From Gemmatimonadota bacterium (lineage in GTDB: Bacteria; Gemmatimonadota; Gemmatimonadetes; Longimicrobiales; Gaopeijiaceae): a DNA stretch of 64,000 bases. Under the pieces are notes generated by a model. That model was not told the DNA's origin. It searched no databases and worked only from the letters and a program-made list of their open reading frames with translations. Below are positions 1-64,000 of this stretch, piece by piece; within the stretch, counting starts at the first letter, position 1; each line of letters opens with the position of its first letter. The translations under genes were made by a program, and so were the position numbers. Location: assembly GCA_022826565.1 (NCBI GenBank), contig JAJDUP010000026.1, positions 1 to 64,000 of the forward strand, in the 5' to 3' direction.

Positions 1-119
1 ATCGGGCACTTGCTCCGCCTCGTCCGCCGTCGTCTCGGCTCCCTCAGCGCGACTCTCGGCTCTGCAACCCCCGAGACCGGCCATAGCCACTTCCCCCGCA
101 CGGCGCTTCCGCTACCCCA

Positions 120-551
120 TTGTTCCACGGCCTGCTAACCAAGCGTCCAGCGAGGGCCCTTCGCTTTTGGCAGAACAACCAGGACCTGTTCGATGGTAAA
201 CCCTTCCCGGCCCACATCTGGCTCGGGGCTTCGGTCGAGAACCAAGCGGTAGCATACCGTGTTCGCCACCTGCGCAGCGTTCCCGCCACCGTGCGGTTTC
301 TTTCGTGCGAGCCACTGATCGGTCCACTCAGGCTTGACCTCACCGGAGTCCATTGGTTGATCTGCGGTGGCGAGAGTGGTCCGGTCAGGCGTCCCATGGA
401 ACCGGAGTGGGTCATTGAGCTTCGAGACCAATGCCAGTCCGCCGGCGTCCCGTTCTTCTTCAAGCAGTGGGGCGGGCGCACGCCAAAGGCGGGTGGCCGA
501 GAGCTTGAGGGCAGGTTTTGGAATCAGATGCCGCGGGCAGCGGCTGGCTGA
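120..551 (+). pseudogene. Phage Gp37/Gp68 (DUF5131) family protein, N-terminally truncated remnant
   Basis: The 143 readable residues match the C-terminal half of the Gp37/Gp68 (DUF5131, 'three-Cys-motif') family: an LTKRP motif at the start, then W-L-G-A-S-V-E-N, L-S-C-E-P-L-I-G-P and FFKQWGG near the end. These are family hallmarks. The N-terminal half, which carries the three-cysteine W-N-P-x-x-G-C signature, is absent. In the same frame a TAG stop lies at 84-86, and bases 1-119 show no Gp37/Gp68 similarity in any frame, so the gene was cut near position 118. The TTG at 120 is only the first possible initiator. The stop overlaps the ATG of the next remnant (TGATG at 549-553), preserving the usual pairing with tcmP. 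Family function is poorly known. I call it a pseudogene because its conserved metal-binding part is missing. Confidence 0.75.
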
Positions 552-793
552 TGAGCGATGCCACCCGAGGCGGACTGATCCGTGGAATGGAAAACGATGG
601 CCTTTACACGCCGTCCATCAAGGAGCATTCCCTCCGGAAGATCAGGCTGCACAACTACTATGTGAGACTCATTGCCACGGCCGTGAAAAACGTCCTCCTC
701 TACTACCTCGTGCTGTACAGCGAGCATCCTCTCGCGCGAGCATTCTGGAACGCGACACGTGTCGGAACCGACAGACAGTTGAAGCTGTTTTGA
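551..793 (+). pseudogene. Three-Cys-motif partner protein TcmP, internally deleted remnant
   Basis: This is an 80-residue ORF starting at ATG 551. The first half (residues about 16-45, ending near YYVRLIATAVKN) looks like the N-terminus of TcmP, with the conserved H-S-x-x-K-x-R-L-x-x-Y-Y pattern. The second half (YYLVLYSEHPLARAFWNAT, ending in RQLKLF) looks like the extreme C-terminus of the same family. Normal TcmP proteins are several hundred residues long, so the middle appears deleted in frame around position 690. TcmP is the usual neighbour of Gp37/Gp68 proteins, which supports the identification. The family assignment is from memory of its end motifs. An unrelated small protein is less likely given the neighbour. 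The following 23 bases separate it from the convergent methyltransferase gene. Confidence 0.65.
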
Positions 794-816
794 TCGCTGG
801 AAACCACGACCCGGCT

Positions 817-2673
817 TCAGCGCGGACTTCCGAGCCCCTCCAGCACCCCCACCGCCGCCCTCACTCCCGGCGGCCTGTGCGCAGCGATCTCCAGCCCTGC
901 GACCTCACCCGCCAGCGCCGCCGCCGTCTCCCGCGCGATCGCGATTCCCTCCGCGGCCGCGTGCTCCGGTCCCCGGGCCTCCGCCTGCCGCATCCGCTCG
1001 ACCACCCGGTCCGGCAGGAGCACGCCCGGCACCTCGTTCTTGAGGAAATCCGCGTGGCGGAGAGAGCCGAGCGGCTGTATCGCAGCCAGGACCGGGATCC
1101 CGGGTCCGCCGTCGCCGATTCCCGCGAGAAACCCGAGCAGGTGCTCGACATCGAAGACGGGCTGGGTGATGGCGTAGTGTGCGCCCGCGTCCACCTTCCA
1201 GTGGAAGCGACCCAGTTCGCTTTCCGGGTCGCGGGCTCCCTGGCGGAGCGCCACGCCCACCACGAAACCGGTGGGGTCGCCGATGTCGTTACCGGCGGGA
1301 TCGACGCCGCGGTTCAGCGCGGTCACGACGTTGGTGAGGCCGATCGAGTCCACGTCGACGACGGATCTGTAGGCCGGGTAGGGGGCGCCGCCATGCGGCT
1401 CGCCGGTGAGGAGGAGGATGTTGCGGACACCGGAGGCCGCGGCCCCCAGGAGGTCGCTGATCATGTCGAAGAGAGTGCGGTCGCGGCAGGTGTAGTGCGC
1501 GATCGGTTCGGCGGGACACCCCTTCGCGATGAGGGTCGCGGTCGCGAGGACGCTCAGCCGAGCTGTGCGGCGGTCCTCGTGAATGCCGATCACGTCGGCC
1601 CCGGCCTCGGCAAGCGCCCGGCAGTCTTGCAGCAGGCGCGCCGTGTCCCACCCTCGAGGGGGGAGCACACGGGCGCACCGGACGAATTCACCGGTGACTA
1701 AGCGGTTAGCTAAACTGGATCGCAATGACAATGGAATAGATGACTTGCGTTCTGTGATCTCATCCAGTGCTCGAATCACGCGCACGGACGAACGGCGCTG
1801 CTGGATCATCGATACGACTTCCCGGATGCTGCGGATGTGCTCCGGCGTCGTGCCGCAGCAGCCGCCGACGATCCGCGCTCCCGCGTGAATCGCCTTGCGC
1901 GCGTACTGCCCCATGTAGCCCGGCTCGGTGACGTAGATCTTGCGTTCGCCGACCTGTCGCGGCAGTCCGGCGTTGGGCACGCATGACAGCGGCAGACGGG
2001 TGACCTCGACCATCTGTTCCAGCCCCTCCACGATGACCGCGGGCCCCACCGAGCAGTTCAGCCCCACCGCATCGGCGCCCCACTCCGCGGCCGACCGCGC
2101 CACCTGCTGCGCCGACGTCCCGTACTCGGTCAGGAGGTCCTCGCCCACGGTGACCTGGGTGATTACCGGCAGGTCGCAACGCGACCGCACCGCCCGGAAC
2201 GCCTGTTCCAGTTCGACAAGGCTGGAGAAGGTCTCGAGGACGAAGCCGGCCACGCCGCCCTCCAGCAGGCCGTCCACCTGCCGCCCGAAGTAGTCCCGGG
2301 CCTCTTGCAGCGAGGTCGGCCCGAGGGGTTCGAGCCGGATCCCGAGCGGACCGATCGCGCCCGCGACCGCTGCTCTCCCCGACGCGGCTTTCACTGCAAT
2401 CGCGGCGGCGCGTGCGTTCAGTTCCTCGGTCCGGTCGTCGAGCCCGTGCGAGGACAGTTTCCAGGGGTTGGCGCCGAAGGTGTTGGTCTCGATGATCTCG
2501 GCGCCGGCCCGGATGTACTGCTCGTGCACGTCCTCGACCAGGTCGGGGTGCGTGGCGTTGAGTTCGTCGTAGCAGACGTTGAGGAAGACGCCGCGCGAGT
2601 AGAGCATGGTGCCCATCGCGCCGTCCATTACGCGGATGCGGTCGCCGGAGAGCATGTCGCGCAAGTCAGCCAT
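817..2673 (-). CDS. Homocysteine S-methyltransferase / methylenetetrahydrofolate reductase-like fusion (YitJ type)
   Basis: This is a 618-residue cytoplasmic enzyme of methionine synthesis. Residues about 5-300 form a homocysteine S-methyltransferase domain: VMDGAMGTM at the start, and zinc ligands in GLNC (Cys207) and GGCCGTT (Cys272-Cys273). Residues about 325-600 form a methylenetetrahydrofolate reductase barrel, with HYTCRDR and the later A-I-T-Q-P-V-F-D substrate segment. The reductase half is odd. Where YitJ and MetF have a catalytic Glu before D/F-P-P there is Arg335 (CARVLPPRG), and the usual R/T-G-D is T-G-E (Glu425). It may therefore be weakened or altered. An in-frame start upstream at 2754 would overlap metH by 40 bases; I prefer the ATG at 2673, 41 bases after the metH stop. 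It is downstream of metH in the same transcript and probably shares its riboswitch. Confidence 0.85.
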   Translation of the reverse strand: MADLRDMLSGDRIRVMDGAMGTMLYSRGVFLNVCYDELNATHPDLVEDVHEQYIRAGAEIIETNTFGANPWKLSSHGLDDRTEELNARAAAIAVKAASGRAAVAGAIGPLGIRLEPLGPTSLQEARDYFGRQVDGLLEGGVAGFVLETFSSLVELEQAFRAVRSRCDLPVITQVTVGEDLLTEYGTSAQQVARSAAEWGADAVGLNCSVGPAVIVEGLEQMVEVTRLPLSCVPNAGLPRQVGERKIYVTEPGYMGQYARKAIHAGARIVGGCCGTTPEHIRSIREVVSMIQQRRSSVRVIRALDEITERKSSIPLSLRSSLANRLVTGEFVRCARVLPPRGWDTARLLQDCRALAEAGADVIGIHEDRRTARLSVLATATLIAKGCPAEPIAHYTCRDRTLFDMISDLLGAAASGVRNILLLTGEPHGGAPYPAYRSVVDVDSIGLTNVVTALNRGVDPAGNDIGDPTGFVVGVALRQGARDPESELGRFHWKVDAGAHYAITQPVFDVEHLLGFLAGIGDGGPGIPVLAAIQPLGSLRHADFLKNEVPGVLLPDRVVERMRQAEARGPEHAAAEGIAIARETAAALAGEVAGLEIAAHRPPGVRAAVGVLEGLGSPR

Positions 2674-2714
2674 GGCCGGATCCGGAGCAACCGGGCAGCT
2701 GGAACTTCCGCAGG

Positions 2715-6647
<3,933 letters not shown>

Positions 6648-6669
6648 GGGTGGAACCCACCGGGCGGAC

Positions 6670-6720
6670 GTGGCTTTTTAGCTGTTTCCTGGCCGCAATA
6701 CGCCACAAATCGCCGTTGCA
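6670..6720 (-). promoter_or_regulatory. SAM-II riboswitch in the metH leader
   Basis: Read on the minus strand, the segment carries the SAM-II core in order: GATTT (6711-6707), a variable block GTGGC (6706-6702), GTATTGC (6701-6695), a P1 3' strand, an A-rich joint, then GCTAAAAAG (6682-6674). The crystallised SAM-II aptamer has the same GAUUU, GUAUUGC and GCUAAAAA blocks. The variable block pairs perfectly with GCCAC at 6674-6670, replacing the CC/GG pairing of the reference, so the pseudoknot covaries. The GC/GC pair next to the ligand site is also kept. P1 is weak: only GGC/GCC (6714-6712 with 6693-6691) or an alternative GGCC pair. Downstream, GTGG at 6660-6657 could compete for CCAC of the pseudoknot, and GGTGG/CCACC (6661-6649) forms a hairpin against the first possible start codon. 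Position upstream of metH fits SAM feedback. Confidence 0.75.
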
Positions 6721-7045
6721 TCGGCCTTTCCCACCGCAAACGGCGGAGGCCGCTGAAGTTGCAACGATAGCGGAAATGCCGGGGCGATTCCAGCGGCGGG
6801 GGCGAGCGCCTGACCGCCCGGGAGGCAGGGAATGAGTATATGAGTATATGAGTAGGAATGCTCCCGACCGCGTGCCGGGACCTCCCTGGCATGGCCGCCC
6901 GCGCGCCTGATCGCGGTCCCTGCGACGACGACGTTCACCCGGCGGTCGATGAAGCATCGCCCCGTGGTCGCGGTTGCTCCGCAGAGTGTTCGGTTATGGC
7001 AATCCCAATTGAACCGCACAATTATTCGGATACCCTTCCGCAAGA
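6721..7045. other. Intergenic region between divergent metH and propeller lipoprotein genes
   Basis: With 6648-6720 this makes a 398-base gap without a credible gene. It holds the SAM-II element at its left end, an 8-base tandem repeat at 6833-6854, and presumably the two divergent promoters. On the minus strand the repeat offers TATACT, a fair -10 for metH. On the plus strand I see no convincing -35/-10 pair before 7046. Short ORFs here are shadows without ribosome sites or family features. Confidence 0.6.
6833..6854. repeat. 8-bp tandem repeat, 2.75 copies, in the metH promoter region
   Basis: TGAGTATA occurs at 6833-6840 and 6841-6848, followed by TGAGTA at 6849-6854. It is an AT-rich island in a very GC-rich genome. 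On the minus strand it gives two copies of TATACT, so it may contain the metH -10 region, or it may be a regulator site or a slipped-strand repeat. Confidence 0.8.
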
Positions 7046-8257
7046 ATGACCATGTCCTCACACTCGACCCCCCGTCTCCGGAGTGCCGCGTTTCTCCTGC
7101 TTTGCGGGATTGGCTCCTGCTCTCCCGCGGACTCCGGTCCGCCTCTCGTCGTCCAGCGCGACAGCGCGGGCATCGAGATCGTCGAGGGGCTGCGGCCGCT
7201 CTGGGGCGACTCCAGCCTCTGGCGCATCGACCAGGATCCTGTAGTCGACCTCACGCTTTCCGGCACCGGCCCGGCCCACGAGTTCTACCAGGCCCGAAGC
7301 ATGAAGCAGCGCCCGGATGGCTCGCTCATGATTGCCGACGGGAGCTCACGGGAAGTGCGGGTGTTCTCCGCGGCCGGCGAGTTCCAGGGTTCCTTCGGTG
7401 GCCGTGGAGACGGTCCCGGGGAGTTCAGAAGTCTGCGCGGCATCGAGAATGCCGGCGACACACTGCTGGCCTTCGGCCGCACACGCGTCACGGTGGCCGC
7501 TCCGGACCTGTCGGTGATCCGGACCTTCGGCGTCGATTTCTTCACCGCCGACCTGCACTACCTGAGCGGGGGCGCGATTCTGCGGGAGACGTCGAGGCCG
7601 GTGATGCCGATGGATGGCCTCACGGGACTGGTTCGGCGTCCGGAGCCTCTCGTTCTTGTCGATCTGGAAGGCGCGGTGATCGACACCATCGGCGAGATGC
7701 GCGGACCCGAACTCTTCGCGCTCGCCCGCGACGGCTCGTACGTCGGGAGCGCCGGGCTCTGGTTCGGCAACCGTTCCCACCTCGATGTCCTGGGACAATA
7801 CATCCTGCGGGGTTCGTCCGACATGATGCAGCTGGAGGAGCTGGACATGTCCGGGAATCTCGTGCGGATCCTGCGCATTCCCGACTATCCGCTGGACCTG
7901 AGCGCCGCCGAGATTGCCGCCGAGCGGAGTCACGTTTTCGATCGGTCCCCGCCTGGATCGACCTCGGTCCTCAAGACGGTGCTGGAGGCCGTTCCTGCTT
8001 CAGAGACCCGACCTGCCTACGCCGACATGCTCGTCGACCCCTCCGGGGCGGTCTGGCTGGAGCTGTACCGGGGCGAAAGCGAGCGGGACCGGCCGCAGGA
8101 ATGGCTGGTGCTGGATACCGATGGGACCTGGCTCGGCAATGTGCGGATTCCGGACGGCTTCGCCGTGTCGGATATCACCATGGACGCCGTGCTCGGTGTG
8201 TCGAGGGACGAGCTGGATGTCGAGCATCCGCAGGTGCTGCGGCTGACGCGCAACTGA
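7046..8257 (+). CDS. 6-bladed beta-propeller lipoprotein, hypothetical
   Basis: This is a 403-residue secreted protein of unknown function. The N-terminus has a hydrophobic stretch (RSAAFLLLCGIGSCS) with a lipobox-like cysteine, so it is probably a lipoprotein. The rest looks like a 6-bladed NHL-type propeller: repeated blocks such as QRPDGSLMIADGSSREVRVF and the later F-G-G-R-G-D-G-P-G-E-F, which is typical of this propeller group in Bacteroidota and Gemmatimonadota. No enzymatic motif is visible. Start: ATG 7046, with another in-frame ATG six bases later. It is the first of a plus-strand run of exported genes and is separated by 74 bases from the S9 peptidase. It could bind a ligand or act as a scaffold at the cell surface; I cannot say which. 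Confidence 0.7.
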   Translation: MTMSSHSTPRLRSAAFLLLCGIGSCSPADSGPPLVVQRDSAGIEIVEGLRPLWGDSSLWRIDQDPVVDLTLSGTGPAHEFYQARSMKQRPDGSLMIADGSSREVRVFSAAGEFQGSFGGRGDGPGEFRSLRGIENAGDTLLAFGRTRVTVAAPDLSVIRTFGVDFFTADLHYLSGGAILRETSRPVMPMDGLTGLVRRPEPLVLVDLEGAVIDTIGEMRGPELFALARDGSYVGSAGLWFGNRSHLDVLGQYILRGSSDMMQLEELDMSGNLVRILRIPDYPLDLSAAEIAAERSHVFDRSPPGSTSVLKTVLEAVPASETRPAYADMLVDPSGAVWLELYRGESERDRPQEWLVLDTDGTWLGNVRIPDGFAVSDITMDAVLGVSRDELDVEHPQVLRLTRN

Positions 8258-8331
8258 GATCCAGCCTTGCCCGGCGCCCCCCCGCGCCCCAACGTCACCC
8301 TGCAGAGACCACCCAAGCAGGAGTGCCCACG

Positions 8332-10446
8332 ATGGACCCGCGCCCACGCCTCCGCCCTCTCCGCAGGCTCCCCCGCACCCCACGCCTTGCCCGTCCGATC
8401 GCCGCGATCTTCGCCGTCGCCGCGATCTTCGCCCTCTCACCCCCCCAACCCCTCGCCGCGCAGGAACAGAGCGGCCGGCTGACGCCCGAGCTGTACTTCG
8501 ACTGGGAGGAGGTCCGTCCGTTTCTGCTTGCGGGCGGGATGGGGCCGCAGATCTCGCCCGACGGCAGCCAGGTGCTGTACGAGCGACGGCACATCGACCG
8601 GATGAGGGATCGCTGGGTGTCGGAGCTGCATCTGGTCGATGCGGACGGGTCGCGGTCCCGCCGGCTCACCGACGGGGGCGGTGCGGTGTGGTCCCCCAAC
8701 GGCGACCGGATCGCGTTTGTCCGCGCCAGCGACGACGGCGGCGCCCAGATCTTCGTGCGCTGGATGGACGCGGAGGGGGCAGTCACCCAGATCAGCCACC
8801 TGACGGAGTCTCCCGGCGGTCTGACATGGTCTCCGGACGGACGGCAGATCGCGTTTTCGATGATGGTGCCTTCCGAGCCGGAGTGGACGGTCGCGATTCC
8901 CGGGCGTCCCGAGGGCGCGGAGTGGACTGCGGAGCCGAAGGTCGTAACAAGGCCCAACTACCGGCGCGACTACGTGGGGTACACCGACGGGGGCTACCGG
9001 CACGTCTTCGTGCTGCCCGCGTCTGGCGGCACCCCACGCCAGCTGACCGGCGGAGACTGGAACCACGGGGCGCCGGTGTGGTCCGCCGACGGCTCCGAGA
9101 TCTACTTCTCGGCGCTGCGCGAGCCCGATTCCGACTACCGCTTCCGCGAGTCCGAGATCTACGCCGTGTCGGTGGCGTCGGGGGCCATTCGCCAGCTGAC
9201 CACCCGCGCCGGGTCCGACCACTCCCCCGTGCCGTCGCCGGACGGCCGCCTGGTGGCGTATCTCGGCCACGACGAGACCGACGACGCCTACTTCGCCGAC
9301 AACATCTACGTCATGAACGCCGACGGGAGCGGGGTGCGTGAGATCGCGACCGACCGCGACCGTGACCCGTCGGGGCTGCGCTGGGCGGTGGACGGGAGCG
9401 GCGTCTACTACAACGCGCCCGACGGCGGCGCCGAGAACCTCTACTTCGCGCCGCTGGACGGGCCCGTGCGGCAGATCACCGAGGGCGAGCACTTCCTGAC
9501 CGTCTACTCGATGGCGGCGAACGGGACTGCCGCCGGCGTGCTCTCCAGCGCGCACGAACCCGGCGACGTCGTCGTCTTCGACGTGGCTGCGGGGGGAGAC
9601 ATCGCGAAGATCACCGACGTGAACGGCGATATTCTCGATCACGTCGAGCTGGGCGAGGTGGAAGATGTCTGGTACACCTCGTCGGACGGCTTGGAGATCC
9701 AGGGCTGGATCGTGAAGCCGCCCGGATTCGATCCGGCGAAGAAGTACCCGCTGATGCTCGCGATTCACGGCGGCCCGCACGGCCGCTACGGCTTCGGCAC
9801 GCCGTACATGTGGTACGAATGGCAGCTGGAGGCGGCGAGCGGCTACGTCGTCCTCTACACCAACCCGCGCGGCAGCTCGGGGTACGGGAGCGAGTTCGGC
9901 AACGAGATCGAGAACGCGTACCCCGGTATGGACTACGACGACCTCATGGCGGGCGTCGACGTCGTGCTCGAACGCGGCTACGTCGACGAGCAGAACATGT
10001 TCGTCTACGGTTGCAGCGGCGGCGGGGTGCTCACCGCGTGGGTGGTCGGCCACACCGACCGCTTTGCCGGGGCGTCATCGGAGTGCCCCGTCACCAACTG
10101 GCTCTCCTTCGTCGGCACGACCGACGGTCTCGGCTGGTACAACAACTTCGAGAACCTCCCGTGGGAGGACCCCAGCGAACACCTGCGCCGCTCGCCGCTC
10201 ATGTACGTGGGCAACGTGACCACGCCGACGCTGCTGATCACGGGCGAGGGCGATCTCCGCACGCCGATGGGTCAGACCGAGGAGTACTACCAGGCGCTGC
10301 AGATGCTGAAAGTGCCGACGGCGATGGTCCGTCTCCAGGACGAATGGCACGCATACTTCAATCGGCCCACCAACACGATCAGGACATGGATGTACCGAAT
10401 GGACTGGTTCAGAAAACACTCGCGCGGACAGGGGCCGGTGACATGA
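8332..10446 (+). CDS. S9 family peptidase (prolyl oligopeptidase/DPP-IV type), exported
   Basis: This is a 704-residue serine peptidase that should cleave short peptides outside the cytoplasm. Residues 1-43 form a long signal peptide (IAAIFAVAAIFALSPPQPLAAQ). Residues about 55-440 are a TolB/DPP-IV-like propeller with repeated W-S-P-D-G-R motifs. Residues about 460-700 are the alpha/beta hydrolase. The catalytic triad is visible: Ser562 in Y-G-C-S-G-G-G, Asp641 in G-E-G-D-L-R-T-P, and His673 in D-E-W-H-A-Y-F. The nucleophile elbow has Cys before Ser, a mild variation. The start was placed at ATG 8332 because it has CAGGAG upstream and begins the signal peptide; the open frame upstream lacks protein character. 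Its stop overlaps the next start (ATGA), so peptidase and plug protein are translated together. Confidence 0.93.
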   Translation: MDPRPRLRPLRRLPRTPRLARPIAAIFAVAAIFALSPPQPLAAQEQSGRLTPELYFDWEEVRPFLLAGGMGPQISPDGSQVLYERRHIDRMRDRWVSELHLVDADGSRSRRLTDGGGAVWSPNGDRIAFVRASDDGGAQIFVRWMDAEGAVTQISHLTESPGGLTWSPDGRQIAFSMMVPSEPEWTVAIPGRPEGAEWTAEPKVVTRPNYRRDYVGYTDGGYRHVFVLPASGGTPRQLTGGDWNHGAPVWSADGSEIYFSALREPDSDYRFRESEIYAVSVASGAIRQLTTRAGSDHSPVPSPDGRLVAYLGHDETDDAYFADNIYVMNADGSGVREIATDRDRDPSGLRWAVDGSGVYYNAPDGGAENLYFAPLDGPVRQITEGEHFLTVYSMAANGTAAGVLSSAHEPGDVVVFDVAAGGDIAKITDVNGDILDHVELGEVEDVWYTSSDGLEIQGWIVKPPGFDPAKKYPLMLAIHGGPHGRYGFGTPYMWYEWQLEAASGYVVLYTNPRGSSGYGSEFGNEIENAYPGMDYDDLMAGVDVVLERGYVDEQNMFVYGCSGGGVLTAWVVGHTDRFAGASSECPVTNWLSFVGTTDGLGWYNNFENLPWEDPSEHLRRSPLMYVGNVTTPTLLITGEGDLRTPMGQTEEYYQALQMLKVPTAMVRLQDEWHAYFNRPTNTIRTWMYRMDWFRKHSRGQGPVT

Positions 10447-11603
10447 GGGCTGACACGAGGGACTTCGGGTTCAGGGCGGGATCGCGCTCACCGCTATTCC
10501 GGGGCTGCGCGACCTGGCGGAGGCGAGGCCGCGCGGGCCGCATCAGGGTGCCTGCCGCTGTGCTCCTGCCAGTCGCGCTCACCATGCTGTTTTCACCGCC
10601 CACCACCGCCCAGGACCGCCTTCCCGAGGGCAACTTCGTCGTGATCACAGGCACGATCCTCGACGCGGTCACCAACCGCCCCATCGAGGGGGTGATCGTG
10701 GAACTGCCCAGCCGGGGCTTCCGCCTGGAGACCAACATCGCGGGGCGGTTCACCCTGTCCAACATCCCCACCGGCAACTATCGCCTGGAGCTGTCCCACC
10801 CCGACTACCACCCCGCGGTGGGCGACTTCACGATCATGCGCTCGGGCGAGTTCGAGACCTACATGGAACCCGTGTTGGCCGGGAGTCCCGACGAACTCAT
10901 GACCGGGATCGTGGGCCAAGTGAGCGACAGCCGCGGCGGCACGCCCATCGACAGGGTGAGCGTCAGCGTGCAGCCGGGAAGCCAGGGCGGGCAGACCGAC
11001 ACGCGCGGCCGCTTCACCGTCGAGACCGCTACGCCTGGGCCCAAGACGGTCCGGTTCAGCGCGCTCGGGTACGCGACCCGCACCGAGACGATCGAGGTCG
11101 AGCTGGACCGGGTGACGAACGTGCGCGTCTCGCTGTCGCCGGACCCGGTCGAGCTGAACCCGATCGAGGTCTCCGTCGAACGCCGCGAGTTCACGCTTCA
11201 GGACGCGGGCTACTACAACCGGCGCGAAGAGGGCTTCGGCGAGTTCATCGACCGCACCGACATCGAAAACCGGGCGCTCTCGGAAATGAGCGATGTCTTC
11301 AGCCGCATCCCGGGGGTCGAGATCTACGCCGACCCGGACAACCCCCTCGAGAAGTACGTCGTGCTCCGCGGCGGGCGCCAGGCGAGCTTTTCGGCGGGCC
11401 CGTACGGACGGTGCTTCCCGCGCGTGGTCCTCGACGGCCTGGTGATCAACCGGGGAGGCGACGAGCCCGCGGGACTCGACCGCATGCTCGATCCCGCCGC
11501 GGTCGCGGGCGTGGAGGTCTTCCCGACGTCCGCGGGCGTCCCGGCGCAGTACGGGGGCGTGGGGTCGTCCTGCGGGCTGATCCTGATCTGGACGCGGCGC
11601 TGA
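10443..11603 (+). CDS. Carboxypeptidase-regulatory-like/TonB plug-domain protein without a barrel
   Basis: The protein has 386 residues. After a basic, long signal region (hydrophobic VLLPVALTMLF, cleavage near TTAQ) there are two carboxypeptidase regulatory-like beta-sandwich domains (about 60-140 and 155-240, each with G-R-F-T-L/V and a T-x-x-P-G/N-I-P-T-G turn). A TonB-receptor plug domain follows (about 275-386: SEMSDVFSRIPGVEIY and VVLDGLVINRGG). The chain ends right after the plug, so the usual 22-strand barrel is missing; no barrel-like ORF follows. It is translationally coupled to the S9 peptidase. It may present or bind peptides at the outer membrane, or may pair with a separate barrel; both are inferences. 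The sequence is intact, so this is a short family form rather than a frameshifted receptor. Confidence 0.8.
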   Translation: MRADTRDFGFRAGSRSPLFRGCATWRRRGRAGRIRVPAAVLLPVALTMLFSPPTTAQDRLPEGNFVVITGTILDAVTNRPIEGVIVELPSRGFRLETNIAGRFTLSNIPTGNYRLELSHPDYHPAVGDFTIMRSGEFETYMEPVLAGSPDELMTGIVGQVSDSRGGTPIDRVSVSVQPGSQGGQTDTRGRFTVETATPGPKTVRFSALGYATRTETIEVELDRVTNVRVSLSPDPVELNPIEVSVERREFTLQDAGYYNRREEGFGEFIDRTDIENRALSEMSDVFSRIPGVEIYADPDNPLEKYVVLRGGRQASFSAGPYGRCFPRVVLDGLVINRGGDEPAGLDRMLDPAAVAGVEVFPTSAGVPAQYGGVGSSCGLILIWTRR

Positions 11604-11652
11604 CGGCGGCGCATTCGGCGCCGTGCGGCGCAACACAGAGGAGGTTGAGGAG

Positions 11653-14600
11653 ATGAAAGCGCGACCACGGCAGTTCCGGAGCGTTCTCACACTGGCGGCC
11701 GCGGCGCTGGCCACGGCGGCCGGAGGATACGCGGCTTCCCTTTCCGCCCAGACGGTCGAGCAGAACGACAGCTCCGCGCAGGCCGCGCGCCGAGCGAATT
11801 CGCTCCCCCTCATCCCCTCGAGGACCCTCGACTTCACGACCGACGAGGGCACCTGGATCGATGTCGACCTGTCGCCGGACGGCGAGACCATCGTCTTCGA
11901 GCTGCTGGGCGACCTGTACACGATCCCGGTCGCCGGTGGCGACGCGACGCGGATCACGAGCGGGCAGGGCTACGACATGCAGCCGCGCTACTCGGTCGAT
12001 GGCTCCGAAATCGTCTTCGTGAGCGACCGCGACGGCTCCGAGAACATCTGGGTGGCGGGCGCCGACGGGAGCGATGCGCGCCAGCTGACCGACACCGAGC
12101 GCGACAACTACATGTCGCCCGTGTGGACGCCCGACGGCGAGTACGTGATGGCGAACAAGGGCACGCAGCTCTGGCTCTGGCACGAGGACGGGGGATCCGG
12201 CGTGCAGATCACGGGGCAGGGGGGCGAGGGTGGAGGCCCCGGCGGTGGCCCGGGCGGCGGCGGGGGGACTGCGTCGCACATCGGCGCCGCCTTCGGGCCG
12301 GATCCGCGGTACGTGTGGGTGAACGTGCGCGGCAACCTGGGCGGCGGCTTCCCCGTCGGTGCGCGCGATCCCTACAACCTCGATCCGGATCCGCCCGGCC
12401 ATTTCGCGGCCGCCGCCGAACAGAGCTCGGCGCGTGAGGTCGGCGCCTTTCAGATCGGGATGCTCGACCGCGAGACCGGCCGCGTCATGGTGCGCACCCA
12501 CGAGCACGAGGGCGCCTTCCGTCCCATGCCCAGCCCTGACGGCCGCTGGCTGGCGTACGCGACGCGGTACGATGCGCGCGAGGCGCTCAAGCTGCTCGAC
12601 CTGGAGACCGGCGAGGAGAGCTGGCTGGTGATGGACGTGCAACGGGACGAATCGCAGGGCGGGGGGATGCGCGACCGCGACGTCTACCCCGGCGGGGCAT
12701 GGACGCCCGACTCGCGCGCGCTGATCACCTTCTACGGCGGCAGGATCATGCGGGTCGAAGTGCCCTCGGGCGAGGCCTCCGAGATCCCGTTCACGGCGCA
12801 TGTCCAGCAGGATCTGGGTCCGCTCGTCAAGTTCGACTATCCGATCAACGACTCGATCCTGACAGTGTCGCAGATCCGCGGCGCGCGCCCCTCGCCCGAC
12901 GGCACCCGGCTGGTCTTCTCGGCGCTCGACCGGCTCTGGGTCGCGAACCTCCCCGACGCGGCGGGCACGCAGACGGAAGGCTACCCCGTCATCGCGGACG
13001 CGCGCCGCCTCACCACATCGACCGACGTCGAACACGGCGCGGCCTGGTCTCCGGACGGCCTCTACATCGCCTACGCGACCTGGAACGACTCGGCCGGCGG
13101 CGACATCTGGCGCATCAGCGCGGACGGCGGCGGCGAGCCCGAGCGGCTCACGCCCACATCCGCCTTCTTCGACCGGGTGGCGTACAACGGCGACGGCACC
13201 CGGATCCTGGCGGTGCGGGGCTCGAAGATGCACCGCATGCGCACGCTGGAGGACTTCGGCCGCCACAATCCCGCCGCCGAGCTCGAGTACGTGTGGCTGC
13301 CCTCCGAGGGCGGCGAGCCGAGCCGGATCGTGTGGGTGGGGTCCGGGGCCACGCAGGAGGGGCGGAACGCGCCCCACCCCGGTCCCGATCCCGATCGCGT
13401 GTATGTGTGGGCGGGCCAGGACGGCCTGCTGTCGATGCGCTACGACGGCACCGACATCCGCACCATCGTCAGGGTCACGGCGCCGGCCCGGCCCGGCCCC
13501 GGCTCACGGGGCGCTCCCGACGAGGTGGTCCTCTCGCCCGACGGGAAGCGCGCGGTGGTGCGCGCCAACCGCAACGTGTTCATGATCACCGTGCCGCCGA
13601 CTGGGGGCGAGGCGCCGACGATCTCGGTCGCGGCCCGGTCGTCGGTGCCGACGCGCCGGCTGACCAGGGTGGGCGGCGACTTCGTGGGCTGGACCACCGA
13701 CGGATCCGCCGCGTACTACTCGATCGGGCGCAGCTTCTTTCTGCACGACATCGCGCTGAGCGACTCGCTGGTGGCCGATTCGGTGGCGGCGGCGCGCGCC
13801 GAGGCGCGGGAGGAAGCGGAGTCGGCGGCGGCGGAGTCGCCGGAAGAAGAGGCCGCGGACACGGTCGACGTCATCGAAGAGGAGCGGGACGCAGATGACG
13901 ACGAAGACGACGGCTCCGTCTACGAGGCCGCGCGCTTCGACGTCGAGATCACCGTGGCGAAGGACCTGCCGCGCGGCACGGTCGCCCTCACCAACGCCCG
14001 CCTCATCACCATGCGGGGCGACGAGGTGATTCCGCGCGGGGACATCGTCGTGCGCGACAACCGGATCACTGCTGTGGGCCCGAGCGGCAGCGTGGACATC
14101 CCCGACGGCGCCGATGTGCGCGACATGTCCGGCAAGACGATCTATCCCGGGCTCGTCGACATCCACGCGCACACCTGGGTGGCGTGGGGTGTGCACCGCG
14201 GCCAGGTGTCGCAGTTCCTGGCGCAGCTCGCCTACGGAGTCACCACCCAGCGCGACCCCCAGACCTCGTCCGAGGACGCGGTCGCGTACTTCGACCTCAT
14301 GGAGACCGGCGCGTTCATCGGCCCCCGCCTCTACTCGACCGGCCCCGGGGTCTTCAGCGCCGACCAGATCTCCAGCTTCGACGAGGCCCGCGACGTCCTC
14401 AGGCGCTACAGCGACCACTACAACACCAAGACGATCAAGCAGTACCTGGCCGGCGACCGCAAGATCCGTCAGTGGGTGATCATGGCCGCACGCGAACAGG
14501 GCCTCACCCCCACCACCGAGGGCGGCTCCAACTTCACCATGAACCTGACGCTGGCGCAGGACGGGTACGCGGGCCTCGAGCACTCGCTTCCCATCAGCCC

Positions 14601-15225
14601 CTTCTACCGCGACGTCGTGCAGCTCGGCGCCTTCAGCGGAATGGTCTACACGCCCACGCTGGTCGTCGCTTACGGTGGTCCATCCGGGCGCCAGTACTAC
14701 CTGACGCGCACCAACCTCGACGAGGTCGAGCGTCTCCAGTTCTTCACGCCCCGCGACGAGCTCGACAAGTGGAAGACCACGACGTGGTACCGCGACGATC
14801 AGTACCCGCACTTCCAGCAGGCCGAGCAGATCGTGAAGTGGATGGAAGCCGGGGGCCAGGCCGGCCTTGGCTCGCACGGCGAGGTCCAGGGTCTTGGCAC
14901 CCACTGGGAGCTGTGGATGATGGCGTCGGGCGGTATGGACAACCACGACGCCCTGCGCATGGCGACGCTCATGAGCGCGGATGCGATCGGCCTGGCGGGC
15001 GACATCGGGTCGATCGAGCCCGGCAAGATTGCCGACCTGCAGGTCCTCGCGTCGAACCCCCTGGACGACCTCGAGAACTCCATCGACATCGACTTCGTCA
15101 TGAAGAACGGCCGGCTCTACGAAGCGGCCACGCTGACCGAGGTGTGGCCGCGGCAGCGGCCGTTGCCGACGCAGTGGTGGTGGCGCGTGGAGCCGCCCGA
15201 CGTGCGGCAGCAGCGGGGGCGGTAG
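11653..15225 (+). CDS. TolB-propeller/amidohydrolase, exported (paralogue 1 of 3)
   Basis: The protein has 1190 residues. A signal peptide (AAAALATAAGGYAASLSAQ) is followed by a long TolB/WD40-like propeller region (about 50-690), then an acidic Ala/Glu/Asp-rich linker (about 715-765), then a metal-dependent amidohydrolase domain (about 775-1170). Amidohydrolase features: DIHAHTW (HxH), a conserved lysine in TKTIKQY, histidines in GLEHSLPI and GSHGEVQGLGTHWE, and the C-terminal G-S-I-E-P-G-K-I-A-D-L. Substrate is unknown; imidazolonepropionase-like and dipeptidase activities are both possible. A Gly-rich insert (GGPGGGPGGGGG) lies near residue 205. Start ATG 11653 follows GAGGTTGAGGAG. It is closely related to the two minus-strand genes at 15894-23026. 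Confidence 0.9.
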   Translation: MKARPRQFRSVLTLAAAALATAAGGYAASLSAQTVEQNDSSAQAARRANSLPLIPSRTLDFTTDEGTWIDVDLSPDGETIVFELLGDLYTIPVAGGDATRITSGQGYDMQPRYSVDGSEIVFVSDRDGSENIWVAGADGSDARQLTDTERDNYMSPVWTPDGEYVMANKGTQLWLWHEDGGSGVQITGQGGEGGGPGGGPGGGGGTASHIGAAFGPDPRYVWVNVRGNLGGGFPVGARDPYNLDPDPPGHFAAAAEQSSAREVGAFQIGMLDRETGRVMVRTHEHEGAFRPMPSPDGRWLAYATRYDAREALKLLDLETGEESWLVMDVQRDESQGGGMRDRDVYPGGAWTPDSRALITFYGGRIMRVEVPSGEASEIPFTAHVQQDLGPLVKFDYPINDSILTVSQIRGARPSPDGTRLVFSALDRLWVANLPDAAGTQTEGYPVIADARRLTTSTDVEHGAAWSPDGLYIAYATWNDSAGGDIWRISADGGGEPERLTPTSAFFDRVAYNGDGTRILAVRGSKMHRMRTLEDFGRHNPAAELEYVWLPSEGGEPSRIVWVGSGATQEGRNAPHPGPDPDRVYVWAGQDGLLSMRYDGTDIRTIVRVTAPARPGPGSRGAPDEVVLSPDGKRAVVRANRNVFMITVPPTGGEAPTISVAARSSVPTRRLTRVGGDFVGWTTDGSAAYYSIGRSFFLHDIALSDSLVADSVAAARAEAREEAESAAAESPEEEAADTVDVIEEERDADDDEDDGSVYEAARFDVEITVAKDLPRGTVALTNARLITMRGDEVIPRGDIVVRDNRITAVGPSGSVDIPDGADVRDMSGKTIYPGLVDIHAHTWVAWGVHRGQVSQFLAQLAYGVTTQRDPQTSSEDAVAYFDLMETGAFIGPRLYSTGPGVFSADQISSFDEARDVLRRYSDHYNTKTIKQYLAGDRKIRQWVIMAAREQGLTPTTEGGSNFTMNLTLAQDGYAGLEHSLPISPFYRDVVQLGAFSGMVYTPTLVVAYGGPSGRQYYLTRTNLDEVERLQFFTPRDELDKWKTTTWYRDDQYPHFQQAEQIVKWMEAGGQAGLGSHGEVQGLGTHWELWMMASGGMDNHDALRMATLMSADAIGLAGDIGSIEPGKIADLQVLASNPLDDLENSIDIDFVMKNGRLYEAATLTEVWPRQRPLPTQWWWRVEPPDVRQQRGR

Positions 15226-15245
15226 CCTCGAACCGGAGAGCGACG

Positions 15246-15731
15246 ATGAGTGCCGTCCCCTTCACCCTCAAGCGCAGCTCGGACCTGTACACATCCGGAG
15301 GGGGCTACGAGTCGACGACGGAAACCGCACACGGACTCGTGCGGCTGGAGGCGGACCGGCTCGTCATTCAATGGCGTGTCGCCGTGGTCACGGAGTCGAT
15401 GAAGGGCGCCGGATACGAAACGCGCGAGGAGATCGAGCCGGTCAGCGAGATCGTCATCCCGCTGGCCAAGGTGGCGGGCGCGTTCGTTCTGGAGCGGCGA
15501 TGGTGGAGGCTGCTGGGGCCGAGGCTCGTCATTACCGCCGCCGACCTGCTCGCCTTTGAGAAGATCGCCGGCCATCAGGGCCTCAAGCTCAAGCACCCCT
15601 CGAAGCTCGTGCTCCGGGTCAAGCGGTCCGACCGGCTGATCGCGGAGGAGTTCGCTGCCGATCTGGCGCTGGCTCTCGCACGGCTTCCCGCAGGGGGTGG
15701 GGTGGACGCGGCGCGGCTCGAAGGCGGGTGA
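15246..15731 (+). CDS. Conserved hypothetical protein, 161 aa
   Basis: I do not recognise a family. No signal peptide or membrane segment is visible. It alternates short beta-like and charged segments (RLVIQWRVAVVTESM, EIVIPLAKVAGAFVLERRWW, GPRLVITAADLLAFEKI) and ends in an amphipathic helix (EEFAADLALALARLP), which could be a PH-like or similar small regulatory fold. It starts 20 bases after the amidohydrolase stop with GGAGAGCGACG upstream, so it is likely cotranscribed with it. Codon use matches its neighbours. Confidence 0.65.
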   Translation: MSAVPFTLKRSSDLYTSGGGYESTTETAHGLVRLEADRLVIQWRVAVVTESMKGAGYETREEIEPVSEIVIPLAKVAGAFVLERRWWRLLGPRLVITAADLLAFEKIAGHQGLKLKHPSKLVLRVKRSDRLIAEEFAADLALALARLPAGGGVDAARLEGG

Positions 15732-15770
15732 CGACCCCAAGAACAGGTCGATGATCGCCAGAATTGTACG

Positions 15771-15797
15771 GTAAACATTATAAAATGTAATGTTTAC
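15771..15797. promoter_or_regulatory. Palindromic operator-like dyad (site A)
   Basis: This is a perfect 10-bp inverted repeat, GTAAACATTA / TAATGTTTAC, with a 7-base spacer, AT-rich in a GC-rich background. Inside it, ACATTATA-N3-TGTAATGT matches the dyad at 30652-30670 with one base different. It lies between two convergent genes, where a promoter operator is unexpected. No T-run follows it, so a classic intrinsic terminator is not supported. The rest of the 162-base gap holds nothing else I can identify. Confidence 0.6.
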
Positions 15798-15893
15798 TTG
15801 TCATCATGATGAATGTCGGCCACCACGTCCGCTCGCCCGGCCGACGGTTCACATGTCCCTGCCGCGAACCGCCGGCCGACCTTGCGTCGCGGC

Positions 15894-18800
15894 TCAGTTC
15901 CCCCGAACCCCGGCCGCGGTGCCCGCCGGGTCCGACTCGGCGGGCCTCCTCCGCTCCAGCGCGCGCTCCTCGGGATACACCTCGTCGAGGGTCATGCCGT
16001 CGTAGAGGCGGCCGTCCTTCATCACATAATGGATGTCCACCGTGTTGCGCAGGTCGTCGAGCGGGTTCGTGTTGAGGATCACGATGTCGGCGAACTTGTC
16101 CTTCTCGATGCTGCCGAGCTGATTGCCGAAGCCGATCGCCTCGGCACCCAGGATGGTCGCCGCCCGCAGCATGTCGTGGTTCGACGCGTCTTCCGCGGCC
16201 ATGGCCCACAGCTCCCAGTGGAAGCCCACGCCCTGAATCTGCCCGTGGCTGCCGACGGCCATGCGACCATCGTCTTCGAGCATCTGTTTCACGAATTCGG
16301 CGTGGCGCGGGAAGACGTGCTCCTCTTCCAGGAACCAGCCCACCGGTCCGGGGCTGCCTCCGCCCCCCGACCCCCGCCGGCGCGTGCGCGCGTCGATGTT
16401 GTCCTTCGGCACGAACATGTTCAGCTTCGGGTCGTCGTGGGCGTTCTCGGTGGCGTAGAAGTAGTTCTCTCCGAATGGGCCCCCGTACGAGACCAGCAGC
16501 GTGGGCGTGTTGGTGGTCTCCGACTCCTTGAAGAGCTCGACCACATCGGAGTACATCGGCGCGATGGGGAGGTTGTGCTCGATCCCCGGATATCCGTCGA
16601 TGGCGTGCGTGATGTCGATCTTGTAGTCGAGCCCGCCCTCGGTCGTGGGCATCAGTTCGAGTTCGCGCGCGGCCTGGATGATCCACTGCCGCTGCTGGCG
16701 GTTTCCGCTCATGTACATCTTGAGCGTCTTGGTGTCGTAATACTCGGCGTAGCGCCTGAGAATGGTCTTCGCGTGGTCGGCGTTGCGGATGTTCTCGCTG
16801 TTGAAGACGCCGGGTCCCGTCGAGTAGATGCGCGGGCCGGTCATGCCGCCTGTCAGGACGCGGTCGGTGTAGCTGAGGATGTCGGTCACGGCCGTCTGCG
16901 GGTCGCGCGTGGTGGTGACCCCGTAGGACAGCGTCGCCAGGTATTGCCACACCTCCTGCGGATGGATCTCCGGAACGAGCCACATGGAGTGGTAGTGTAT
17001 GTCGATGTAGCCGGGGACGAGGGTCTTGCCGCTTACGTCGATCACCTGGGCGCTGTCCGGAATCTCGACCGAATCTGCGACGCCGACCTCGACGATCCTG
17101 TTGTCCCTGACGACCACCACCCCGTTCTCGATGACGTGCGGCGCCCCGGTGGTATCGGACGGGTTCTCCGCCATGGTGATGATGCGGCCGCCGCGCAACG
17201 CGACCAGGCCGCGGGGGATGTCGCGCGGCAGTTGCGCCTCGATCTGGCGCTCGTGCGCCTCGTAGGTGTCGGTCGTGTCGGCCAGGACCTCCTTGTCTCC
17301 GTCCCGGACCGCGTTGGCCTTCGCGGCCACTTCCTCCGCCGCCTCGCGGATCGAATCGGCGCGCGCCATGAGCGAGTCGGCCACGACCTGCACCGAGTCG
17401 GCCTGCAGGCGGGTGATTTCGTCCTCCAGCTCCTCGGGGATCTCCTCGTCCGCGTTCTCCAGACTGTCCGCCTCGGCGCGCTTGTCGCTCAGAGTGTCCG
17501 AAATCGCCATCGCCCGGGCGCGGATCAGAGCGCGTGCGTGTGCGGTCGCTTCTTCTTCGGCCTCTTCGGTTTCCACATGGTCGAGGTCGTAGGTGAACAG
17601 CACGTTACCCATTGCCCAGTGGAGCGCCGAGCCGTCCGGTGACCACGCGGGGAATTCGCCTCCGACGTCGGTCAGCTTCCGCACCGGGACCGGCGAGGCC
17701 CCCAGGTTGGTGAGCAGGATATTGGGCGGCGCTGCACCGACCTCCGCCAGATCGACGATGAAGATGTCCTGGCCGAACTGGACCAGGGCGCGGTCGCCTT
17801 CGGGGGACAGGACGATGAGGCCGGCGGGCTGCGGCAGCCCCGGCTCGGTCGGTGGATCGACGTCCGTCGCGTCGGGGCCCTTCCTCCAGGGGTAGACCCT
17901 GCGCGGCAGGTACTCCCACTCGTCGGGGTGCGGATTCGCGATTCCCGCGATGCCCTGACGCCCGCGCACCATCAGGTGGCGCTTGACGTCGGTGCCGTCC
18001 CAGCGGAACGAGACCAGTCCCTCCGCCGGGCTGTAGGCGTAGATCCGGTCGGGATCGTCCGCGGCGAAGTGTGCGACGTCGCGGGCGCCGGTCGGTGAGA
18101 TGACCGTCGTTTCCGCTGGTGCAGGGGCGTCGGCCGGCACCCAGACGAACTCGGCGCCCATCGGCCCGAAGAACAGCCCCGACGCTTCCATGAGGTCGCG
18201 CGCGGCGCCGCGGGAGGCGACGATGCGCTCGCCGTCGGGAGACCAGGCCACGTTGTAGTACATGGCCGCAGTGCCGGTCAGCTGCGTGGGCGGACCGCCA
18301 GCCGCCGGCACCCTCATGATGTGGCCGCCGTCGGTGTCGTCCCACGTGACGTAGGCGATCGATGTGCCGTCGGGCGACCACTGCGGGTGGAACTCGCCGA
18401 CATCCGCTTCGGTGAGGCGGGTGGCGTCTCCCTCGGGCAGGTCGCGCACCCAGAGCCGGTCGAACGCGGTGAAGACCACCCTGTCGCCGCCGGGTGACAC
18501 GACGGGATTGCGGATCTGGCTTGCGGTCACCATCGCGGTCGTGTCGATCTGGTAGTCGAACTTGACCGAGGGACCGATGCTCAGCTCTACCTCGACCTTG
18601 AACGGAATCTCGGTGGGCTCGCTTCCGTCCATGGGGACGCTCCAGATCCTGCCCCCGTAGGAGACGACGATCGCGGAGCCGTCCGGAAGGAAGGCGTAGC
18701 CCGGATGCACGTCGATGGGAGCTCGCGATTCCTGCTCGTCGCGCTGAACCGGATAGGCCAGCCACTCCTCGTCGCCGGTCGCCAGGTTGCGCTTCCGGAG

Positions 18801-19655
18801 CCCGGTGTCGGCGTTGTAGCGGGTTGCGTAGACCAGCCACTCGCCGTCGGGCGAGATCGCGGGGCGCATCCCTGAACCGTACCGGCTGGTCATCACGGTG
18901 CTGGTGCCGGTTTCGCGATCGTACCGGTACACCTGGTAGCGGGGAAGACGGGCGTTGTACTCCCAGTCGCCGAACGACTGCGCGTACCAGATGTGCCGTC
19001 CGTCGGGACTGAAAGCGGCGCCGATGCGCTTGATGCCTCCGAACAGGGACGCGAAGATCGGCGAGGTGGGAGCGCCGGGTATGGTGATCGGCGACGAGCG
19101 CTCCGCATGGTACATATACAGATTCGCCGAGCCGCCCAGGCCGCCCGATCGGCTGACCACGATGAACTCGCCGTCGGGCGCCCACTCGGGCGACAGGAAG
19201 AGGTTGTTGTTGCCACGCGAAACCTGCGTCGTATCCGTCTTGTCGAGCCGCATGGTCCACAGGTTGTCGCCGCCGCTCCTGTCCGAGATGAACGCCACCG
19301 ACTCGCCGTCGGGGCTGAAGCGCGGCTGCGTCTCGAAGGCCATACCGGTCAGAAGCGGGGACGCCTCGCCGCCGGTGATCGGCATGGTGTAGAGATCGCC
19401 GAGCAGGTCGAAGACGATGGTCCGGCCATCGGGGCTGACGTCGAGCGAGATCCAGGTGCCTTCGGTCGCGGTGAACTCCGCGGTGCGGGCGCCGCGGAGG
19501 GGAAGGGGGTTGCGTTGCGGCCCGCCGGGCCTGGGTGGCTGCGCCGCGAGCGGGACGACGGTGAAGGCGATGGCGGCCAGAGCCACCGCCGGTACGGAAA
19601 ATCGGAAGGCACTGCGGTCGAATGCGTTCGGGGTCCTGCCGTGCACGGCGCTCAT
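15894..19655 (-). CDS. TolB-propeller/amidohydrolase, exported (paralogue 2 of 3)
   Basis: The protein has 1253 residues, the longest of three paralogues. The order is: signal peptide (VPAVALAAIAFTVVPLAAQ), propeller (about 45-650, many F-S-P-D-G and W-S-P-D-G motifs), a helical acidic linker of about 130 residues (about 665-800, rich in Glu, Ala, Asp and heptad-like A-D-S repeats, likely coiled coil), then the amidohydrolase domain. That domain has DIHYHSM (HxH), TKTLKMY lysine, GIEHNLPI and GSHGQIQGVGFHWE. Domain order and motifs match paralogue 3 next door more closely than paralogue 1. Its ATG overlaps the stop of the upstream paralogue 3 (ATGA at 19655-19652), so the two are an operon. 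The substrate is unknown; exported imidazolonepropionase-related hydrolase is the best description. Confidence 0.9.
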   Translation of the reverse strand: MSAVHGRTPNAFDRSAFRFSVPAVALAAIAFTVVPLAAQPPRPGGPQRNPLPLRGARTAEFTATEGTWISLDVSPDGRTIVFDLLGDLYTMPITGGEASPLLTGMAFETQPRFSPDGESVAFISDRSGGDNLWTMRLDKTDTTQVSRGNNNLFLSPEWAPDGEFIVVSRSGGLGGSANLYMYHAERSSPITIPGAPTSPIFASLFGGIKRIGAAFSPDGRHIWYAQSFGDWEYNARLPRYQVYRYDRETGTSTVMTSRYGSGMRPAISPDGEWLVYATRYNADTGLRKRNLATGDEEWLAYPVQRDEQESRAPIDVHPGYAFLPDGSAIVVSYGGRIWSVPMDGSEPTEIPFKVEVELSIGPSVKFDYQIDTTAMVTASQIRNPVVSPGGDRVVFTAFDRLWVRDLPEGDATRLTEADVGEFHPQWSPDGTSIAYVTWDDTDGGHIMRVPAAGGPPTQLTGTAAMYYNVAWSPDGERIVASRGAARDLMEASGLFFGPMGAEFVWVPADAPAPAETTVISPTGARDVAHFAADDPDRIYAYSPAEGLVSFRWDGTDVKRHLMVRGRQGIAGIANPHPDEWEYLPRRVYPWRKGPDATDVDPPTEPGLPQPAGLIVLSPEGDRALVQFGQDIFIVDLAEVGAAPPNILLTNLGASPVPVRKLTDVGGEFPAWSPDGSALHWAMGNVLFTYDLDHVETEEAEEEATAHARALIRARAMAISDTLSDKRAEADSLENADEEIPEELEDEITRLQADSVQVVADSLMARADSIREAAEEVAAKANAVRDGDKEVLADTTDTYEAHERQIEAQLPRDIPRGLVALRGGRIITMAENPSDTTGAPHVIENGVVVVRDNRIVEVGVADSVEIPDSAQVIDVSGKTLVPGYIDIHYHSMWLVPEIHPQEVWQYLATLSYGVTTTRDPQTAVTDILSYTDRVLTGGMTGPRIYSTGPGVFNSENIRNADHAKTILRRYAEYYDTKTLKMYMSGNRQQRQWIIQAARELELMPTTEGGLDYKIDITHAIDGYPGIEHNLPIAPMYSDVVELFKESETTNTPTLLVSYGGPFGENYFYATENAHDDPKLNMFVPKDNIDARTRRRGSGGGGSPGPVGWFLEEEHVFPRHAEFVKQMLEDDGRMAVGSHGQIQGVGFHWELWAMAAEDASNHDMLRAATILGAEAIGFGNQLGSIEKDKFADIVILNTNPLDDLRNTVDIHYVMKDGRLYDGMTLDEVYPEERALERRRPAESDPAGTAAGVRGN

Positions 19656-22600
19656 TTGTCACCTCCCGGGACTCCTGCGCGGACATCGGGCGCGGTGTTC
19701 CGCCATGGTTCATCCGGTGCGGGTCGTTGCCGGGGCCACACCTCGTCGAGGGTGTCACCGTCGTAGAGCCGTCCGTTCATCATCACCTGATGCACCGTGT
19801 TGCTGTTGCGGATGTTGTCGAGGGGGTTGGCGTCGAGGATCACCAGGTCGGCCAGCTTGCCGGGCTCGATGGACCCCAGGTCGCGGCCCAGTCCGATCGC
19901 CTCGGCACCCATGATCGTGGCGGCCCGCAGCGCGTCGTGCTCGTCCATGCCGCCGCTCTGCATCGCCCACAGCTCCCAGTGAAAGCCCAGTCCCTGCAGC
20001 TGTCCGTGGCTGCCGACGCCGGTCTTCCCGCCGTTCTCCACCAGTCGCGTCAGCCAGGCGGCGTGTTTCGGGAACGCGTATTCGTCCTCCATGAACCAGC
20101 CGCCCGGTCCGGGGCCGGTCGTCTGCAGACGCCGCGCCTTCGTGTCGAGCTCACGCTTGGGGGTGAAATGCGTGAGCTTCTCGTCTCCGAAGATGTCCTC
20201 GCGGGTGTAGAAGTAGTTCTCCGCCCAGGGCCCGCCGTAGGAGACGAGCAGCGTAGGCGAATTCACCGTGCCCGAGGTCGCGAAGAGTTCGACTACGTCT
20301 CCGTATGCGGGGATGATGGGCATGGAGTGCTCGACTCCGGGATAGCCGTCGATCGCGTGGGTCATGTTGAGCCGGTAGTCCAACCCTCCTTCGGTGGTGG
20401 GCATGAGTTCGAGATCGCGCGCGGCCATGATCAGCCACTGGCGCTGCCGGCGGTTGCCGGACATGTACATCTTGAAGGTCTTGGTGTCGTAGTAGCGGCT
20501 GTACTTGGTCAGCACCTCGACCGCGTGCTCGTAGCTTCGGATGAAGTCCTGGCTGAATACTCCGGGCCCGGTCGAATATACGCGCGGACCGACCATCTTC
20601 CCGGCGCGCACCATGTCCTCGTAGGAGAGCACGTCGGTCGTGGCCGTCTGCGGATCCCGCGTCGTCGTCACGCCATAGGCCAGGTTCGCCGTGTAGATCC
20701 ACGGGCGCGCCCAGTGGAGGCCCCAGAGATTCCACATGTGCGCATGCGTGTCCACGAAGCCGGGAACGACTGTCTTGCCCGCGACATCGACCACGGTCGC
20801 GCCCTCGGGCACGTCCCCGGGCCCCGCCGACACCGAGACGATGCGGTTGTCGGTCACCACGATGTCGGCGTTCTGGACGATCTCGTCGCCGTTCATGGTG
20901 ATCGCCCGCGCGCCACGCAGAACGACCGTCCCCCGCGGGATGTCGCGCTCCGCCGTAACCGCGAACTGCTGTTCGGCGGGCTCGTAGTCGGGGTCGGCGG
21001 CGGCGGCGTCCAGGTCGTAGGTGAACAGCGCGTTGCCGAGCGACCAGTGCACGGTGCGGCCGTCCGCACCCCACGCCGGGAACTCGACCCCGAGTTCGTT
21101 GAGCTTCCAGACGGGAACCGCGGCCGAGTCCGGCTTGACCACGTCCACCGTGGGCAGCGCGGCCCCCAGGTCGGGAACCGTGACGGCATAGAGGTCGTCT
21201 CCCACGTGCGCCAGCGCGAGATCGCCCCGCGGCGCCATCTCGACCGAGCCCGAGATGAACCGCAGGATCAGTTCGCGCGGCTCGTCGTCGTCGAAGTCCG
21301 CCGGCATCACGAGGTCGGACGTCTCCGAGCGCTTGTAGCCGATGGGCACGCCGCCCGCCGACAGATCGGCCCGCCTCGTGACCTGGAGGTGCCGTTTCCT
21401 GTCGGTGTCGTCCCAGCGCGCTGATGACAGCGCGGTGGTCGGCGGGGGCGGAGCAGGGGAGCCCGGGACGGCATCCGCACGCGCGGTTCCGTAGTAGTAG
21501 ATGCGGTCGGGGTCCTCGGTGAAGTGGGGCGATCTGCGTCCCGCCGTGGGGCCGATCACCGTCACCTCGCCGCCGCCGGCGGGAATCCAGATGAACTCGG
21601 AGCCGGCCGTGCTGAAGAAGGGATCGACGGCCTCCTGCACAACGCGCCTGGGAGACCGCACGCCGACGATGCGCCCGCCGTCGGGCGAATACACGAGGTC
21701 GCGGTAGTACGCGGGCGCCGTCGTGAGGGTGACCGCGGTGCCGCCGTCGGCCGGCACGCGCCGGATGTGGCCCTCGCCGCTGTCGTCGTCCCATGTCACG
21801 TATGCCACGTAGCGCCCATCGGGCGACCAGACCGGACGGTGTTCACCCACTTCGTCGCTCGTCAGCCGCCTGGGCGTCCCGTCCGGGAGGTCCGCGACGT
21901 ACACGCGGTCGAGGGCGGTGAAGGCGACGCGGCTCCCGTCGGGAGAGGCGCGCGGATACCGGATCTGCTTGACCATGAAGGTCGGCGTGTCCTCGATCGG
22001 GTACTCGAACTCGACCTCGGGACCGATCCCGATCTCTGCCTCGACAGTGAAGGGGATCTCGGCGGGATCGCTGCCGTCCACCGGCACGCGCCAGATCCGG
22101 CCGCCGTAGGACATGACCAGCGCGTCGGACTCCGGCGTGAAGGAGTAGCCGGGGAGCACGTCCATGGTCGCGGTCGACTCCATGTCGTCACGCTGGACCG
22201 GGTAGGCCAGCCAGCGCTCCATCCCCGAGGCGAGGTCGCGCAGACGGATTCCCGTGTCGGCGTCGTCGCGGCTGCCGTAGGCCAGCATCGTGCCGTCGGG
22301 CGACAGCGCGGGCCGGAACCCGGAGCCGTACCGGTTCGTCATCGGGGTGCGCGTACCGGACTGGCGGTCGTAGACCCACAGCTGGAACTGCGGGAAGATG
22401 GCGTTGTATTGCCAGGTCCCCTGCCGCTGGGCGTACCACACGTACCGCCCCTCTGCATCGACCGCCGCGCCCATCATCCGCTGGCCTCCCGGCCCTCCCA
22501 CCATCTCGATCCCGGTGCCGCCGTCAACGTGGTAGAGCCAGAGCTTTTCGAGCCCGAAGAACTGGCGCGACCTCGACACCACGATGTAGTTCCCGTCGGG

Positions 22601-23026
22601 CATCCATTCGGGCGACAGGAAGCCGCTCCCGACCCCCTTGCTGACCTGCGTGGGATCGCCGCCGGCGGAAGGCATCAGCCAGACGTTCTGGTCACCGCTC
22701 CGGTCGGACACGAACACGATCCGCTCGCCGTCGGGGCTGAAACGCGGCTGCATGTCGTATCCCATCCCGCTCGTGAGCTGGACGGCGTCGCCTCCGGTGA
22801 TCGGCATGGTGTAGAGGTCGCCGAGCATGTCGAAGACGATGGTCTGTCCGTCCGGGCTCAGATCGAGCGAGATCCAGGTGCCCTCGTTGGTGGTGAACCG
22901 TGCCCAGCGGGCGGGCTCCAGCGGGAGGCCGCGATCGGGGTCGAGTTCCGCCTCCTGGGCCTGGGTGGCGAGCGGGGTGAGCAGCACCAGTGTGACCGCC
23001 CAGTGGCTGCGTTTGAGAGAGCGCAT
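19652..23026 (-). CDS. TolB-propeller/amidohydrolase, exported (paralogue 3 of 3)
   Basis: The protein has 1124 residues, with a signal peptide (AVTLVLLTPLATQAQ), propeller (about 35-660) and amidohydrolase domain (about 700-1100). The linker between them is short (about 20 residues), unlike its paralogues. Metal-site residues are kept: DTHAHMW, TKTFKMY, GVEHSMPI and GSHGQLQGLGFHWE, followed by D-L-G-S-I-E-P-G-K-L-A-D-L-V. The start was set at ATG 23026, which opens directly into the signal peptide; the 39 codons upstream lack protein character. It is the first gene of a two-gene minus-strand operon and diverges from arginase across a gap of 181 bases. Confidence 0.9.
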   Translation of the reverse strand: MRSLKRSHWAVTLVLLTPLATQAQEAELDPDRGLPLEPARWARFTTNEGTWISLDLSPDGQTIVFDMLGDLYTMPITGGDAVQLTSGMGYDMQPRFSPDGERIVFVSDRSGDQNVWLMPSAGGDPTQVSKGVGSGFLSPEWMPDGNYIVVSRSRQFFGLEKLWLYHVDGGTGIEMVGGPGGQRMMGAAVDAEGRYVWYAQRQGTWQYNAIFPQFQLWVYDRQSGTRTPMTNRYGSGFRPALSPDGTMLAYGSRDDADTGIRLRDLASGMERWLAYPVQRDDMESTATMDVLPGYSFTPESDALVMSYGGRIWRVPVDGSDPAEIPFTVEAEIGIGPEVEFEYPIEDTPTFMVKQIRYPRASPDGSRVAFTALDRVYVADLPDGTPRRLTSDEVGEHRPVWSPDGRYVAYVTWDDDSGEGHIRRVPADGGTAVTLTTAPAYYRDLVYSPDGGRIVGVRSPRRVVQEAVDPFFSTAGSEFIWIPAGGGEVTVIGPTAGRRSPHFTEDPDRIYYYGTARADAVPGSPAPPPPTTALSSARWDDTDRKRHLQVTRRADLSAGGVPIGYKRSETSDLVMPADFDDDEPRELILRFISGSVEMAPRGDLALAHVGDDLYAVTVPDLGAALPTVDVVKPDSAAVPVWKLNELGVEFPAWGADGRTVHWSLGNALFTYDLDAAAADPDYEPAEQQFAVTAERDIPRGTVVLRGARAITMNGDEIVQNADIVVTDNRIVSVSAGPGDVPEGATVVDVAGKTVVPGFVDTHAHMWNLWGLHWARPWIYTANLAYGVTTTRDPQTATTDVLSYEDMVRAGKMVGPRVYSTGPGVFSQDFIRSYEHAVEVLTKYSRYYDTKTFKMYMSGNRRQRQWLIMAARDLELMPTTEGGLDYRLNMTHAIDGYPGVEHSMPIIPAYGDVVELFATSGTVNSPTLLVSYGGPWAENYFYTREDIFGDEKLTHFTPKRELDTKARRLQTTGPGPGGWFMEDEYAFPKHAAWLTRLVENGGKTGVGSHGQLQGLGFHWELWAMQSGGMDEHDALRAATIMGAEAIGLGRDLGSIEPGKLADLVILDANPLDNIRNSNTVHQVMMNGRLYDGDTLDEVWPRQRPAPDEPWRNTAPDVRAGVPGGDK

Positions 23027-23207
23027 GTGCCGACTCCGTTCCGGATTGCAGTGGGGTTTGCGCGAATGAGAATGGCCGGGGGAATTGACCGGCCGAACCT
23101 CCAACATACGTTCGGGGGTGAATACTAGTGTCCGCGGTCGCACGCGACCACGCGAACAACGGCCCGACGAACCTGACCTCGCCGCTCACGGGCGACGCAA
23201 CCGAGAC

Positions 23208-24122
23208 ATGCCACAAGCTCCACACCGAGACATCGCGCTCCTTTCCGTCTCCATCGACCTGGGTGCGGGCCGCCGCGGTGTGGACATGGGCCCGTCGGCC
23301 CTGCGCATCGCGGGGATCCGCGAAGAGATCGAGAAGATCGGCCACACCGTTTCCGAAATCGGCACCATCACTGCCGGCGGGCTGGAGACCACCGAGTCGG
23401 GAGAGGACGTGCTCCCCTTCCTGAACGAGATATACGATGTCACGGGGCGGACACGGGCGGCGGTGCGGAAGGGGCTGGACCGGGGATGCCTGCCCCTCGT
23501 CCTCGGCGGCGATCACTCCCTCGCCATCGGGTCGGTGGGCGCGGTGGCCGACCACTACCGCGAGCAGGGGATGTCCATCGGGGTCATCTGGGTCGACGCG
23601 CACACCGACCTGAACCAGCCCCACACTTCGCCCACCGGCAACATCCACGGGATGCCGCTGGCGGTGCTTCTGGGATTGGGCGAGCCGCGCCTGACCCGCG
23701 GAGGGGCCAGCGTCCGCCCCGAAAATGTGAGTGTATTGGGGGCGCGCGATCTGGACGCCGGCGAGAAGGCGCTCATTCGGGAGCTGGGGGTGCGGGTGTT
23801 CACGATGTCGGAGGTCGACGAAAGGGGTGTGGCCGCGTGCATGGACCAGGCGCTGGAACGCGCCAACGACGGGACGTGCGGATTCCACCTTTCCCTCGAC
23901 CTCGACGCGCTCGATCCCGCGATCGCTCCCGGAGTCGGCACGCCGGTCCGGGGAGGCCTCACATACCGGGAGGGCCACCTGGTCTGTGAGAAGGCGTCCC
24001 GCTCGGGCCGACTGCTCAGTCTCGAACTCGTCGAACTCAATCCCGTCCTCGACGACCGCAACGAGACGGCGCTGCTCGGCGTCGGGCTTGTGGCCTCGGC
24101 GCTCGGCGCAACGATCCTGTAG
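23208..24122 (+). CDS. rocF: Arginase family ureohydrolase, probable arginase
   Basis: The protein has 304 residues and is cytoplasmic; it should hydrolyse L-arginine to ornithine and urea using two Mn ions. All ligand motifs are present: GGDHS (near residue 105), DAHTD (near 130), GNIHGMPL (near 145) and SLDLDALDP (near 230). Length is normal for arginase (about 300), and the order VDMGPSALR near the N-terminus is typical of arginase rather than agmatinase, though activity cannot be proved from sequence. The start was chosen at ATG 23208; the 41 codons before it are open but unlike any arginase. It is a single-gene unit, diverging from the amidohydrolase operon; a tRNA gene follows. Confidence 0.9.
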   Translation: MPQAPHRDIALLSVSIDLGAGRRGVDMGPSALRIAGIREEIEKIGHTVSEIGTITAGGLETTESGEDVLPFLNEIYDVTGRTRAAVRKGLDRGCLPLVLGGDHSLAIGSVGAVADHYREQGMSIGVIWVDAHTDLNQPHTSPTGNIHGMPLAVLLGLGEPRLTRGGASVRPENVSVLGARDLDAGEKALIRELGVRVFTMSEVDERGVAACMDQALERANDGTCGFHLSLDLDALDPAIAPGVGTPVRGGLTYREGHLVCEKASRSGRLLSLELVELNPVLDDRNETALLGVGLVASALGATIL

Positions 24123-24139
24123 AGGTGCGGGGCGGCCTT

Positions 24140-24219
24140 CGCACGCTCGTGGGAGCGACCGCGCAGGGGTACGAAGTTCTGACCAGGGCAGCGGGAGCCT
24201 CCGCACGCTCGTGGGAGCG
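24140..24219. repeat. Two copies of an 18-bp direct repeat with internal hairpin
   Basis: CGCACGCTCGTGGGAGCG occurs at 24140-24157 and again at 24202-24219, 62 bases apart. Each copy contains the small hairpin CGCTC-GTGG-GAGCG. They sit between the arginase stop and the tRNA-Leu gene. No T-run follows, so they are not classic terminators; a REP-like or processing element is possible. Confidence 0.75.
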
Positions 24220-24258
24220 CCACACGGTGTCGTGCGCCGTGCTAGTTTTCATCCCCCC

Positions 24259-24342
24259 GCCGGGGTGGTGAAATCGGTATACACAGGGGACTTAAAATCC
24301 CCCGGGAGCATTCCCATGCGGGTTCGAGTCCCGCCCCCGGCA
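24259..24342 (+). tRNA. tRNA-Leu (anticodon UAA)
   Basis: The acceptor stem is GCCGGGG (24259-24265) paired with CCCCGGC (24335-24341), with discriminator A. The anticodon stem is GGGGA/TCCCC around loop CTTAAAA, giving anticodon TAA, which reads the rare codons UUA and UUG in this GC-rich genome. The variable arm is long (GGGAGCATTCCC), as expected for a class II tRNA. The T arm is GCGGG-TTCGAGT-CCCGC. CCA is not encoded. Bases 24343-24414 after it show no further feature. Confidence 0.96.
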
Positions 24343-24414
24343 TTCGTGAACGGGCAGCAGCGACGTGGCGCGCGCGGCGGCCCGAGCTGAGGCGTCCGAC
24401 GAGTCGGCCCCTGC

Positions 24415-25599
24415 CTAACGCCGCCTGTACGTCCTCACCGGAGGCAGACGCGCCCCCGTGCCTCCCTGCGGCTCGTCCTCGCCCACGACCGGGATCGTCA
24501 GCGTCCCGATCCCGTCGATGCTGGCCTCGATCAGGTCGCCGGGCTGCAGGAAGCGCTGCTCTCCGCGCACCGCCGTCCCCATCCCGACGCCGCCGGACGT
24601 CCCGTTGTTGACGACGTCGCCCGGGAACAGCGTGATGATCGACGAGCCGTATTCGATCAGCTCCCACAGGGTGTGGATCATGTCGCCGGCACGGGCCTCC
24701 TGCATCTGCTCGCCGCCGACGCTGAGCGTCTGGCGCAGGTTCTCCATGGGATCGCCGTAGAACTCCTTCGGCACGATCCACGGCCCCATCGGGGCGAAGG
24801 TGTCGTGACCCTTGCCCACGAACCAGTCCGAGGTGAGTGGGTTGCCGCCCGGCGGACGGCCGCCCCGGTCGGAAATGTCGAGGGTCACGGTGTAACCGAA
24901 GACGTAATCCTGGGCATCGGTCGCGGAGACGTATTTGGCCGCCCTCCCGATCACGGCGCCCAGCTCGACCTCCCAGTCCGTGCGGTCCCGTCCGTACGGA
25001 ATCACCACCGCGTCGCTGTTGCCGATCACCGCGCCCCGGCTGGGCTTCAGGAAGAGGTAGGGGACACCGCGGTTCTCGCGGCGCTGCCGCCGCGCCTCGG
25101 CGCGCGCCTCCTCGGAGCCGGTCTCGTTCACATGGCTGTAGAAGTTGACCGCCGCGTTCATGATCTTGCCCGGGTACATGATCGGCGGCAGGGTGCGCAC
25201 GTCGTCGAGCTCGTGGATGAAGCCGGCGCGCGCGCTCCCGTCGATCATACCGCTCGCGGCCAGGTGATTCACGATCTCGTAGAGGCGCGGCTTCACGCCG
25301 TACTCGTAGCGCCCGATCAGGTCCAGCATGTCCGCGGGCGCCGGGATCGCGGGATACGTTGGATTGCGCTCCAGCGCCCGGTTCGCCTCGCCGATGTCGA
25401 CGACGAGCGCGTCCCGGAGCACCAGCGCCACCCGGGGCTCGCCGTCGATCTCGAAGGTGCCGACCTTGAAGGGCTCGGCGATGTCCATGGCCGCGCCGGA
25501 CTGGGCCCACGCGGCGTTCGGGCCGGGCCCCATGGCGAGCGATGTGAAGAAGGCCGCCGCGAGGGCGGTGCGGGAAGCTGCGGCAACGTTGAGTCGCAT
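24415..25599 (-). CDS. Exported fumarylacetoacetate hydrolase family protein
   Basis: The protein has 394 residues. The C-terminal two thirds (about 140-385) are a fumarylacetoacetate hydrolase fold: metal-binding DWEVELGAVIG near residue 215, the following F-G-Y-T-V-T-L-D-I-S-D-R, and G-D-V-V-N-N-G-T-S-G-G-V-G near the end. Such enzymes cleave C-C bonds in acylpyruvates or isomerise related diacids and are normally cytoplasmic. Here the chain begins with a clear signal peptide (RTALAAAFFTSLAMG, cleavage near AWAQ), which is unusual. The substrate is unknown. It is single on the minus strand with a reasonable promoter at 25660-25688. Confidence is high for the family and low for the reaction. 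Confidence 0.88.
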   Translation of the reverse strand: MRLNVAAASRTALAAAFFTSLAMGPGPNAAWAQSGAAMDIAEPFKVGTFEIDGEPRVALVLRDALVVDIGEANRALERNPTYPAIPAPADMLDLIGRYEYGVKPRLYEIVNHLAASGMIDGSARAGFIHELDDVRTLPPIMYPGKIMNAAVNFYSHVNETGSEEARAEARRQRRENRGVPYLFLKPSRGAVIGNSDAVVIPYGRDRTDWEVELGAVIGRAAKYVSATDAQDYVFGYTVTLDISDRGGRPPGGNPLTSDWFVGKGHDTFAPMGPWIVPKEFYGDPMENLRQTLSVGGEQMQEARAGDMIHTLWELIEYGSSIITLFPGDVVNNGTSGGVGMGTAVRGEQRFLQPGDLIEASIDGIGTLTIPVVGEDEPQGGTGARLPPVRTYRRR

Positions 25600-25659
25600 G
25601 ATCCTGCCCCATGCAGAGGTGGCTTGCCGATGGCGGCGTGACGAGAACCGGAGTCTGAT

Positions 25660-25688
25660 TCTCTACGCCCGACCCTCGCGTCCGTCAA
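25660..25688 (-). promoter_or_regulatory. Candidate sigma-70-type promoter for the exported FAH gene
   Basis: On the minus strand TTGACG (25688-25683) is followed, after exactly 17 bases, by TAGAGA (25665-25660). The -35 matches five of six consensus positions; the -10 is weaker. It would give a leader of roughly 55 bases before the ATG at 25599. Prediction only. Confidence 0.4.
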
Positions 25689-25731
25689 GTGTGGACGGCC
25701 TGCAGCGTGGGCGGCTTGCAGTGCCGGGTGA

Positions 25732-28110
25732 CTACAGGATGCCGTCCACGTACAGATTGAGGCGGAAGCCCTTGTGAGGACCGTTCAGGCCCCGCGACAG
25801 GTCCAGGCGGACGAGTCCGTCGAGAATGCTGCCGCCGATGCCGATGCCGTAGAGCAGGTCGCCTGCGGTGAAGTCGCTCGCTTCGCCGGCCCAGCCGGTG
25901 TCGGTGAAGAGACTCGCGCCCACTCCGTGGAAGATCCGGTTGACCTCGACGCGCCCGCGCAGGAACGACGGGCCCGAGACCACCGAGGCGGGGAAGCCGC
26001 GCAGCGTGGACGTCGCACCGAGGAACCATGACCGCTGGACCGGAGCGGCTCCCCAGGTGTTGCCGCCCGCCGCCTCGAGCCCCAGGCGCCACCCGTCCCA
26101 GCCCTCGCCCCGCACGGGGATGATCGCCCGGGCCGTGGCGCTCGCCTGCACGTAGTCGTTTCGCGCTTCGGCGCCGTCCCCGCCCGAGCCGCCGGCGACG
26201 GGCCGCCAGGTCGCGCCGCGCCCGTGAAACTCCACCCCGAACTGGGCCTTGAGGGGGTCATGTCCCCACCAGGGCGAGATCCGCATCTCCGCGCCCAGTT
26301 CGTCGGCGTCGTCGGCCGTCATGTTCGGCCGGAAGCCCCAGTCCCCGTCGAACACACGGAAGAGGGCGAAGTCGATGTTCCGCTCCACGGCGGCGTGTCG
26401 CTCGGCGTATGCGCGGAAACGGAAGGACTCCCTTCGCCCCTCGGGAGGACGCCAGGTGAAGTCGACGCCGGTTGCCCTGTAGTACTCCCCGTTGTCGCGG
26501 CCGAAGAACAGGGCCTCGAAGGAGTTTCCGAATCCGAGGTGTCCGGCCTGGGGATCCACGGAGTGCAGTTCGTGGTAGGCGCCGAGCGTCAGGCGGCGCA
26601 GCACGTTCGAGCGGTCCAGATCGAGCCGCACCTTGGGGCGGAGGTCGGCAAACCCGAAGAATCCGGACGCCCCGAGGGTGTACCGGTCTCCCAGATCCCA
26701 GTCGAAGTGCCCGCCCAAGGCCGGTCCTTCGACCCGGTTGTAGCGGATCAGATCCTGGCGCGCCCAACCCCAATTGAAGTTCCAGGGAATCACCTGGACC
26801 GGCGGCGCGGGCAGGTCGGCCAGGTCCCCGATATACTCCGCCAGCTCATCGGGGTCGGTGAACCCGGGTGCGCCGTCCCAGACGGGCGGCGGCAGGTGGG
26901 GGCTCTCGGCCACGAGACTGCGGTCCTCCGGGACGATCAGCAGCGACTCGCGGTCCGCGGCCGGGGTCTCGGCTTCGTCCATGAGCTCGTAGGGGATCCG
27001 GTCGTCCTCGGAGAGCAGCGAGGCGATGAAGGCCATGGCCTCGGCGCGCGACGCGAAGTGGACCTCTCTCATCCCGTCCCGCGCGGTTGTCACCGTTCCG
27101 CGCGCGGTCTCGTCGCCCGGGACGACGGGGTCGCCCTCCTCATCCACCTCCACATCCTCCTGCAGGACCACCGACTCGACCTGGTAGGCCATGTCCATCG
27201 AGACGGGGAACCTGAGGACCCCCGCCCTCGCCTCGCCCTCGATGCGCATGCTGCGGGGCAGCCACGCCTTGAAGTCCCAGAGCAGGTAATCCACCGAGAC
27301 GACATTCAGGTTGAAGGTCCACGGCTTGAAGAGGCCGGGAACGAACCGGAAGGTGCCGGCTGCGTCCTCCTCCTGCAGATCGGGGACGTCGCGCATGGCG
27401 TCGAACTCGCGGCTCATGCGGTAGGCGGCCCGGACCAGCGCACCGGTGTCGCGGTCGATCCAGAGGATTCCGCTGATTCGCTGGGGCGCTGCCTCCCGGG
27501 GGAGGACTTCGAGCTGAATCGCCTCCAGCCGGCGTCCGTCGGGGAAAGACAGCGTCATCGTATCACCGCTCTGGAAGCGGTAGATCGTGTCGGCGCCGGA
27601 GGCCAGGGGATGGATGAGCGCGAACTCGTTGTCTTCCGTGTCCGCGGTGAACGCCTCGTCGTCCATTCCCAGGAACAGACGGTCGTTGCCGGGCTCGAAG
27701 GGTCCGTCGAACGGGAGGTCCTCGAGCCAGTCCAGATCGCCTTCGCGCATGGCGATGGCGCGTCCCGGGTACTCGGAACGGGAGCCGAGCACCTGTACCA
27801 CGGTGTCGTAGTCGCGCTCCCAGAATGTGCGGACCGCCGTCTCGCTGTGGTAGAGGACACGGTCCCGCAGCGGCGCGCGGATGGCGGCGGCAATACGCTG
27901 GTCGATCCGGGCGGTGTAGCGCACGACCGACTCGTCCAGCGCGGTCCAGCCGTCGAAGGCCGCCGTGTAGAGCTGCCGGGCGACCGGATCCAGGAAGGCG
28001 TCGGGCGCGAACCGGACCTGCGCGGTGGCGTCGTGCGGCGCGGCCCCGGCGACCGCAGCCACAACGACAATGGCCGCGGCCAGTCGGTGCCTGCAGTTGG
28101 CGGCGCTCAT
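25732..28110 (-). CDS. Outer-membrane beta-barrel protein (surface antigen/BamA-like C-terminus)
   Basis: The protein has 792 residues with a signal peptide (AAAIVVVAAVAGAAPHDATAQ). Residues about 30-400 are a soluble region rich in D/E. Residues about 440-792 alternate in strands and end like D15/TamA-type barrels: a R-G-F-P motif in STLRGFPASVV, then RVEVNRIF, an L-F-x-D-T-G-W motif, G-I-G-I-G-G-S-I and a terminal strand (FRLNLYVDGIL). It probably sits in the outer membrane. Its ATG overlaps the stop of the upstream repeat protein (ATGA, 28110-28107), so the pair is translated together and may form one complex. The function is unknown; the N-terminus is not a recognisable POTRA array. Confidence 0.75.
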   Translation of the reverse strand: MSAANCRHRLAAAIVVVAAVAGAAPHDATAQVRFAPDAFLDPVARQLYTAAFDGWTALDESVVRYTARIDQRIAAAIRAPLRDRVLYHSETAVRTFWERDYDTVVQVLGSRSEYPGRAIAMREGDLDWLEDLPFDGPFEPGNDRLFLGMDDEAFTADTEDNEFALIHPLASGADTIYRFQSGDTMTLSFPDGRRLEAIQLEVLPREAAPQRISGILWIDRDTGALVRAAYRMSREFDAMRDVPDLQEEDAAGTFRFVPGLFKPWTFNLNVVSVDYLLWDFKAWLPRSMRIEGEARAGVLRFPVSMDMAYQVESVVLQEDVEVDEEGDPVVPGDETARGTVTTARDGMREVHFASRAEAMAFIASLLSEDDRIPYELMDEAETPAADRESLLIVPEDRSLVAESPHLPPPVWDGAPGFTDPDELAEYIGDLADLPAPPVQVIPWNFNWGWARQDLIRYNRVEGPALGGHFDWDLGDRYTLGASGFFGFADLRPKVRLDLDRSNVLRRLTLGAYHELHSVDPQAGHLGFGNSFEALFFGRDNGEYYRATGVDFTWRPPEGRRESFRFRAYAERHAAVERNIDFALFRVFDGDWGFRPNMTADDADELGAEMRISPWWGHDPLKAQFGVEFHGRGATWRPVAGGSGGDGAEARNDYVQASATARAIIPVRGEGWDGWRLGLEAAGGNTWGAAPVQRSWFLGATSTLRGFPASVVSGPSFLRGRVEVNRIFHGVGASLFTDTGWAGEASDFTAGDLLYGIGIGGSILDGLVRLDLSRGLNGPHKGFRLNLYVDGIL

Positions 28111-29501
28111 GACCCCGACCCCTCCGGCGCCCGCTGGAAGCGCGCCTCGCGGAAGTCCTCCCACGCGATGTAGTGCCAGTCGGCCCCCTCCTGCCCGACC
28201 CCCTCCCGTGCCGCGGGGCCCGCGTTCGGGAACACGAAGATCCCCCGGTTGTCTCCGTCGACGTCGTTGGAGTCGGAGAGCTCGTAGTCGCGCCCGTCCA
28301 GGAGCGTGACGCGCGCAAACCCGTCGTCGGTGCGGGTGATCCGCCGGATCTTCCCGAACTCCACGTCGAGTTCGACGTTGTCCGAGGTCCCGTCCAGGTA
28401 GTCCCAGCTCCACTCCTCATCGGCGTCCCACCGGATCCAGCCCTCGAACTCTTCGCCGGACCGGCCTGCGACGACACCGTACAACGGGCCGGTCACTCCG
28501 AAGTCGTCGTAGCCGGCCCCGGCAGACGGGGGGTGCAGGCGAAGCGCGCGCAAGTCGTCCCAGTCGACCTCCACGCCACCGAGCCCGGGATCCGCGATCC
28601 GGATCGTGCGGCGGTACCAGCGAATGTCGGACTGCCGGTAGCGCGAACCGAGCGGGCGGTAGAGGTCGACTCCATCTCCGGATGCCAGAGTCACCCATGC
28701 CCCGCCGAAGCGGGATTCCACGGTACTGATCTCGCCGAGGGAGAAGCGCCGCAGATCGCCGTCGTCGTCCCGCCCGGGGAACCGGTCCGACTCGAGGACC
28801 GGAGCGCCGTTCCAGGAGATGAACCCGGTGAAGGTGCGTCCGAAACGATCCTCGACCGACCCGTGGACCCGGGCGGCCTCGGGTGGGACGCCGGACGGAG
28901 CAGCGCCGAACTCGATCCGCGTGATGTCGCGTCCGGAGACCACGACCTGCCCTTCGACGGGGTCGTCGACGGTGATGCGCGCCCTCAGCCCTCCGGTCGT
29001 CGACGATGTGCGCACACCGCCGGGGGACACCGTCATATTGCCTTGCCGCGAGGCGGGCACATCCAGCGACACCTCGCCCGCTGCGCCCCGCCGCACGACC
29101 TGCATTTCGCCGTCGTCGTCCTGCACGAGCGCAGCGAGGTGGCCGAAGCGGATCGCCGTGCGGGTCGTGGTCGCGAAATCCCGGTACCGCTCCTCCCAGG
29201 AGACCCGGTAGTCCCCGACCTCCACGGTGCGCACCGCCGGCTTGCCGTCGTGCACGGCCAGGAGCCAGGTGTTGTAGTTGTCGTCGGATATCTCGCGGCT
29301 GCCGACGAGCACGTCCGCCCAGCTTGCCGCGCTCTGCCCCCTGCCGAATCCGAGGAATCCCTCGTACTCGTCCCCGTCGCCGGTGAAGACGCGTCCCCAG
29401 ATCCGATCTTGTGCCTGGGCGTGGAGGGTTGGCGCGCCGGCCAGAAGGAGTGCGGCGCAAGCGAACCGGAGTGCAAAGGGCGAGTGCAGGACAGCGGGCA
29501 T
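28107..29501 (-). CDS. Exported protein with three internal repeats, hypothetical
   Basis: The protein has 464 residues with a signal peptide (LRFACAALLLAGAPTLHAQ). I do not recognise a named family. Three modules share a pattern of G-x-V, an acidic turn with Gly, then E/T-G-F/W-I-x-W: near residue 35 (GRVFTGDGDEYEGFLGF), near 225 (GSVEDRFGRTFTGFISW) and near 365 (GVVAGRSGEEFEGWIRW). Modules two and three are followed by a F-G/L-G-K/E-I strand, suggesting a repeated small beta-fold. The middle also has a S-S-T-T-G-G linker. It is first in a two-gene operon with the outer-membrane barrel, which it may serve as a periplasmic or surface partner. Start: ATG 29501, opening into the signal peptide. 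Confidence 0.72.
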   Translation of the reverse strand: MPAVLHSPFALRFACAALLLAGAPTLHAQAQDRIWGRVFTGDGDEYEGFLGFGRGQSAASWADVLVGSREISDDNYNTWLLAVHDGKPAVRTVEVGDYRVSWEERYRDFATTTRTAIRFGHLAALVQDDDGEMQVVRRGAAGEVSLDVPASRQGNMTVSPGGVRTSSTTGGLRARITVDDPVEGQVVVSGRDITRIEFGAAPSGVPPEAARVHGSVEDRFGRTFTGFISWNGAPVLESDRFPGRDDDGDLRRFSLGEISTVESRFGGAWVTLASGDGVDLYRPLGSRYRQSDIRWYRRTIRIADPGLGGVEVDWDDLRALRLHPPSAGAGYDDFGVTGPLYGVVAGRSGEEFEGWIRWDADEEWSWDYLDGTSDNVELDVEFGKIRRITRTDDGFARVTLLDGRDYELSDSNDVDGDNRGIFVFPNAGPAAREGVGQEGADWHYIAWEDFREARFQRAPEGSGS

Positions 29502-29641
29502 GGGACGGGACGGGTTCGGGGGAGGCGGGTGAACTCCCATTCTCCTACCCCGCGAGGCGGATTCCGGTTTCGGAGGTCGTCCCGCCGCCGTAGATTGCCC
29601 GCTCATCTCCACCGCCACCTCACATGGACAGGAGTTCAGGA

Positions 29642-30166
29642 ATGCGCATGCGGAATTGGATGACCTCGTGCCTGGCAATCGTTGCAACCGGCGCGTTTTT
29701 CGCCTGCGGTCCCGCGGGGGACGCGGGTGAGCAGGACGATGCGGGAATGTCCGCCGCCGAAGAAGCGGCCGAAGGGCCGTCGAACCCCCGCTTCGGGGTC
29801 TGGCAGCTCGAATCCGATAACCCCCCTCCGTTCATCAACATCATGACCTACGAACCCTACGGGGACGGCGGGATGAAGATCACGGTCGCGTCCACCAACG
29901 CCGACGGCGAGTCCAACGAGTGGAGCTACGTTACGATGTTCGACGGTGAGTTCCACCCGGTCGAAGGCCAGGAGAACGCGGAGACCGCTGTCGAGGTGAT
30001 CGACGAACGCACCAACCATATCCTCAATGCGCGCGGCGGTGAGGTCTACCAGGTCATCGTCAACGTGCTCTCCGAGGACGGCAACACGATCAACAACGAA
30101 TACCGGCGCACGCTCGAGGATGGCACCGAGCGGGTGAGCCACGCGGTCTACCGCCGGATCGAGTAG
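29642..30166 (+). CDS. Small lipoprotein, hypothetical
   Basis: The protein has 174 residues with a lipobox at ATGAFFAC and then an acidic, low-complexity segment (GEQDDAGMSAAEEAAEG), so it is probably a membrane-anchored lipoprotein. The body (about 45-174) resembles small beta-sheet proteins of the lipocalin-like type (WQLESDNPPPF, G-G-M-K-I-T-V, W-S-Y-V-T-M-F-D-G, R-T-L-E-D-G-T). ATG 29642 is preferred over 29624 because CAGGAG sits eight bases before it. No operon partner: it diverges from the repeat protein and converges on apaG. Confidence 0.7.
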   Translation: MRMRNWMTSCLAIVATGAFFACGPAGDAGEQDDAGMSAAEEAAEGPSNPRFGVWQLESDNPPPFINIMTYEPYGDGGMKITVASTNADGESNEWSYVTMFDGEFHPVEGQENAETAVEVIDERTNHILNARGGEVYQVIVNVLSEDGNTINNEYRRTLEDGTERVSHAVYRRIE

Positions 30167-30176
30167 GGCGGGGCGC

Positions 30177-30611
30177 TCAAGCCTGATAGGTTTGGCCCCG
30201 TCCCGGCCGGTCGTCCCGGGGCACGCTCAGTTCGAACCGGGGAATGCGGGCGCGGAACACCGACCCGTCCTCGCGGCGGAAGTGGTAGAAGCCCTCCATG
30301 TGGCCGCTGCGCCCCTGGAGCACGCAGAAGCTCTGGTATTCGTGCACATCGCCGGGCTGCAGGACGGGCGACTCGCCCACAACGCCCTCGCCCTCGACCT
30401 CCTGATCGCCGGCGAGGATGTCGTGGATCTTCCAGTGGCGCCAGAAGAGCTGCGCGGTCCGCCCCCCGGTGTTTTCGATGCGCACGAAATAGGCGAAGAC
30501 ATGGTGCAGGGGCGGCTCCGACTGGGCGCGCGCGTACACCGGCTGGACGCTGATACTCATCCGGCCGTCGAGGATGGGCGGGCGCTGGTACTCGCCGGAA
30601 GGTCTGATCAC
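30177..30611 (-). CDS. apaG: ApaG domain protein
   Basis: The protein has 144 residues of the ApaG family (about 125 usual). Conserved parts: FAYFVRIENTG near residue 40, the W-K-I-H-D block, EGEGVVGESPVLQPG near 80, and GHMEGFYHFRREDG, followed by I-P-R-F. It is a small cytoplasmic beta-sandwich protein; the name comes from an old link to cobalt resistance and the true role is unclear. The first codon here is GTG (30611); ATG 30560 would give a shorter product that begins at the conserved domain. An operator-like dyad at 30641-30670 lies just upstream and is shared with the divergent serine hydrolase. Confidence 0.9.
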   Translation of the reverse strand: MIRPSGEYQRPPILDGRMSISVQPVYARAQSEPPLHHVFAYFVRIENTGGRTAQLFWRHWKIHDILAGDQEVEGEGVVGESPVLQPGDVHEYQSFCVLQGRSGHMEGFYHFRREDGSVFRARIPRFELSVPRDDRPGRGQTYQA

Positions 30612-30640
30612 GGGTGACGCTCGTCAGGCACAGACCGGAA

Positions 30641-30670
30641 ATGTAATGCTAACATTACATCTTGTAATGT
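30641..30670. promoter_or_regulatory. Overlapping palindromic operator dyads (site B)
   Basis: Two nested inverted repeats are present: ATGTAATG-N4-CATTACAT (30641-30660) and ACATTACA-N3-TGTAATGT (30652-30670), both perfect. The second resembles the TACA-N-TGTA dyads bound by BlaI/MecI/CopY repressors and matches site A at 15771-15797. It sits between divergent apaG and the beta-lactamase-like hydrolase, about 80 bases before the predicted hydrolase promoter and about 30 bases before the apaG start. Confidence 0.65.
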
Positions 30671-30751
30671 GTGCATGACATTTGTAGAGTCGTGCGATCC
30701 CTTGCCGTTCCGCGATCGTCCGGCTTTCACCCCACCTCCCCCGACGCAGTG

Positions 30752-30780
30752 TTAGACTTGCTGCCGCGTACCACTAACAT
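30752..30780 (+). promoter_or_regulatory. Candidate promoter of the serine hydrolase gene
   Basis: TTAGAC (30752-30757), a 17-base spacer, then TAACAT (30775-30780). Each box keeps four of six consensus bases. It would place the transcript start about 55 bases before the chosen ATG at 30842. Prediction only. Confidence 0.4.
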
Positions 30781-30841
30781 ACTACCCGATCAACGAATCC
30801 GCGCCCCAATGGCGATACCCCTCCAACGACCGGAGCGTTCC

Positions 30842-32002
30842 ATGCCGCGCAGAATCTTCATGGCCATCCTGGCGGTCCTCGCCACCCAGCCCCTTTCGGC
30901 GCATTCGCAGGAGACCGGGGTTGCCCGCATCGTCGCCCGCTTCGAGCCCGAGATACGGCGCGCCATGCTCGAGGGCGGCATCCCGTCGATAGCCGTCGCG
31001 ATCACCGACCGCGAGGGCGAACTCTGGAGCGGCGCCTACGGCCAGTCCAACCTGTGGGCCCGAACGCCGGCATCCACCAACACGGTGTACCTGATCGGTT
31101 CGACCTTCAAGGCTCAGTCCACCGTCGCACTGCTGCAGCAGATGGAGCAGGGGAAGTTCGCATTGGACGACCCCGTGAGCGACCACCTCGACGACCTCGT
31201 CATCCGCGGCGAGGACATCGAGCGCCCGGTCACCTTCCGCCACCTCCTGACGCATACCTCGGGGATGCCCGTCGACTTCGGACCCCACGCCGTCTGGGGC
31301 ACCACCGCGCCCCTTTCGCTGGACGAGTACCTGGGCGATTCGCTGCGGGTGGAGACGCCGCCGCTGGAAGGCGTCGTGTACTCGAACATGGCCTACTCGC
31401 TGGTCGGACATCTGGTGGAGAAGTTCTCGAGCGTCCCCTACCGGCAGTACGTTCGGGACAACGTCTGGGGCCCGCTGGGGATGACCTCCACCGTCTTCCA
31501 GCCGCCGCCGGCGACGGCCGAGCGCCTGGCGGTGCCGTATGTGCCCGATGCGGAAACGGGGCGCAACGCGCCGACCACCCGGGTGAAGGCCAACGTCTGG
31601 CCCGCCGGGATCGTCTACGGGACGGTGCACGACCAGGCCAACTGGGTGCGCTTCAACCTGGGCGACGGCAGCTGGGGCGACGGGCGGCTACTCGAAGCGG
31701 CCACCCTGGACGAGATGCACACCCTCCAGTACGAACAGTTCGCTGGGGGGCCGATGGGCGGTGGATGGGGGTATGACGACCCCGGATACGGACTCACGTG
31801 GTGGGTGTCGTCGCGCGACGGCGAGCGCTTCTTCGCGCACTCCGGGAGCGTTTCGGGGTATACCGCGTTCGCATCGGGGAACAGAACGCGCGGCTTCGGT
31901 GTCGCCTTCCTGACGAACGGAAACCGCGCCCACCCCCACCTCGTACGGCTGACTCGTCTCGTCCTCGACCTCATGGCCGAGGAGCTCGGCGAATCACGAT
32001 AG
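30842..32002 (+). CDS. Exported serine hydrolase, beta-lactamase/penicillin-binding-like (class C fold)
   Basis: The protein has 386 residues with a signal peptide (IFMAILAVLATQPLSAHSQ). It shows the three serine beta-lactamase/PBP motifs: S-T-F-K (SxxK) near residue 93, Y-S-N (YxN) near 182, and H-S-G near 337 in place of KTG, the pattern of class C-like esterases and D-aminopeptidases. It may act on peptidoglycan peptides, esters or beta-lactams; the sequence alone does not decide. ATG 30842 is preferred (GGAG six to ten bases upstream, opens the signal peptide). The open frame extends back to 30671 but that part contains the promoter. The BlaI-like dyad upstream suggests repressor control. 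The mechanosensitive channel gene follows after 10 bases. Confidence 0.85.
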   Translation: MPRRIFMAILAVLATQPLSAHSQETGVARIVARFEPEIRRAMLEGGIPSIAVAITDREGELWSGAYGQSNLWARTPASTNTVYLIGSTFKAQSTVALLQQMEQGKFALDDPVSDHLDDLVIRGEDIERPVTFRHLLTHTSGMPVDFGPHAVWGTTAPLSLDEYLGDSLRVETPPLEGVVYSNMAYSLVGHLVEKFSSVPYRQYVRDNVWGPLGMTSTVFQPPPATAERLAVPYVPDAETGRNAPTTRVKANVWPAGIVYGTVHDQANWVRFNLGDGSWGDGRLLEAATLDEMHTLQYEQFAGGPMGGGWGYDDPGYGLTWWVSSRDGERFFAHSGSVSGYTAFASGNRTRGFGVAFLTNGNRAHPHLVRLTRLVLDLMAEELGESR

Positions 32003-32012
32003 ACAGCAGACA

Positions 32013-33293
32013 ATGACTCCAACTGAACAACTGACGCTGCCCGCGATTCCACCCGACTGGCCCGACCTGGCGATCGCGCTGGGCGTCCTGGCCGCCGGCG
32101 CCTGGCTTCTCGACTGGATCGCGTCGCGTTTTCTGCATCGCGCCTTCGCGCGTGTGGCCGCGCGCACCCGCTCGAAGTGGGACGACCGCATCGCCGAGCG
32201 GAAGGTCCTGGACCGCCTCGCGCATGTGGTCCCCGCGCTGGTGGTGTACCTGGGTATCGGATCCGCGCTTGGGGTGAGCGCGGACGGGGCGGCGGCCAAT
32301 CCGGGGGCGCCGCTCGCCGTGGCCTGGACGATGGTGCGGCGGGTGGCCGCGGCCTGGGTGGCGTTCGCGGTGGCGCGGGCCTTCGCGGCCTCCCTGGACG
32401 CAGTGAACGACATCTACAAGGAGAGCTACACCGAGGCGAAGTCACGGCCGATCAAGGGCTACCTGCAGGTGATCGGTCTGGTGGCGTGGCTGTCCGCGGG
32501 GGTCGTGATCGTGTCGATCCTCGTGGGACGTTCGCCGGTGGTGTTCCTGTCGGGCCTCGGGGCGCTGGCGGCGGTCCTCATGCTCGTCTTCCGCGACACG
32601 ATCCTGTCGCTGGTCGCCAGCGTCCAGATGGCCTCGAACGACATGATCCGGATCGGCGACTGGGTGAGCGTGCCGCAGGCCAACTCCGACGGCGAGGTCA
32701 TCGACATCGCGCTGCACACGGTGAAGGTGCAGAACTGGGACAAGACGATCTCGACGATCCCCACGAGCAGGTTCATCACCGAATCGTTCAAGAACTGGCG
32801 CGGCATGAGCGAGTCGGGAGGGCGGAGGATCAAGCGCTCGCTGCGGGTCGACATGAACTCGGTGCGTTTCCTCGCGGACGCCGAGATCGACGAACTCTCC
32901 CGGCGCGAGCTGCTGCAGGACTACATGCGGTACAGCGTGGAGGGGATCGCGCGCTACAACGAGGCGAAGGCGGTCGGCAACCCGGGCGTCATCCCCGAGA
33001 TCCGCCGGCTGACGAACCTGGGAACCTTCCGTGTCTACGTGCAGAAGTACCTCGAGGCGCACCCCAGGACCCACAAGGACATGACGCTGCTGGTCCGCCA
33101 GCTCGCGCCGGGTCCCGAAGGCATCCCCATCGAGGTCTACTGCTTCTCGAACGACACCGCGTGGGCGAACTACGAGGGATTCCAGGGGGACATCTTCGAC
33201 CACCTGATCGCGGTGCTGCCGGAGTTCGGGCTTCGCGCCTTCCAGTCGCCGGCGGGGAGCGATTTCGGGCGGGCGTTACGGACCGGCGCCTGA
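32013..33293 (+). CDS. Mechanosensitive ion channel, YbdG/MscM type
   Basis: The protein has 426 residues, close to E. coli YbdG (415). Transmembrane segments are at about 17-38, 70-92, 103-125, 145-170 and a pore-lining helix near 175-205 (VVFLSGLGALAAVLMLVFRDTIL, the MscS signature region). The soluble MscS beta domain follows (IGDWVSVPQANSDGEVIDI near 215, then W-D-K-T-I-S-T-I-P-T-S), with a C-terminal alpha/beta domain. The long insert around residues 265-310 is typical of the YbdG branch. It should release solutes on mild osmotic downshock. It is close downstream of the hydrolase gene and may share its transcript. Confidence 0.9.
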   Translation: MTPTEQLTLPAIPPDWPDLAIALGVLAAGAWLLDWIASRFLHRAFARVAARTRSKWDDRIAERKVLDRLAHVVPALVVYLGIGSALGVSADGAAANPGAPLAVAWTMVRRVAAAWVAFAVARAFAASLDAVNDIYKESYTEAKSRPIKGYLQVIGLVAWLSAGVVIVSILVGRSPVVFLSGLGALAAVLMLVFRDTILSLVASVQMASNDMIRIGDWVSVPQANSDGEVIDIALHTVKVQNWDKTISTIPTSRFITESFKNWRGMSESGGRRIKRSLRVDMNSVRFLADAEIDELSRRELLQDYMRYSVEGIARYNEAKAVGNPGVIPEIRRLTNLGTFRVYVQKYLEAHPRTHKDMTLLVRQLAPGPEGIPIEVYCFSNDTAWANYEGFQGDIFDHLIAVLPEFGLRAFQSPAGSDFGRALRTGA

Positions 33294-33325
33294 CCAGCGG
33301 CGATCCGTATCCGCCGGGGAGCCTT

Positions 33326-33348
33326 CCGGCCTGACCAGGCTCGGCCGG
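33326..33348. terminator. Possible bidirectional terminator hairpin
   Basis: CCGGCC (33326-33331) pairs with GGCCGG (33343-33348) around a loop that can form a smaller GCCTG/CAGGC stem. It sits in the 60-base gap between the convergent channel and lipoprotein genes. There is no T-run on either side, so function as an intrinsic terminator is uncertain. Confidence 0.3.
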
Positions 33349-33353
33349 CCCCG

Positions 33354-33962
33354 CTACCTGGAATACACGACGCGCCCCACCATCTGCGCTCGCCTCCACA
33401 CGATCTCGCGGGTGAGGAGGAGGTGGCCGCTCTCGAGGATCGAGAAGGCGTCGCGGATGGTCCCGCCGCCGGGGATCCGGCGTTCAATCGCGAATCCGTT
33501 GCCACGCCAGATGAGGCGTACCTCGATCGGCCCCTGCGCTGCCGCGGCGTCCACCCAGTCCCCTTCCACGGGAACGTCGACGGGATCCTGGCTGTCGAAG
33601 GCGACCGTCAAGCTTTCGTCGCCGGGCGAGAAAGTCAGAGCCTCCGAAGTGATGCCCAGCATGAGCATCGTCTGCCGCAGCCCGGCTGGTGTACCCGTAA
33701 CGGCGTCGCCGCCAGTTCCCTGCTCGCGCATCATCTCCATCCCGATATCCGACGCCCGCTGATAGATGTGATCGCGCGCGCCGGTCCCGCGGAGGCCGGC
33801 TGCCTGGGCGGTGGCGGCCTCGTCGAGGTTCCAGGCGCCGGTGAAAGTGGCGAGCGCGGCGGTTCGCTCCGGGGACGGGACGCCGGGTCCGGAAGATGCA
33901 CATCCGAGGATGCCCGCAATGGACAGTGCGCAGGTGACGGCGCGCGCGGGGAGGTGGTACAT
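33354..33962 (-). CDS. Lipoprotein, hypothetical
   Basis: The protein has 202 residues with a lipobox at SIAGILGC. I do not recognise the family. The mature part contains [13 protein letters not shown] early, then beta-like segments (SEALTFSPGDESLTVAF, IEVRLIWRGNGFAIERRIPGGG), and ends FSILESGHLLLTREIVW, which resembles small lipocalin-like folds seen in exported Gemmatimonadota proteins. It is last in the minus-strand operon; its ATG (33962) follows the stop of the 36-codon ORF by one base. Confidence 0.65.
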   Translation of the reverse strand: MYHLPARAVTCALSIAGILGCASSGPGVPSPERTAALATFTGAWNLDEAATAQAAGLRGTGARDHIYQRASDIGMEMMREQGTGGDAVTGTPAGLRQTMLMLGITSEALTFSPGDESLTVAFDSQDPVDVPVEGDWVDAAAAQGPIEVRLIWRGNGFAIERRIPGGGTIRDAFSILESGHLLLTREIVWRRAQMVGRVVYSR

Positions 33963-33963
33963 G

Positions 33964-34074
33964 TCAGCAGCCTCTGGTTGGCGTGATGTTGATCGGCTGA
34001 AGCTCGAAGCCGCGCTCGACCGCCTGTTGCAGGATCAAACGCGCCCCGCGCGGCGTCCTCACGTCCAGCCTCAC
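33964..34074 (-). CDS. Candidate 36-aa small protein, translationally coupled
   Basis: The GTG at 34074 overlaps the TGA of the S9 peptidase as GTGA. The TGA at 33966-33964 is followed after one base by the ATG of the next lipoprotein. The ORF thus fills the whole gap between two genes with operon-style junctions on both sides. Third codon positions are strongly G/C (about 31 of 36), like the neighbours. The product begins VRLDVRTPRGARLILQQA and ends NITPTRGC; it is basic with one likely amphipathic helix. I do not recognise it. It could be a genuine small protein or the tail of an older, decayed gene. Confidence 0.5.
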   Translation of the reverse strand: MRLDVRTPRGARLILQQAVERGFELQPINITPTRGC

Positions 34075-36170
34075 TTCAGAAACCGCTCGAAGAAGTCCTC
34101 GGCGGCCTCGAATACGGCCATCCAGCTGCGGTGCAGCAGGAAGCCGTGGACCTCGTCGGGAAGGACGAGATGCTCCACGTGCACGCCCTTTCGCCGGAGC
34201 ACCTCCGCCAGTTCGACGGATTCCGCGAAGGGGACGTTGCGGTCGTCGTCGCCGTGGATCAGCAGCACCGGCGATTCCCACCGGTCCACGAAGGCCATCG
34301 GAGAGGACTCGAAGGCGCGCCGGGCGAGGTCGGGATGCGCCACCGGATCGTAGGAGGGCACGAAGTTGCGGATGATCTTGTTCCAGTCATGGGCGCCGTG
34401 GACGTCGACCCCGGCCTTGAAGAGATGCGAGGCCTGCGCGAGGCCGTGGGCGGTCAGGTAGCCGCCGTAGGAGCCGCCCCAGAGCCCGAGCCGGTTGCCG
34501 TCCACGTCGTCCCGCGCGGCCAGCCAGGCCCCGGCACCGAGAACATCGCCTACCTCGGAGGCGCCGTCGGCCCCGTAGTGCAGCGCTTCGCGGAATTCCA
34601 TGCCGTAGCCGATGCCGCTCCGGTAGTTCACCGAGAGGACCGCGTAGCCGCGCGCCGCCAGGTGCTGGTTGAAGGCGTAGGTGTGGTGGTAGTAGCCGCG
34701 GTGATGGAACCCGAGGAGCATCTGGCGGCGGGATCCCCCGTGCAGGAAAAGGAGGCCGGGCCAGCCGCCGGGCGGGGGAGGGCCCTGGGGGAGGAAAAGC
34801 TGCCCGTGAATGGGAAGGCCGTCGGCGGAGGGGAAGATCACCTGCTCGGGTTCGGACAGGCCGGAGGGGATGGCTTCCGACGCCGATTCCACCAGCCAGC
34901 GCCGTTCGTTCCCTGCGAGCACCTCGGCGTGTGCGGGGACCGTGCCGGACGACGCCAGAAACGCGATCGACCCGTCGGAGGCGGGCGCGGGCTGCCACTC
35001 GATTCCGGTGCCGGGCGTCAGCTGGCGCGCGCCGCTGCCGTCCAGCGGTCCCCACCAGAGGTGCTGACGGTCCGTGTCCCCCTGGTTGGAAGAGAAGACG
35101 AGTGCCTCGCCGCCGGGCGCGAGCGCGACGTACTGCACCTCGAACTCTCCGGTCGCGATGGGGCGGGGCTCGTCCCCGCCGGCAGCGCCGACCGAGTAGA
35201 GATTGGTGAAGCCGTTGCCTTCCCACGGAAACGCGATGCGGTCACCCGCGCCCCAGAAGATGTTTCCGGTACCGGATATGGTGCGGAATACGCTGCCGGG
35301 CCCGTCCGGGGCCGCGAAGACGGTCCGGACCGTGCCGTCGTCGATGCGCACCACCCGGATGCTCCAGGGCAACGCCTCCCGCACGGCGAAGAACGGGAGG
35401 CGGCCCTCTTCGCTGGGGATGCGCAGGAAGGCGACCTCACGCCCGTCCGGCGACCAGGCCGGGCTGCCGTCGACATCGAGGGAAGGGTCGAGATAGCGAA
35501 GGTGGCGGCCGGCCAGATCCAGCACGCCGATGAAGGCGTGATCCCCGCGCTGGCTGGTCCAGGCCAGGTGGGTGCCGTCGGGAGACAGCCGGAGTTCACC
35601 CGGGCTGCCGCGGCCCCTGACCAGAGCCTCGGCTTCCGCGTCCGCGTCCGAGGTTGACCTGCGCCGGATCACGCCGCCCTGGATGTAGATCACGGCGCTG
35701 CCGTCGGCGGTCAGGAGGGGCGAGTGTCCGGGTCCCAGCCTGGCCGGTGCCCCGCCATTGGTGCCGACCACCCAGAGTTCCCGGTCGACACCGGCAGGAT
35801 CGCTTTCCGGGTTGGGGATCTCTCCGGCCCGGTTGGGAGCGCCGCCTCGAACGAACGCGATGGTGGCGCCGTCGGCCGAAACCGCGAGGCCGGCCACCTC
35901 CTGCCCGTCGTCCTCTTCGAACTGCGTGAGCGGCCGTCCGCGCCACCCGGGGCCCGCGGCGGCCCAGACGTTGCGCGCTCCTCGCTCGTTGCGCACCCAG
36001 ACCACCACCGGGGCGTCCGCGGCGGCCGTCATTTCGGTGGGGAAGGGCCAGCCGACGAGGGCGTCGAGGTCGGTCTGGCGGGTCTGGGTGGAGGCGGTCG
36101 AGAACGCCGCCGCGCAGAGCAGGAGGGATGCGAGCGCGGTCGCGGCTCTTCGGGATTGTGTGTTGTTCAT
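34071..36170 (-). CDS. S9 family peptidase, exported
   Basis: The protein has 699 residues with a signal peptide (ATALASLLLCAAAFSTAST). Residues about 30-430 form a DPP-IV-like propeller (several LSPDG, WSPDG and SADG turns). Residues about 450-699 form the hydrolase. The nucleophile is Ser567 in GGSYGG, with acid in HGDDDRNVP and His in DEVHGFLLH. The hydrolase segment LFLHGGSRRQML carries the oxyanion loop. It should act on oligopeptides outside the cytoplasm. It is third in a minus-strand operon: aminotransferase, CopC-CopD protein, this peptidase, the 36-codon ORF, lipoprotein. It is only five bases from the upstream stop. It is distinct from the S9 peptidase at 8332, which has a Cys before the catalytic serine. 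Confidence 0.93.
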   Translation of the reverse strand: MNNTQSRRAATALASLLLCAAAFSTASTQTRQTDLDALVGWPFPTEMTAAADAPVVVWVRNERGARNVWAAAGPGWRGRPLTQFEEDDGQEVAGLAVSADGATIAFVRGGAPNRAGEIPNPESDPAGVDRELWVVGTNGGAPARLGPGHSPLLTADGSAVIYIQGGVIRRRSTSDADAEAEALVRGRGSPGELRLSPDGTHLAWTSQRGDHAFIGVLDLAGRHLRYLDPSLDVDGSPAWSPDGREVAFLRIPSEEGRLPFFAVREALPWSIRVVRIDDGTVRTVFAAPDGPGSVFRTISGTGNIFWGAGDRIAFPWEGNGFTNLYSVGAAGGDEPRPIATGEFEVQYVALAPGGEALVFSSNQGDTDRQHLWWGPLDGSGARQLTPGTGIEWQPAPASDGSIAFLASSGTVPAHAEVLAGNERRWLVESASEAIPSGLSEPEQVIFPSADGLPIHGQLFLPQGPPPPGGWPGLLFLHGGSRRQMLLGFHHRGYYHHTYAFNQHLAARGYAVLSVNYRSGIGYGMEFREALHYGADGASEVGDVLGAGAWLAARDDVDGNRLGLWGGSYGGYLTAHGLAQASHLFKAGVDVHGAHDWNKIIRNFVPSYDPVAHPDLARRAFESSPMAFVDRWESPVLLIHGDDDRNVPFAESVELAEVLRRKGVHVEHLVLPDEVHGFLLHRSWMAVFEAAEDFFERFLK

Positions 36171-36175
36171 CGGAG

Positions 36176-37594
36176 TCAGTTCAGGGGCTGCACCACCAGG
36201 AAGGATGTCGCGATCACGGCCGCCGCTGCCAGCAGCAACTCGAGGGTTGCGGAAGGCCTGAGGCGGTCCGGTCGTGGGTCGCTCGCCAGCGCCGGGCGCA
36301 CCACGCGCCAGTTGTAGAAGCCGAGCGCCATCACGCCCAGGACCACGGCGTCCTTGACGAGCAGCGACCGTCCCCAGGCCGTGGTCCATATGTCGGAGGG
36401 CGCACCGATGTGAAGCCACGCCTTGACCCCGCCCGAGACGACCAGGAGGCCGACGGCGGCGAGGGCGAGCCGGGAGAAGGCGCCGACCAGTGCGGGCAGT
36501 GGAGACGGCGCACCGTTCGCCGGCTTCCCTGGATCGCGCAGCGCCGGGAGCCCCGCACAAACCACGCAGCACAGGCCCCCCACCCACGCACTGGCGGCCA
36601 CGACGTGCAGATACGTTGCGAGCGATGACACGGCGCGGGGGCTGTCCGCCCAGGCGTGGCCGGAAACGATGGGTACGATGGGCAGCGCCAGGGCCCCGAG
36701 CGCCGCGAGCATCCACCCGCCGGCAACCCGGCGCCCCCCGGGGCGCGCCAACCCGATGCCGAACAGGACGACTGCGCCGGCGCCCCCCTGCAGCCACCAG
36801 CCGGTGCTCCATGCCGTCCCCGGGGTCGCGGCCCCGAGGTTGCCCAGCGCGTCGTCCGGGAGGAAGGACTGCGTCTGGAACCAGAGACGCAGCGGCAGCG
36901 TGAGCAGCAGCAGGCCGGCAGCGAGCGCAGCGATCCGCCAGACCCGGCCGGTTACCGCAACGGTCGCGGCCTCCGGCAGGTGCGCAGCGACGGCCCCCAG
37001 GACCAGCGACTTGAAGGCGATGGCGCCGAGGATGCCCACGATCGCCGCGTAGAACGCGAAGCGGGTTGCCAGAGCGAGGATGTCGACGGACGGTTCCGCT
37101 TCCGCGACCTGTGCGTCCTCGCGGGCCGCCGGGTCCCGCTCCGTGCCGCCCGCAACCGGGGGGTCCCCCGTGCCCGCCACGTCGCCCTCCTCATCCTCCT
37201 CCAGCATCGGCAGATCCACCCGAAACCCGAACTCGCCCGAGATCGGGTGCCCGTCCGGTCCGGCGGTCCGCCACGAGACGACGTAGGCGCCCGAAGGCAA
37301 CGGCGCCGCCAGTGGGAGGACCAGGACATCGTGACGGTCGGCGAAGAGGTAGGCGAGTTCGCCAGCAGGGGCCGCCGCGCCGTCAGCCACCGTGGAAGCG
37401 ACCGTGACGGAGCTGAGCGCCAGTTGCACCTCGGTCGTGAACGCGAGGGTAACCGCGTCCGGGGACTCGGTCACGACGGCGTCCGCCTCGGGATCGGAGT
37501 CCTCCAGTTCGGTGTGAAGCCGGATCGCTCCGGCCACCGATGCGAGCGCCAGGAGCACGGCCGTGCCTCCTGCCATGCGCCGCACCAAAAGCAT
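36176..37594 (-). CDS. CopC-CopD fusion, copper resistance/import membrane protein
   Basis: The protein has 472 residues. After a signal-like helix, residues about 25-130 are a CopC beta-sandwich: an early His (RLHTELEDSDPEAD) and the hallmark SWRTAGPDGHPISGEFGFRV. An acidic linker follows (about 135-175). Then come eight or so membrane helices of the CopD type (about 180-470), including the TYLHVVAASAWVGGL block. CopC binds periplasmic copper and CopD moves it across the membrane; fused forms are known. Its copper site cannot be fully judged by eye: the early and DGH histidines are present. ATG 37594 is used, with ATG 37576 as an alternative. It is second in the minus-strand operon. Confidence 0.88.
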   Translation of the reverse strand: MLLVRRMAGGTAVLLALASVAGAIRLHTELEDSDPEADAVVTESPDAVTLAFTTEVQLALSSVTVASTVADGAAAPAGELAYLFADRHDVLVLPLAAPLPSGAYVVSWRTAGPDGHPISGEFGFRVDLPMLEEDEEGDVAGTGDPPVAGGTERDPAAREDAQVAEAEPSVDILALATRFAFYAAIVGILGAIAFKSLVLGAVAAHLPEAATVAVTGRVWRIAALAAGLLLLTLPLRLWFQTQSFLPDDALGNLGAATPGTAWSTGWWLQGGAGAVVLFGIGLARPGGRRVAGGWMLAALGALALPIVPIVSGHAWADSPRAVSSLATYLHVVAASAWVGGLCCVVCAGLPALRDPGKPANGAPSPLPALVGAFSRLALAAVGLLVVSGGVKAWLHIGAPSDIWTTAWGRSLLVKDAVVLGVMALGFYNWRVVRPALASDPRPDRLRPSATLELLLAAAAVIATSFLVVQPLN

Positions 37595-37665
37595 CCGGTC
37601 CGGTCCGGTTCCGCGTCTGATCGCGGTGCGATTACGGTGCCGCTGGCGAATCGCCCGCGACGCCG

Positions 37666-39000
37666 TCACGCGGTCGGCAGTCCGTGCTTGATCGCCCACT
37701 CCATCGCCTCGCTGAATCGGTCGATCTCCTCGAGCGTCGTGTACACGCTGGGGGAGATCCTGAGCCCGGTGCACTCCTCGTGGCCGATCGAAACGTTGAT
37801 GATCCGGTGCTCGTTCCAGAGCCAGGTGCTGAGGGCGGCGGTGTCCAGGCCCTCGACGTGCACGTTGCCGATCCCGCAGGCGAAGCCGGGTTTCCGGCTC
37901 GTGTTGAGGCTTACGCGATCGTTCTCGAGGAGGCGGTTGGCCCAGTGGTCCCTGAGGTAGATCAGCCGCTCGGCCTTGCGCTCGGCGCCGATCCCCTGGT
38001 GGAAGGTCAGCGCCTCGCCGATCGCCAGGTAGTTGGCCGCGGGGTGCGTGCCGATCTCTTCGTACTTGCGGATGTTGTCGGTCATTCCGTCGGGCGCCGC
38101 CATCAGAGGCCAGATGTTGGGGACCTCTTCCTTGCGGACGTAGAGCAGGCCGGTGCCGTGCGGAGCGAAGAGCCACTTGTGGAGGCTGGTCGCGTAGTTG
38201 TCGCACTCCAGCTCGGAGAGCTTGAAGGGGAAGTGCGCGAGGGCGTGGGCGCCGTCGACGATGACCGGGATGTCGTAGTTGCGCGCCATGGCCACGATCT
38301 CCTTCACCGGCAGGATCTGGCCGGTCAGGTTGATCATGTGGCACATGAGGATGAGGCGGGTCCTGTCCGTGATGCCCTCCTCGAAGCGGCGCACCACCTC
38401 GGCGTCGTCCTCGGCGGGCACCGGGACCCTGATCTGCCGCATCACGATGCCCTCGCGGCGTTCCCGCTGCCGGAAGGTGGTGAGCATGCGCCCGTAGTCC
38501 TGGGTCGTCGTGAGGACTTCGTCGCCCTTCTGGAGGTCGTAGCCGAACTGGCATATCTGCAGGCCTTCGGAAGCGTTGCGCGTGAAGGCGACCTCTTCGG
38601 TGTCGACGCCCCATTCCCGCGCCATGCGGGCCCTCACGCCCTCGCGCTGCGGCCCGAGGATCTGCCACATGGTGTAGGTGGGCGCCTTGTTGGAGAAGTC
38701 CAGGTGCCGCTTCATCGCCTCCTGCACGAAGGTTGGCGAGGGGCTGACGCCGCCGTTGTTCAGGTTGACCAGAGTGCGGTCGACGGTGAAGGCGCGGGCC
38801 ACTTCGGACCAGTAGTTCTCGTCCCTGGCGATGTCTGCCGGGGCTCCCCGGTGACGGCTGAGGTCGTCCGCGATGGCCGTGGCGTTCGAGTTGAAAGCGG
38901 GCAGCTGGGAGGCTCCCAGCATGGCCGCCGCCGATCCGAGGAAATCGCGTCGATTCGGCGCCGTGCGGCGCGCATTGCCCTTCTTGACCTTGCGGTTCAT
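37666..39000 (-). CDS. Aminotransferase class V-fold PLP enzyme with Tat signal (isopenicillin N epimerase-like)
   Basis: The protein has 444 residues. The N-terminus carries a twin-arginine motif (NRRDFLGSAAAMLGA), implying folded export by Tat. The body is a fold-type I class V enzyme: NLNNGGVSPSP near residue 80, FTRNASEGLQ near 140, IPVIVDGAHALAHFPF (Asp that holds the pyridine nitrogen) near 240, and the Schiff-base lysine in TSLHKWLFAPHGTG near 265. Closest known groups are isopenicillin N epimerases and cysteine desulfurase-like proteins. A GGGAGGACAG site precedes ATG 39000. It is the first gene of the five-gene minus-strand operon. The substrate is unknown. Confidence 0.88.
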   Translation of the reverse strand: MNRKVKKGNARRTAPNRRDFLGSAAAMLGASQLPAFNSNATAIADDLSRHRGAPADIARDENYWSEVARAFTVDRTLVNLNNGGVSPSPTFVQEAMKRHLDFSNKAPTYTMWQILGPQREGVRARMAREWGVDTEEVAFTRNASEGLQICQFGYDLQKGDEVLTTTQDYGRMLTTFRQRERREGIVMRQIRVPVPAEDDAEVVRRFEEGITDRTRLILMCHMINLTGQILPVKEIVAMARNYDIPVIVDGAHALAHFPFKLSELECDNYATSLHKWLFAPHGTGLLYVRKEEVPNIWPLMAAPDGMTDNIRKYEEIGTHPAANYLAIGEALTFHQGIGAERKAERLIYLRDHWANRLLENDRVSLNTSRKPGFACGIGNVHVEGLDTAALSTWLWNEHRIINVSIGHEECTGLRISPSVYTTLEEIDRFSEAMEWAIKHGLPTA

Positions 39001-39154
39001 CTGTCCTCCCGGGTGAGCCGTCCCGAAGCGGCACCGCGGTTGGCCGCCGGGACGCATTGTGGTCGCACCGGTGCTGCGCGCCGATGCCGGAGCCGCATCA
39101 AAATAAGCCGTGAAGCGGACGGGGAGCAAACCGTGTTTCCCGGTGCGGATACGT

Positions 39155-39160
39155 TATCTT
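39155..39160 (+). promoter_or_regulatory. Candidate -10 (TANNNT) for a leaderless rnz transcript
   Basis: TATCTT lies six bases before ATG 39167, the spacing seen in leaderless genes where the transcript starts at the initiation codon. No Shine-Dalgarno sequence is present before this ATG. The rest of the 166-base divergent gap (39001-39166) shows no other clear site. Confidence 0.35.
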
Positions 39161-39166
39161 GACCCG

Positions 39167-40078
39167 ATGATTCGAGTCCGCTTCCTGGGTACTGCCGCTT
39201 CCCGCCCGACCGTCGGCCGCAACGTCTCGGGCATCGCCGTGCAGCGCGAGGGCGAGTCCTTCCTCCTCGACTGCGGCGAGGGAACCCAGCGGCAGATCAT
39301 GCGCTTCGGCACCGGGTTTTCCTTCTGCCACATCTTCATCACCCATGGACACGCGGATCACTTTCTGGGGCTGCCCGGGCTGCTCCGCACAATGGGGCTC
39401 CAGGGCAGGGAAGACCCGATGACGATCTACGGTCCGGCCGGCACGCGGGAGCTGCTCCGGGCCGCGGTTCGCATGGGGATCGAGCGGCTGGCCTTTCCCG
39501 TCGAGGTGAGGAGTCTGCGCGATGGCGACCGCGTGGCGTTCGACGGGTGGGCGGTGCACGCCTACGACGTGGATCACGGGGTCGCCGCGGTCGGCTACGC
39601 CCTGGTGGAAGAGATGCGGCTCGGCCGCTTCGACGTGGAGATGGCGCGGAGCCTCGGCGTACCCGAGGGACCCCTCTTCGGCCAGCTCCATCGGGGCCGC
39701 CCGGTCGAGGTGGACGGGCGCGTGATCACGCCGGAAGAGGTGGTCGGCCCGCCCCGCCCCGGCCGCAAGGTGGTGTACACGGGGGATACCCGCCCGACCC
39801 GTGCGACCGGCGCCATGGCGATGGGGGCGGACCTGCTCATCCACGAAGCCACCTTCGGCTCGGAAGAGAAGCGGCGGGCGTGGGAGACGCGGCATTCGAC
39901 GGCTGCGGAGGCTGCCCGTGTGGCGGCGCAGGCGAAGGTGAAGCGGCTGGTGCTGACCCATGTGTCGGCGCGCTACGCCGATGCACCCCGGGTGCTCGAG
40001 AACGAGGCGCGCGCCATCTTCCCGGAATCGACGGTCGCCCGCGACGGGCTAGAGATCGAGATCGGCTACCGTGACTGA
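39167..40078 (+). CDS. rnz: Ribonuclease Z
   Basis: The protein has 303 residues and is a metallo-beta-lactamase-fold endonuclease that trims the 3' end of tRNA precursors. The start, FLGTAASRPTVGRNVSG, and LDCGEGTQRQ are typical. The zinc motif THGHADHFLGLPG is near residue 60, and further ligands occur in VVYTGDTRP and LIHEATF. Late His residues lie in ETRHSTAAEAA and LTHVSARYAD. Length matches the usual 300-310. The start chosen is the ATG at the first conserved residues; the 19 codons before it are not family-like. The next gene starts inside its last codons (8-base overlap). Confidence 0.95.
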   Translation: MIRVRFLGTAASRPTVGRNVSGIAVQREGESFLLDCGEGTQRQIMRFGTGFSFCHIFITHGHADHFLGLPGLLRTMGLQGREDPMTIYGPAGTRELLRAAVRMGIERLAFPVEVRSLRDGDRVAFDGWAVHAYDVDHGVAAVGYALVEEMRLGRFDVEMARSLGVPEGPLFGQLHRGRPVEVDGRVITPEEVVGPPRPGRKVVYTGDTRPTRATGAMAMGADLLIHEATFGSEEKRRAWETRHSTAAEAARVAAQAKVKRLVLTHVSARYADAPRVLENEARAIFPESTVARDGLEIEIGYRD

Positions 40079-40985
40079 GGCGGCGGTGCGCAGCGTTACG
40101 GTGGTCGGACTGGGCGTCATGGGTGGATCGGTGGCCCGGGCCGTGCTGGAGCGGCTGCCGCGGGTTCCGGTGTTCGGGATCGACCCCGACCCGGAATGTG
40201 CCGTGATGGCCGCGGGCGACGGGGTCGAGGTGGTTGCGCGGCTGAGCGATGCTCGGGTTGGCGGTGGCGTCGTGGTGTTCGCCGCGCCGCTGGACGCGAC
40301 CGCCGGACTGGTGGGCGAGACGGCCGCGATGTGGCGCCGGGCGGGGCTCGCCATGGATGTGGCCAGCCTGAAGGGTCCGGTGCTGGCGGCGGCCGCGAAG
40401 GCGGAGTCGTCACCGGCCGGCGATGGCGCTCCGGGGCCGGGTGTCTTCGTCGGTGCCCACCCCATGTGCGGCTCGCAGCGCTCCGGCTACGCCGCGGCCC
40501 GGGCGGACCTCTTCGACGGGGCCGATGTCTGGATCTGTCCCCTGGATCGGGCAGGGCGGCCGGCATCCGCCGCGGGCGACCTCGACCGCATCGATTCCGC
40601 TGGTGCGGTGGAGCGGGCGGCCGCCTTCTGGACGGCACTGGGGGGCAGGCCCCGCATCATCTCCGCAGCAGAGCACGACCGCATGATGGCGTGGGCGAGT
40701 CACCTCCCTCAGCTGCTCGCAAGTGCGCTCGCCGAGGTCCTGCAAAGACGGGGAATCACCTCTGGTCAGCTCGGCCCCGGGGGACGCGACATGACGCGGC
40801 TCGCCGGGTCCAGCCCGGCCGTTTGGCGCCCGCTGCTGGAGGCCGCGGCCGAAGACGACGCGGCGGCCCTCCGCGCAGTCGAGCGGCAGATCGCCGCGAT
40901 CCGGCGGACCATCGAGGCCGGCGACTGGGCCGCCCTCGAAGAACTCATGCACGGGGGGAGGCGATGGACCGGGGAGAGGGACTGA
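40071..40985 (+). CDS. tyrA: Prephenate dehydrogenase
   Basis: The protein has 304 residues and makes 4-hydroxyphenylpyruvate for tyrosine. The NAD site is VVGLGVMGGSVARAV at the N-terminus; the substrate-site motif GAHPMCGSQRSGY is near residue 125. The helical C-terminal dimerisation half (about 180-300) includes SHLPQLLASALAEVL. No ACT regulatory or chorismate mutase domain is present. The start is GTG 40071, overlapping rnz by eight bases; its end overlaps aroA-cmk by 22, so the aromatic genes are tightly coupled. Confidence 0.93.
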   Translation: MTEAAVRSVTVVGLGVMGGSVARAVLERLPRVPVFGIDPDPECAVMAAGDGVEVVARLSDARVGGGVVVFAAPLDATAGLVGETAAMWRRAGLAMDVASLKGPVLAAAAKAESSPAGDGAPGPGVFVGAHPMCGSQRSGYAAARADLFDGADVWICPLDRAGRPASAAGDLDRIDSAGAVERAAAFWTALGGRPRIISAAEHDRMMAWASHLPQLLASALAEVLQRRGITSGQLGPGGRDMTRLAGSSPAVWRPLLEAAAEDDAAALRAVERQIAAIRRTIEAGDWAALEELMHGGRRWTGERD

Positions 40986-43015
40986 CGATCCGGGTGCCGG
41001 GGGACAAGTCCATTACCCAGCGCGCCCTCATTCTCGGTGCTCTGGCGGATGGCGAGAGCCGCATCGGCGCCGTGCCGCGTGGAGGAGACCCCCTGGCGAC
41101 CGCGCGGGCCGTCGCGGCCCTCGGCGTCGAAGTGCGCGGTCTGGACGGTGCCGGAACCGAGCCGGTCACGATCCGCGGCCCGGGGCTCAGGAGGTGGACA
41201 CAGCCCGCCGGCGCGCTCGATCTGTGCAACAGCGGGACGGGCACGCGGCTGCTCTCGGGCGCGCTGGCCGCCCAACCGCTGGCGGTTGTGTTGCGAGGCG
41301 ACGCGTCGCTGTCGCAGCGCCCGATGGAACGGATCGCGGCCCCGCTGCGGCGGATGGGCGCCAGCGTCGACTATCTGGGGCGGCCGGGAGTCCTGCCGAT
41401 GCGGATCGGCGGCGGGGTACTCACCTCGATACGCCACGACGGCGAGGTCGCCAGCGCACAGGTCAAGAGTGCGGTCCTCCTGGCCGGAATCGGTGCGGGC
41501 GTCCCCGTCGAAGTGCGCGAACCGCACCGCTCCCGCGACCACAGCGAGCGCATGCTCGAAGCCATGGGGGCCGAGGTCGCAGAGGGATGGCGAGGCGACG
41601 CCTGGTCGGTACGGCTTGCCGATCCTCCCGCCCGGCTGGAACCGCTGGACATGGACATCCCCGGCGACTTCTCCTCTGCCATCTTCTTCATCGCCTGGGC
41701 AGCGCTGGCCACCGGGCAGCGGCCTGTCACAATCCGGTCGGTGGGACTGAACCCGACGCGCACCGGGCTGCTTCCCGTCCTCGCACGCATGGGCGTCGAT
41801 GTCGAGGTGTTGCCGCGCGGCGCCCCGGGAGGCGAGCCGGTCGGGGACCTGCGGGTTGTCGGGAAAGGGGCGGGATTGCAGGCCGTCGAGGTCGGAGGGG
41901 ACGAGGTCCCCGGACTCATCGACGAGGTCCCCATCGTCGCCGTTCTGGCCGCACGGGCGGATGGCGTGACCCGGATTGCGGGCGCTGCGGAGCTGCGGGT
42001 GAAGGAGTCGGACCGGCTGGCTGCGCTGGCCGTCAACCTGCGCCGCATGGGAGTGGCGGTCGAGGAGTTCCCCGACGGCCTGGAGATCCGCGGCACCGGC
42101 AAGCCGCTTTCCGGCCGCGTGGAGTGCTTTCACGATCACCGGATCGCGATGGCCTTCGGTGTGCTGGGTGCCTCGCCCGGCTGCGACCTTGCGATCGACG
42201 ATCCCGGGGTGGCCGATGTCAGTTTCCCCGGCTTCTGGGAGTTGCTTGCCCGCGTCGAGCGGCACAGCGTGGGGGCAGCGCCGCATCCCGGGCAGATTCC
42301 CGCGGCGCCCCCAGGTGCGGACCGCTGCATCGTGGTGGCGGTCGACGGTTCCGCGGGCTCGGGCAAGTCCACCACGGCCGCGGCGGTGGCACGGCGGCTG
42401 GGGTTCCGTCATCTGGATTCGGGCGCCCTGTACCGGGCGGTCACCCTGGCCCTGCTGCAGTCCGAACGGGGCTGCGAAGACGTGGAGGAGGTCACCCCGG
42501 CCGAACTGGATGCGCTCCGCATCGGTCTCGACTGGCACGACGGAACCATGCACGTCCGGATCCGCGGCACCCTGGTTCCCGACGAGGCGCTGCGGGAGCC
42601 ACGCGTCACATCGCTGGTGTCCCGGGTATCGGCGGTGCCTCTGGTGCGCGACCACCTCCTGGAGCTGCAGCGCTCCGCGGCCGCGGGGCCGGGGCTCGTG
42701 GCCGAGGGGCGGGACATGGGGACCGTCATCTTCCCGAGCGCCGAGGTCAAAGTCCATCTCGACGCCGAGATTCGCGAACGTGCCCGCCGGCGGCTCCTGC
42801 AGCGCGGCCGCCGCCAGCCCGCGGCCGAAGAAGTGGACGCCGAGGCTGCCCGGCTGGAGCTCCGCGACCAGCGCGATTCCACACGCGCCATCGCTCCCCT
42901 GACGCAAGCGGAAGGGGCGGCGACCGTCGATACCACGGAGCTGGATCCGCCGGGCCAGACGGAGGTCATCGTGCAACTGGTACTCCCGTTTCTGACATCG
43001 GTCGAGTATAATTAA
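40964..43015 (+). CDS. aroA-cmk: Fused 3-phosphoshikimate 1-carboxyvinyltransferase / cytidylate kinase
   Basis: A single intact frame of 683 residues carries two enzymes. Residues 1 to about 435 are EPSP synthase: GDKSITQRALILGAL at the start, NSGTGTRLLSGAL, GDASLSQRPM, AQVKSAVLLAG, EPHRSRDHSERML, KESDRL and HDHRIAMAF. The pattern resembles class II enzymes. Residues about 456-683 are cytidylate kinase: Walker A DGSAGSGKSTTA near 462, then HLDSGALYRAVTL and EGRDMGTVIFPSA. A Pro/Ala-rich linker (HPGQIPAAPPGA) joins them. One polypeptide thus makes EPSP for chorismate and phosphorylates CMP. Gene order cmk-rpsA is conserved in many bacteria. The start is ATG 40964 with GGGGGGAGGC upstream. Confidence 0.95.
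   Translation: MDRGEGLTIRVPGDKSITQRALILGALADGESRIGAVPRGGDPLATARAVAALGVEVRGLDGAGTEPVTIRGPGLRRWTQPAGALDLCNSGTGTRLLSGALAAQPLAVVLRGDASLSQRPMERIAAPLRRMGASVDYLGRPGVLPMRIGGGVLTSIRHDGEVASAQVKSAVLLAGIGAGVPVEVREPHRSRDHSERMLEAMGAEVAEGWRGDAWSVRLADPPARLEPLDMDIPGDFSSAIFFIAWAALATGQRPVTIRSVGLNPTRTGLLPVLARMGVDVEVLPRGAPGGEPVGDLRVVGKGAGLQAVEVGGDEVPGLIDEVPIVAVLAARADGVTRIAGAAELRVKESDRLAALAVNLRRMGVAVEEFPDGLEIRGTGKPLSGRVECFHDHRIAMAFGVLGASPGCDLAIDDPGVADVSFPGFWELLARVERHSVGAAPHPGQIPAAPPGADRCIVVAVDGSAGSGKSTTAAAVARRLGFRHLDSGALYRAVTLALLQSERGCEDVEEVTPAELDALRIGLDWHDGTMHVRIRGTLVPDEALREPRVTSLVSRVSAVPLVRDHLLELQRSAAAGPGLVAEGRDMGTVIFPSAEVKVHLDAEIRERARRRLLQRGRRQPAAEEVDAEAARLELRDQRDSTRAIAPLTQAEGAATVDTTELDPPGQTEVIVQLVLPFLTSVEYN
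43007..43012 (+). promoter_or_regulatory. Candidate -10 for rpsA inside the end of cmk
   Basis: A perfect TATAAT sits in the last codons of aroA-cmk, in a region otherwise over 65% GC. No good -35 is found at 16-18 bases; CTGACA (42992-42997) is too close. A start about seven bases downstream would give an rpsA leader of about 210 bases. Confidence 0.4.
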
Positions 43016-43093
43016 GGACTGTGCCCCGTACACTCGCGGTAACTCGCAGCGGCGCTGCCGCGTAGTAGACGAAAGCCCGGGGCGAACAGGCAA

Positions 43094-43132
43094 CACGGTC
43101 TCCGGCCATGAACGGGATGGCCCGGGACCGTG
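43094..43132 (+). promoter_or_regulatory. Strong leader hairpin upstream of rpsA
   Basis: CACGGTCTCCGGCCAT (43094-43109) pairs with ATGGCCCGGGACCGTG (43117-43132) around GAACGGG. Of 16 positions 14 are Watson-Crick, one is a G-U pair and one a C-C mismatch. A further long-range pair GCCCCG/CGGGGC is possible earlier in the leader. It is not followed by a T-run. Its location in a leader of about 210 bases before a gene with no clear Shine-Dalgarno suggests a role in control of S1 synthesis. Confidence 0.6.
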
Positions 43133-43226
43133 CGAATCCATTCAACTCCAGCCTGGCCCGTGATTTTGCTTGCGTGGCTGGACCAGCACCGGAGCGCCGG
43201 CCTCCGTGTCGGCGAGACATTGACCA

Positions 43227-45047
43227 ATGAACGAAACACCAGACACCCCAACGGTGGCCGAGCCGTCCGGCTCCACCAGCGAGCCGACCTCTGCAGAGTC
43301 ACTGCAGTCCAACGAAGTCTCCCCGGAGCTCCTCCACGATCCGTACGGCGAAGAGGTGCTCGATGTCTCGCACGACGACTTCGATGCGATGCTGTCCGAC
43401 CACCAGACGGCGCGCGGGGTCATCAAGGAAGGCGAAATCGTCAAGGCCCGGGTCCTGCGTACGACAGACTCCGCGGCCATCCTCGAGTTCGGCTTCAAGA
43501 GCGAGGGCGCCGTATCCCTCGACGAGTTCAAGGACGGCGATTCCGTCGCGCCCGGCCAGGAAGTCGAGGTGCTTCTCGAGAGCCTGGAAGACGACGACGG
43601 GGTGGTTGTCCTGTCCAAGAAGAAGGCTGACTTCCTGCGGGTGTGGGAACTGATCAAGGAAGCGTACGAAAAGGACGAACCCGTCAAGGGACTCCTCACC
43701 CGCAAGATCAAGGGCGGCGTCACCGTCGATATCATGGGGGTCGACGCGTTCCTCCCCGGCTCGCAGATCGCGCTGCGGCGGGTGCCCAACATCGAGGAAC
43801 TGATCGGCGAGCGCTACGACTTCAAGATCATCAAGCTCAACAAGCGGCGGCGGAACATCGTGGTGTCCCGCCGGGTGATCCTGGAGCGCGAGCGCGAGAA
43901 GAAGCGGTCCACGCTGGTCAAGGAACTGCTCAAGGGGCAAGTCCGCGAGGGTGTGGTCAAGAACATCACCGACTTCGGTGCGTTCATCGACCTGGGCGGA
44001 CTCGACGGACTCCTGCACATCACCGACATGTCATGGGGCCGGGTGGGTCACCCCTCCGAGGTCGTGGACGTGGGCGGCACGCTCGACGTGAAGGTGCTCG
44101 ACATCGATTGGGACCGCGAACGAATCTCGCTCGGTCTCAAGCAGCTGCTGCCCTACCCGTGGACGGACATCGAAGAGCGGTATCCCGTCGGCGCCCGGGT
44201 GCGCGGCCGGGTCGTGTCGATCACGAACTACGGCGCCTTTGTGGAGTTGCAGAAGGGCGTGGAGGGACTGGTGCACATCTCGGAGATGTCCTGGACACGC
44301 AACGTCCGGCATCCTTCCAAGCTGGTCTCGATCAGCGACGAGATCGAGGCGGTGGTCCTCAAGGTCGACCCCAACGACGAAAAGATCTCCCTCGGAATGA
44401 AGCAGATCGAGGAGGATCCGTGGCTCGCACTCCCGCTCAAGTACCCCACCGGCACACGCCTCACGGGAACGGTTCGCAACCTCACCACCTTCGGCGCGTT
44501 CATCGAGATCGAGCCGGGGATCGACGGGCTGGTCCATGTCTCGGACATGAGCTGGACCAAGCGCGTGGAGCATCCTTCCGAAGTCGTGCAGAAAGGCGAC
44601 CAACTCGACGTGATGGTCCTTCACGTCGACTCCGACAACAAGCGCATCTCCCTTGGATTGAAGCAGCTCTACGACGATCCGTGGCCCGAACTCGTCATTC
44701 GCTATGCCAAGGGACACGAACAGGACGGCACCATCGTTCGGCTGCAGGACAAAGGCGTTGTCGTGGACCTTGGAGAGGGCGTTGAAGGATTCGTGCCCGG
44801 CTCGCACAGCGGTGTGGCGCCGGATGCCCTGGAAACCCACTACCGGGTTGGCGAGAGTGTTCCGCTCAAGGTGATCTCTTCGGATGCGGGGGACCGGCGC
44901 ATCGTTCTGGAGGTGTTGGCGGCTCCGAAGCGGCGGGCCTCGCCGGAGGCGGAAGCCGGTGGCGATGGCGGCAGCGATGCCCGGGAGCCCCAGGTGGAAG
45001 CTGCCGAGGAGTCCTCCAGAGATTCCGGGGCGGGAGGGACCGAGTAG
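43227..45047 (+). CDS. rpsA: 30S ribosomal protein S1
   Basis: The protein has 606 residues with six S1/OB-fold repeats: two N-terminal ribosome-binding ones (about 65-130 and 150-215), then four RNA-binding ones beginning near 236 (VREGVVKNITDFGAFIDL), 320 (VRGRVVSITNYGAFVEL), 408 (LTGTVRNLTTFGAFIEI) and 495 (DGTIVRLQDKGVVVDL). It ends with an acidic tail. S1 brings mRNA to the 30S subunit, helping genes that lack a Shine-Dalgarno sequence; its own start here has none. It lies after cmk, as in most bacteria, with a 211-base gap holding a strong hairpin and a TATAAT. Confidence 0.97.
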   Translation: MNETPDTPTVAEPSGSTSEPTSAESLQSNEVSPELLHDPYGEEVLDVSHDDFDAMLSDHQTARGVIKEGEIVKARVLRTTDSAAILEFGFKSEGAVSLDEFKDGDSVAPGQEVEVLLESLEDDDGVVVLSKKKADFLRVWELIKEAYEKDEPVKGLLTRKIKGGVTVDIMGVDAFLPGSQIALRRVPNIEELIGERYDFKIIKLNKRRRNIVVSRRVILEREREKKRSTLVKELLKGQVREGVVKNITDFGAFIDLGGLDGLLHITDMSWGRVGHPSEVVDVGGTLDVKVLDIDWDRERISLGLKQLLPYPWTDIEERYPVGARVRGRVVSITNYGAFVELQKGVEGLVHISEMSWTRNVRHPSKLVSISDEIEAVVLKVDPNDEKISLGMKQIEEDPWLALPLKYPTGTRLTGTVRNLTTFGAFIEIEPGIDGLVHVSDMSWTKRVEHPSEVVQKGDQLDVMVLHVDSDNKRISLGLKQLYDDPWPELVIRYAKGHEQDGTIVRLQDKGVVVDLGEGVEGFVPGSHSGVAPDALETHYRVGESVPLKVISSDAGDRRIVLEVLAAPKRRASPEAEAGGDGGSDAREPQVEAAEESSRDSGAGGTE

Positions 45048-45072
45048 GAAGGGACCCGGAGCGCCGAGGCGC

Positions 45073-46656
45073 ATGCCAATGACGAACAGACCGAGGGTGT
45101 TGCCGATCGTGGCCGGGCTCTTCGCCGGTCTGGTGATCGGTTGCGCTGCCGGGGCGGTCGAACAGCGTGCGTCACCTGCGGACCAGGCCCCGTTGCCCGT
45201 GGTGACAGACGACGGGACGATGGCCCGCGACTCGGCCGGGGCTATCGGCTGGGCGGAGGCCATGCTCGCCGCGGGGGAGTTCTTCGCCGCCGCGGAGGGA
45301 CTCCTCGGACCGCCTGTCGGAGCCGTAACAGACAACATGGTTGAGCAGCTCGCGGCCGCCGCATCGCGGTTGCCCCGTCACCAGCTCGAAGCCCTCGCCG
45401 CCAGGAGAGCCGCAAACTCACGCGATCCGCGCTTCGGACCCATCCTCGCCGAACTGGCGTTGACACACGCGGCGTACGGGGACACTGCCGGGGCCAATGC
45501 ACATGCGCGCCGGGCTCTCGAGTCGGGTGCACGGGGCAGACCGCTGGACATGGCGCGGGCAGTCCTCGACGCGGATCTCTCCTCGCTGGTGCCCGAGCAG
45601 CTCATCGTCGGCGCAATCCTGCCGATCTCCGGCTCGCCGTCCAACCGCGAATACGCCCGCCTCTTCCTCGAGGGCGTGGAAGTGGCCGCAGCAACGGCCC
45701 AGGCGGCCGGCGTCAATGTCGAACTCGTTGTCGAGGACAACCTCGGCACTCCTTCGGCCAGCATGCGAGCCGCGTCCGCACTCGTTTCACGCGGCGCGTC
45801 GGCCATCCTGGGGCCGCTGTCGGACGACAACATGGCGGCGGTGGCGCAGGTGGTTCCCCGCAGCGTGGCTCTGTTGTCCCCGACCGCCCGCACGTTCCCG
45901 TCGCAGCGCACCGGGATATACAGCATGCGGGCCGGAGATCCCGGTGCCGGACGCACACTGGCCGAGGCCGTTGCCGGCATGGGGTACACCGACGCGGCGA
46001 TGATCCATCCCGAGAGTCCTGAAGAGACGCTCGAGGCGATGGCATTCGACGAGACGTTCGCGGCTGCTGGAGGCATCGTCCGCCGGCGGCTCTCCTACGT
46101 TCCGGGCACCACGACCTTCGACCTGCAGCTCATGGAGGTCGAGTCGCTTCTGCCGGAGCTGCTGGTGGTTGCCGCACCGCCGGTCGACGTGGAGCTCCTG
46201 GCTCCCCAGATCGCCTTCTTCGGCCTGGACACCCTCGACATCCAGGTGGCGGGGACGGGCGCGTGGGCGACCCCCTCGGTGCTGCAATCGGTGGCGCGCA
46301 GGCACACCGACCTGGTCATCGCCGTCAGCACATCGCTGCCCGGCGCCGATTACGACCCCGCGGCCGAATTCGTCGCCGCTTACGAAGCCCACTTCCGGCG
46401 AACGCTGCGCAGCCCGATTCCGGCAACCGGCTACGACCTCTTCCGCATGGCGCTGGACGCGCACGGCGAGGGACGCCGCGCCGCGAGAGACCTGGTCGGG
46501 GCGATGGACCGGCTCCGCAGCTTTGCGGGGGCGACGGGCACCTATTCGTTCGTCGACGGCCGCCTCGTGCGCGACTATTTCCCGGTCCGGATCTACGACG
46601 GCGCGCTCCATCCCGTCGGCACCGAGCTGACCGGGCCCCCTGGCGGCAGCCGGTGA
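45073..46656 (+). CDS. ABC-type substrate-binding / LpoA-like lipoprotein
   Basis: The protein has 527 residues with a lipobox at AGLVIGC. Residues about 40-165 are helical and TPR-like. Residues about 175-525 form a periplasmic binding protein of the branched-chain amino acid/LivJ class: [49 protein letters not shown] and A-x-x-Y-E-A-H-F. A helical head plus LivJ fold is the layout of LpoA, which activates penicillin-binding proteins, so that role is possible; an uptake role is the alternative, but no permease genes are adjacent. ATG 45073 is used; ATG 45079 is an alternative. It is 25 bases after rpsA. Confidence 0.8.
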
Positions 46657-46663
46657 CCACAGC

Positions 46664-48214
46664 GTGACCAGAAAGGAATCGCTCGACCGGCTCGAGGCGC
46701 TGAAGGCGGAGTCGGCGACCGGGGGCGGAGAAGCGCGCCTGCGGGCTCAGCATGCCCGGGGCAAGCTGTCCGCGCGCGAGCGGCTCGACCTGTTGCTCGA
46801 CGCCGACTCCTTCGTGGAACTCGACCGCTTCGTCACCCATCGGTCGTCGGACTTCGGACTCGAAGACCGGAAGATTCTCGGGGACGGTGTGATCACCGGC
46901 TACGGGACGATCCGCGGACGGCTGGTGTACGTCTTCTCGCAGGACTTCACCGTCTTCGGCGGGTCGCTGAGCGAGGCCCACGCCGAGAAGATCGTCAAGA
47001 TCCAGGAGCTCGCCCTCAAGAACGGGGCACCCCTCGTCGGCCTGAACGATTCCGGAGGCGCGCGCATTCAGGAGGGCGTGGTCTCGCTCGGCGGGTACGC
47101 CGACATCTTTCTGCGCAATACGCTGGCGTCCGGGGTGATCCCGCAGATCAGCGTGGTTCTGGGGCCGTGCGCCGGCGGGGCGGTCTATTCCCCCGCGATC
47201 ACCGACCTGGTGTACATGGTTCGGGGCACCAGCTTCATGTTCGTGACCGGTCCCGATGTCGTGAAAACAGTCACCCACGAAGACATCGACAAGGAGGGGC
47301 TGGGCGGAGCCGACGTGCACGCCGAGACTTCCGGGGTGGCCCATTTCGCCCACGACAGCGAGGCCGAATCGCTAGCCGCGGTGAGGGAGCTCTTCCGCTA
47401 CATCCCGCGCAACAACAGCGAGCGTCCCCCGGCGGGTCCGGGGCGGGATCCGCACGACCGGCGCAGCGGAAAGCTGCTGGAGATCGTCCCGCACAGCGCG
47501 AATCGCCCCTACGACATGATCGACGTCATCCGGGAGGTGATCGACGACGGCGAGTTCTACGAGGTGCACGCCGGATTCGCACGCAACCTGGTGACCGGCC
47601 TGGCCCATCTGGGGGGACACTCGGTGGGCATCGTCGCCAACCAGCCGGCGGTTCTGGCCGGTGTCCTGGACATCGACTGCTCGGACAAGGGCGCGCGTTT
47701 CGTGCGCTTCTGCGACGCCTTCAACATCCCGCTGGTCGTCTTTGAAGACGTGCCGGGTTTTCTCCCGGGGGTGAGCCAGGAGCACGGCGGCATCATCCGG
47801 CACGGCGCCAAGCTGCTCTACGCCTTCTGCGAGGCCACCGTACCCAAGGTCACGGTGATCACCCGCAAGGCCTACGGCGGTGCCTACGACGTGATGAACT
47901 CGAAGCACATCAGGGGCGACATCAATCTGGCCTGGCCCTGGGCCGAGATCGCGGTCATGGGCCCGAAGGGCGCGGTCGAGATCCTCTTCCGCAAGGAAAT
48001 CGCCGCCTCGGACGACCCGGAAGCGGCAACCGAAGCCCGGATGGCCGAATACCGGGAGAAGTTCGCGCATCCCTTCGTGGCCGCGGCCCGAGGCTACGTC
48101 GACGACGTGATCGATCCCCGCGACACGCGCCCCCGCCTCATCAACGCGCTCGACATGCTGTCCGAAAAGCGCGACACGAACCCGCCGAAGAAGCACGGAA
48201 ATATTCCGCTGTAG
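46664..48214 (+). CDS. pccB: Acyl-CoA carboxylase carboxyltransferase subunit, probable propionyl-CoA carboxylase beta
   Basis: The protein has 516 residues and transfers the carboxyl group from biotin to propionyl-CoA. Both crotonase-like halves are present: [14 protein letters not shown] early, [45 protein letters not shown] and [12 protein letters not shown] in the first half; [27 protein letters not shown] and [15 protein letters not shown] in the second. The [12 protein letters not shown] block is typical of propionyl- rather than acetyl-CoA enzymes. The start is GTG 46664, seven bases after the previous stop. Context (biotin carboxylase, biotin carrier, methylmalonyl-CoA mutase) supports propionyl-CoA. 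Epimerase is not in the window. Confidence 0.93.
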
Positions 48215-48361
48215 GCCCGGCGGACCGTGCGCGGCCTCCGGATCCCCCCGGTGGCGGCGAGGGGCCGGGCAACCGTGGTCGGGGCTCCCGCGTCCTATCT
48301 GCCGAGTAGCCTGAGTGCGGGTGTGCCGGGGGCTGCGAGACCAGCAACGGAGGGGGAAGTG

Positions 48362-49288
48362 ATGAGAACGGTGGCAACGGCGAAAGGACTGGCAGTCTTC
48401 GTGGCGTTAGCGGTTGTGGCTGTGCCGGGATCGGTCAAGTGGTCCCCGGCCACCCAGGCGCAGGAGGAGGAGAGGACATTCGGCAGTGCGCGGGTCGTGT
48501 TTCGCGACAACGACACGCGGCCCAGGCTCGGTGTCTACGTGTCGTGGACAGATGCGGACGGAGGTGTCAGGGTCACGGACGTGTCTCCCGGCAGCCCGGC
48601 CGAAGAAGCGGGAATCCAGGAAGGCGATGTGATCGTCTCGATTGGCGGGCACCCTCTTCTTCAGCCGTTGGCGGGCGAGGCTGACACGGAGCGCCGCGAC
48701 GCGTCCCCCTTCGACCGGCTGCGCACGCTGCTGGGCGAGGTTCCGGAGGGCGAGGCGGTCGAGGTCGGGATCGAGCGGGACGACGAGGTGCTGACATTCG
48801 CTGTGGTCCCCGAGAGGATGGACCGGGGCGAGTTCTACTTCCGCCCGGGTCCCGACAGCCGCAGCTCGCGGTGGAGCGACTTGGCGGAACAGTTCCGCGA
48901 CCGCTACGAGCACATGGAGTGGCCGCTTCCGGACGCGGACGGCAGCATCTCGGTCATCACCGGCGCTCCGCGGCCCGGCGGCAGCGGCAACTGGTACTTT
49001 CTGCCATCGCAGGCAGGTGCGGGCGGCCTCGAGCTGGTCGAGCTCAACGAGGGGCTGGGCGCCTACTTCGGCACCGACGAGGGCGTCCTGGTCGCAAACA
49101 CCGCAGAGGACTCGCCGCTCGGCCTCCGGCCCGGCGACGTGGTGGTTGCAGTCGACGGGCGCACGGTTGACGATGCGGCGGAATTGAGGCGCATCCTGCG
49201 CTCCTACACCGAAGACGAAGAGATCGAGTTCAGCATCTGGCGCGATGGCGCGGAGACAACGGTCGCAGGTACCATTAACCGACCCTGA
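48362..49288 (+). CDS. Exported protein with two PDZ domains
   Basis: The protein has 308 residues with a signal peptide (LAVFVALAVVAVPGSVKW, cleavage near ATQAQ). PDZ 1 spans about 50-155 (RLGVYVSW, then PGSPAEEAGIQEGDVIVSIGG). PDZ 2 spans about 215-305 (GAYFGTDEGVLVANT, then PLGLRPGDVVVAVDGRTV). No protease domain is present, so it probably binds C-terminal peptides in the periplasm as an adaptor. It interrupts the propionyl-CoA module, perhaps by chance. ATG 48362 is preceded by GGAGGGGGA. The 147 bases before it show no certain promoter. Confidence 0.88.
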   Translation: MRTVATAKGLAVFVALAVVAVPGSVKWSPATQAQEEERTFGSARVVFRDNDTRPRLGVYVSWTDADGGVRVTDVSPGSPAEEAGIQEGDVIVSIGGHPLLQPLAGEADTERRDASPFDRLRTLLGEVPEGEAVEVGIERDDEVLTFAVVPERMDRGEFYFRPGPDSRSSRWSDLAEQFRDRYEHMEWPLPDADGSISVITGAPRPGGSGNWYFLPSQAGAGGLELVELNEGLGAYFGTDEGVLVANTAEDSPLGLRPGDVVVAVDGRTVDDAAELRRILRSYTEDEEIEFSIWRDGAETTVAGTINRP

Positions 49289-49360
49289 AACCTCCGCACC
49301 ATCCATCCACCGCCCGGTGCCCGCTGATCGGCGCCGGGGCCGGGAGCGCCTGGCCGAACC

Positions 49361-50923
49361 TTGATCGATTCCGTACTCGTCGCCAACCGGGGCGAAATCG
49401 CGCTCCGGGTGATCCGGGGTGCCCGCGAGATGGGCATTCGCACCGTCGCGGTGTTCTCGGAAGCGGACCGCACCTCGCCGCACGTGCTGCACGCCGACGA
49501 GGCGTACTGCATCGGACCCGCGCGCGCGGCCGAGAGCTACCTGTCGGTGGAGAAGCTCCTGGCAGTGGCCGACCGGGCGCGGGTGCAGGCGGTTCATCCC
49601 GGCTACGGATTCCTCGCTGAGCGCGGGGACTTCGCCGAGGCGGTCGCGGCGGCCGGGCTCGTCTTCGTCGGTCCCTCGGCGTCCACGATCCACGCAATGG
49701 GAGACAAGACGGAGGCCCGGCAGCGCATGGCCGCAGCGGGCGTACCCATCGTCCCGGGCACCGACACGCCGCTCGCTTCCGGAAGCGATGCGATCCGCAC
49801 GGCCGAGTCGGTGGGCTTTCCGGTGGTGCTCAAGGCGGCTGCGGGGGGTGGGGGGAAGGGGATGCGGGTGGTGTACGGGGTGGACGAGGTCGCCGGGGCC
49901 TTCGAGACGGCCCGCCGGGAAGCCGAGTCCGCCTTCGGCGACGGGAGCGTCTACGTCGAGAGGTTTTTGGAACGGCCGCGGCACATCGAGATCCAGCTCT
50001 TTGGAGACGCGCACGGCAATGTCGTGCACCTCTTCGAGCGCGAATGCTCGATCCAGAGGCGTCATCAGAAGCTCGTCGAAGAGGCGCCTTCGCCGCTCCT
50101 CACGGCGGACGGGCGGCGCGACATGGGAGAGGCGGCGGTGCGCGCGGCCCGGGCGGTGGACTACACCGGCGCGGGTACCGTCGAGTTCCTGTACGCGGAC
50201 GGTGAGTTTTTCTTCCTGGAGATGAATACCCGGCTGCAGGTCGAACACCCCGTCACGGAGCTGGTGACCGGGGTCGACCTGGTGGAGTGGCAGTTCCGCG
50301 TCGCCGCGGGCGAGACCCTGCCAATGCGCCAGGAGGAGATCCCGCTGCGCGGACACGCCCTGGAGTGCCGGATAACCAGCGAATCGCCCTTCGACGGCTT
50401 CCTGCCCGCGACGGGCGTCGTGGACGAGCTGGAGGTTCCCGGAGGACCGGGAATTCGCTGGGACGGGGGCATCGCGCGGGGAATGGAGATCGGGTTGCAC
50501 TACGACCCGCTCCTCGGGAAGCTGATCACCTGGGCGCCGGACCGCCCGCTTGCGGTGCGCCGCATGAAACGGGCGCTCGAGGAGCTGAAGGTCGGCGGCG
50601 TGGCCACGAGTGCGCCTCTGCTGCGCCGAATCATGGACGAGCCGGACTTTCAGGATGGCCGCCTGTCCACCGCATACCTCCCCGAACACCCCGAACTGAC
50701 CGACGGCCGGATCGCCGCGCCGAAGCGGGACGCGCTCCTTGTGGCCGCCGCGCTCCTCGAGCACCGCAGGCGCCGCGACCGCACAGCCCCCCGAATCCGC
50801 AGGGACGGGCGCGCTCTCTCCGCCTGGCAGCGCCGGACCTGGGCGGGTCGGGACGGGAATGCCGCCGCGGCCAATCCTTCGCACGCCGGGACCGATCCCC
50901 ACCGATCGAATGACCTGACGTGA
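49361..50923 (+). CDS. accC: Biotin carboxylase subunit of acyl-CoA carboxylase
   Basis: The protein has 520 residues. It carboxylates biotin with ATP and bicarbonate. The N-domain begins SVLVANRGEIALRVIRGARE. ATP-grasp motifs: KAAAGGGGKGMRVVY near residue 160, HIEIQLFGDAHGNVVHLFERECS near 205, QRRHQKLVEEAPSP, and EMNTRLQVEHPVTELVTG near 285. The C-terminal domain includes GHALECRITSE. The last 50 residues are Arg-rich and not family-like. Start TTG 49361 gives the canonical first residues. Its TGA overlaps the GTG of the biotin carrier (GTGA), so the two act together. In many propionyl-CoA carboxylases these two parts are one alpha chain; here they are split. Confidence 0.94.
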   Translation: MIDSVLVANRGEIALRVIRGAREMGIRTVAVFSEADRTSPHVLHADEAYCIGPARAAESYLSVEKLLAVADRARVQAVHPGYGFLAERGDFAEAVAAAGLVFVGPSASTIHAMGDKTEARQRMAAAGVPIVPGTDTPLASGSDAIRTAESVGFPVVLKAAAGGGGKGMRVVYGVDEVAGAFETARREAESAFGDGSVYVERFLERPRHIEIQLFGDAHGNVVHLFERECSIQRRHQKLVEEAPSPLLTADGRRDMGEAAVRAARAVDYTGAGTVEFLYADGEFFFLEMNTRLQVEHPVTELVTGVDLVEWQFRVAAGETLPMRQEEIPLRGHALECRITSESPFDGFLPATGVVDELEVPGGPGIRWDGGIARGMEIGLHYDPLLGKLITWAPDRPLAVRRMKRALEELKVGGVATSAPLLRRIMDEPDFQDGRLSTAYLPEHPELTDGRIAAPKRDALLVAAALLEHRRRRDRTAPRIRRDGRALSAWQRRTWAGRDGNAAAANPSHAGTDPHRSNDLT

Positions 50924-51456
50924 CGATGTCCGCTTCGCCCACCCGTTACCTGGCAAGGCTGGAAGGCGAATCTCACGAAGTGACCGTTGCCGAGGGCGGC
51001 GAGGTCACCGTCGACGGGCGCACCCATGCGGTGTCGCTTGTTCCTGCGAGGCAGCCGGCCGGGTACTCGCTGCTCATCGACGGTGCGTCGGTGCCGTTCC
51101 TCGCCCGGCCCGGAGCACGAGGCGAGTGGGAGGTGGACATCGGTGGCCGCACGCACGTCGTCGAGGTTCTCGATGCGAGGCAGGCCAGGATCCACGAGCT
51201 CTCCGCGACGGGCGGGGGCACCGCCGGGGTCTCCGCGCTGAAGGCTCCCATGCCGGGGCTGGTGGTGCAGGTCGCTGTCGAAGAGGGTGAGGTGGTGCAG
51301 GCGGGCGCCACCGTGATCATCGTCGAAGCGATGAAGATGGAGAACGAACTGCGTGCGCCGGCCGCCGCCAGAGTGTCACGGGTGCTGGTGGGCCGGGGCG
51401 ACGCGGTTCACAAAGCCCAGGTTCTGGTCGAGTTCAGCGAAGCGGACGGAGTCTGA
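50920..51456 (+). CDS. Biotin carboxyl carrier protein
   Basis: The protein has 178 residues. Residues about 100-178 are a biotinyl domain: [19 protein letters not shown], then [10 protein letters not shown] with the biotinylated lysine near residue 135. The first 95 residues are beta-rich ([38 protein letters not shown]) and resemble the linker domain between carboxylase and biotin domain of propionyl-CoA carboxylase alpha chains. The start is GTG 50920 overlapping accC, or ATG 50926. It carries the carboxyl group between accC and pccB. Confidence 0.92.
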
Positions 51457-51490
51457 CATCCGTGGACAGCGGACAGGGGGGCGGGCGCCA

Positions 51491-53038
<1,548 letters not shown>

Positions 53039-53065
53039 CCGGCCGGGTTCGTATTATCATTGACA

Positions 53066-53428
53066 ATGCCTACCTACGAGTACAGATGCCGCAATTGCGG
53101 TCGCGAGTTCGAGGTCTTCCAGAGGATGAGCGACGAGCCGGGCGCACCCTGTCCGGCCTGCAGCGCCGCCGCCGAGCGCCTGATCTCCGGCGGGGCCGGC
53201 CTGCTCTTCAAGGGCGACGGATTCTACATAACCGACTACCGCTCGGACGACTACCGGAAGAAGGCCAGGGAGGAAGCCGGCGTGGGCGCGGACAAGGGCG
53301 ACGGTTCCAGGGGGTCCGATTCGAAGTCGTCGCCGGAGACCGCGAAGGCGGCGAACGGGAACGGCGGAGCCGGGGCGAAAAGCACGTCCGCGTCGTCGGG
53401 TGGCGGCAGCGGGGACGAGTCCGGTTGA
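53066..53428 (+). CDS. FmdB family zinc-ribbon protein
   Basis: The protein has 120 residues. The start, [19 protein letters not shown], and the second pair CPAC near residue 33 form the FmdB/CxxC zinc ribbon. The segment [13 protein letters not shown] is typical of the family. The last 50 residues are low-complexity Gly/Ser/Lys-rich. FmdB-type proteins are of unclear role, possibly regulatory. TATTAT lies 8 bases before the ATG with no Shine-Dalgarno sequence, so it may be leaderless. It is six bases upstream of argS. Confidence 0.85.
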
Positions 53429-53433
53429 CCTCG

Positions 53434-55116
53434 ATGTTCGCCGAACGCATCTCGGACGCGCTGCGTGAGGCCGCGGCCGAACTTGGAGCCGCGGACGCCG
53501 GCGTTCGTCTGGACAGGCCGCGGGACACGAGTCACGGGGATCTGGCTTCGAATGTCGCGCTGACCCTGGCGAAGCGCCTCGGGCGTCCTCCCCGCGAGAT
53601 CGCCGGCGACCTGAGGGAACGGTTGAACGGCCTTGAAGGGGTGGAGCGGATCGAGGTCGCCGGGCCGGGGTTCCTGAACTTCTTCCTCGAGGCGGCCGTC
53701 GTCGGGGGTACGCTGCACGCGATCCTGGCCAGCGGGGACGACTACGGGCGGAGCGACGAAGGGGCGGGGAGGCGGATTATGGTCGAGTTCGTCTCCGCCA
53801 ACCCGACGGGGCCGCTGCACCTCGGCCACGGACGCCAGGCCGCGCTGGGAGACGCGATCGGGTCGCTCCTCGAGTGGTCGGGCTGGGAGGTCCACCGCGA
53901 GTTCTACTTCAACGACGCGGGGGCACAGATCACCCGGCTGGCCGAGAGCGTGTGGGCGCGCTACCAACAGTTGCTCGGCCACGACACGCCGGTTCCCGGG
54001 AATGGCTACCAGGGCGAGTACGTGTCCGAAATCGCCGCCGCCTTCCGCGACACGGTCGGAGGGGTGCATGAGGGCGACGACGGCCCCGAAGCCACCGACG
54101 CCATGCGGACCTTCGCGGTCGGCATGCTGCGCGACGAGCAGAAGCGCGACCTCGCGGCGTTCCGGGTCCGTTTCGACGAATACTACCCCGAGACGCGGCT
54201 GTACACGGAAGGCAGGGTGGACGACACGATCCGCGCCCTCGACGAGACCGGGCTCACCTACCGGGAAGGTGGCGCCGCCTGGCTGCGCACCTCGCGCTTC
54301 GGCGACCAGAAGGACCGGGTCATGGTGAAGAGCGACGGTTCGCCGACCTACTTCCTCCCCGACGTGGCCTACCACATGGGCAAGTGGGAGCGCGGATTCC
54401 ACAAGGTCGTCAACGTGCAGGGGGCAGATCACCACAGCACGGTGGACCGTGTGCGGGCCGGACTTCAGGCACTGGGCCGTCCGCAGGGGTATCCCGAGTA
54501 CCTGTTGCACCAGATGGTGACGGTCGAGCGGGGCGGCGAGGAGGTGCGATTCTCCAAGCGCGCCGGATCGTACACCACGCTCGCCGAGCTCGTGTCGGAG
54601 GTAGGCGCCGACGTGGCCCGCTACTTCTTCCTCATGCGCCGGCCCGAGGCGCACCTAACCTTCGACCTTGACCTGGCGCTCGACCATTCCGACCGCAACC
54701 CGGTCTACAAGGTGCAGTACGCGCACGCCCGCCTTTGCAGCCTGCTGGAACTCGCGCGCACCCAGTTCGGCGACGGCGCGGAAGCGGCGGCCTCCGCCGA
54801 CACCTCGCGCCTGGAGACCGCCACGGAACGGGAGGTCATCAATCAGCTTGCCGAGTTCCCCGCGTTCCTGGTCCGCGCCGCGGCGGCCCGGGCTCCGCAC
54901 CTGATCTGCGACTACCTCGAGAAGACCGCGGGCCTGATCAACTCCTGGTATCAGACCGGACACCCCACCCGGGACCCCTCGGCCAGGGCGCTGGTGCCGG
55001 ACCCGGCGCTGCGGGCTGCCCGGCTGGCCCTGGCGGGGGCCGCGCGGGTCGTGCTGCACAACGGCCTGACCGTGCTGGGCCTGACCGCTCCGGAGAGGAT
55101 GGAACGTGATCGCTGA
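53434..55116 (+). CDS. argS: Arginyl-tRNA synthetase
   Basis: The protein has 560 residues and is a class I synthetase. The N-terminal Add-1 domain (about 1-85) includes DTSHGDLASNVALTLAK. The catalytic site has VEFVSANPTGPLHLGHGR (HIGH motif as HLGH). FYFNDAGAQI follows, with a late Y-F-L-P-D-V-A-Y-H block and RFSKRAG in the KMSKS position. The helical anticodon-binding DALR domain ends the protein. A TTG at 53425 could extend it by three residues. The next gene starts inside its end. Confidence 0.96.
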   Translation: MFAERISDALREAAAELGAADAGVRLDRPRDTSHGDLASNVALTLAKRLGRPPREIAGDLRERLNGLEGVERIEVAGPGFLNFFLEAAVVGGTLHAILASGDDYGRSDEGAGRRIMVEFVSANPTGPLHLGHGRQAALGDAIGSLLEWSGWEVHREFYFNDAGAQITRLAESVWARYQQLLGHDTPVPGNGYQGEYVSEIAAAFRDTVGGVHEGDDGPEATDAMRTFAVGMLRDEQKRDLAAFRVRFDEYYPETRLYTEGRVDDTIRALDETGLTYREGGAAWLRTSRFGDQKDRVMVKSDGSPTYFLPDVAYHMGKWERGFHKVVNVQGADHHSTVDRVRAGLQALGRPQGYPEYLLHQMVTVERGGEEVRFSKRAGSYTTLAELVSEVGADVARYFFLMRRPEAHLTFDLDLALDHSDRNPVYKVQYAHARLCSLLELARTQFGDGAEAAASADTSRLETATEREVINQLAEFPAFLVRAAAARAPHLICDYLEKTAGLINSWYQTGHPTRDPSARALVPDPALRAARLALAGAARVVLHNGLTVLGLTAPERMERDR

Positions 55117-56119
55117 GAGTGGGATGCCCTGGACGGGTTCGTCGGCTGCGGACACCATGCCGGTTCTTGCGATCGGCAGTGTCGCTCTCGACGCGGTCGA
55201 GACTCCGTCCGGCTCTGTCGATGGCGTCATCGGAGGATCGGCGGTCTTCTTCAGCGCCGCGGCGTCACTACTGGCCCCGGTGCGCGTCGTCGGCGTGGTC
55301 GGGGACGAGTATCCCGTCGATCAGCTGTGCTTCCTGCAGGAACGCGGGGTCGACTTCGAGGGACTGTCCACGCACCCGGGAGAGAGCTTCTTCTGGGCCG
55401 GACGCTACCACGACGGCTTCGAGACCAGAGAGACCCTCGACACGCGCCTGGGCGTCTTCGCGGCCTTCGACCCGGTGGTGCCGCCTGCCCATGTCGACTC
55501 GCGGATGGTGTTCCTCGGCAACATCGACCCGGCCCTGCAACTCAGTGTTCTGGACCAGGTGAGGGCTCCCCGCCTCGTGGCCGCCGACACGATGAACTAC
55601 TGGATCGAAGGCACCCGGGATGCGCTGATGGAGGTCCTGTCGCGCATCGATGTGCTTCTCGTCAACGATGAGGAGGCGATGCAGCTTTCCGGCCGCACCG
55701 ATCTGGAGGCCGCCGCCGAGTGGATTCGCGGCCGGGGTACGCGCGCGGTGGTCGTCAAGCAGGGGGCCAGGGGCGCGACGCTGTTCGCCGATGGCTGGAG
55801 CGTATCCTGCCCCGCATGCGGGGTGGGCGCGCTGGTCGACCCCACCGGTGCAGGCGACGCATTTGCCGGGGGCTTCATGGGCTGGCTTGCGGGCTCCGGG
55901 GCGTGCGCGGCGGCGGGCGGCCCGGCGCCCGCGGATCTGCGCCGGGCCCTGGCCTACGGATCGGCGATGGGCGCCTACGCCGTCGAGGCCTTCTCCGTGG
56001 ACCGGTTCCGGGACCTTGGCCGCCATGAGGTCGACGACCGGGCCCATGCCCTCACGATCGGGCTCACGCGTGAAACCGCGACCGGCCCGGCGGTGGCCGG
56101 AGCTACGGAGCACGGATGA
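55106..56119 (+). CDS. PfkB family carbohydrate/nucleoside kinase
   Basis: The protein has 337 residues. It has the ribokinase fold: GGSAVFFSAAASLLAPV near residue 45 (PfkB signature 1 region), LLVNDEEAMQLSG near 185, and the catalytic DPTGAGDAFAGGFMGWL near 250 with the base Asp. The substrate is not clear; sugars or nucleosides are possible, and closeness to purM hints at nucleosides only weakly. The start is GTG 55106 (overlapping argS by 11); ATG 55157 would begin at the conserved first strand. The stop overlaps purM (ATGA). Confidence 0.88.
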   Translation: MIAESGMPWTGSSAADTMPVLAIGSVALDAVETPSGSVDGVIGGSAVFFSAAASLLAPVRVVGVVGDEYPVDQLCFLQERGVDFEGLSTHPGESFFWAGRYHDGFETRETLDTRLGVFAAFDPVVPPAHVDSRMVFLGNIDPALQLSVLDQVRAPRLVAADTMNYWIEGTRDALMEVLSRIDVLLVNDEEAMQLSGRTDLEAAAEWIRGRGTRAVVVKQGARGATLFADGWSVSCPACGVGALVDPTGAGDAFAGGFMGWLAGSGACAAAGGPAPADLRRALAYGSAMGAYAVEAFSVDRFRDLGRHEVDDRAHALTIGLTRETATGPAVAGATEHG

Positions 56120-57144
56120 ACGATCCTCTTACCTACAAGGACGCGGGAGTCGATCTGGACGCCGCCGAGCGGGCCAAGCGCTCGTTCGCATCCCTCCTCG
56201 ACGCCTCGGGCGACGCGAACACGCTCTCCGGGCTGGGCGCGTTCGGTGGACTCTACGCCGTCCCCGAGGGGCTGTCGCGGCCGGTGCTGGTTGCCAGCGC
56301 GGACGGCGTCGGCACGAAGCTCAAGCTCGCGTTCCTTTCCGGCCGCCACGACACCGTGGGCCGCGACCTGGTCAACCATTGCGTCAACGACATCCTGGTC
56401 CAGGGCGCCACCCCTCTCTTCTTCCTCGATTACCTGGCCACCGGTCAGCTGGACGAGGGGGTGGCCGCCCAGGTCGTCGGCGGCGTGTCCTGGGCCTGCC
56501 GGGAGAACGGGTGCGCCCTGCTCGGCGGAGAGACTGCCGAGATGCCGGACTTCTACGGGGTGGGCGAGTACGATCTCGCAGGCTTCGTCGTGGGCGTCGT
56601 CGAGCGGGACCGCATCCTCGACGGGTCCGCCGTGCGGCCCGGCGACCGCCTGGTGGCGATTCGATCGTCGGGCGTGCACACCAACGGCTTCACCCTGGCC
56701 CGCACGATCGTCTTCGAGCGCATGGGACTGCGGGTCGGCGACCCGTTCCCCGGCGAGCCTGCTTCCGTGGCGGATGTACTGCTGCGCGTGCACCGGTCCT
56801 ACCTCGGCCTCGTCCGCCCATTGCTCGCCGATGGCGCGATCCGGGCGATGGCGCATGTGACCGGCGGCGGAATCGAGGGCAACCTGCCCCGTGTGCTTCC
56901 CGAGGGGCTGGGCGCGCACATCGACTGCGGGTCGTGGACGGTGCCCAATGTGTTCCGGCAGCTCGAGAGCGCGGGCGGGGTGGAGCCGGCGGAGATGTAC
57001 CGCGTGTTCAACATGGGCGTGGGGATGATTCTGGTGGTGGCGCCGGATCGCGAGGCATCGGTCTGCGCGGCGCTGGGAGACGAGGCCTGGCCGCTCGGCG
57101 AGATTGTGAGGGGCTCCGGCGTCGAATTGGCGGGTGTGGGCTAG
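56116..57144 (+). CDS. purM: Phosphoribosylformylglycinamidine cyclo-ligase (AIR synthetase)
   Basis: The protein has 342 residues and is the fifth step of purine synthesis. YKDAGVDLDAAERAKR at the start and the later GVGTKLKLAF, VNHCVNDILVQGATPLFFLDY, ALLGGETAEMPDFY, SSGVHTNGFTLAR and HVTGGGIEGNLPRVLP are all family signatures. Length is typical (about 345). It overlaps the PfkB kinase (ATGA) and the following exported protein (TAGTG), so it is part of one coupled transcript. Confidence 0.96.
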   Translation: MNDPLTYKDAGVDLDAAERAKRSFASLLDASGDANTLSGLGAFGGLYAVPEGLSRPVLVASADGVGTKLKLAFLSGRHDTVGRDLVNHCVNDILVQGATPLFFLDYLATGQLDEGVAAQVVGGVSWACRENGCALLGGETAEMPDFYGVGEYDLAGFVVGVVERDRILDGSAVRPGDRLVAIRSSGVHTNGFTLARTIVFERMGLRVGDPFPGEPASVADVLLRVHRSYLGLVRPLLADGAIRAMAHVTGGGIEGNLPRVLPEGLGAHIDCGSWTVPNVFRQLESAGGVEPAEMYRVFNMGVGMILVVAPDREASVCAALGDEAWPLGEIVRGSGVELAGVG

Positions 57145-58214
57145 TGTTCGGTCCCGGAAATCCCTCGGTTGTTCGAGCCCCTGTGCATCAGGGCTCGACC
57201 GTTACGCTCGCCGAGCAGCGCTCTTACATCGGACTGCTGGCGGTGTGCGTCGGGCTGGCGGGATTGAACCCGGCCGCATCGGCGCAGAATCTCGGGGCAG
57301 AGTACGCCACTGTCGAAGGGGTCGAGGATCTGGCCCGGCGATGCGCGGGAGGACACTCGGGCTTCATCGCGCCGTGCCGGGAGATGTCCCTCGCCGTCAT
57401 GGCAGTGCAGCAAGGCGTGGGTCTGGCGTCGGCTCTGGGCAGCGACATTCCCGGGACTTCGAGCACGCACGGAAGGCGCCTCGGCCTGATGCCACGGGTC
57501 GGGGTGGCGGTTACCGCGTTGGCGCTTCGCTTCGGGATGCCTCACGTCGCCGCCTCCACGCCCGGCGGGCTGGCGGAGGAGGAGAACGCCATGCTGCTGG
57601 GGCTTGGCGGGACCGCGTTTGCCGGAGTTCTGGACGGCTTTCAGCTCGCGCCGACGGTCGGCGGCATCCTGTCGGTCGATGCGATCGCTTCCTACTCCCT
57701 GGTGAGGATGCCGACGGGAGCAGGCCTGTCCGGTGCCGGATCCGGATTCGGCGCGGGCGCCCGGGTCGGTCTCGTGCGCGAGTCGTTCACCCTGCCCGGA
57801 ATCTCGGTATCGGCGGCCCGCCGGTGGCTTGCCGATGTCCAGCTGGGTTCCACCGCCGACGGCAACCCCGTGCAGGCGAGGACGGGGGTCACCGTTTCGT
57901 CGCTGCGCGCCACGGTCGGGAAGAACTGGTTCGTGATCGGAATCATGGGCGGCGTGGGATGGGACCGGTATGAGGGCGACGTGGAGTTGTCGATGCCTCG
58001 CGGCGCTGGCGACCCCGGCGGGGTAACCGGCAGTGTTGCATCGGAGCGTGTCCTGTACTTCGTGAGCGGATGGTTCAACTTCCTGCTGACCCGCCTGTCT
58101 GTGGAGCTGGGAATGGCCGAAGGGGTCGGCGATCCCTTCGAGGACCGGACCGGCGCATTCGATCCGCACGGCGCAACCTGGTTCGCCTCGACCGTGTTCA
58201 GGATCACGCTTTGA
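57144..58214 (+). CDS. Exported beta-barrel-like protein, hypothetical
   Basis: The protein has 356 residues if GTG 57144, which overlaps the purM stop, is the start; GTG 57183 is an alternative. A signal peptide follows (YIGLLAVCVGLAGLNPAASAQ). Two Cys (RRCAGGHSGFIAPC) may form a disulfide. The rest alternates Gly-rich and amphipathic strands (GSGFGAGARVGLVRESF, WFVIGIMGGVGWDRYEG) and ends in WFASTVFRITL, like a small outer-membrane barrel. I do not recognise the family. The stop overlaps the ribD start. Confidence 0.65.
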   Translation: MFGPGNPSVVRAPVHQGSTVTLAEQRSYIGLLAVCVGLAGLNPAASAQNLGAEYATVEGVEDLARRCAGGHSGFIAPCREMSLAVMAVQQGVGLASALGSDIPGTSSTHGRRLGLMPRVGVAVTALALRFGMPHVAASTPGGLAEEENAMLLGLGGTAFAGVLDGFQLAPTVGGILSVDAIASYSLVRMPTGAGLSGAGSGFGAGARVGLVRESFTLPGISVSAARRWLADVQLGSTADGNPVQARTGVTVSSLRATVGKNWFVIGIMGGVGWDRYEGDVELSMPRGAGDPGGVTGSVASERVLYFVSGWFNFLLTRLSVELGMAEGVGDPFEDRTGAFDPHGATWFASTVFRITL

Positions 58215-59359
58215 GCCTTGCCTCCCCGGCGGAATGTGGTGGCGCGGGCCTCAGCGATGTCGACTGCCGCTTACTGGGGCGCGCCGTCGAATTGGGGCGG
58301 CTCGGGTGGGGCCGGGTCCATCCCAATCCCATGGTGGGAGCGGTGGTTGCCCGCGAAGGGAGGGTCGTTGCGGAGGCCCACCATGAAGTGTTCGGCGGTC
58401 CGCATGCAGAGGTCCTGGCCCTGCACGGCGTTGGGGATGCACGGGGCGCAACGGTCTACAGCAGCCTGGAGCCGTGCAGTCACCGCGGGAAGACGCCGCC
58501 GTGCACGGAGGCGTTGCTAAAAGCCGGTGTGGCCAGGGTCGTGTATTGGGCGGGCGAGCCCGGCGATGCGGCTGGTGGAGGAGGGGCGTGGTTGGCGCGC
58601 CGCGGCTTGCAGGCGGACGGCCCCTTCGGCGAGCGCGCCGATTGGGCGGCCGAGAATCCGTTCTTTTTCCATGCGCCTGAGTTGCGAAGGCCATACGTCG
58701 CCCTGAAGCTGGCCGTCAGCCTCGACGGCCGGATTGCGCCGCGGGAGGGACGGCGGTTCTGGCTTACCGGTCCCGAAGCGCGGGCCGAAGTGCACAGAGT
58801 GCGTGCGGGATTCGATGCGGTACTGGTCGGCAGCCGGACCTGGGAGGCCGACGATCCGCAGCTGACGGTCCGGGGTGAAATCGAGCCCCGGGTGGCGCCG
58901 GTGCCGGTGCTGCTGGATCGCAGCGGGCGCGCTGACCCGGGCCTGCGCGCGCTGAGTGGAGAAGGTGGACCCCGGGGGATCGTGTTTACCTGTCCCGGCG
59001 AGGCCCGCGGCCTGGCGCGGAGGCTTGGCGACCTTGCCGACGTGGCGGCGGTCCCCGCGGCTCAGGGCGGCCTCGACCTCGTGGCCATACTGCAATCGCT
59101 GAATGAGTGCGGGATCGCGACGGTCCTGTGCGAGGGCGGCGGCACTCTTGGATCTGCGTTGCTGGCGCTGGACCTCGTCGACCGCCTCTACCTGTTCCTC
59201 GCGCCGGTTCTCATCGGGGCCTCGGGTGTGCCGGCCTTTCCGCGCGGACCCGGCGGCGATCCGGAATCGCTCGTCCGCGTCTTCCGGGGTTGGCGGTCCC
59301 GTCTCGCCCCGGTGAGATTCGGAAACGATACCCTTGTCGTCCTCGATCGCGGAGCCTGA
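58211..59359 (+). CDS. ribD: Bifunctional diaminohydroxyphosphoribosylaminopyrimidine deaminase / uracil reductase
   Basis: The protein has 382 residues. The N-terminal deaminase has zinc motif HAEVLAL near residue 60 and CSHRGKTPPC near 85. The C-terminal reductase (about 155-382) starts RPYVALKLAVSLDGRIAP. It performs steps two and three of riboflavin synthesis. Start TTG 58211 overlaps the previous stop (TTGA) and matches the expected beginning; the longer open frame to 58070 overlaps the previous gene. It is followed after five bases by ribE. Confidence 0.94.
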   Translation: MSLASPAECGGAGLSDVDCRLLGRAVELGRLGWGRVHPNPMVGAVVAREGRVVAEAHHEVFGGPHAEVLALHGVGDARGATVYSSLEPCSHRGKTPPCTEALLKAGVARVVYWAGEPGDAAGGGGAWLARRGLQADGPFGERADWAAENPFFFHAPELRRPYVALKLAVSLDGRIAPREGRRFWLTGPEARAEVHRVRAGFDAVLVGSRTWEADDPQLTVRGEIEPRVAPVPVLLDRSGRADPGLRALSGEGGPRGIVFTCPGEARGLARRLGDLADVAAVPAAQGGLDLVAILQSLNECGIATVLCEGGGTLGSALLALDLVDRLYLFLAPVLIGASGVPAFPRGPGGDPESLVRVFRGWRSRLAPVRFGNDTLVVLDRGA

Positions 59360-59364
59360 GACTC

Positions 59365-59961
59365 TTGTTCACCGGAATCGTGGAAGCGGTCGGCGAGGTC
59401 GTCTCGGTCGACGAGAGCTACGCGGGCCGCACCCTGGTGGTGGCGGCACCCTTCGCGGAAGAGATGACGCCTGGGCGGTCGGTGGCGGTGGACGGAGCCT
59501 GCCTGACTGCCACCGCGGCGGGCCAGCAAACCTTCACGGTCGAGGTGGGGGCGTCGACCCTGGAGCGAACAGTCGCGGGCCGGTACGCGCCCGGGACCCC
59601 GGTCAATCTTGAACGAGCCATCCGGCTTGGTGGCAGGCTGGATGGACACCTGGTTCAGGGACATGTGGACGGGTTGGGGACCTGTCTCGGCGTGAGCACA
59701 GTGGGCGAGACGCGGTTGCTGGAATTCGAGATTCCACAGGATGTCTTCTCGACCACCGTTCTCTACGGTTCGATCGCACTCAACGGCATCAGCCTCACCG
59801 TAAACCGGCTGCGCGCCGAAACCGTTTGCCAGGTGGCCGTCATTCCCTTTACGTGGGAGCACACCAATCTGTCCTCTCAGAAACGCGGCGACAGCGTCAA
59901 CGTGGAATGTGACCTCATCGGCAAATACGTCAGACGAATGATCGAGACCCATGGCCTTTGA
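59365..59961 (+). CDS. ribE: Riboflavin synthase alpha chain
   Basis: The protein has 198 residues: two lumazine-binding barrels in tandem. The standard start M-F-T-G-I-V-E is encoded from TTG 59365. The first repeat includes DGACLTATA, the second GHLVQGHVDG and NGISLTVN. It ends YVRRMIE. It dismutates two molecules of dimethyl-ribityllumazine into riboflavin. It overlaps ribB(A) by 11 bases. Confidence 0.96.
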   Translation: MFTGIVEAVGEVVSVDESYAGRTLVVAAPFAEEMTPGRSVAVDGACLTATAAGQQTFTVEVGASTLERTVAGRYAPGTPVNLERAIRLGGRLDGHLVQGHVDGLGTCLGVSTVGETRLLEFEIPQDVFSTTVLYGSIALNGISLTVNRLRAETVCQVAVIPFTWEHTNLSSQKRGDSVNVECDLIGKYVRRMIETHGL

Positions 59962-61144
59962 CTCCGTTCCCGCCGCCATCCGGGACATCGCCAGGGGTAG
60001 GCTGGTCATCGTCGCCGATGACGAGGATCGCGAGAACGAGGGCGACCTCGTCTGCGCAGCCGACAGGATTACCCCCGATTTGATCAACTTCATGACGAAG
60101 TTCGGCCGCGGGCTCATCTGTGTCTCGCTCACACCCGCGCGCGCGGACGCGCTGGAACTGCCTCCGATGACCGGCCGCAACACGGATCCCCAGGCGACCG
60201 CGTTCACGGTTTCGGTGGACGCGCACGAGCGCTTCGGGGTTACGACCGGCATATCCGCGCACGACCGGGCCCGAACCGTGAAGGTGCTGGCCGATCCCGC
60301 GACGGTGCCCGAGGACTTGAGGCGGCCGGGCCACATCTTCCCGCTGCGGGCGCGTTCCGGCGGAGTGCTGCGCAGGGTCGGCCAAACCGAAGCCGCCGTG
60401 GACCTGGCGCGGCTCGCGGGCCTCACGGCTGCCGGAGTGATCTGCGAGATTCTCAATGAGGACGGCACGATGGCCCGCCGGGGTGAACTCGAAGTGATGG
60501 CCCGGGAGCATGGCCTCAGGTTCATCACCGTCGAGCAGCTGGTCGCTTACCGGCTGTCCCGGGAACGGTTGGTCACCCGGGTCGTGGAGACACCGCTCCG
60601 GACCTGGTGGGGAGACTTCCACGTGATCTGCTACAGGACCGAGATCGACGACCGGGTCCATATCGCGCTCGTGAAGGGCAACGTCGAAGGCAAGGACGAT
60701 GTCCTGGTGCGAATGCACGCCGAGAACCCCCTCGCGGAGACCTTCGGGTCCAGGGACGAGGCGGGCGGAAACATGCTCGCGGGGGCAATGGAGCACATTG
60801 GCAGGGTCGGGGAGGGCGTCATCGTCTACATTCACCGGGACCGTGCCGGTGACCGGCTGGTCGAGCGTCTGCGGCGCGTCTCGCGCCCGCTTGAAGTCGG
60901 GTCCGGTTCTTCGACTCAGGGGCAGGTGCTGCGCGACTACGGTGTCGGCGCCCAGATCCTGCTGGACCTGGGATTGAGTTCGGTCCGGCTTCTCACCAAT
61001 AGCAAGCGGCACATTGTAGGGCTTGACGGGTACGCACTGAGGGTAGTGGGGCGGGAGCCGTTCGACGGGATGCGGATGACGAGTGGAGCGATGCTGGCGA
61101 TGGCCGGCGCGCCGGCCACGGGAGGGGAGGATGACGGTGAGTGA
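59951..61144 (+). CDS. ribB: 3,4-dihydroxy-2-butanone 4-phosphate synthase with degenerate GTP cyclohydrolase II domain (RibBX-like)
   Basis: The protein has 397 residues, the length of RibBA. The N-terminal RibB half (about 1-200) is intact: DDEDRENEGDL, FGVTTGISAHDRA, RPGHIFPLRA and GVICEILNEDG. The C-terminal half (about 205-385) aligns with GTP cyclohydrolase II but the zinc motif, normally with three Cys in E-C-L-T-G-D...C-D-C-G, reads AENPLAETFGSRDEAGG, with no cysteine at all. The catalytic G-R-G-I-G-L block is also lost (DRLVERLRRVS). The domain is probably not a cyclohydrolase; similar degenerate forms have been called RibX and may have a helper role. A separate ribA must be present elsewhere. 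Confidence 0.9.
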   Translation: MAFDSVPAAIRDIARGRLVIVADDEDRENEGDLVCAADRITPDLINFMTKFGRGLICVSLTPARADALELPPMTGRNTDPQATAFTVSVDAHERFGVTTGISAHDRARTVKVLADPATVPEDLRRPGHIFPLRARSGGVLRRVGQTEAAVDLARLAGLTAAGVICEILNEDGTMARRGELEVMAREHGLRFITVEQLVAYRLSRERLVTRVVETPLRTWWGDFHVICYRTEIDDRVHIALVKGNVEGKDDVLVRMHAENPLAETFGSRDEAGGNMLAGAMEHIGRVGEGVIVYIHRDRAGDRLVERLRRVSRPLEVGSGSSTQGQVLRDYGVGAQILLDLGLSSVRLLTNSKRHIVGLDGYALRVVGREPFDGMRMTSGAMLAMAGAPATGGEDDGE

Positions 61145-61589
61145 GGTGCGCGGTGAAGGAGCGCGAATCGCGCTGCTGGTGGGTCGTTTCAATAACCTGG
61201 TGACGGAGCAGTTGTTGCTGGGCGCGCGTGAGCGGCTCCTTGCACGGGGTGTTGCGGAGGACGCTATCGGCGTGTATCGCGTTCCGGGAGCGTGGGACCT
61301 GCCCCAGGCCGCGCGCCGCATCGCGGGGTTGGGCCGGTACGATGCGATCGTGGCCATTGGGTGCGTGATCCGCGGGGAAACCGCTCACTTCGACTACGTC
61401 GCCGGACACGCGAGCGACGGGTTGGGCCAGGTGGCGCTCGGCGCCGACATCCCGGTGGTCTTCGGCGTCCTGACCACCGACACGGCCGAGCAGGCCATGA
61501 CGCGTGCCGACGTGTACGACTCCAACTACGGCAGCGAATTCGCCGACTCGGCACTGACCATGCTCCGGCTCTATGATTCCTTCTGCTGA
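61131..61589 (+). CDS. ribH: 6,7-dimethyl-8-ribityllumazine synthase
   Basis: The protein has 152 residues and joins the products of RibB and RibD. Motifs: VGRFNNLVTEQLL, PGAWDLPQAA (usual G-A-F/W-E-I/L-P), the IGCVIRGETAHFDYVA block with catalytic His, and FGVLTTDTAEQA. ATG 61131 is preceded by GGGAGGGGAGG and overlaps the ribB stop by 14. It ends 11 bases before nusB. Confidence 0.96.
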   Translation: MTVSEVRGEGARIALLVGRFNNLVTEQLLLGARERLLARGVAEDAIGVYRVPGAWDLPQAARRIAGLGRYDAIVAIGCVIRGETAHFDYVAGHASDGLGQVALGADIPVVFGVLTTDTAEQAMTRADVYDSNYGSEFADSALTMLRLYDSFC

Positions 61590-61600
61590 GCAGGGGTGAC

Positions 61601-62044
61601 GTGCTCAAGTCGCTCGATGCCCAGGAACGGCGCGACCGCAGTCGCTCCCGCGCATGGTTTCTGCAGGTGCACTATCGCTGGGAGACAGAGGGCGGCAAGC
61701 TGACCATTGAGGAAGCCCTGGCCGAGACCTGTGAACAGCGCCTCGTCTCACCGGCCCGGCTGTCCTACCTGCAACGGCTGGTCGCGGCGTTCAGCGACAA
61801 CAGGGACCGGATCGAAGAAGCCATCTCGACGTCGCTGGACAACTGGCGGCTGGATCGCCTCTCGGTGATGGACCGTGGCATCCTGCGCCTCGGCACCACC
61901 GAGATCCTGTTGCTTGAGGATCTTCCGGGGAAGGTGGCGATTCAGGAGGCGGTTCGGCTCGCGGAGCGGTACGGGGGGGCGGACTCGCCGCGTTTCGTGA
62001 ACGGCGTGCTCGACGCGGTCTATCGCGCGTCGAGACCGGACTGA
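61601..62044 (+). CDS. nusB: Transcription antitermination factor NusB
   Basis: The protein has 147 residues and is all-helical. The N-terminal R-x-R-x-x-A-x-x-x-L-x-x-H/x pattern (RDRSRSRAWFLQVHYRWE), the central SLDNWRLDRLSVMDRGILRLGTTEIL and the end GGADSPRFVNGVLDAVYR are the family signatures. It binds boxA RNA with S10. Start GTG 61601. ribH-nusB adjacency is common in bacteria. Confidence 0.95.
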   Translation: MLKSLDAQERRDRSRSRAWFLQVHYRWETEGGKLTIEEALAETCEQRLVSPARLSYLQRLVAAFSDNRDRIEEAISTSLDNWRLDRLSVMDRGILRLGTTEILLLEDLPGKVAIQEAVRLAERYGGADSPRFVNGVLDAVYRASRPD

Positions 62045-62062
62045 AGCTGTGCGGTCGCGCTG

Positions 62063-63208
62063 ATGCTCTCCGGGGGCCGGCTGCGGATCCTCGTGGTGAA
62101 TTGGCAGGATCGCCTCAATCCCAACGCCGGCGGTGCCGAGGAACATCTGCACCAGGTGTTCGGCCGCCTGTCCCGCAGGGGACACGACATCACCCTGCTG
62201 TGCTCCGGCTGGGACTCGTGCGATCCCTCGGACGATATAGACGGCATCCGCGTTCTCCGAACCGGGGGCCGGTACTCCTTCAACCTGGCGGCACCGCTCC
62301 ACGGCGAGCGACTCCTGCGGGGCCGGCGCTTCGACGTGGTCGTCGAGGACCTGAACAAGGTTCCGATGCTCTCTCCCCTGTGGGCACCGGCGCCCGTACA
62401 CCTCCTCCTGGTCCACCACCTCTTCGGAGCGACCGCGTTCCGCGAGGCCAATCCCGGTCTCGCCACCGCGACCTGGCTCTTCGAGCGCGTCATCCCGGCC
62501 GTGTATCGGGGGATGCCCTGCGTGGCGGTTTCGGAGAGCACCAGGGAGGACCTGACGGGCCGCGGCCTCGACCCCGCCAACATCGCCGTCATCCGCAACG
62601 GTGTAGAACTCGACGACCTGAAGCCGGCCGCGGAGCGCTTCCCGAGGCCCACGCTCGTGTATCTCGGCCGGCTGAAGCGATACAAGCGGGTCGACCTCGT
62701 CCTGAAGGCTGTGGCGCGGCTCCGCGACCGCGGGATGGGCGCGGATCTGATCGTGGCGGGCAAGGGGGACGCCCGCGCCGCGCTGGAGGCCACCGTCCGT
62801 GATCTCGGGATCGGCGATCGGGTTCGCTTCGCCGGGTTCGTCTCCGAGCGGCAGAAGGCCGAACTGCTCTCCAGGTCCTGGGCGCACATCCTCACCTCCC
62901 CCAAGGAGGGGTGGGGAATCGTGAGCATGGAGGCGTCGGCGTGCGGCACCCCGACAGTGGCGTCCGACTCGCCGGGACTTCGCGAGACGGTGCGTCACGG
63001 CGACACCGGATACCTCGTCCCGCACGGGGATGTGGCGGCGCTCGCGACGGCCCTGCAGCAAGTCATGCAACCGCAGAACCGTGACAGACTCGGACGGGCT
63101 GCCCGGTCAATGGCGGAGGAGTATTCCTGGGAGGCGATTGCCGACGCATTCGAAGCCCACCTGATGTTGCTGGCAGAGGATGCGCCGACGGTAGGGCGGG
63201 GCTGTTAG
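62063..63208 (+). CDS. Glycosyltransferase family 4
   Basis: The protein has 381 residues of the GT-B fold. The N-terminal acceptor half starts RLRILVVNWQDRLNPNAGGAEEHLHQV. The C-terminal nucleotide-sugar half has VYLGRLKRYKRVDLVLKA near residue 205, VRFAGFVSERQKAELL near 255, and the E-x7-E motif region SPKEGWGIVSMEASACGTPTVA near 280. It lacks a signal peptide, so it is cytoplasmic or membrane-associated. The acceptor is unknown. Start ATG 62063, 18 bases after nusB; probably last gene of that transcript. Confidence 0.92.
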   Translation: MLSGGRLRILVVNWQDRLNPNAGGAEEHLHQVFGRLSRRGHDITLLCSGWDSCDPSDDIDGIRVLRTGGRYSFNLAAPLHGERLLRGRRFDVVVEDLNKVPMLSPLWAPAPVHLLLVHHLFGATAFREANPGLATATWLFERVIPAVYRGMPCVAVSESTREDLTGRGLDPANIAVIRNGVELDDLKPAAERFPRPTLVYLGRLKRYKRVDLVLKAVARLRDRGMGADLIVAGKGDARAALEATVRDLGIGDRVRFAGFVSERQKAELLSRSWAHILTSPKEGWGIVSMEASACGTPTVASDSPGLRETVRHGDTGYLVPHGDVAALATALQQVMQPQNRDRLGRAARSMAEEYSWEAIADAFEAHLMLLAEDAPTVGRGC

Positions 63209-63300
63209 CCGCCGGATAGACTCCCGCGGAATACCCGCCGCTACCGGTGCTCACACGGGCTTGTCCATGGGCTGTTAGACTAGGACTGTGTGCCGGACAT

Positions 63301-63323
63301 CCGCATCGCAAGGGTGGATGCGG
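63301..63323 (+). promoter_or_regulatory. Leader hairpin before hpf
   Basis: CCGCATC (63301-63307) pairs perfectly with GATGCGG (63317-63323) around a 9-base loop. It lies in the 163-base gap between the glycosyltransferase and hpf, about 50 bases before the hpf start. It may end the upstream transcript or shape the hpf leader; no T-run follows. No certain promoter is visible in this gap. Confidence 0.45.
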
Positions 63324-63371
63324 CATTGCCGCCAACCGTCCACTTTCACCGCTTCTCAAGGAGGTCGACAC

Positions 63372-63674
63372 TTGACGCCGACACGCATAACCGCGCAGGG
63401 ATGCGAGATCACTCAGGCCATCCGCGACCAGGCCGAGGCATTGGCCGCGCGCTGGCCCCGCTTCGACCCTGCCACCATGGGAGTCAGCTTCGTATTTCAG
63501 ACCGAGGGCCGAACCTGCACCGCGGAGGCCATTGTATCCCGGCGACGCCGAAACCCGGTCGTCGCCCGAGGCAGGGGACCCGATTTCCGAATCGCCATGG
63601 ATGAGCTGGACGGCCACGTCAAGCGACTCCTGAGAAGAGACCGTACCAAGAGGAAGGAGCACCGCATTTCGTGA
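63372..63674 (+). CDS. hpf: Ribosome hibernation-promoting factor, short form
   Basis: The protein has 100 residues of the S30AE/YfiA family. The start, PTRITAQGCEITQAIRDQAEALAARW, gives the beta-alpha pattern. RTCTAEAIVSRRRRNPVVARG is the second strand pair. It continues DFRIAMDELDGHVKRLLRRDR, the final helix with basic tail. It blocks the 30S decoding site during dormancy. Start TTG 63372 with a perfect AAGGAGG eight bases upstream; this site decides the start against the longer open frame. No C-terminal dimerisation domain. Overlaps hprK (GTGA). Confidence 0.9.
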   Translation: MTPTRITAQGCEITQAIRDQAEALAARWPRFDPATMGVSFVFQTEGRTCTAEAIVSRRRRNPVVARGRGPDFRIAMDELDGHVKRLLRRDRTKRKEHRIS

Positions 63675-64000
63675 CGGGTTCGATCACCGTCGAGGAACTG
63701 GTGGGCGCAAGGGGGGATGCGCTGAACCTGCGGTGCGCCACATCGGGCGTTTCGCTGGAGGGCCGGATCACGCACCCCGATCTTTCGAATCCGGGCCTGT
63801 CGCTCGCCGGATACACCGCCCGCATCGCCGAGGGACAGATCCAGGTGTTCGGCGAGACCGAGATGAGCTACCTGTCCACCCTCTCGCCCGACCAGGCCAG
63901 GTGGCGGCTCGACGCGGTATTCGCCAGGGGGGTTCCCGCAGTATTCATCACGGGCGGGCAGGAAGTCCCGCAGCTGTTCCTCAGGGCGGCGGAGGAGGCC
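63671..64000 (+). CDS. hprK: HPr kinase/phosphorylase, N-terminal part (runs off the window)
   Basis: 110 codons are visible. They match the N-terminal domain of HprK: ITVEELVGARGDALNL, GRITHPDLSNPGLSLAGYTA (usual R-P-G-L-A-L-A-G-Y), IQVFGETEMSYLSTLSPDQ and the following V-P-A-V-F-I-T-G-G-Q-E-V-P. The kinase domain with its Walker A motif lies beyond the edge. It phosphorylates Ser46 of HPr to control carbon use; in bacteria without sugar PTS it often sits beside hpf, as here. The start is GTG 63671, overlapping the hpf stop. Confidence 0.92.
   Translation, partial: MTGSITVEELVGARGDALNLRCATSGVSLEGRITHPDLSNPGLSLAGYTARIAEGQIQVFGETEMSYLSTLSPDQARWRLDAVFARGVPAVFITGGQEVPQLFLRAAEEA

Follow-up and report, generated by a model that had tools for sequence, protein, structure and literature searches.

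A probable SAM-II riboswitch of compact form upstream of metH in a member of the Gemmatimonadota

Results

The leader of metH in a Gemmatimonadota bacterium very probably contains a compact SAM-II riboswitch, the conserved core and the riboswitch class pointing to SAM binding and repression. The aptamer comprises 45 nt upstream of metH and lies within positions 6649–6720 of the window (the whole 64-kb stretch of DNA that was analysed; Table 1). The minus-strand sequence of the leader is ...ACGGC GATTT GTGGC GTATTGC GGCC AGGAAACA GCTAAAAA GCCAC..., in which the core elements GAUUU, UAUUGC, and GCUAAA occur in SAM-II order. The P1 stem is formed by three base pairs (GGC/GCC), and the pseudoknot by GTGGC of the loop pairing with GCCAC in the 3′ tail after GCUAAAAA. 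The earlier note had recognised the SAM-II motifs in this order, a P1 of about 3 bp, the downstream metH, and a Gemmatimonadota-like host, and on all of these points our analysis agrees with it.

Table 1. Positions of the aptamer elements, leader features, and related loci (window coordinates unless a locus is named)
Feature	Position	Strand	Evidence
SAM-II aptamer, 45 nt	6670..6714	-	Covariance models
P1 5′ strand GGC	6712..6714	-	P1 pairs covary phylum-wide
SAM-II core GATTT (L1)	6707..6711	-	Invariant in 47/47 aligned aptamers, a set gathered using GATTT
Pseudoknot 5′ strand GTGGC (P2)	6702..6706	-	Pairing and covariation analyses
SAM-II core GTATTGC	6695..6701	-	Nearly invariant; first base G to A in part of genus
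P1 3′ strand GCC	6691..6693	-	Pairing and covariation analyses
Shortened loop L3 AGGAAACA, 8 nt	6683..6690	-	Commonest length in phylum is 11
SAM-II core GCTAAAAA	6675..6682	-	Genus leaders and alignment
Pseudoknot 3′ strand GCCAC	6670..6674	-	Pairing and covariation analyses
Expression platform, possible helix P3: GTCCGCCCG (6669-6661) with CGGGTGGAT (6616-6608) around small hairpins	6608..6669	-	alifold; weak
Ribosome-binding block TTGGCGGGGAG... and GTG start (6584-6582)	6582..6608	-	Block and in-frame GTG conserved across genus
metH, B12-dependent methionine synthase	2715..6584	-	NF007024 2019.6 bits, TIGR02082 1667.8 bits; start corrected from TTG 6647
Putative sigma-70-like promoter	6764..6792	-	TGGAAT (6792-6787), 17 nt, TATCGT (6769-6764)
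L3-hairpin SAM-II loci, sister genera	L089 200-300; L099; L101	L089 +; L099, L101 -	Before metH

Detection by Family and Lineage Models

With a relaxed threshold, RF00521 aligns at full length to the focal leader, which is its top-scoring site anywhere in the 4.39-Mb genome. The covariance-model check proposed in the earlier note was thus positive as to alignment and rank, but the 18.0 bits obtained lie below the gathering score of 36 bits, which is a curation cut-off and not a structural feature. When Rfam is applied to the window at the gathering cut-off, a tRNA is the sole match, with SAM-II falling below it. The cut-off is probably missed since the family model draws chiefly on alphaproteobacterial forms, a bias suggested by the family name and consensus, and since P1 and L3 are short here. 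RF00521 itself reaches its cut-off in 9/59 relatives. A 23.5-bit RF00521 match in another genome (G128, L054) was discounted because no SAM-II core is visible in it.

Because the RF00521 E value (0.08–0.23) is not significant by itself, the identification is decided by comparative evidence. A covariance model (R2) built from 29 Gemmatimonadota aptamers outside the focal genus gives the focal site 46.9 bits (E 9.7e-8), the sole significant match in the focal genome (next 16 bits), and scores the other aptamer-bearing leaders of the genus at 36.8–54.3 bits. Model searches of the focal genome, which is about 93% complete, found no second SAM-II copy. RF00521 is the sole riboswitch family matched by the leader; RF01826 (SAM-V), which is reported (PMC6061858) to share the pseudoknot fold, with SAM bound in a triple helix of the major groove, differs in giving no match in the leader up to E 10.

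Conservation and Covariation

Comparison of 22 metH loci of the focal genus identified the aptamer in 20 leaders, where it is 94.9% identical, compared with 53.8% for the upstream and 46.9% for the downstream flank. Aligning related metH leaders, as the earlier note had proposed, finds the GTGGC/GCCAC pairing retained in these 20/22. The two remaining loci differ in kind: in G233 (L083) the metH leader is unrelated, and G347 (L065) lacks both promoter and aptamer but retains the metH ribosome-binding block. In the latter, other, possibly coding, sequence adjoins the block, as if metH were under another promoter.

Pairing was analysed in aptamers gathered using core motifs, with most P1 and pseudoknot positions left free; core conservation in the resulting alignment (A1) is therefore partly built in, and the pairing counts lean to the GGC type because the pattern used for part of the set fixed three pseudoknot 5′ and two P1 positions. 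Within A1, 7/13 pairs are altered on both sides, and the covariation score is 0.204, compared with 0.095 for shuffled and at most 0.094 for slid partners. The P1 stem enclosing the GAUUU..UUGC loop, present as 3 bp in the focal copy, is supported by covariation and is 87% paired in A1. Its pair −4:+5 interchanges T-A, G-C, and C-G, with 89/104 distinct aptamers paired against a shuffled mean of 47.6; the focal sequence does not form this pair, the most strongly covarying one in P1. The third pseudoknot pair is G-C in 76, C-G in 21, and A-T in 2 cases (100/102 paired versus 65.2 shuffled). The covariation that the earlier note had ascribed to the pseudoknot is present phylum-wide at this pair; inside the genus the GTGGC/GCCAC pairing is nearly invariant. 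The note had also set this pairing against CC/GG in the known aptamer; the pairing holds, but its unusualness was overstated because a longer pairing of the GGCC type is already part of the Rfam consensus.

Two explanations would remove the need for a functional riboswitch. Coincidental occurrence of the short motifs in a leader rich in GC might be entertained from the RF00521 E value alone, but the independent model R2 (E about 1e-7), a backwards-pattern control with no match in any row, and conservation in 20/22 leaders make it vanishingly improbable, and the comparative data have already ruled it out. A decayed or non-functional SAM-II relic would be in keeping with the short P1 and low Rfam score; however, a near-invariant aptamer between divergent flanks across the genus, with a pseudoknot that has been lengthened, renders such decay highly unlikely.

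Distribution in Gemmatimonadota

The core pattern GATTTN{2,10}GTATTGCN{6,36}GCTAAA occurs in 72/395 genomes of the phylum, and the same pattern read backwards gave zero matches in any row of the same search. Model R1, which includes the focal genus, matches 287/394 sampled genomes (103/143 genera) of one Gemmatimonadota class at E ≤ 0.001; the Rfam cut-off misses the focal copy and most tested relatives. Named records with SAM-II are mainly from Gemmatimonadota.

The genes downstream are mostly metH and other methionine, aspartate, or sulfur genes, as expected for a riboswitch located upstream of methionine/SAM-pathway genes: metH follows 70/115 matches that have a downstream frame, and representative others encode threonine synthase, aspartate kinase, an aspartate-aminotransferase-like protein, a sulfite/nitrite-reductase-like protein, and MetX. 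SAM-II precedes threonine synthase at L013, L019, L108, L138, L152, and L192, in Gemmatimonadota and in Anaeromyxobacter, aspartate kinase at L120, and a sulfite/nitrite-reductase-like gene at L106. One further copy, coupled to a strong terminator, stands ahead of panB (ketopantoate hydroxymethyltransferase) at L025 (359-1541, minus strand), a gene for which control by SAM would not have been expected.

A Shortened P1 and L3 with a Lengthened Pseudoknot

GTGGC-type aptamers have on average a P1 of 3.35 bp, a pseudoknot of 4.95 bp, and 13.9 nt from UUGC to GCUAA, compared with 5.40 bp, 3.12 bp, and 21.5 nt in all others; the summed pairs are about equal (8.3 versus 8.5). In the focal genus P1 has 3–4 bp and L3 about 6–8 nt, and the pseudoknot has grown from about 3 to 5 bp. 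This genus-wide shortening of P1 and L3 with lengthening of the pseudoknot is new here. A P1 of 6 bp goes with an L3 of 10–11 nt, and a P1 of 3 bp with an L3 of 8 nt. The L3 adenines pack into the minor groove of P1 in the solved SAM-II structure (PMC12434664), and a shortened P1 would accordingly be expected to go along with a shortened L3; as the compact form belongs to a single lineage, the correlation counts as one event, not many. Sister genera show the opposite, with an extra hairpin inside L3 of the SAM-II aptamer preceding metH (e.g. CCGACCAA...TTGGTCGG).

Start Codon, Promoter, and Expression Platform

The start of metH is assigned to GTG 6584, which is aligned and in frame across the genus and is preceded by a conserved TGGCGGGAAG-like block. 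In several genus members only 21 residues separate this GTG from MGTM, close to the point at which the metH profile starts to match. TTG 6647, which the earlier note took as the first start codon, was rejected, as it is not conserved across the genus leaders. With the start at GTG 6584 and its ribosome-binding block adjacent, the pseudoknot does not cover the ribosome-binding site. The putative promoter region aligns, with conserved sequence, across most leaders of the genus; sub-clade 2 has TTGATT-N17-TATGAA, and transcription is expected to start near 6757; a strict scan, which uses the E. coli consensus, did not recover this promoter. Short tandem CATATACT repeats are located at 6848-6829 (minus strand) between a divergent peptidase gene and metH, and also occur in some relatives (L064, L067).

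Between aptamer and start codon, alifold of 14 clade-1 leaders places the long-range helix P3, with marginal per-sequence support against shuffles. Its position is conserved in clade 1, but it is weak relative to shuffles and absent from clade 2, and was not retained as an established element. A terminator scan found no intrinsic terminator in the focal leader, and the focal aptamer has no Shine-Dalgarno sequence in its pseudoknot. Sites resembling terminators come after 32/48 of the other metH copies and 37/45 of the non-metH ones (5–11 in shuffles), and a U-tract terminator is present in only 2/22 focal-type leaders (0–1 in shuffles). A canonical terminator follows most other Gemmatimonadota copies and is essentially lost in the focal genus. 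In non-metH copies such as L011, L014, and L019, GCCGC of the pseudoknot 5′ strand is perfectly complementary to GCGGC on the 5′ side of the terminator that follows, which suggests antiterminator pairing in the SAM-free state.

Discussion

The proposed fold is an H-type pseudoknot with a 3-bp P1, the 5-bp helix GUGGC/GCCAC, and a SAM pocket that would be made from GAUUU, GUAUUGC, and GCUAAAAA. SAM binding would lock the pseudoknot, and metH expression would fall when SAM is plentiful. Going by the conserved core and the riboswitch class, the likely function is SAM-dependent repression of metH.

With SAM-II (RF00521, SAM_alpha; structure 2QWY) the focal copy shares the GAUUU, UAUUGC, and GCUAAA(A) core, the H-type P1/P2 pseudoknot, the A-containing L3, and the position upstream of a methionine gene. 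It differs in its 3-bp P1 and 8-nt L3 (across the phylum, 6 bp and 11 nt are common), its pseudoknot of 5 rather than about 3 bp, its score of 18 bits where the cut-off is 36, and in having neither an adjacent terminator nor a Shine-Dalgarno sequence in the pseudoknot. The S. meliloti metA SAM-II likewise has its used start codon well downstream of the aptamer; in contrast to the focal leader, where the ribosome-binding block is beside the GTG and no terminator was found, its Shine-Dalgarno sequence lies inside the riboswitch and a proven terminator follows (PMC9373788). A 2007 survey reported SAM-II hosts among the alpha- and gamma-Proteobacteria and the Bacteroidetes (PMC2258182). Our search of the open-access literature found no SAM-II riboswitch in Gemmatimonadota, which does not prove its absence there. 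Some higher-scoring Gemmatimonadota relatives are presumably included in the Rfam full alignments.

How the aptamer would act on metH is less certain than its identity. Control of translation from GTG 6584, exerted by way of the structured platform of 60 nt, has, in our judgement, about an even chance of being correct. Modelled access to the ribosome-binding block, in models that cannot treat pseudoknot energy or co-transcriptional folding, shows no consistent shift between open and closed aptamer, and the switching step is therefore without computational support. We consider translation control somewhat likelier than termination because the canonical terminator is missing here. Termination at a weak or non-canonical terminator, or by Rho, directly downstream is nevertheless a reasonable minority reading: terminators follow most other metH and non-metH copies, they dominate the known proteobacterial SAM-II platforms (PMC2258182), and in sub-clade 2 of the genus a retained hairpin (ACCCGC...GCGGGT) immediately follows the pseudoknot and has a pyrimidine-rich tail. 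Against it stands the near absence of U-tract terminators from genus-type leaders, the focal one having none. The alternative switch put forward in the earlier note, in which CCAC (6673-6670) pairs with GTGG (6660-6657) to control translation, draws on a complementarity that is present in the focal sequence. However, GTGG occurs within 22 nt of the pseudoknot in only 3/20 leaders, two of them near-identical; both modelled states predict that it pairs within a local hairpin, GGTGGgttCCACC (6661-6649), and when the focal leader is folded freely its minimum-energy structure lacks the alternative pairing. We regard this helix as very unlikely to be the switch.

Taken together with the loss of the terminator, the compact form may represent a re-balanced aptamer, in which P1 and L3 were pared and stability moved to the pseudoknot, coupled to a changed expression platform; we propose this tentatively, at a little under even confidence. 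If true, a re-balanced aptamer with a new platform would constitute a natural experiment in riboswitch rebuilding. The compact form also poses the question of how short P1 and L3 can become before SAM binding fails.

Follow-up and report, generated by a model that had tools for sequence, protein, structure and literature searches.

Deletion remnants within bacterial operons typically consist of a truncated gene whose flanking genes have remained intact. For the locus described here, the closest counterpart is a full-length gene for a CarboxypepD_reg-like protein in metagenome-assembled genomes (MAGs) of Gemmatimonadota (for instance JAJDTB010000007.1, VXQO01000113.1 and OX638356.1). In the window, that is, the whole 64,000-nt stretch of Gemmatimonadota DNA that we analyzed, the same place between the same flanking genes is occupied by a 36-codon open reading frame (ORF) on the minus strand (33964–34074). 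Full-length gene and ORF end in the same frame, and their start overlaps are alike in four of nine relatives. Relative to the full-length gene, a net 223 codons are missing from the window copy, among them those for the CarboxypepD_reg-like domain and for a possibly plug-like part. Truncation and intact, collinear flanks are features that the ORF has in common with deletion remnants in general; unlike the usual remnant, however, it has retained its frame, start overlap and stop spacing and thereby looks like a designed small gene. As laid out below, we consider the ORF very probably to be what an internal deletion has left of a larger operon gene.

The original prediction had described an ORF with a GTGA overlap at one end, a single base to the next ATG at the other and a strong GC bias at third codon positions, all of which we could confirm for an ORF on the minus strand with 86% GC at these positions. 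The upstream neighbor encodes a peptidase of the S9 (prolyl oligopeptidase) family (34071–36170, minus strand; PF00326, E = 1.1e-39), whose TGA stop codon (34073–34071) is overlapped by the GTG start codon of the ORF (34074–34072, minus strand) to form the sequence GTGA. At the other end, the TGA stop codon of the ORF (33966–33964) is followed by one base and then by the ATG, at 33962, of a gene for a predicted lipoprotein (33354–33962, minus strand). The latter protein has an invariant cysteine, C21, in what we take to be a lipobox-like context, and returned no match in Pfam. Directly upstream of the peptidase, a single frame at 36176–37630 contains both a CopC and a CopD domain; CopC/CopD-like genes adjoin the full-length gene in three relatives (G022, G011 and G008), too. 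GC contents at the three codon positions of the ORF (0.64/0.50/0.86) resemble those of both the peptidase (0.72/0.52/0.88) and the lipoprotein gene (0.68/0.55/0.83).

Such an architecture is only mildly unusual by chance. In 20,000 mononucleotide shuffles of the gap, with the GTGA held fixed and the rest randomized, the frame of the ORF was open across the whole gap in 43% of cases, and in 4.5% the first stop codon fell between 10 nt before and 4 nt after the next gene's start. Stop-to-stop frames comprising 36 or more codons plus stop number 805 in the 64 kb of the window. Taken alone, the ORF is thus weak to modest evidence, and it is the comparison with relatives that is decisive.

To this end, the lipoprotein was searched for in 59 whole genomes, ranging from the same genus to the same order and including the window's own, and the C-terminus of the peptidase in the 23 genomes of the genus. 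A peptidase orthologue (≥85% identity) was present in 11 of the 23, namely in the window genome and ten others. In nine of the ten others, a complete gene of 250–268 codons comes next after the peptidase, in the same orientation, and the lipoprotein gene follows it. What had been proposed to be a small, unrecognized gene is, most likely, a remnant instead: rather than a conserved short ORF, all nine relatives possessing both flanks carry a gene for 250–268 residues, intact and at the same position, and homology identifies the ORF as the tail of this larger gene, an outcome that the original prediction itself had named as a refutation. The tenth genome (G009) has the peptidase with a gene for MscS as its neighbor, and neither the full-length gene nor the lipoprotein gene. 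Between peptidase and MscS, it contains a different long frame that is open for more than 400 codons (L103, 1850–3142), an arrangement that speaks neither for nor against a deletion.

The full-length protein was then searched for in all 23 genomes of the genus, with orthologues defined by at least 50% identity. Orthologues were found in 12 genomes, comprising the above nine as well as G022, G011 and G008, in which the gene is located between the CopC/CopD-like gene and that for MscS, in the absence of peptidase and lipoprotein genes. Since these three genomes carry the gene without its two neighbors, its presence is probably ancestral. Among the matches listed, the other 11 genomes, including that of the window, gave paralogue-like ones only; the best in the window genome, on another contig, is a paralogue of 30% identity (E = 3.8e-14). 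Altogether, the window's own genome returned 20 matches to the full-length protein, three of them consecutive on one contig (e.g. G000:C40:184880-187219), and by similarity these CarboxypepD_reg-like matches appear to constitute a large paralogous family.

Closer inspection of the full-length gene revealed junctions of the same kind as those of the ORF. In G006, G002 and G015, the gene can start at a GTG, and in G013 at a TTG, that overlaps the stop codon of the peptidase, giving a GTGA/TTGA overlap in four of the nine relatives, the nearest one (G006) among them; the other five have 4–5 bases between the peptidase stop and the start of the gene. In seven of the nine (the exceptions being G017 and G001), its stop codon is located two bases ahead of an ATG or GTG that is in frame with the lipoprotein gene. 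Because the full-length gene has junctions of this kind, the coupled-looking ends of the ORF require no new function. They are genuine operon-gene junctions, as had been suggested, and the full-length gene is what explains them.

With respect to the encoded protein, all nine orthologues matched both CarboxypepD_reg-like profiles, PF13715 and PF13620, at E ≤ 0.1 (best 4.1e-13 and 6.4e-13, respectively). The domain corresponds to residues 45–107 of the G006 protein and falls inside the part missing from the window; it is absent from the window ORF, whose 36 amino acids returned no match in a Pfam search. The C-terminal half may be weakly plug-like, with a weak match to the TonB plug (PF07715) in two of the nine orthologues (best E = 0.00089), and the N-terminus, judged by eye, resembles a signal peptide. 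None of these parts is retained in the stub. The ancestral protein of 250–268 residues was probably exported; a putative role would be that of an accessory to TonB-dependent outer-membrane transport. The predicted structure of a full-length orthologue had a mean pLDDT of 48, too low for use, and an NCBIfam search with the full-length protein returned nothing above the curated cut-off. Aligning the full-length sequences against solved structures yielded cellulosomal scaffoldins as the best matches (E = 1.8e-6), which cover the CarboxypepD_reg-like stretch only and add nothing on the function of the protein.

The deletion itself emerged from a blastn comparison of the window with 19.9 kb of G006. 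Two collinear blocks (28035–34034 at 91.3% and 34071–47190 at 93.3% identity) meet exactly at the ORF, which marks the one break in ~19 kb (28035–47190). At this break, 36 bp of the window stand against 705 bp of G006, which amounts to a net loss of 669 bp (223 codons) that preserves the frame. Elsewhere in the window assembly, the missing part of the gene was not found, and given that the best match to the full protein in this genome is the 30% paralogue, the lost part has not moved within the assembly. With the gene found in 12 other genomes, three of them differing in arrangement, its loss in the lineage of the window is the simplest reading. The locus thus combines what identifies a gene remnant: an intact orthologue in place, collinear flanks and a discrete loss. 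Beside the main collinear match, secondary matches of ~69% to G006 at 43962–44146 and 44478–44668 suggest a diverged internal repeat.

What has been retained is the 3′ end of the ancestral gene, i.e. its stop codon and the 23 codons before it, except for the very first base (33964–34034, minus strand). The alignment of these 71 bp to the gene end of G006 scored 82 as compared to a maximum of 28 among shuffles (0/500), and the scores against G002, G013 and G015 were likewise reached by none of 500 shuffles. At the protein level, the alignment of the tail, ILQQAVERGFELQPINITPTRGC, with FLQRAAERGFQLQPINITTSRGC of G006 is free of gaps, and 17 of 23 residues are identical. When all 36 amino acids were searched against the 23 genomes of the genus, the best matches after the ORF itself were the gene ends of G006 (E = 2.1e-6) and of G002, G013 and G015 (9.3e-5 to 2.5e-4), always to residues 14–36. 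The rest of the matches listed had E-values of 0.1 or worse, and the tails of the more distant orthologues were not among them. The earlier view of the ORF as coding hence stands insofar as at least its last 23 codons have a protein-coding origin in that frame, and most likely fails insofar as it implied a small unrecognized gene. Two residues invariant in all nine intact orthologues are altered in the window: F237, now isoleucine, whose first base lies at the junction, and A242, now valine.

The 36 bp on the other side of the junction (34035–34070, minus strand) had no detectable match. Their alignment to four intact genes was no better than that of shuffles; against the G006 gene, the score of the first 12–13 codons was reached by 171 of 500 shuffles, and none of the matches to orthologues in the 36-residue search included them. 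Nor was a second copy of the 36 bp found in the same genome, where only short, low-score matches were returned. This stretch may be either what divergence has left of the lost gene's N-terminal codons or filler sequence at the junction of the deletion. Since the intact full-length genes, too, show little conservation of their N-terminal part, the failure of the first 12–13 codons to align is evidence neither for nor against such descent. A single weak protein match to the ORF within its own genome (47% over 30 amino acids, E = 0.19, in another long frame) was taken as chance.

Taken together, these comparisons point to the following scenario. The ancestral gene would have encoded 250–268 residues, with a signal-peptide-like N-terminus, a CarboxypepD_reg-like domain and a C-terminal part faintly resembling a TonB plug, and was probably translated by termination-reinitiation from the stop codon of the S9 peptidase. 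In the lineage of the window, a net 669 bp would have been lost in frame, leaving the overlapping GTG start, about 12 codons without an assigned origin, and the last 23 codons plus stop. Judged by its position, this GTG would be the ancestral start codon. The remaining product, devoid of the domain and of most of the protein, would have forfeited the protein's function, and the stub peptide presumably does nothing. The surviving tail would then owe its retention solely to serving the lipoprotein gene as leader and ribosome-binding site, or else would not yet have decayed.

The last codons of the ORF contain an AGAGG motif (33971–33975, minus strand), located eight bases before the ATG of the lipoprotein gene and resembling a ribosome-binding site. 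Its duplex energy, based on what we assume to be the anti-Shine-Dalgarno sequence, is −5.8 kcal/mol, and the six relatives tested gave −5.8 to −12.1 kcal/mol at the corresponding site. Pairing upstream of the stub's GTG is weak in the window and in G006 (−2.9 kcal/mol each) as well as in G002, G013 and G015 (−3.8 kcal/mol). Initiation of the lipoprotein may therefore depend on the end of the remnant, reinitiation may still lead to translation of the stub, and a service of AGAGG to the lipoprotein gene could explain why the tail survived. Relative to G006, dN/dS was 0.24 for the tail (13 differences in 23 codons), 0.23 for the lipoprotein and 0.10 for the C-terminus of the peptidase. One synonymous and three nonsynonymous changes in the tail fell on the window branch, the same numbers on the G006 branch, and five were unresolved; these differences are too few for reading selection or decay, and most may predate the deletion. 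The lipoprotein (33354–33962; dS 0.63, 77% amino acid identity) is much more diverged from G006 than the adjoining peptidase C-terminus (34071–34760; dS 0.24, 96%), and the tail, with a dS of 0.56 from 23 codons only, goes with the lipoprotein. The deletion may lie close to a recombination boundary.

These same features might be read as a functional stub, that is, as a small protein or a coupling leader, the deletion having been kept because translation of the 36 codons would hand ribosomes on from the stop codon of the peptidase to the ATG of the lipoprotein gene. Such a role would fit the frame, intact between the overlapping start and a stop codon that a single base separates from the next ATG, the ribosome-binding-site-like AGAGG within it and a tail whose dN/dS is like that of the lipoprotein. 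However, the junctions are of the kind found in the relatives' full-length gene and call for no new function, and one in three internal deletions would preserve the frame by chance. Furthermore, the confident matches of the 36-residue search across the 23 genomes of the genus were all ends of long genes and included no second short stub. We therefore regard a functional stub as unlikely, and hold equal doubts that the gene was reduced in frame to a 36-codon translational relay between peptidase stop and lipoprotein start.

Alternatively, the true genome might carry the full gene, and the contig might have lost about 670 bp through an assembly error. The same-genus records that have titles are MAGs, the window's own assembly comprises 61 contigs at 93% completeness, and the deletion is seen in this one assembly, with one genome per species compared. 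Yet repeats at the junction are usually required for a collapse, and here we find 36 unmatched bases that lack a second copy in the genome; moreover, the 370-kb contig shows no other break in collinearity with G006 across the 19 kb compared, rendering this explanation quite improbable. That the frame is open by chance, as part of an intergenic gap rich in GC, which its openness in 43% of shuffled gaps might suggest, is hardly credible and refuted for the tail, given that the last 23 codons are orthologous, in the same frame, to the end of a real gene.

Our preferred reading of the ORF as a deletion remnant bears on how small genes are recognized. Perfect operon junctions and codon bias are no proof of a small gene, because a gene whose middle has been deleted in frame inherits both. 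In GC-rich genomes, a longer gene should thus be looked for in the same slot of relatives before a small protein is called. As judged from these genome comparisons, the ORF between the S9 peptidase and lipoprotein genes most likely does not represent a new small protein but the ordinary remnant of a gene.
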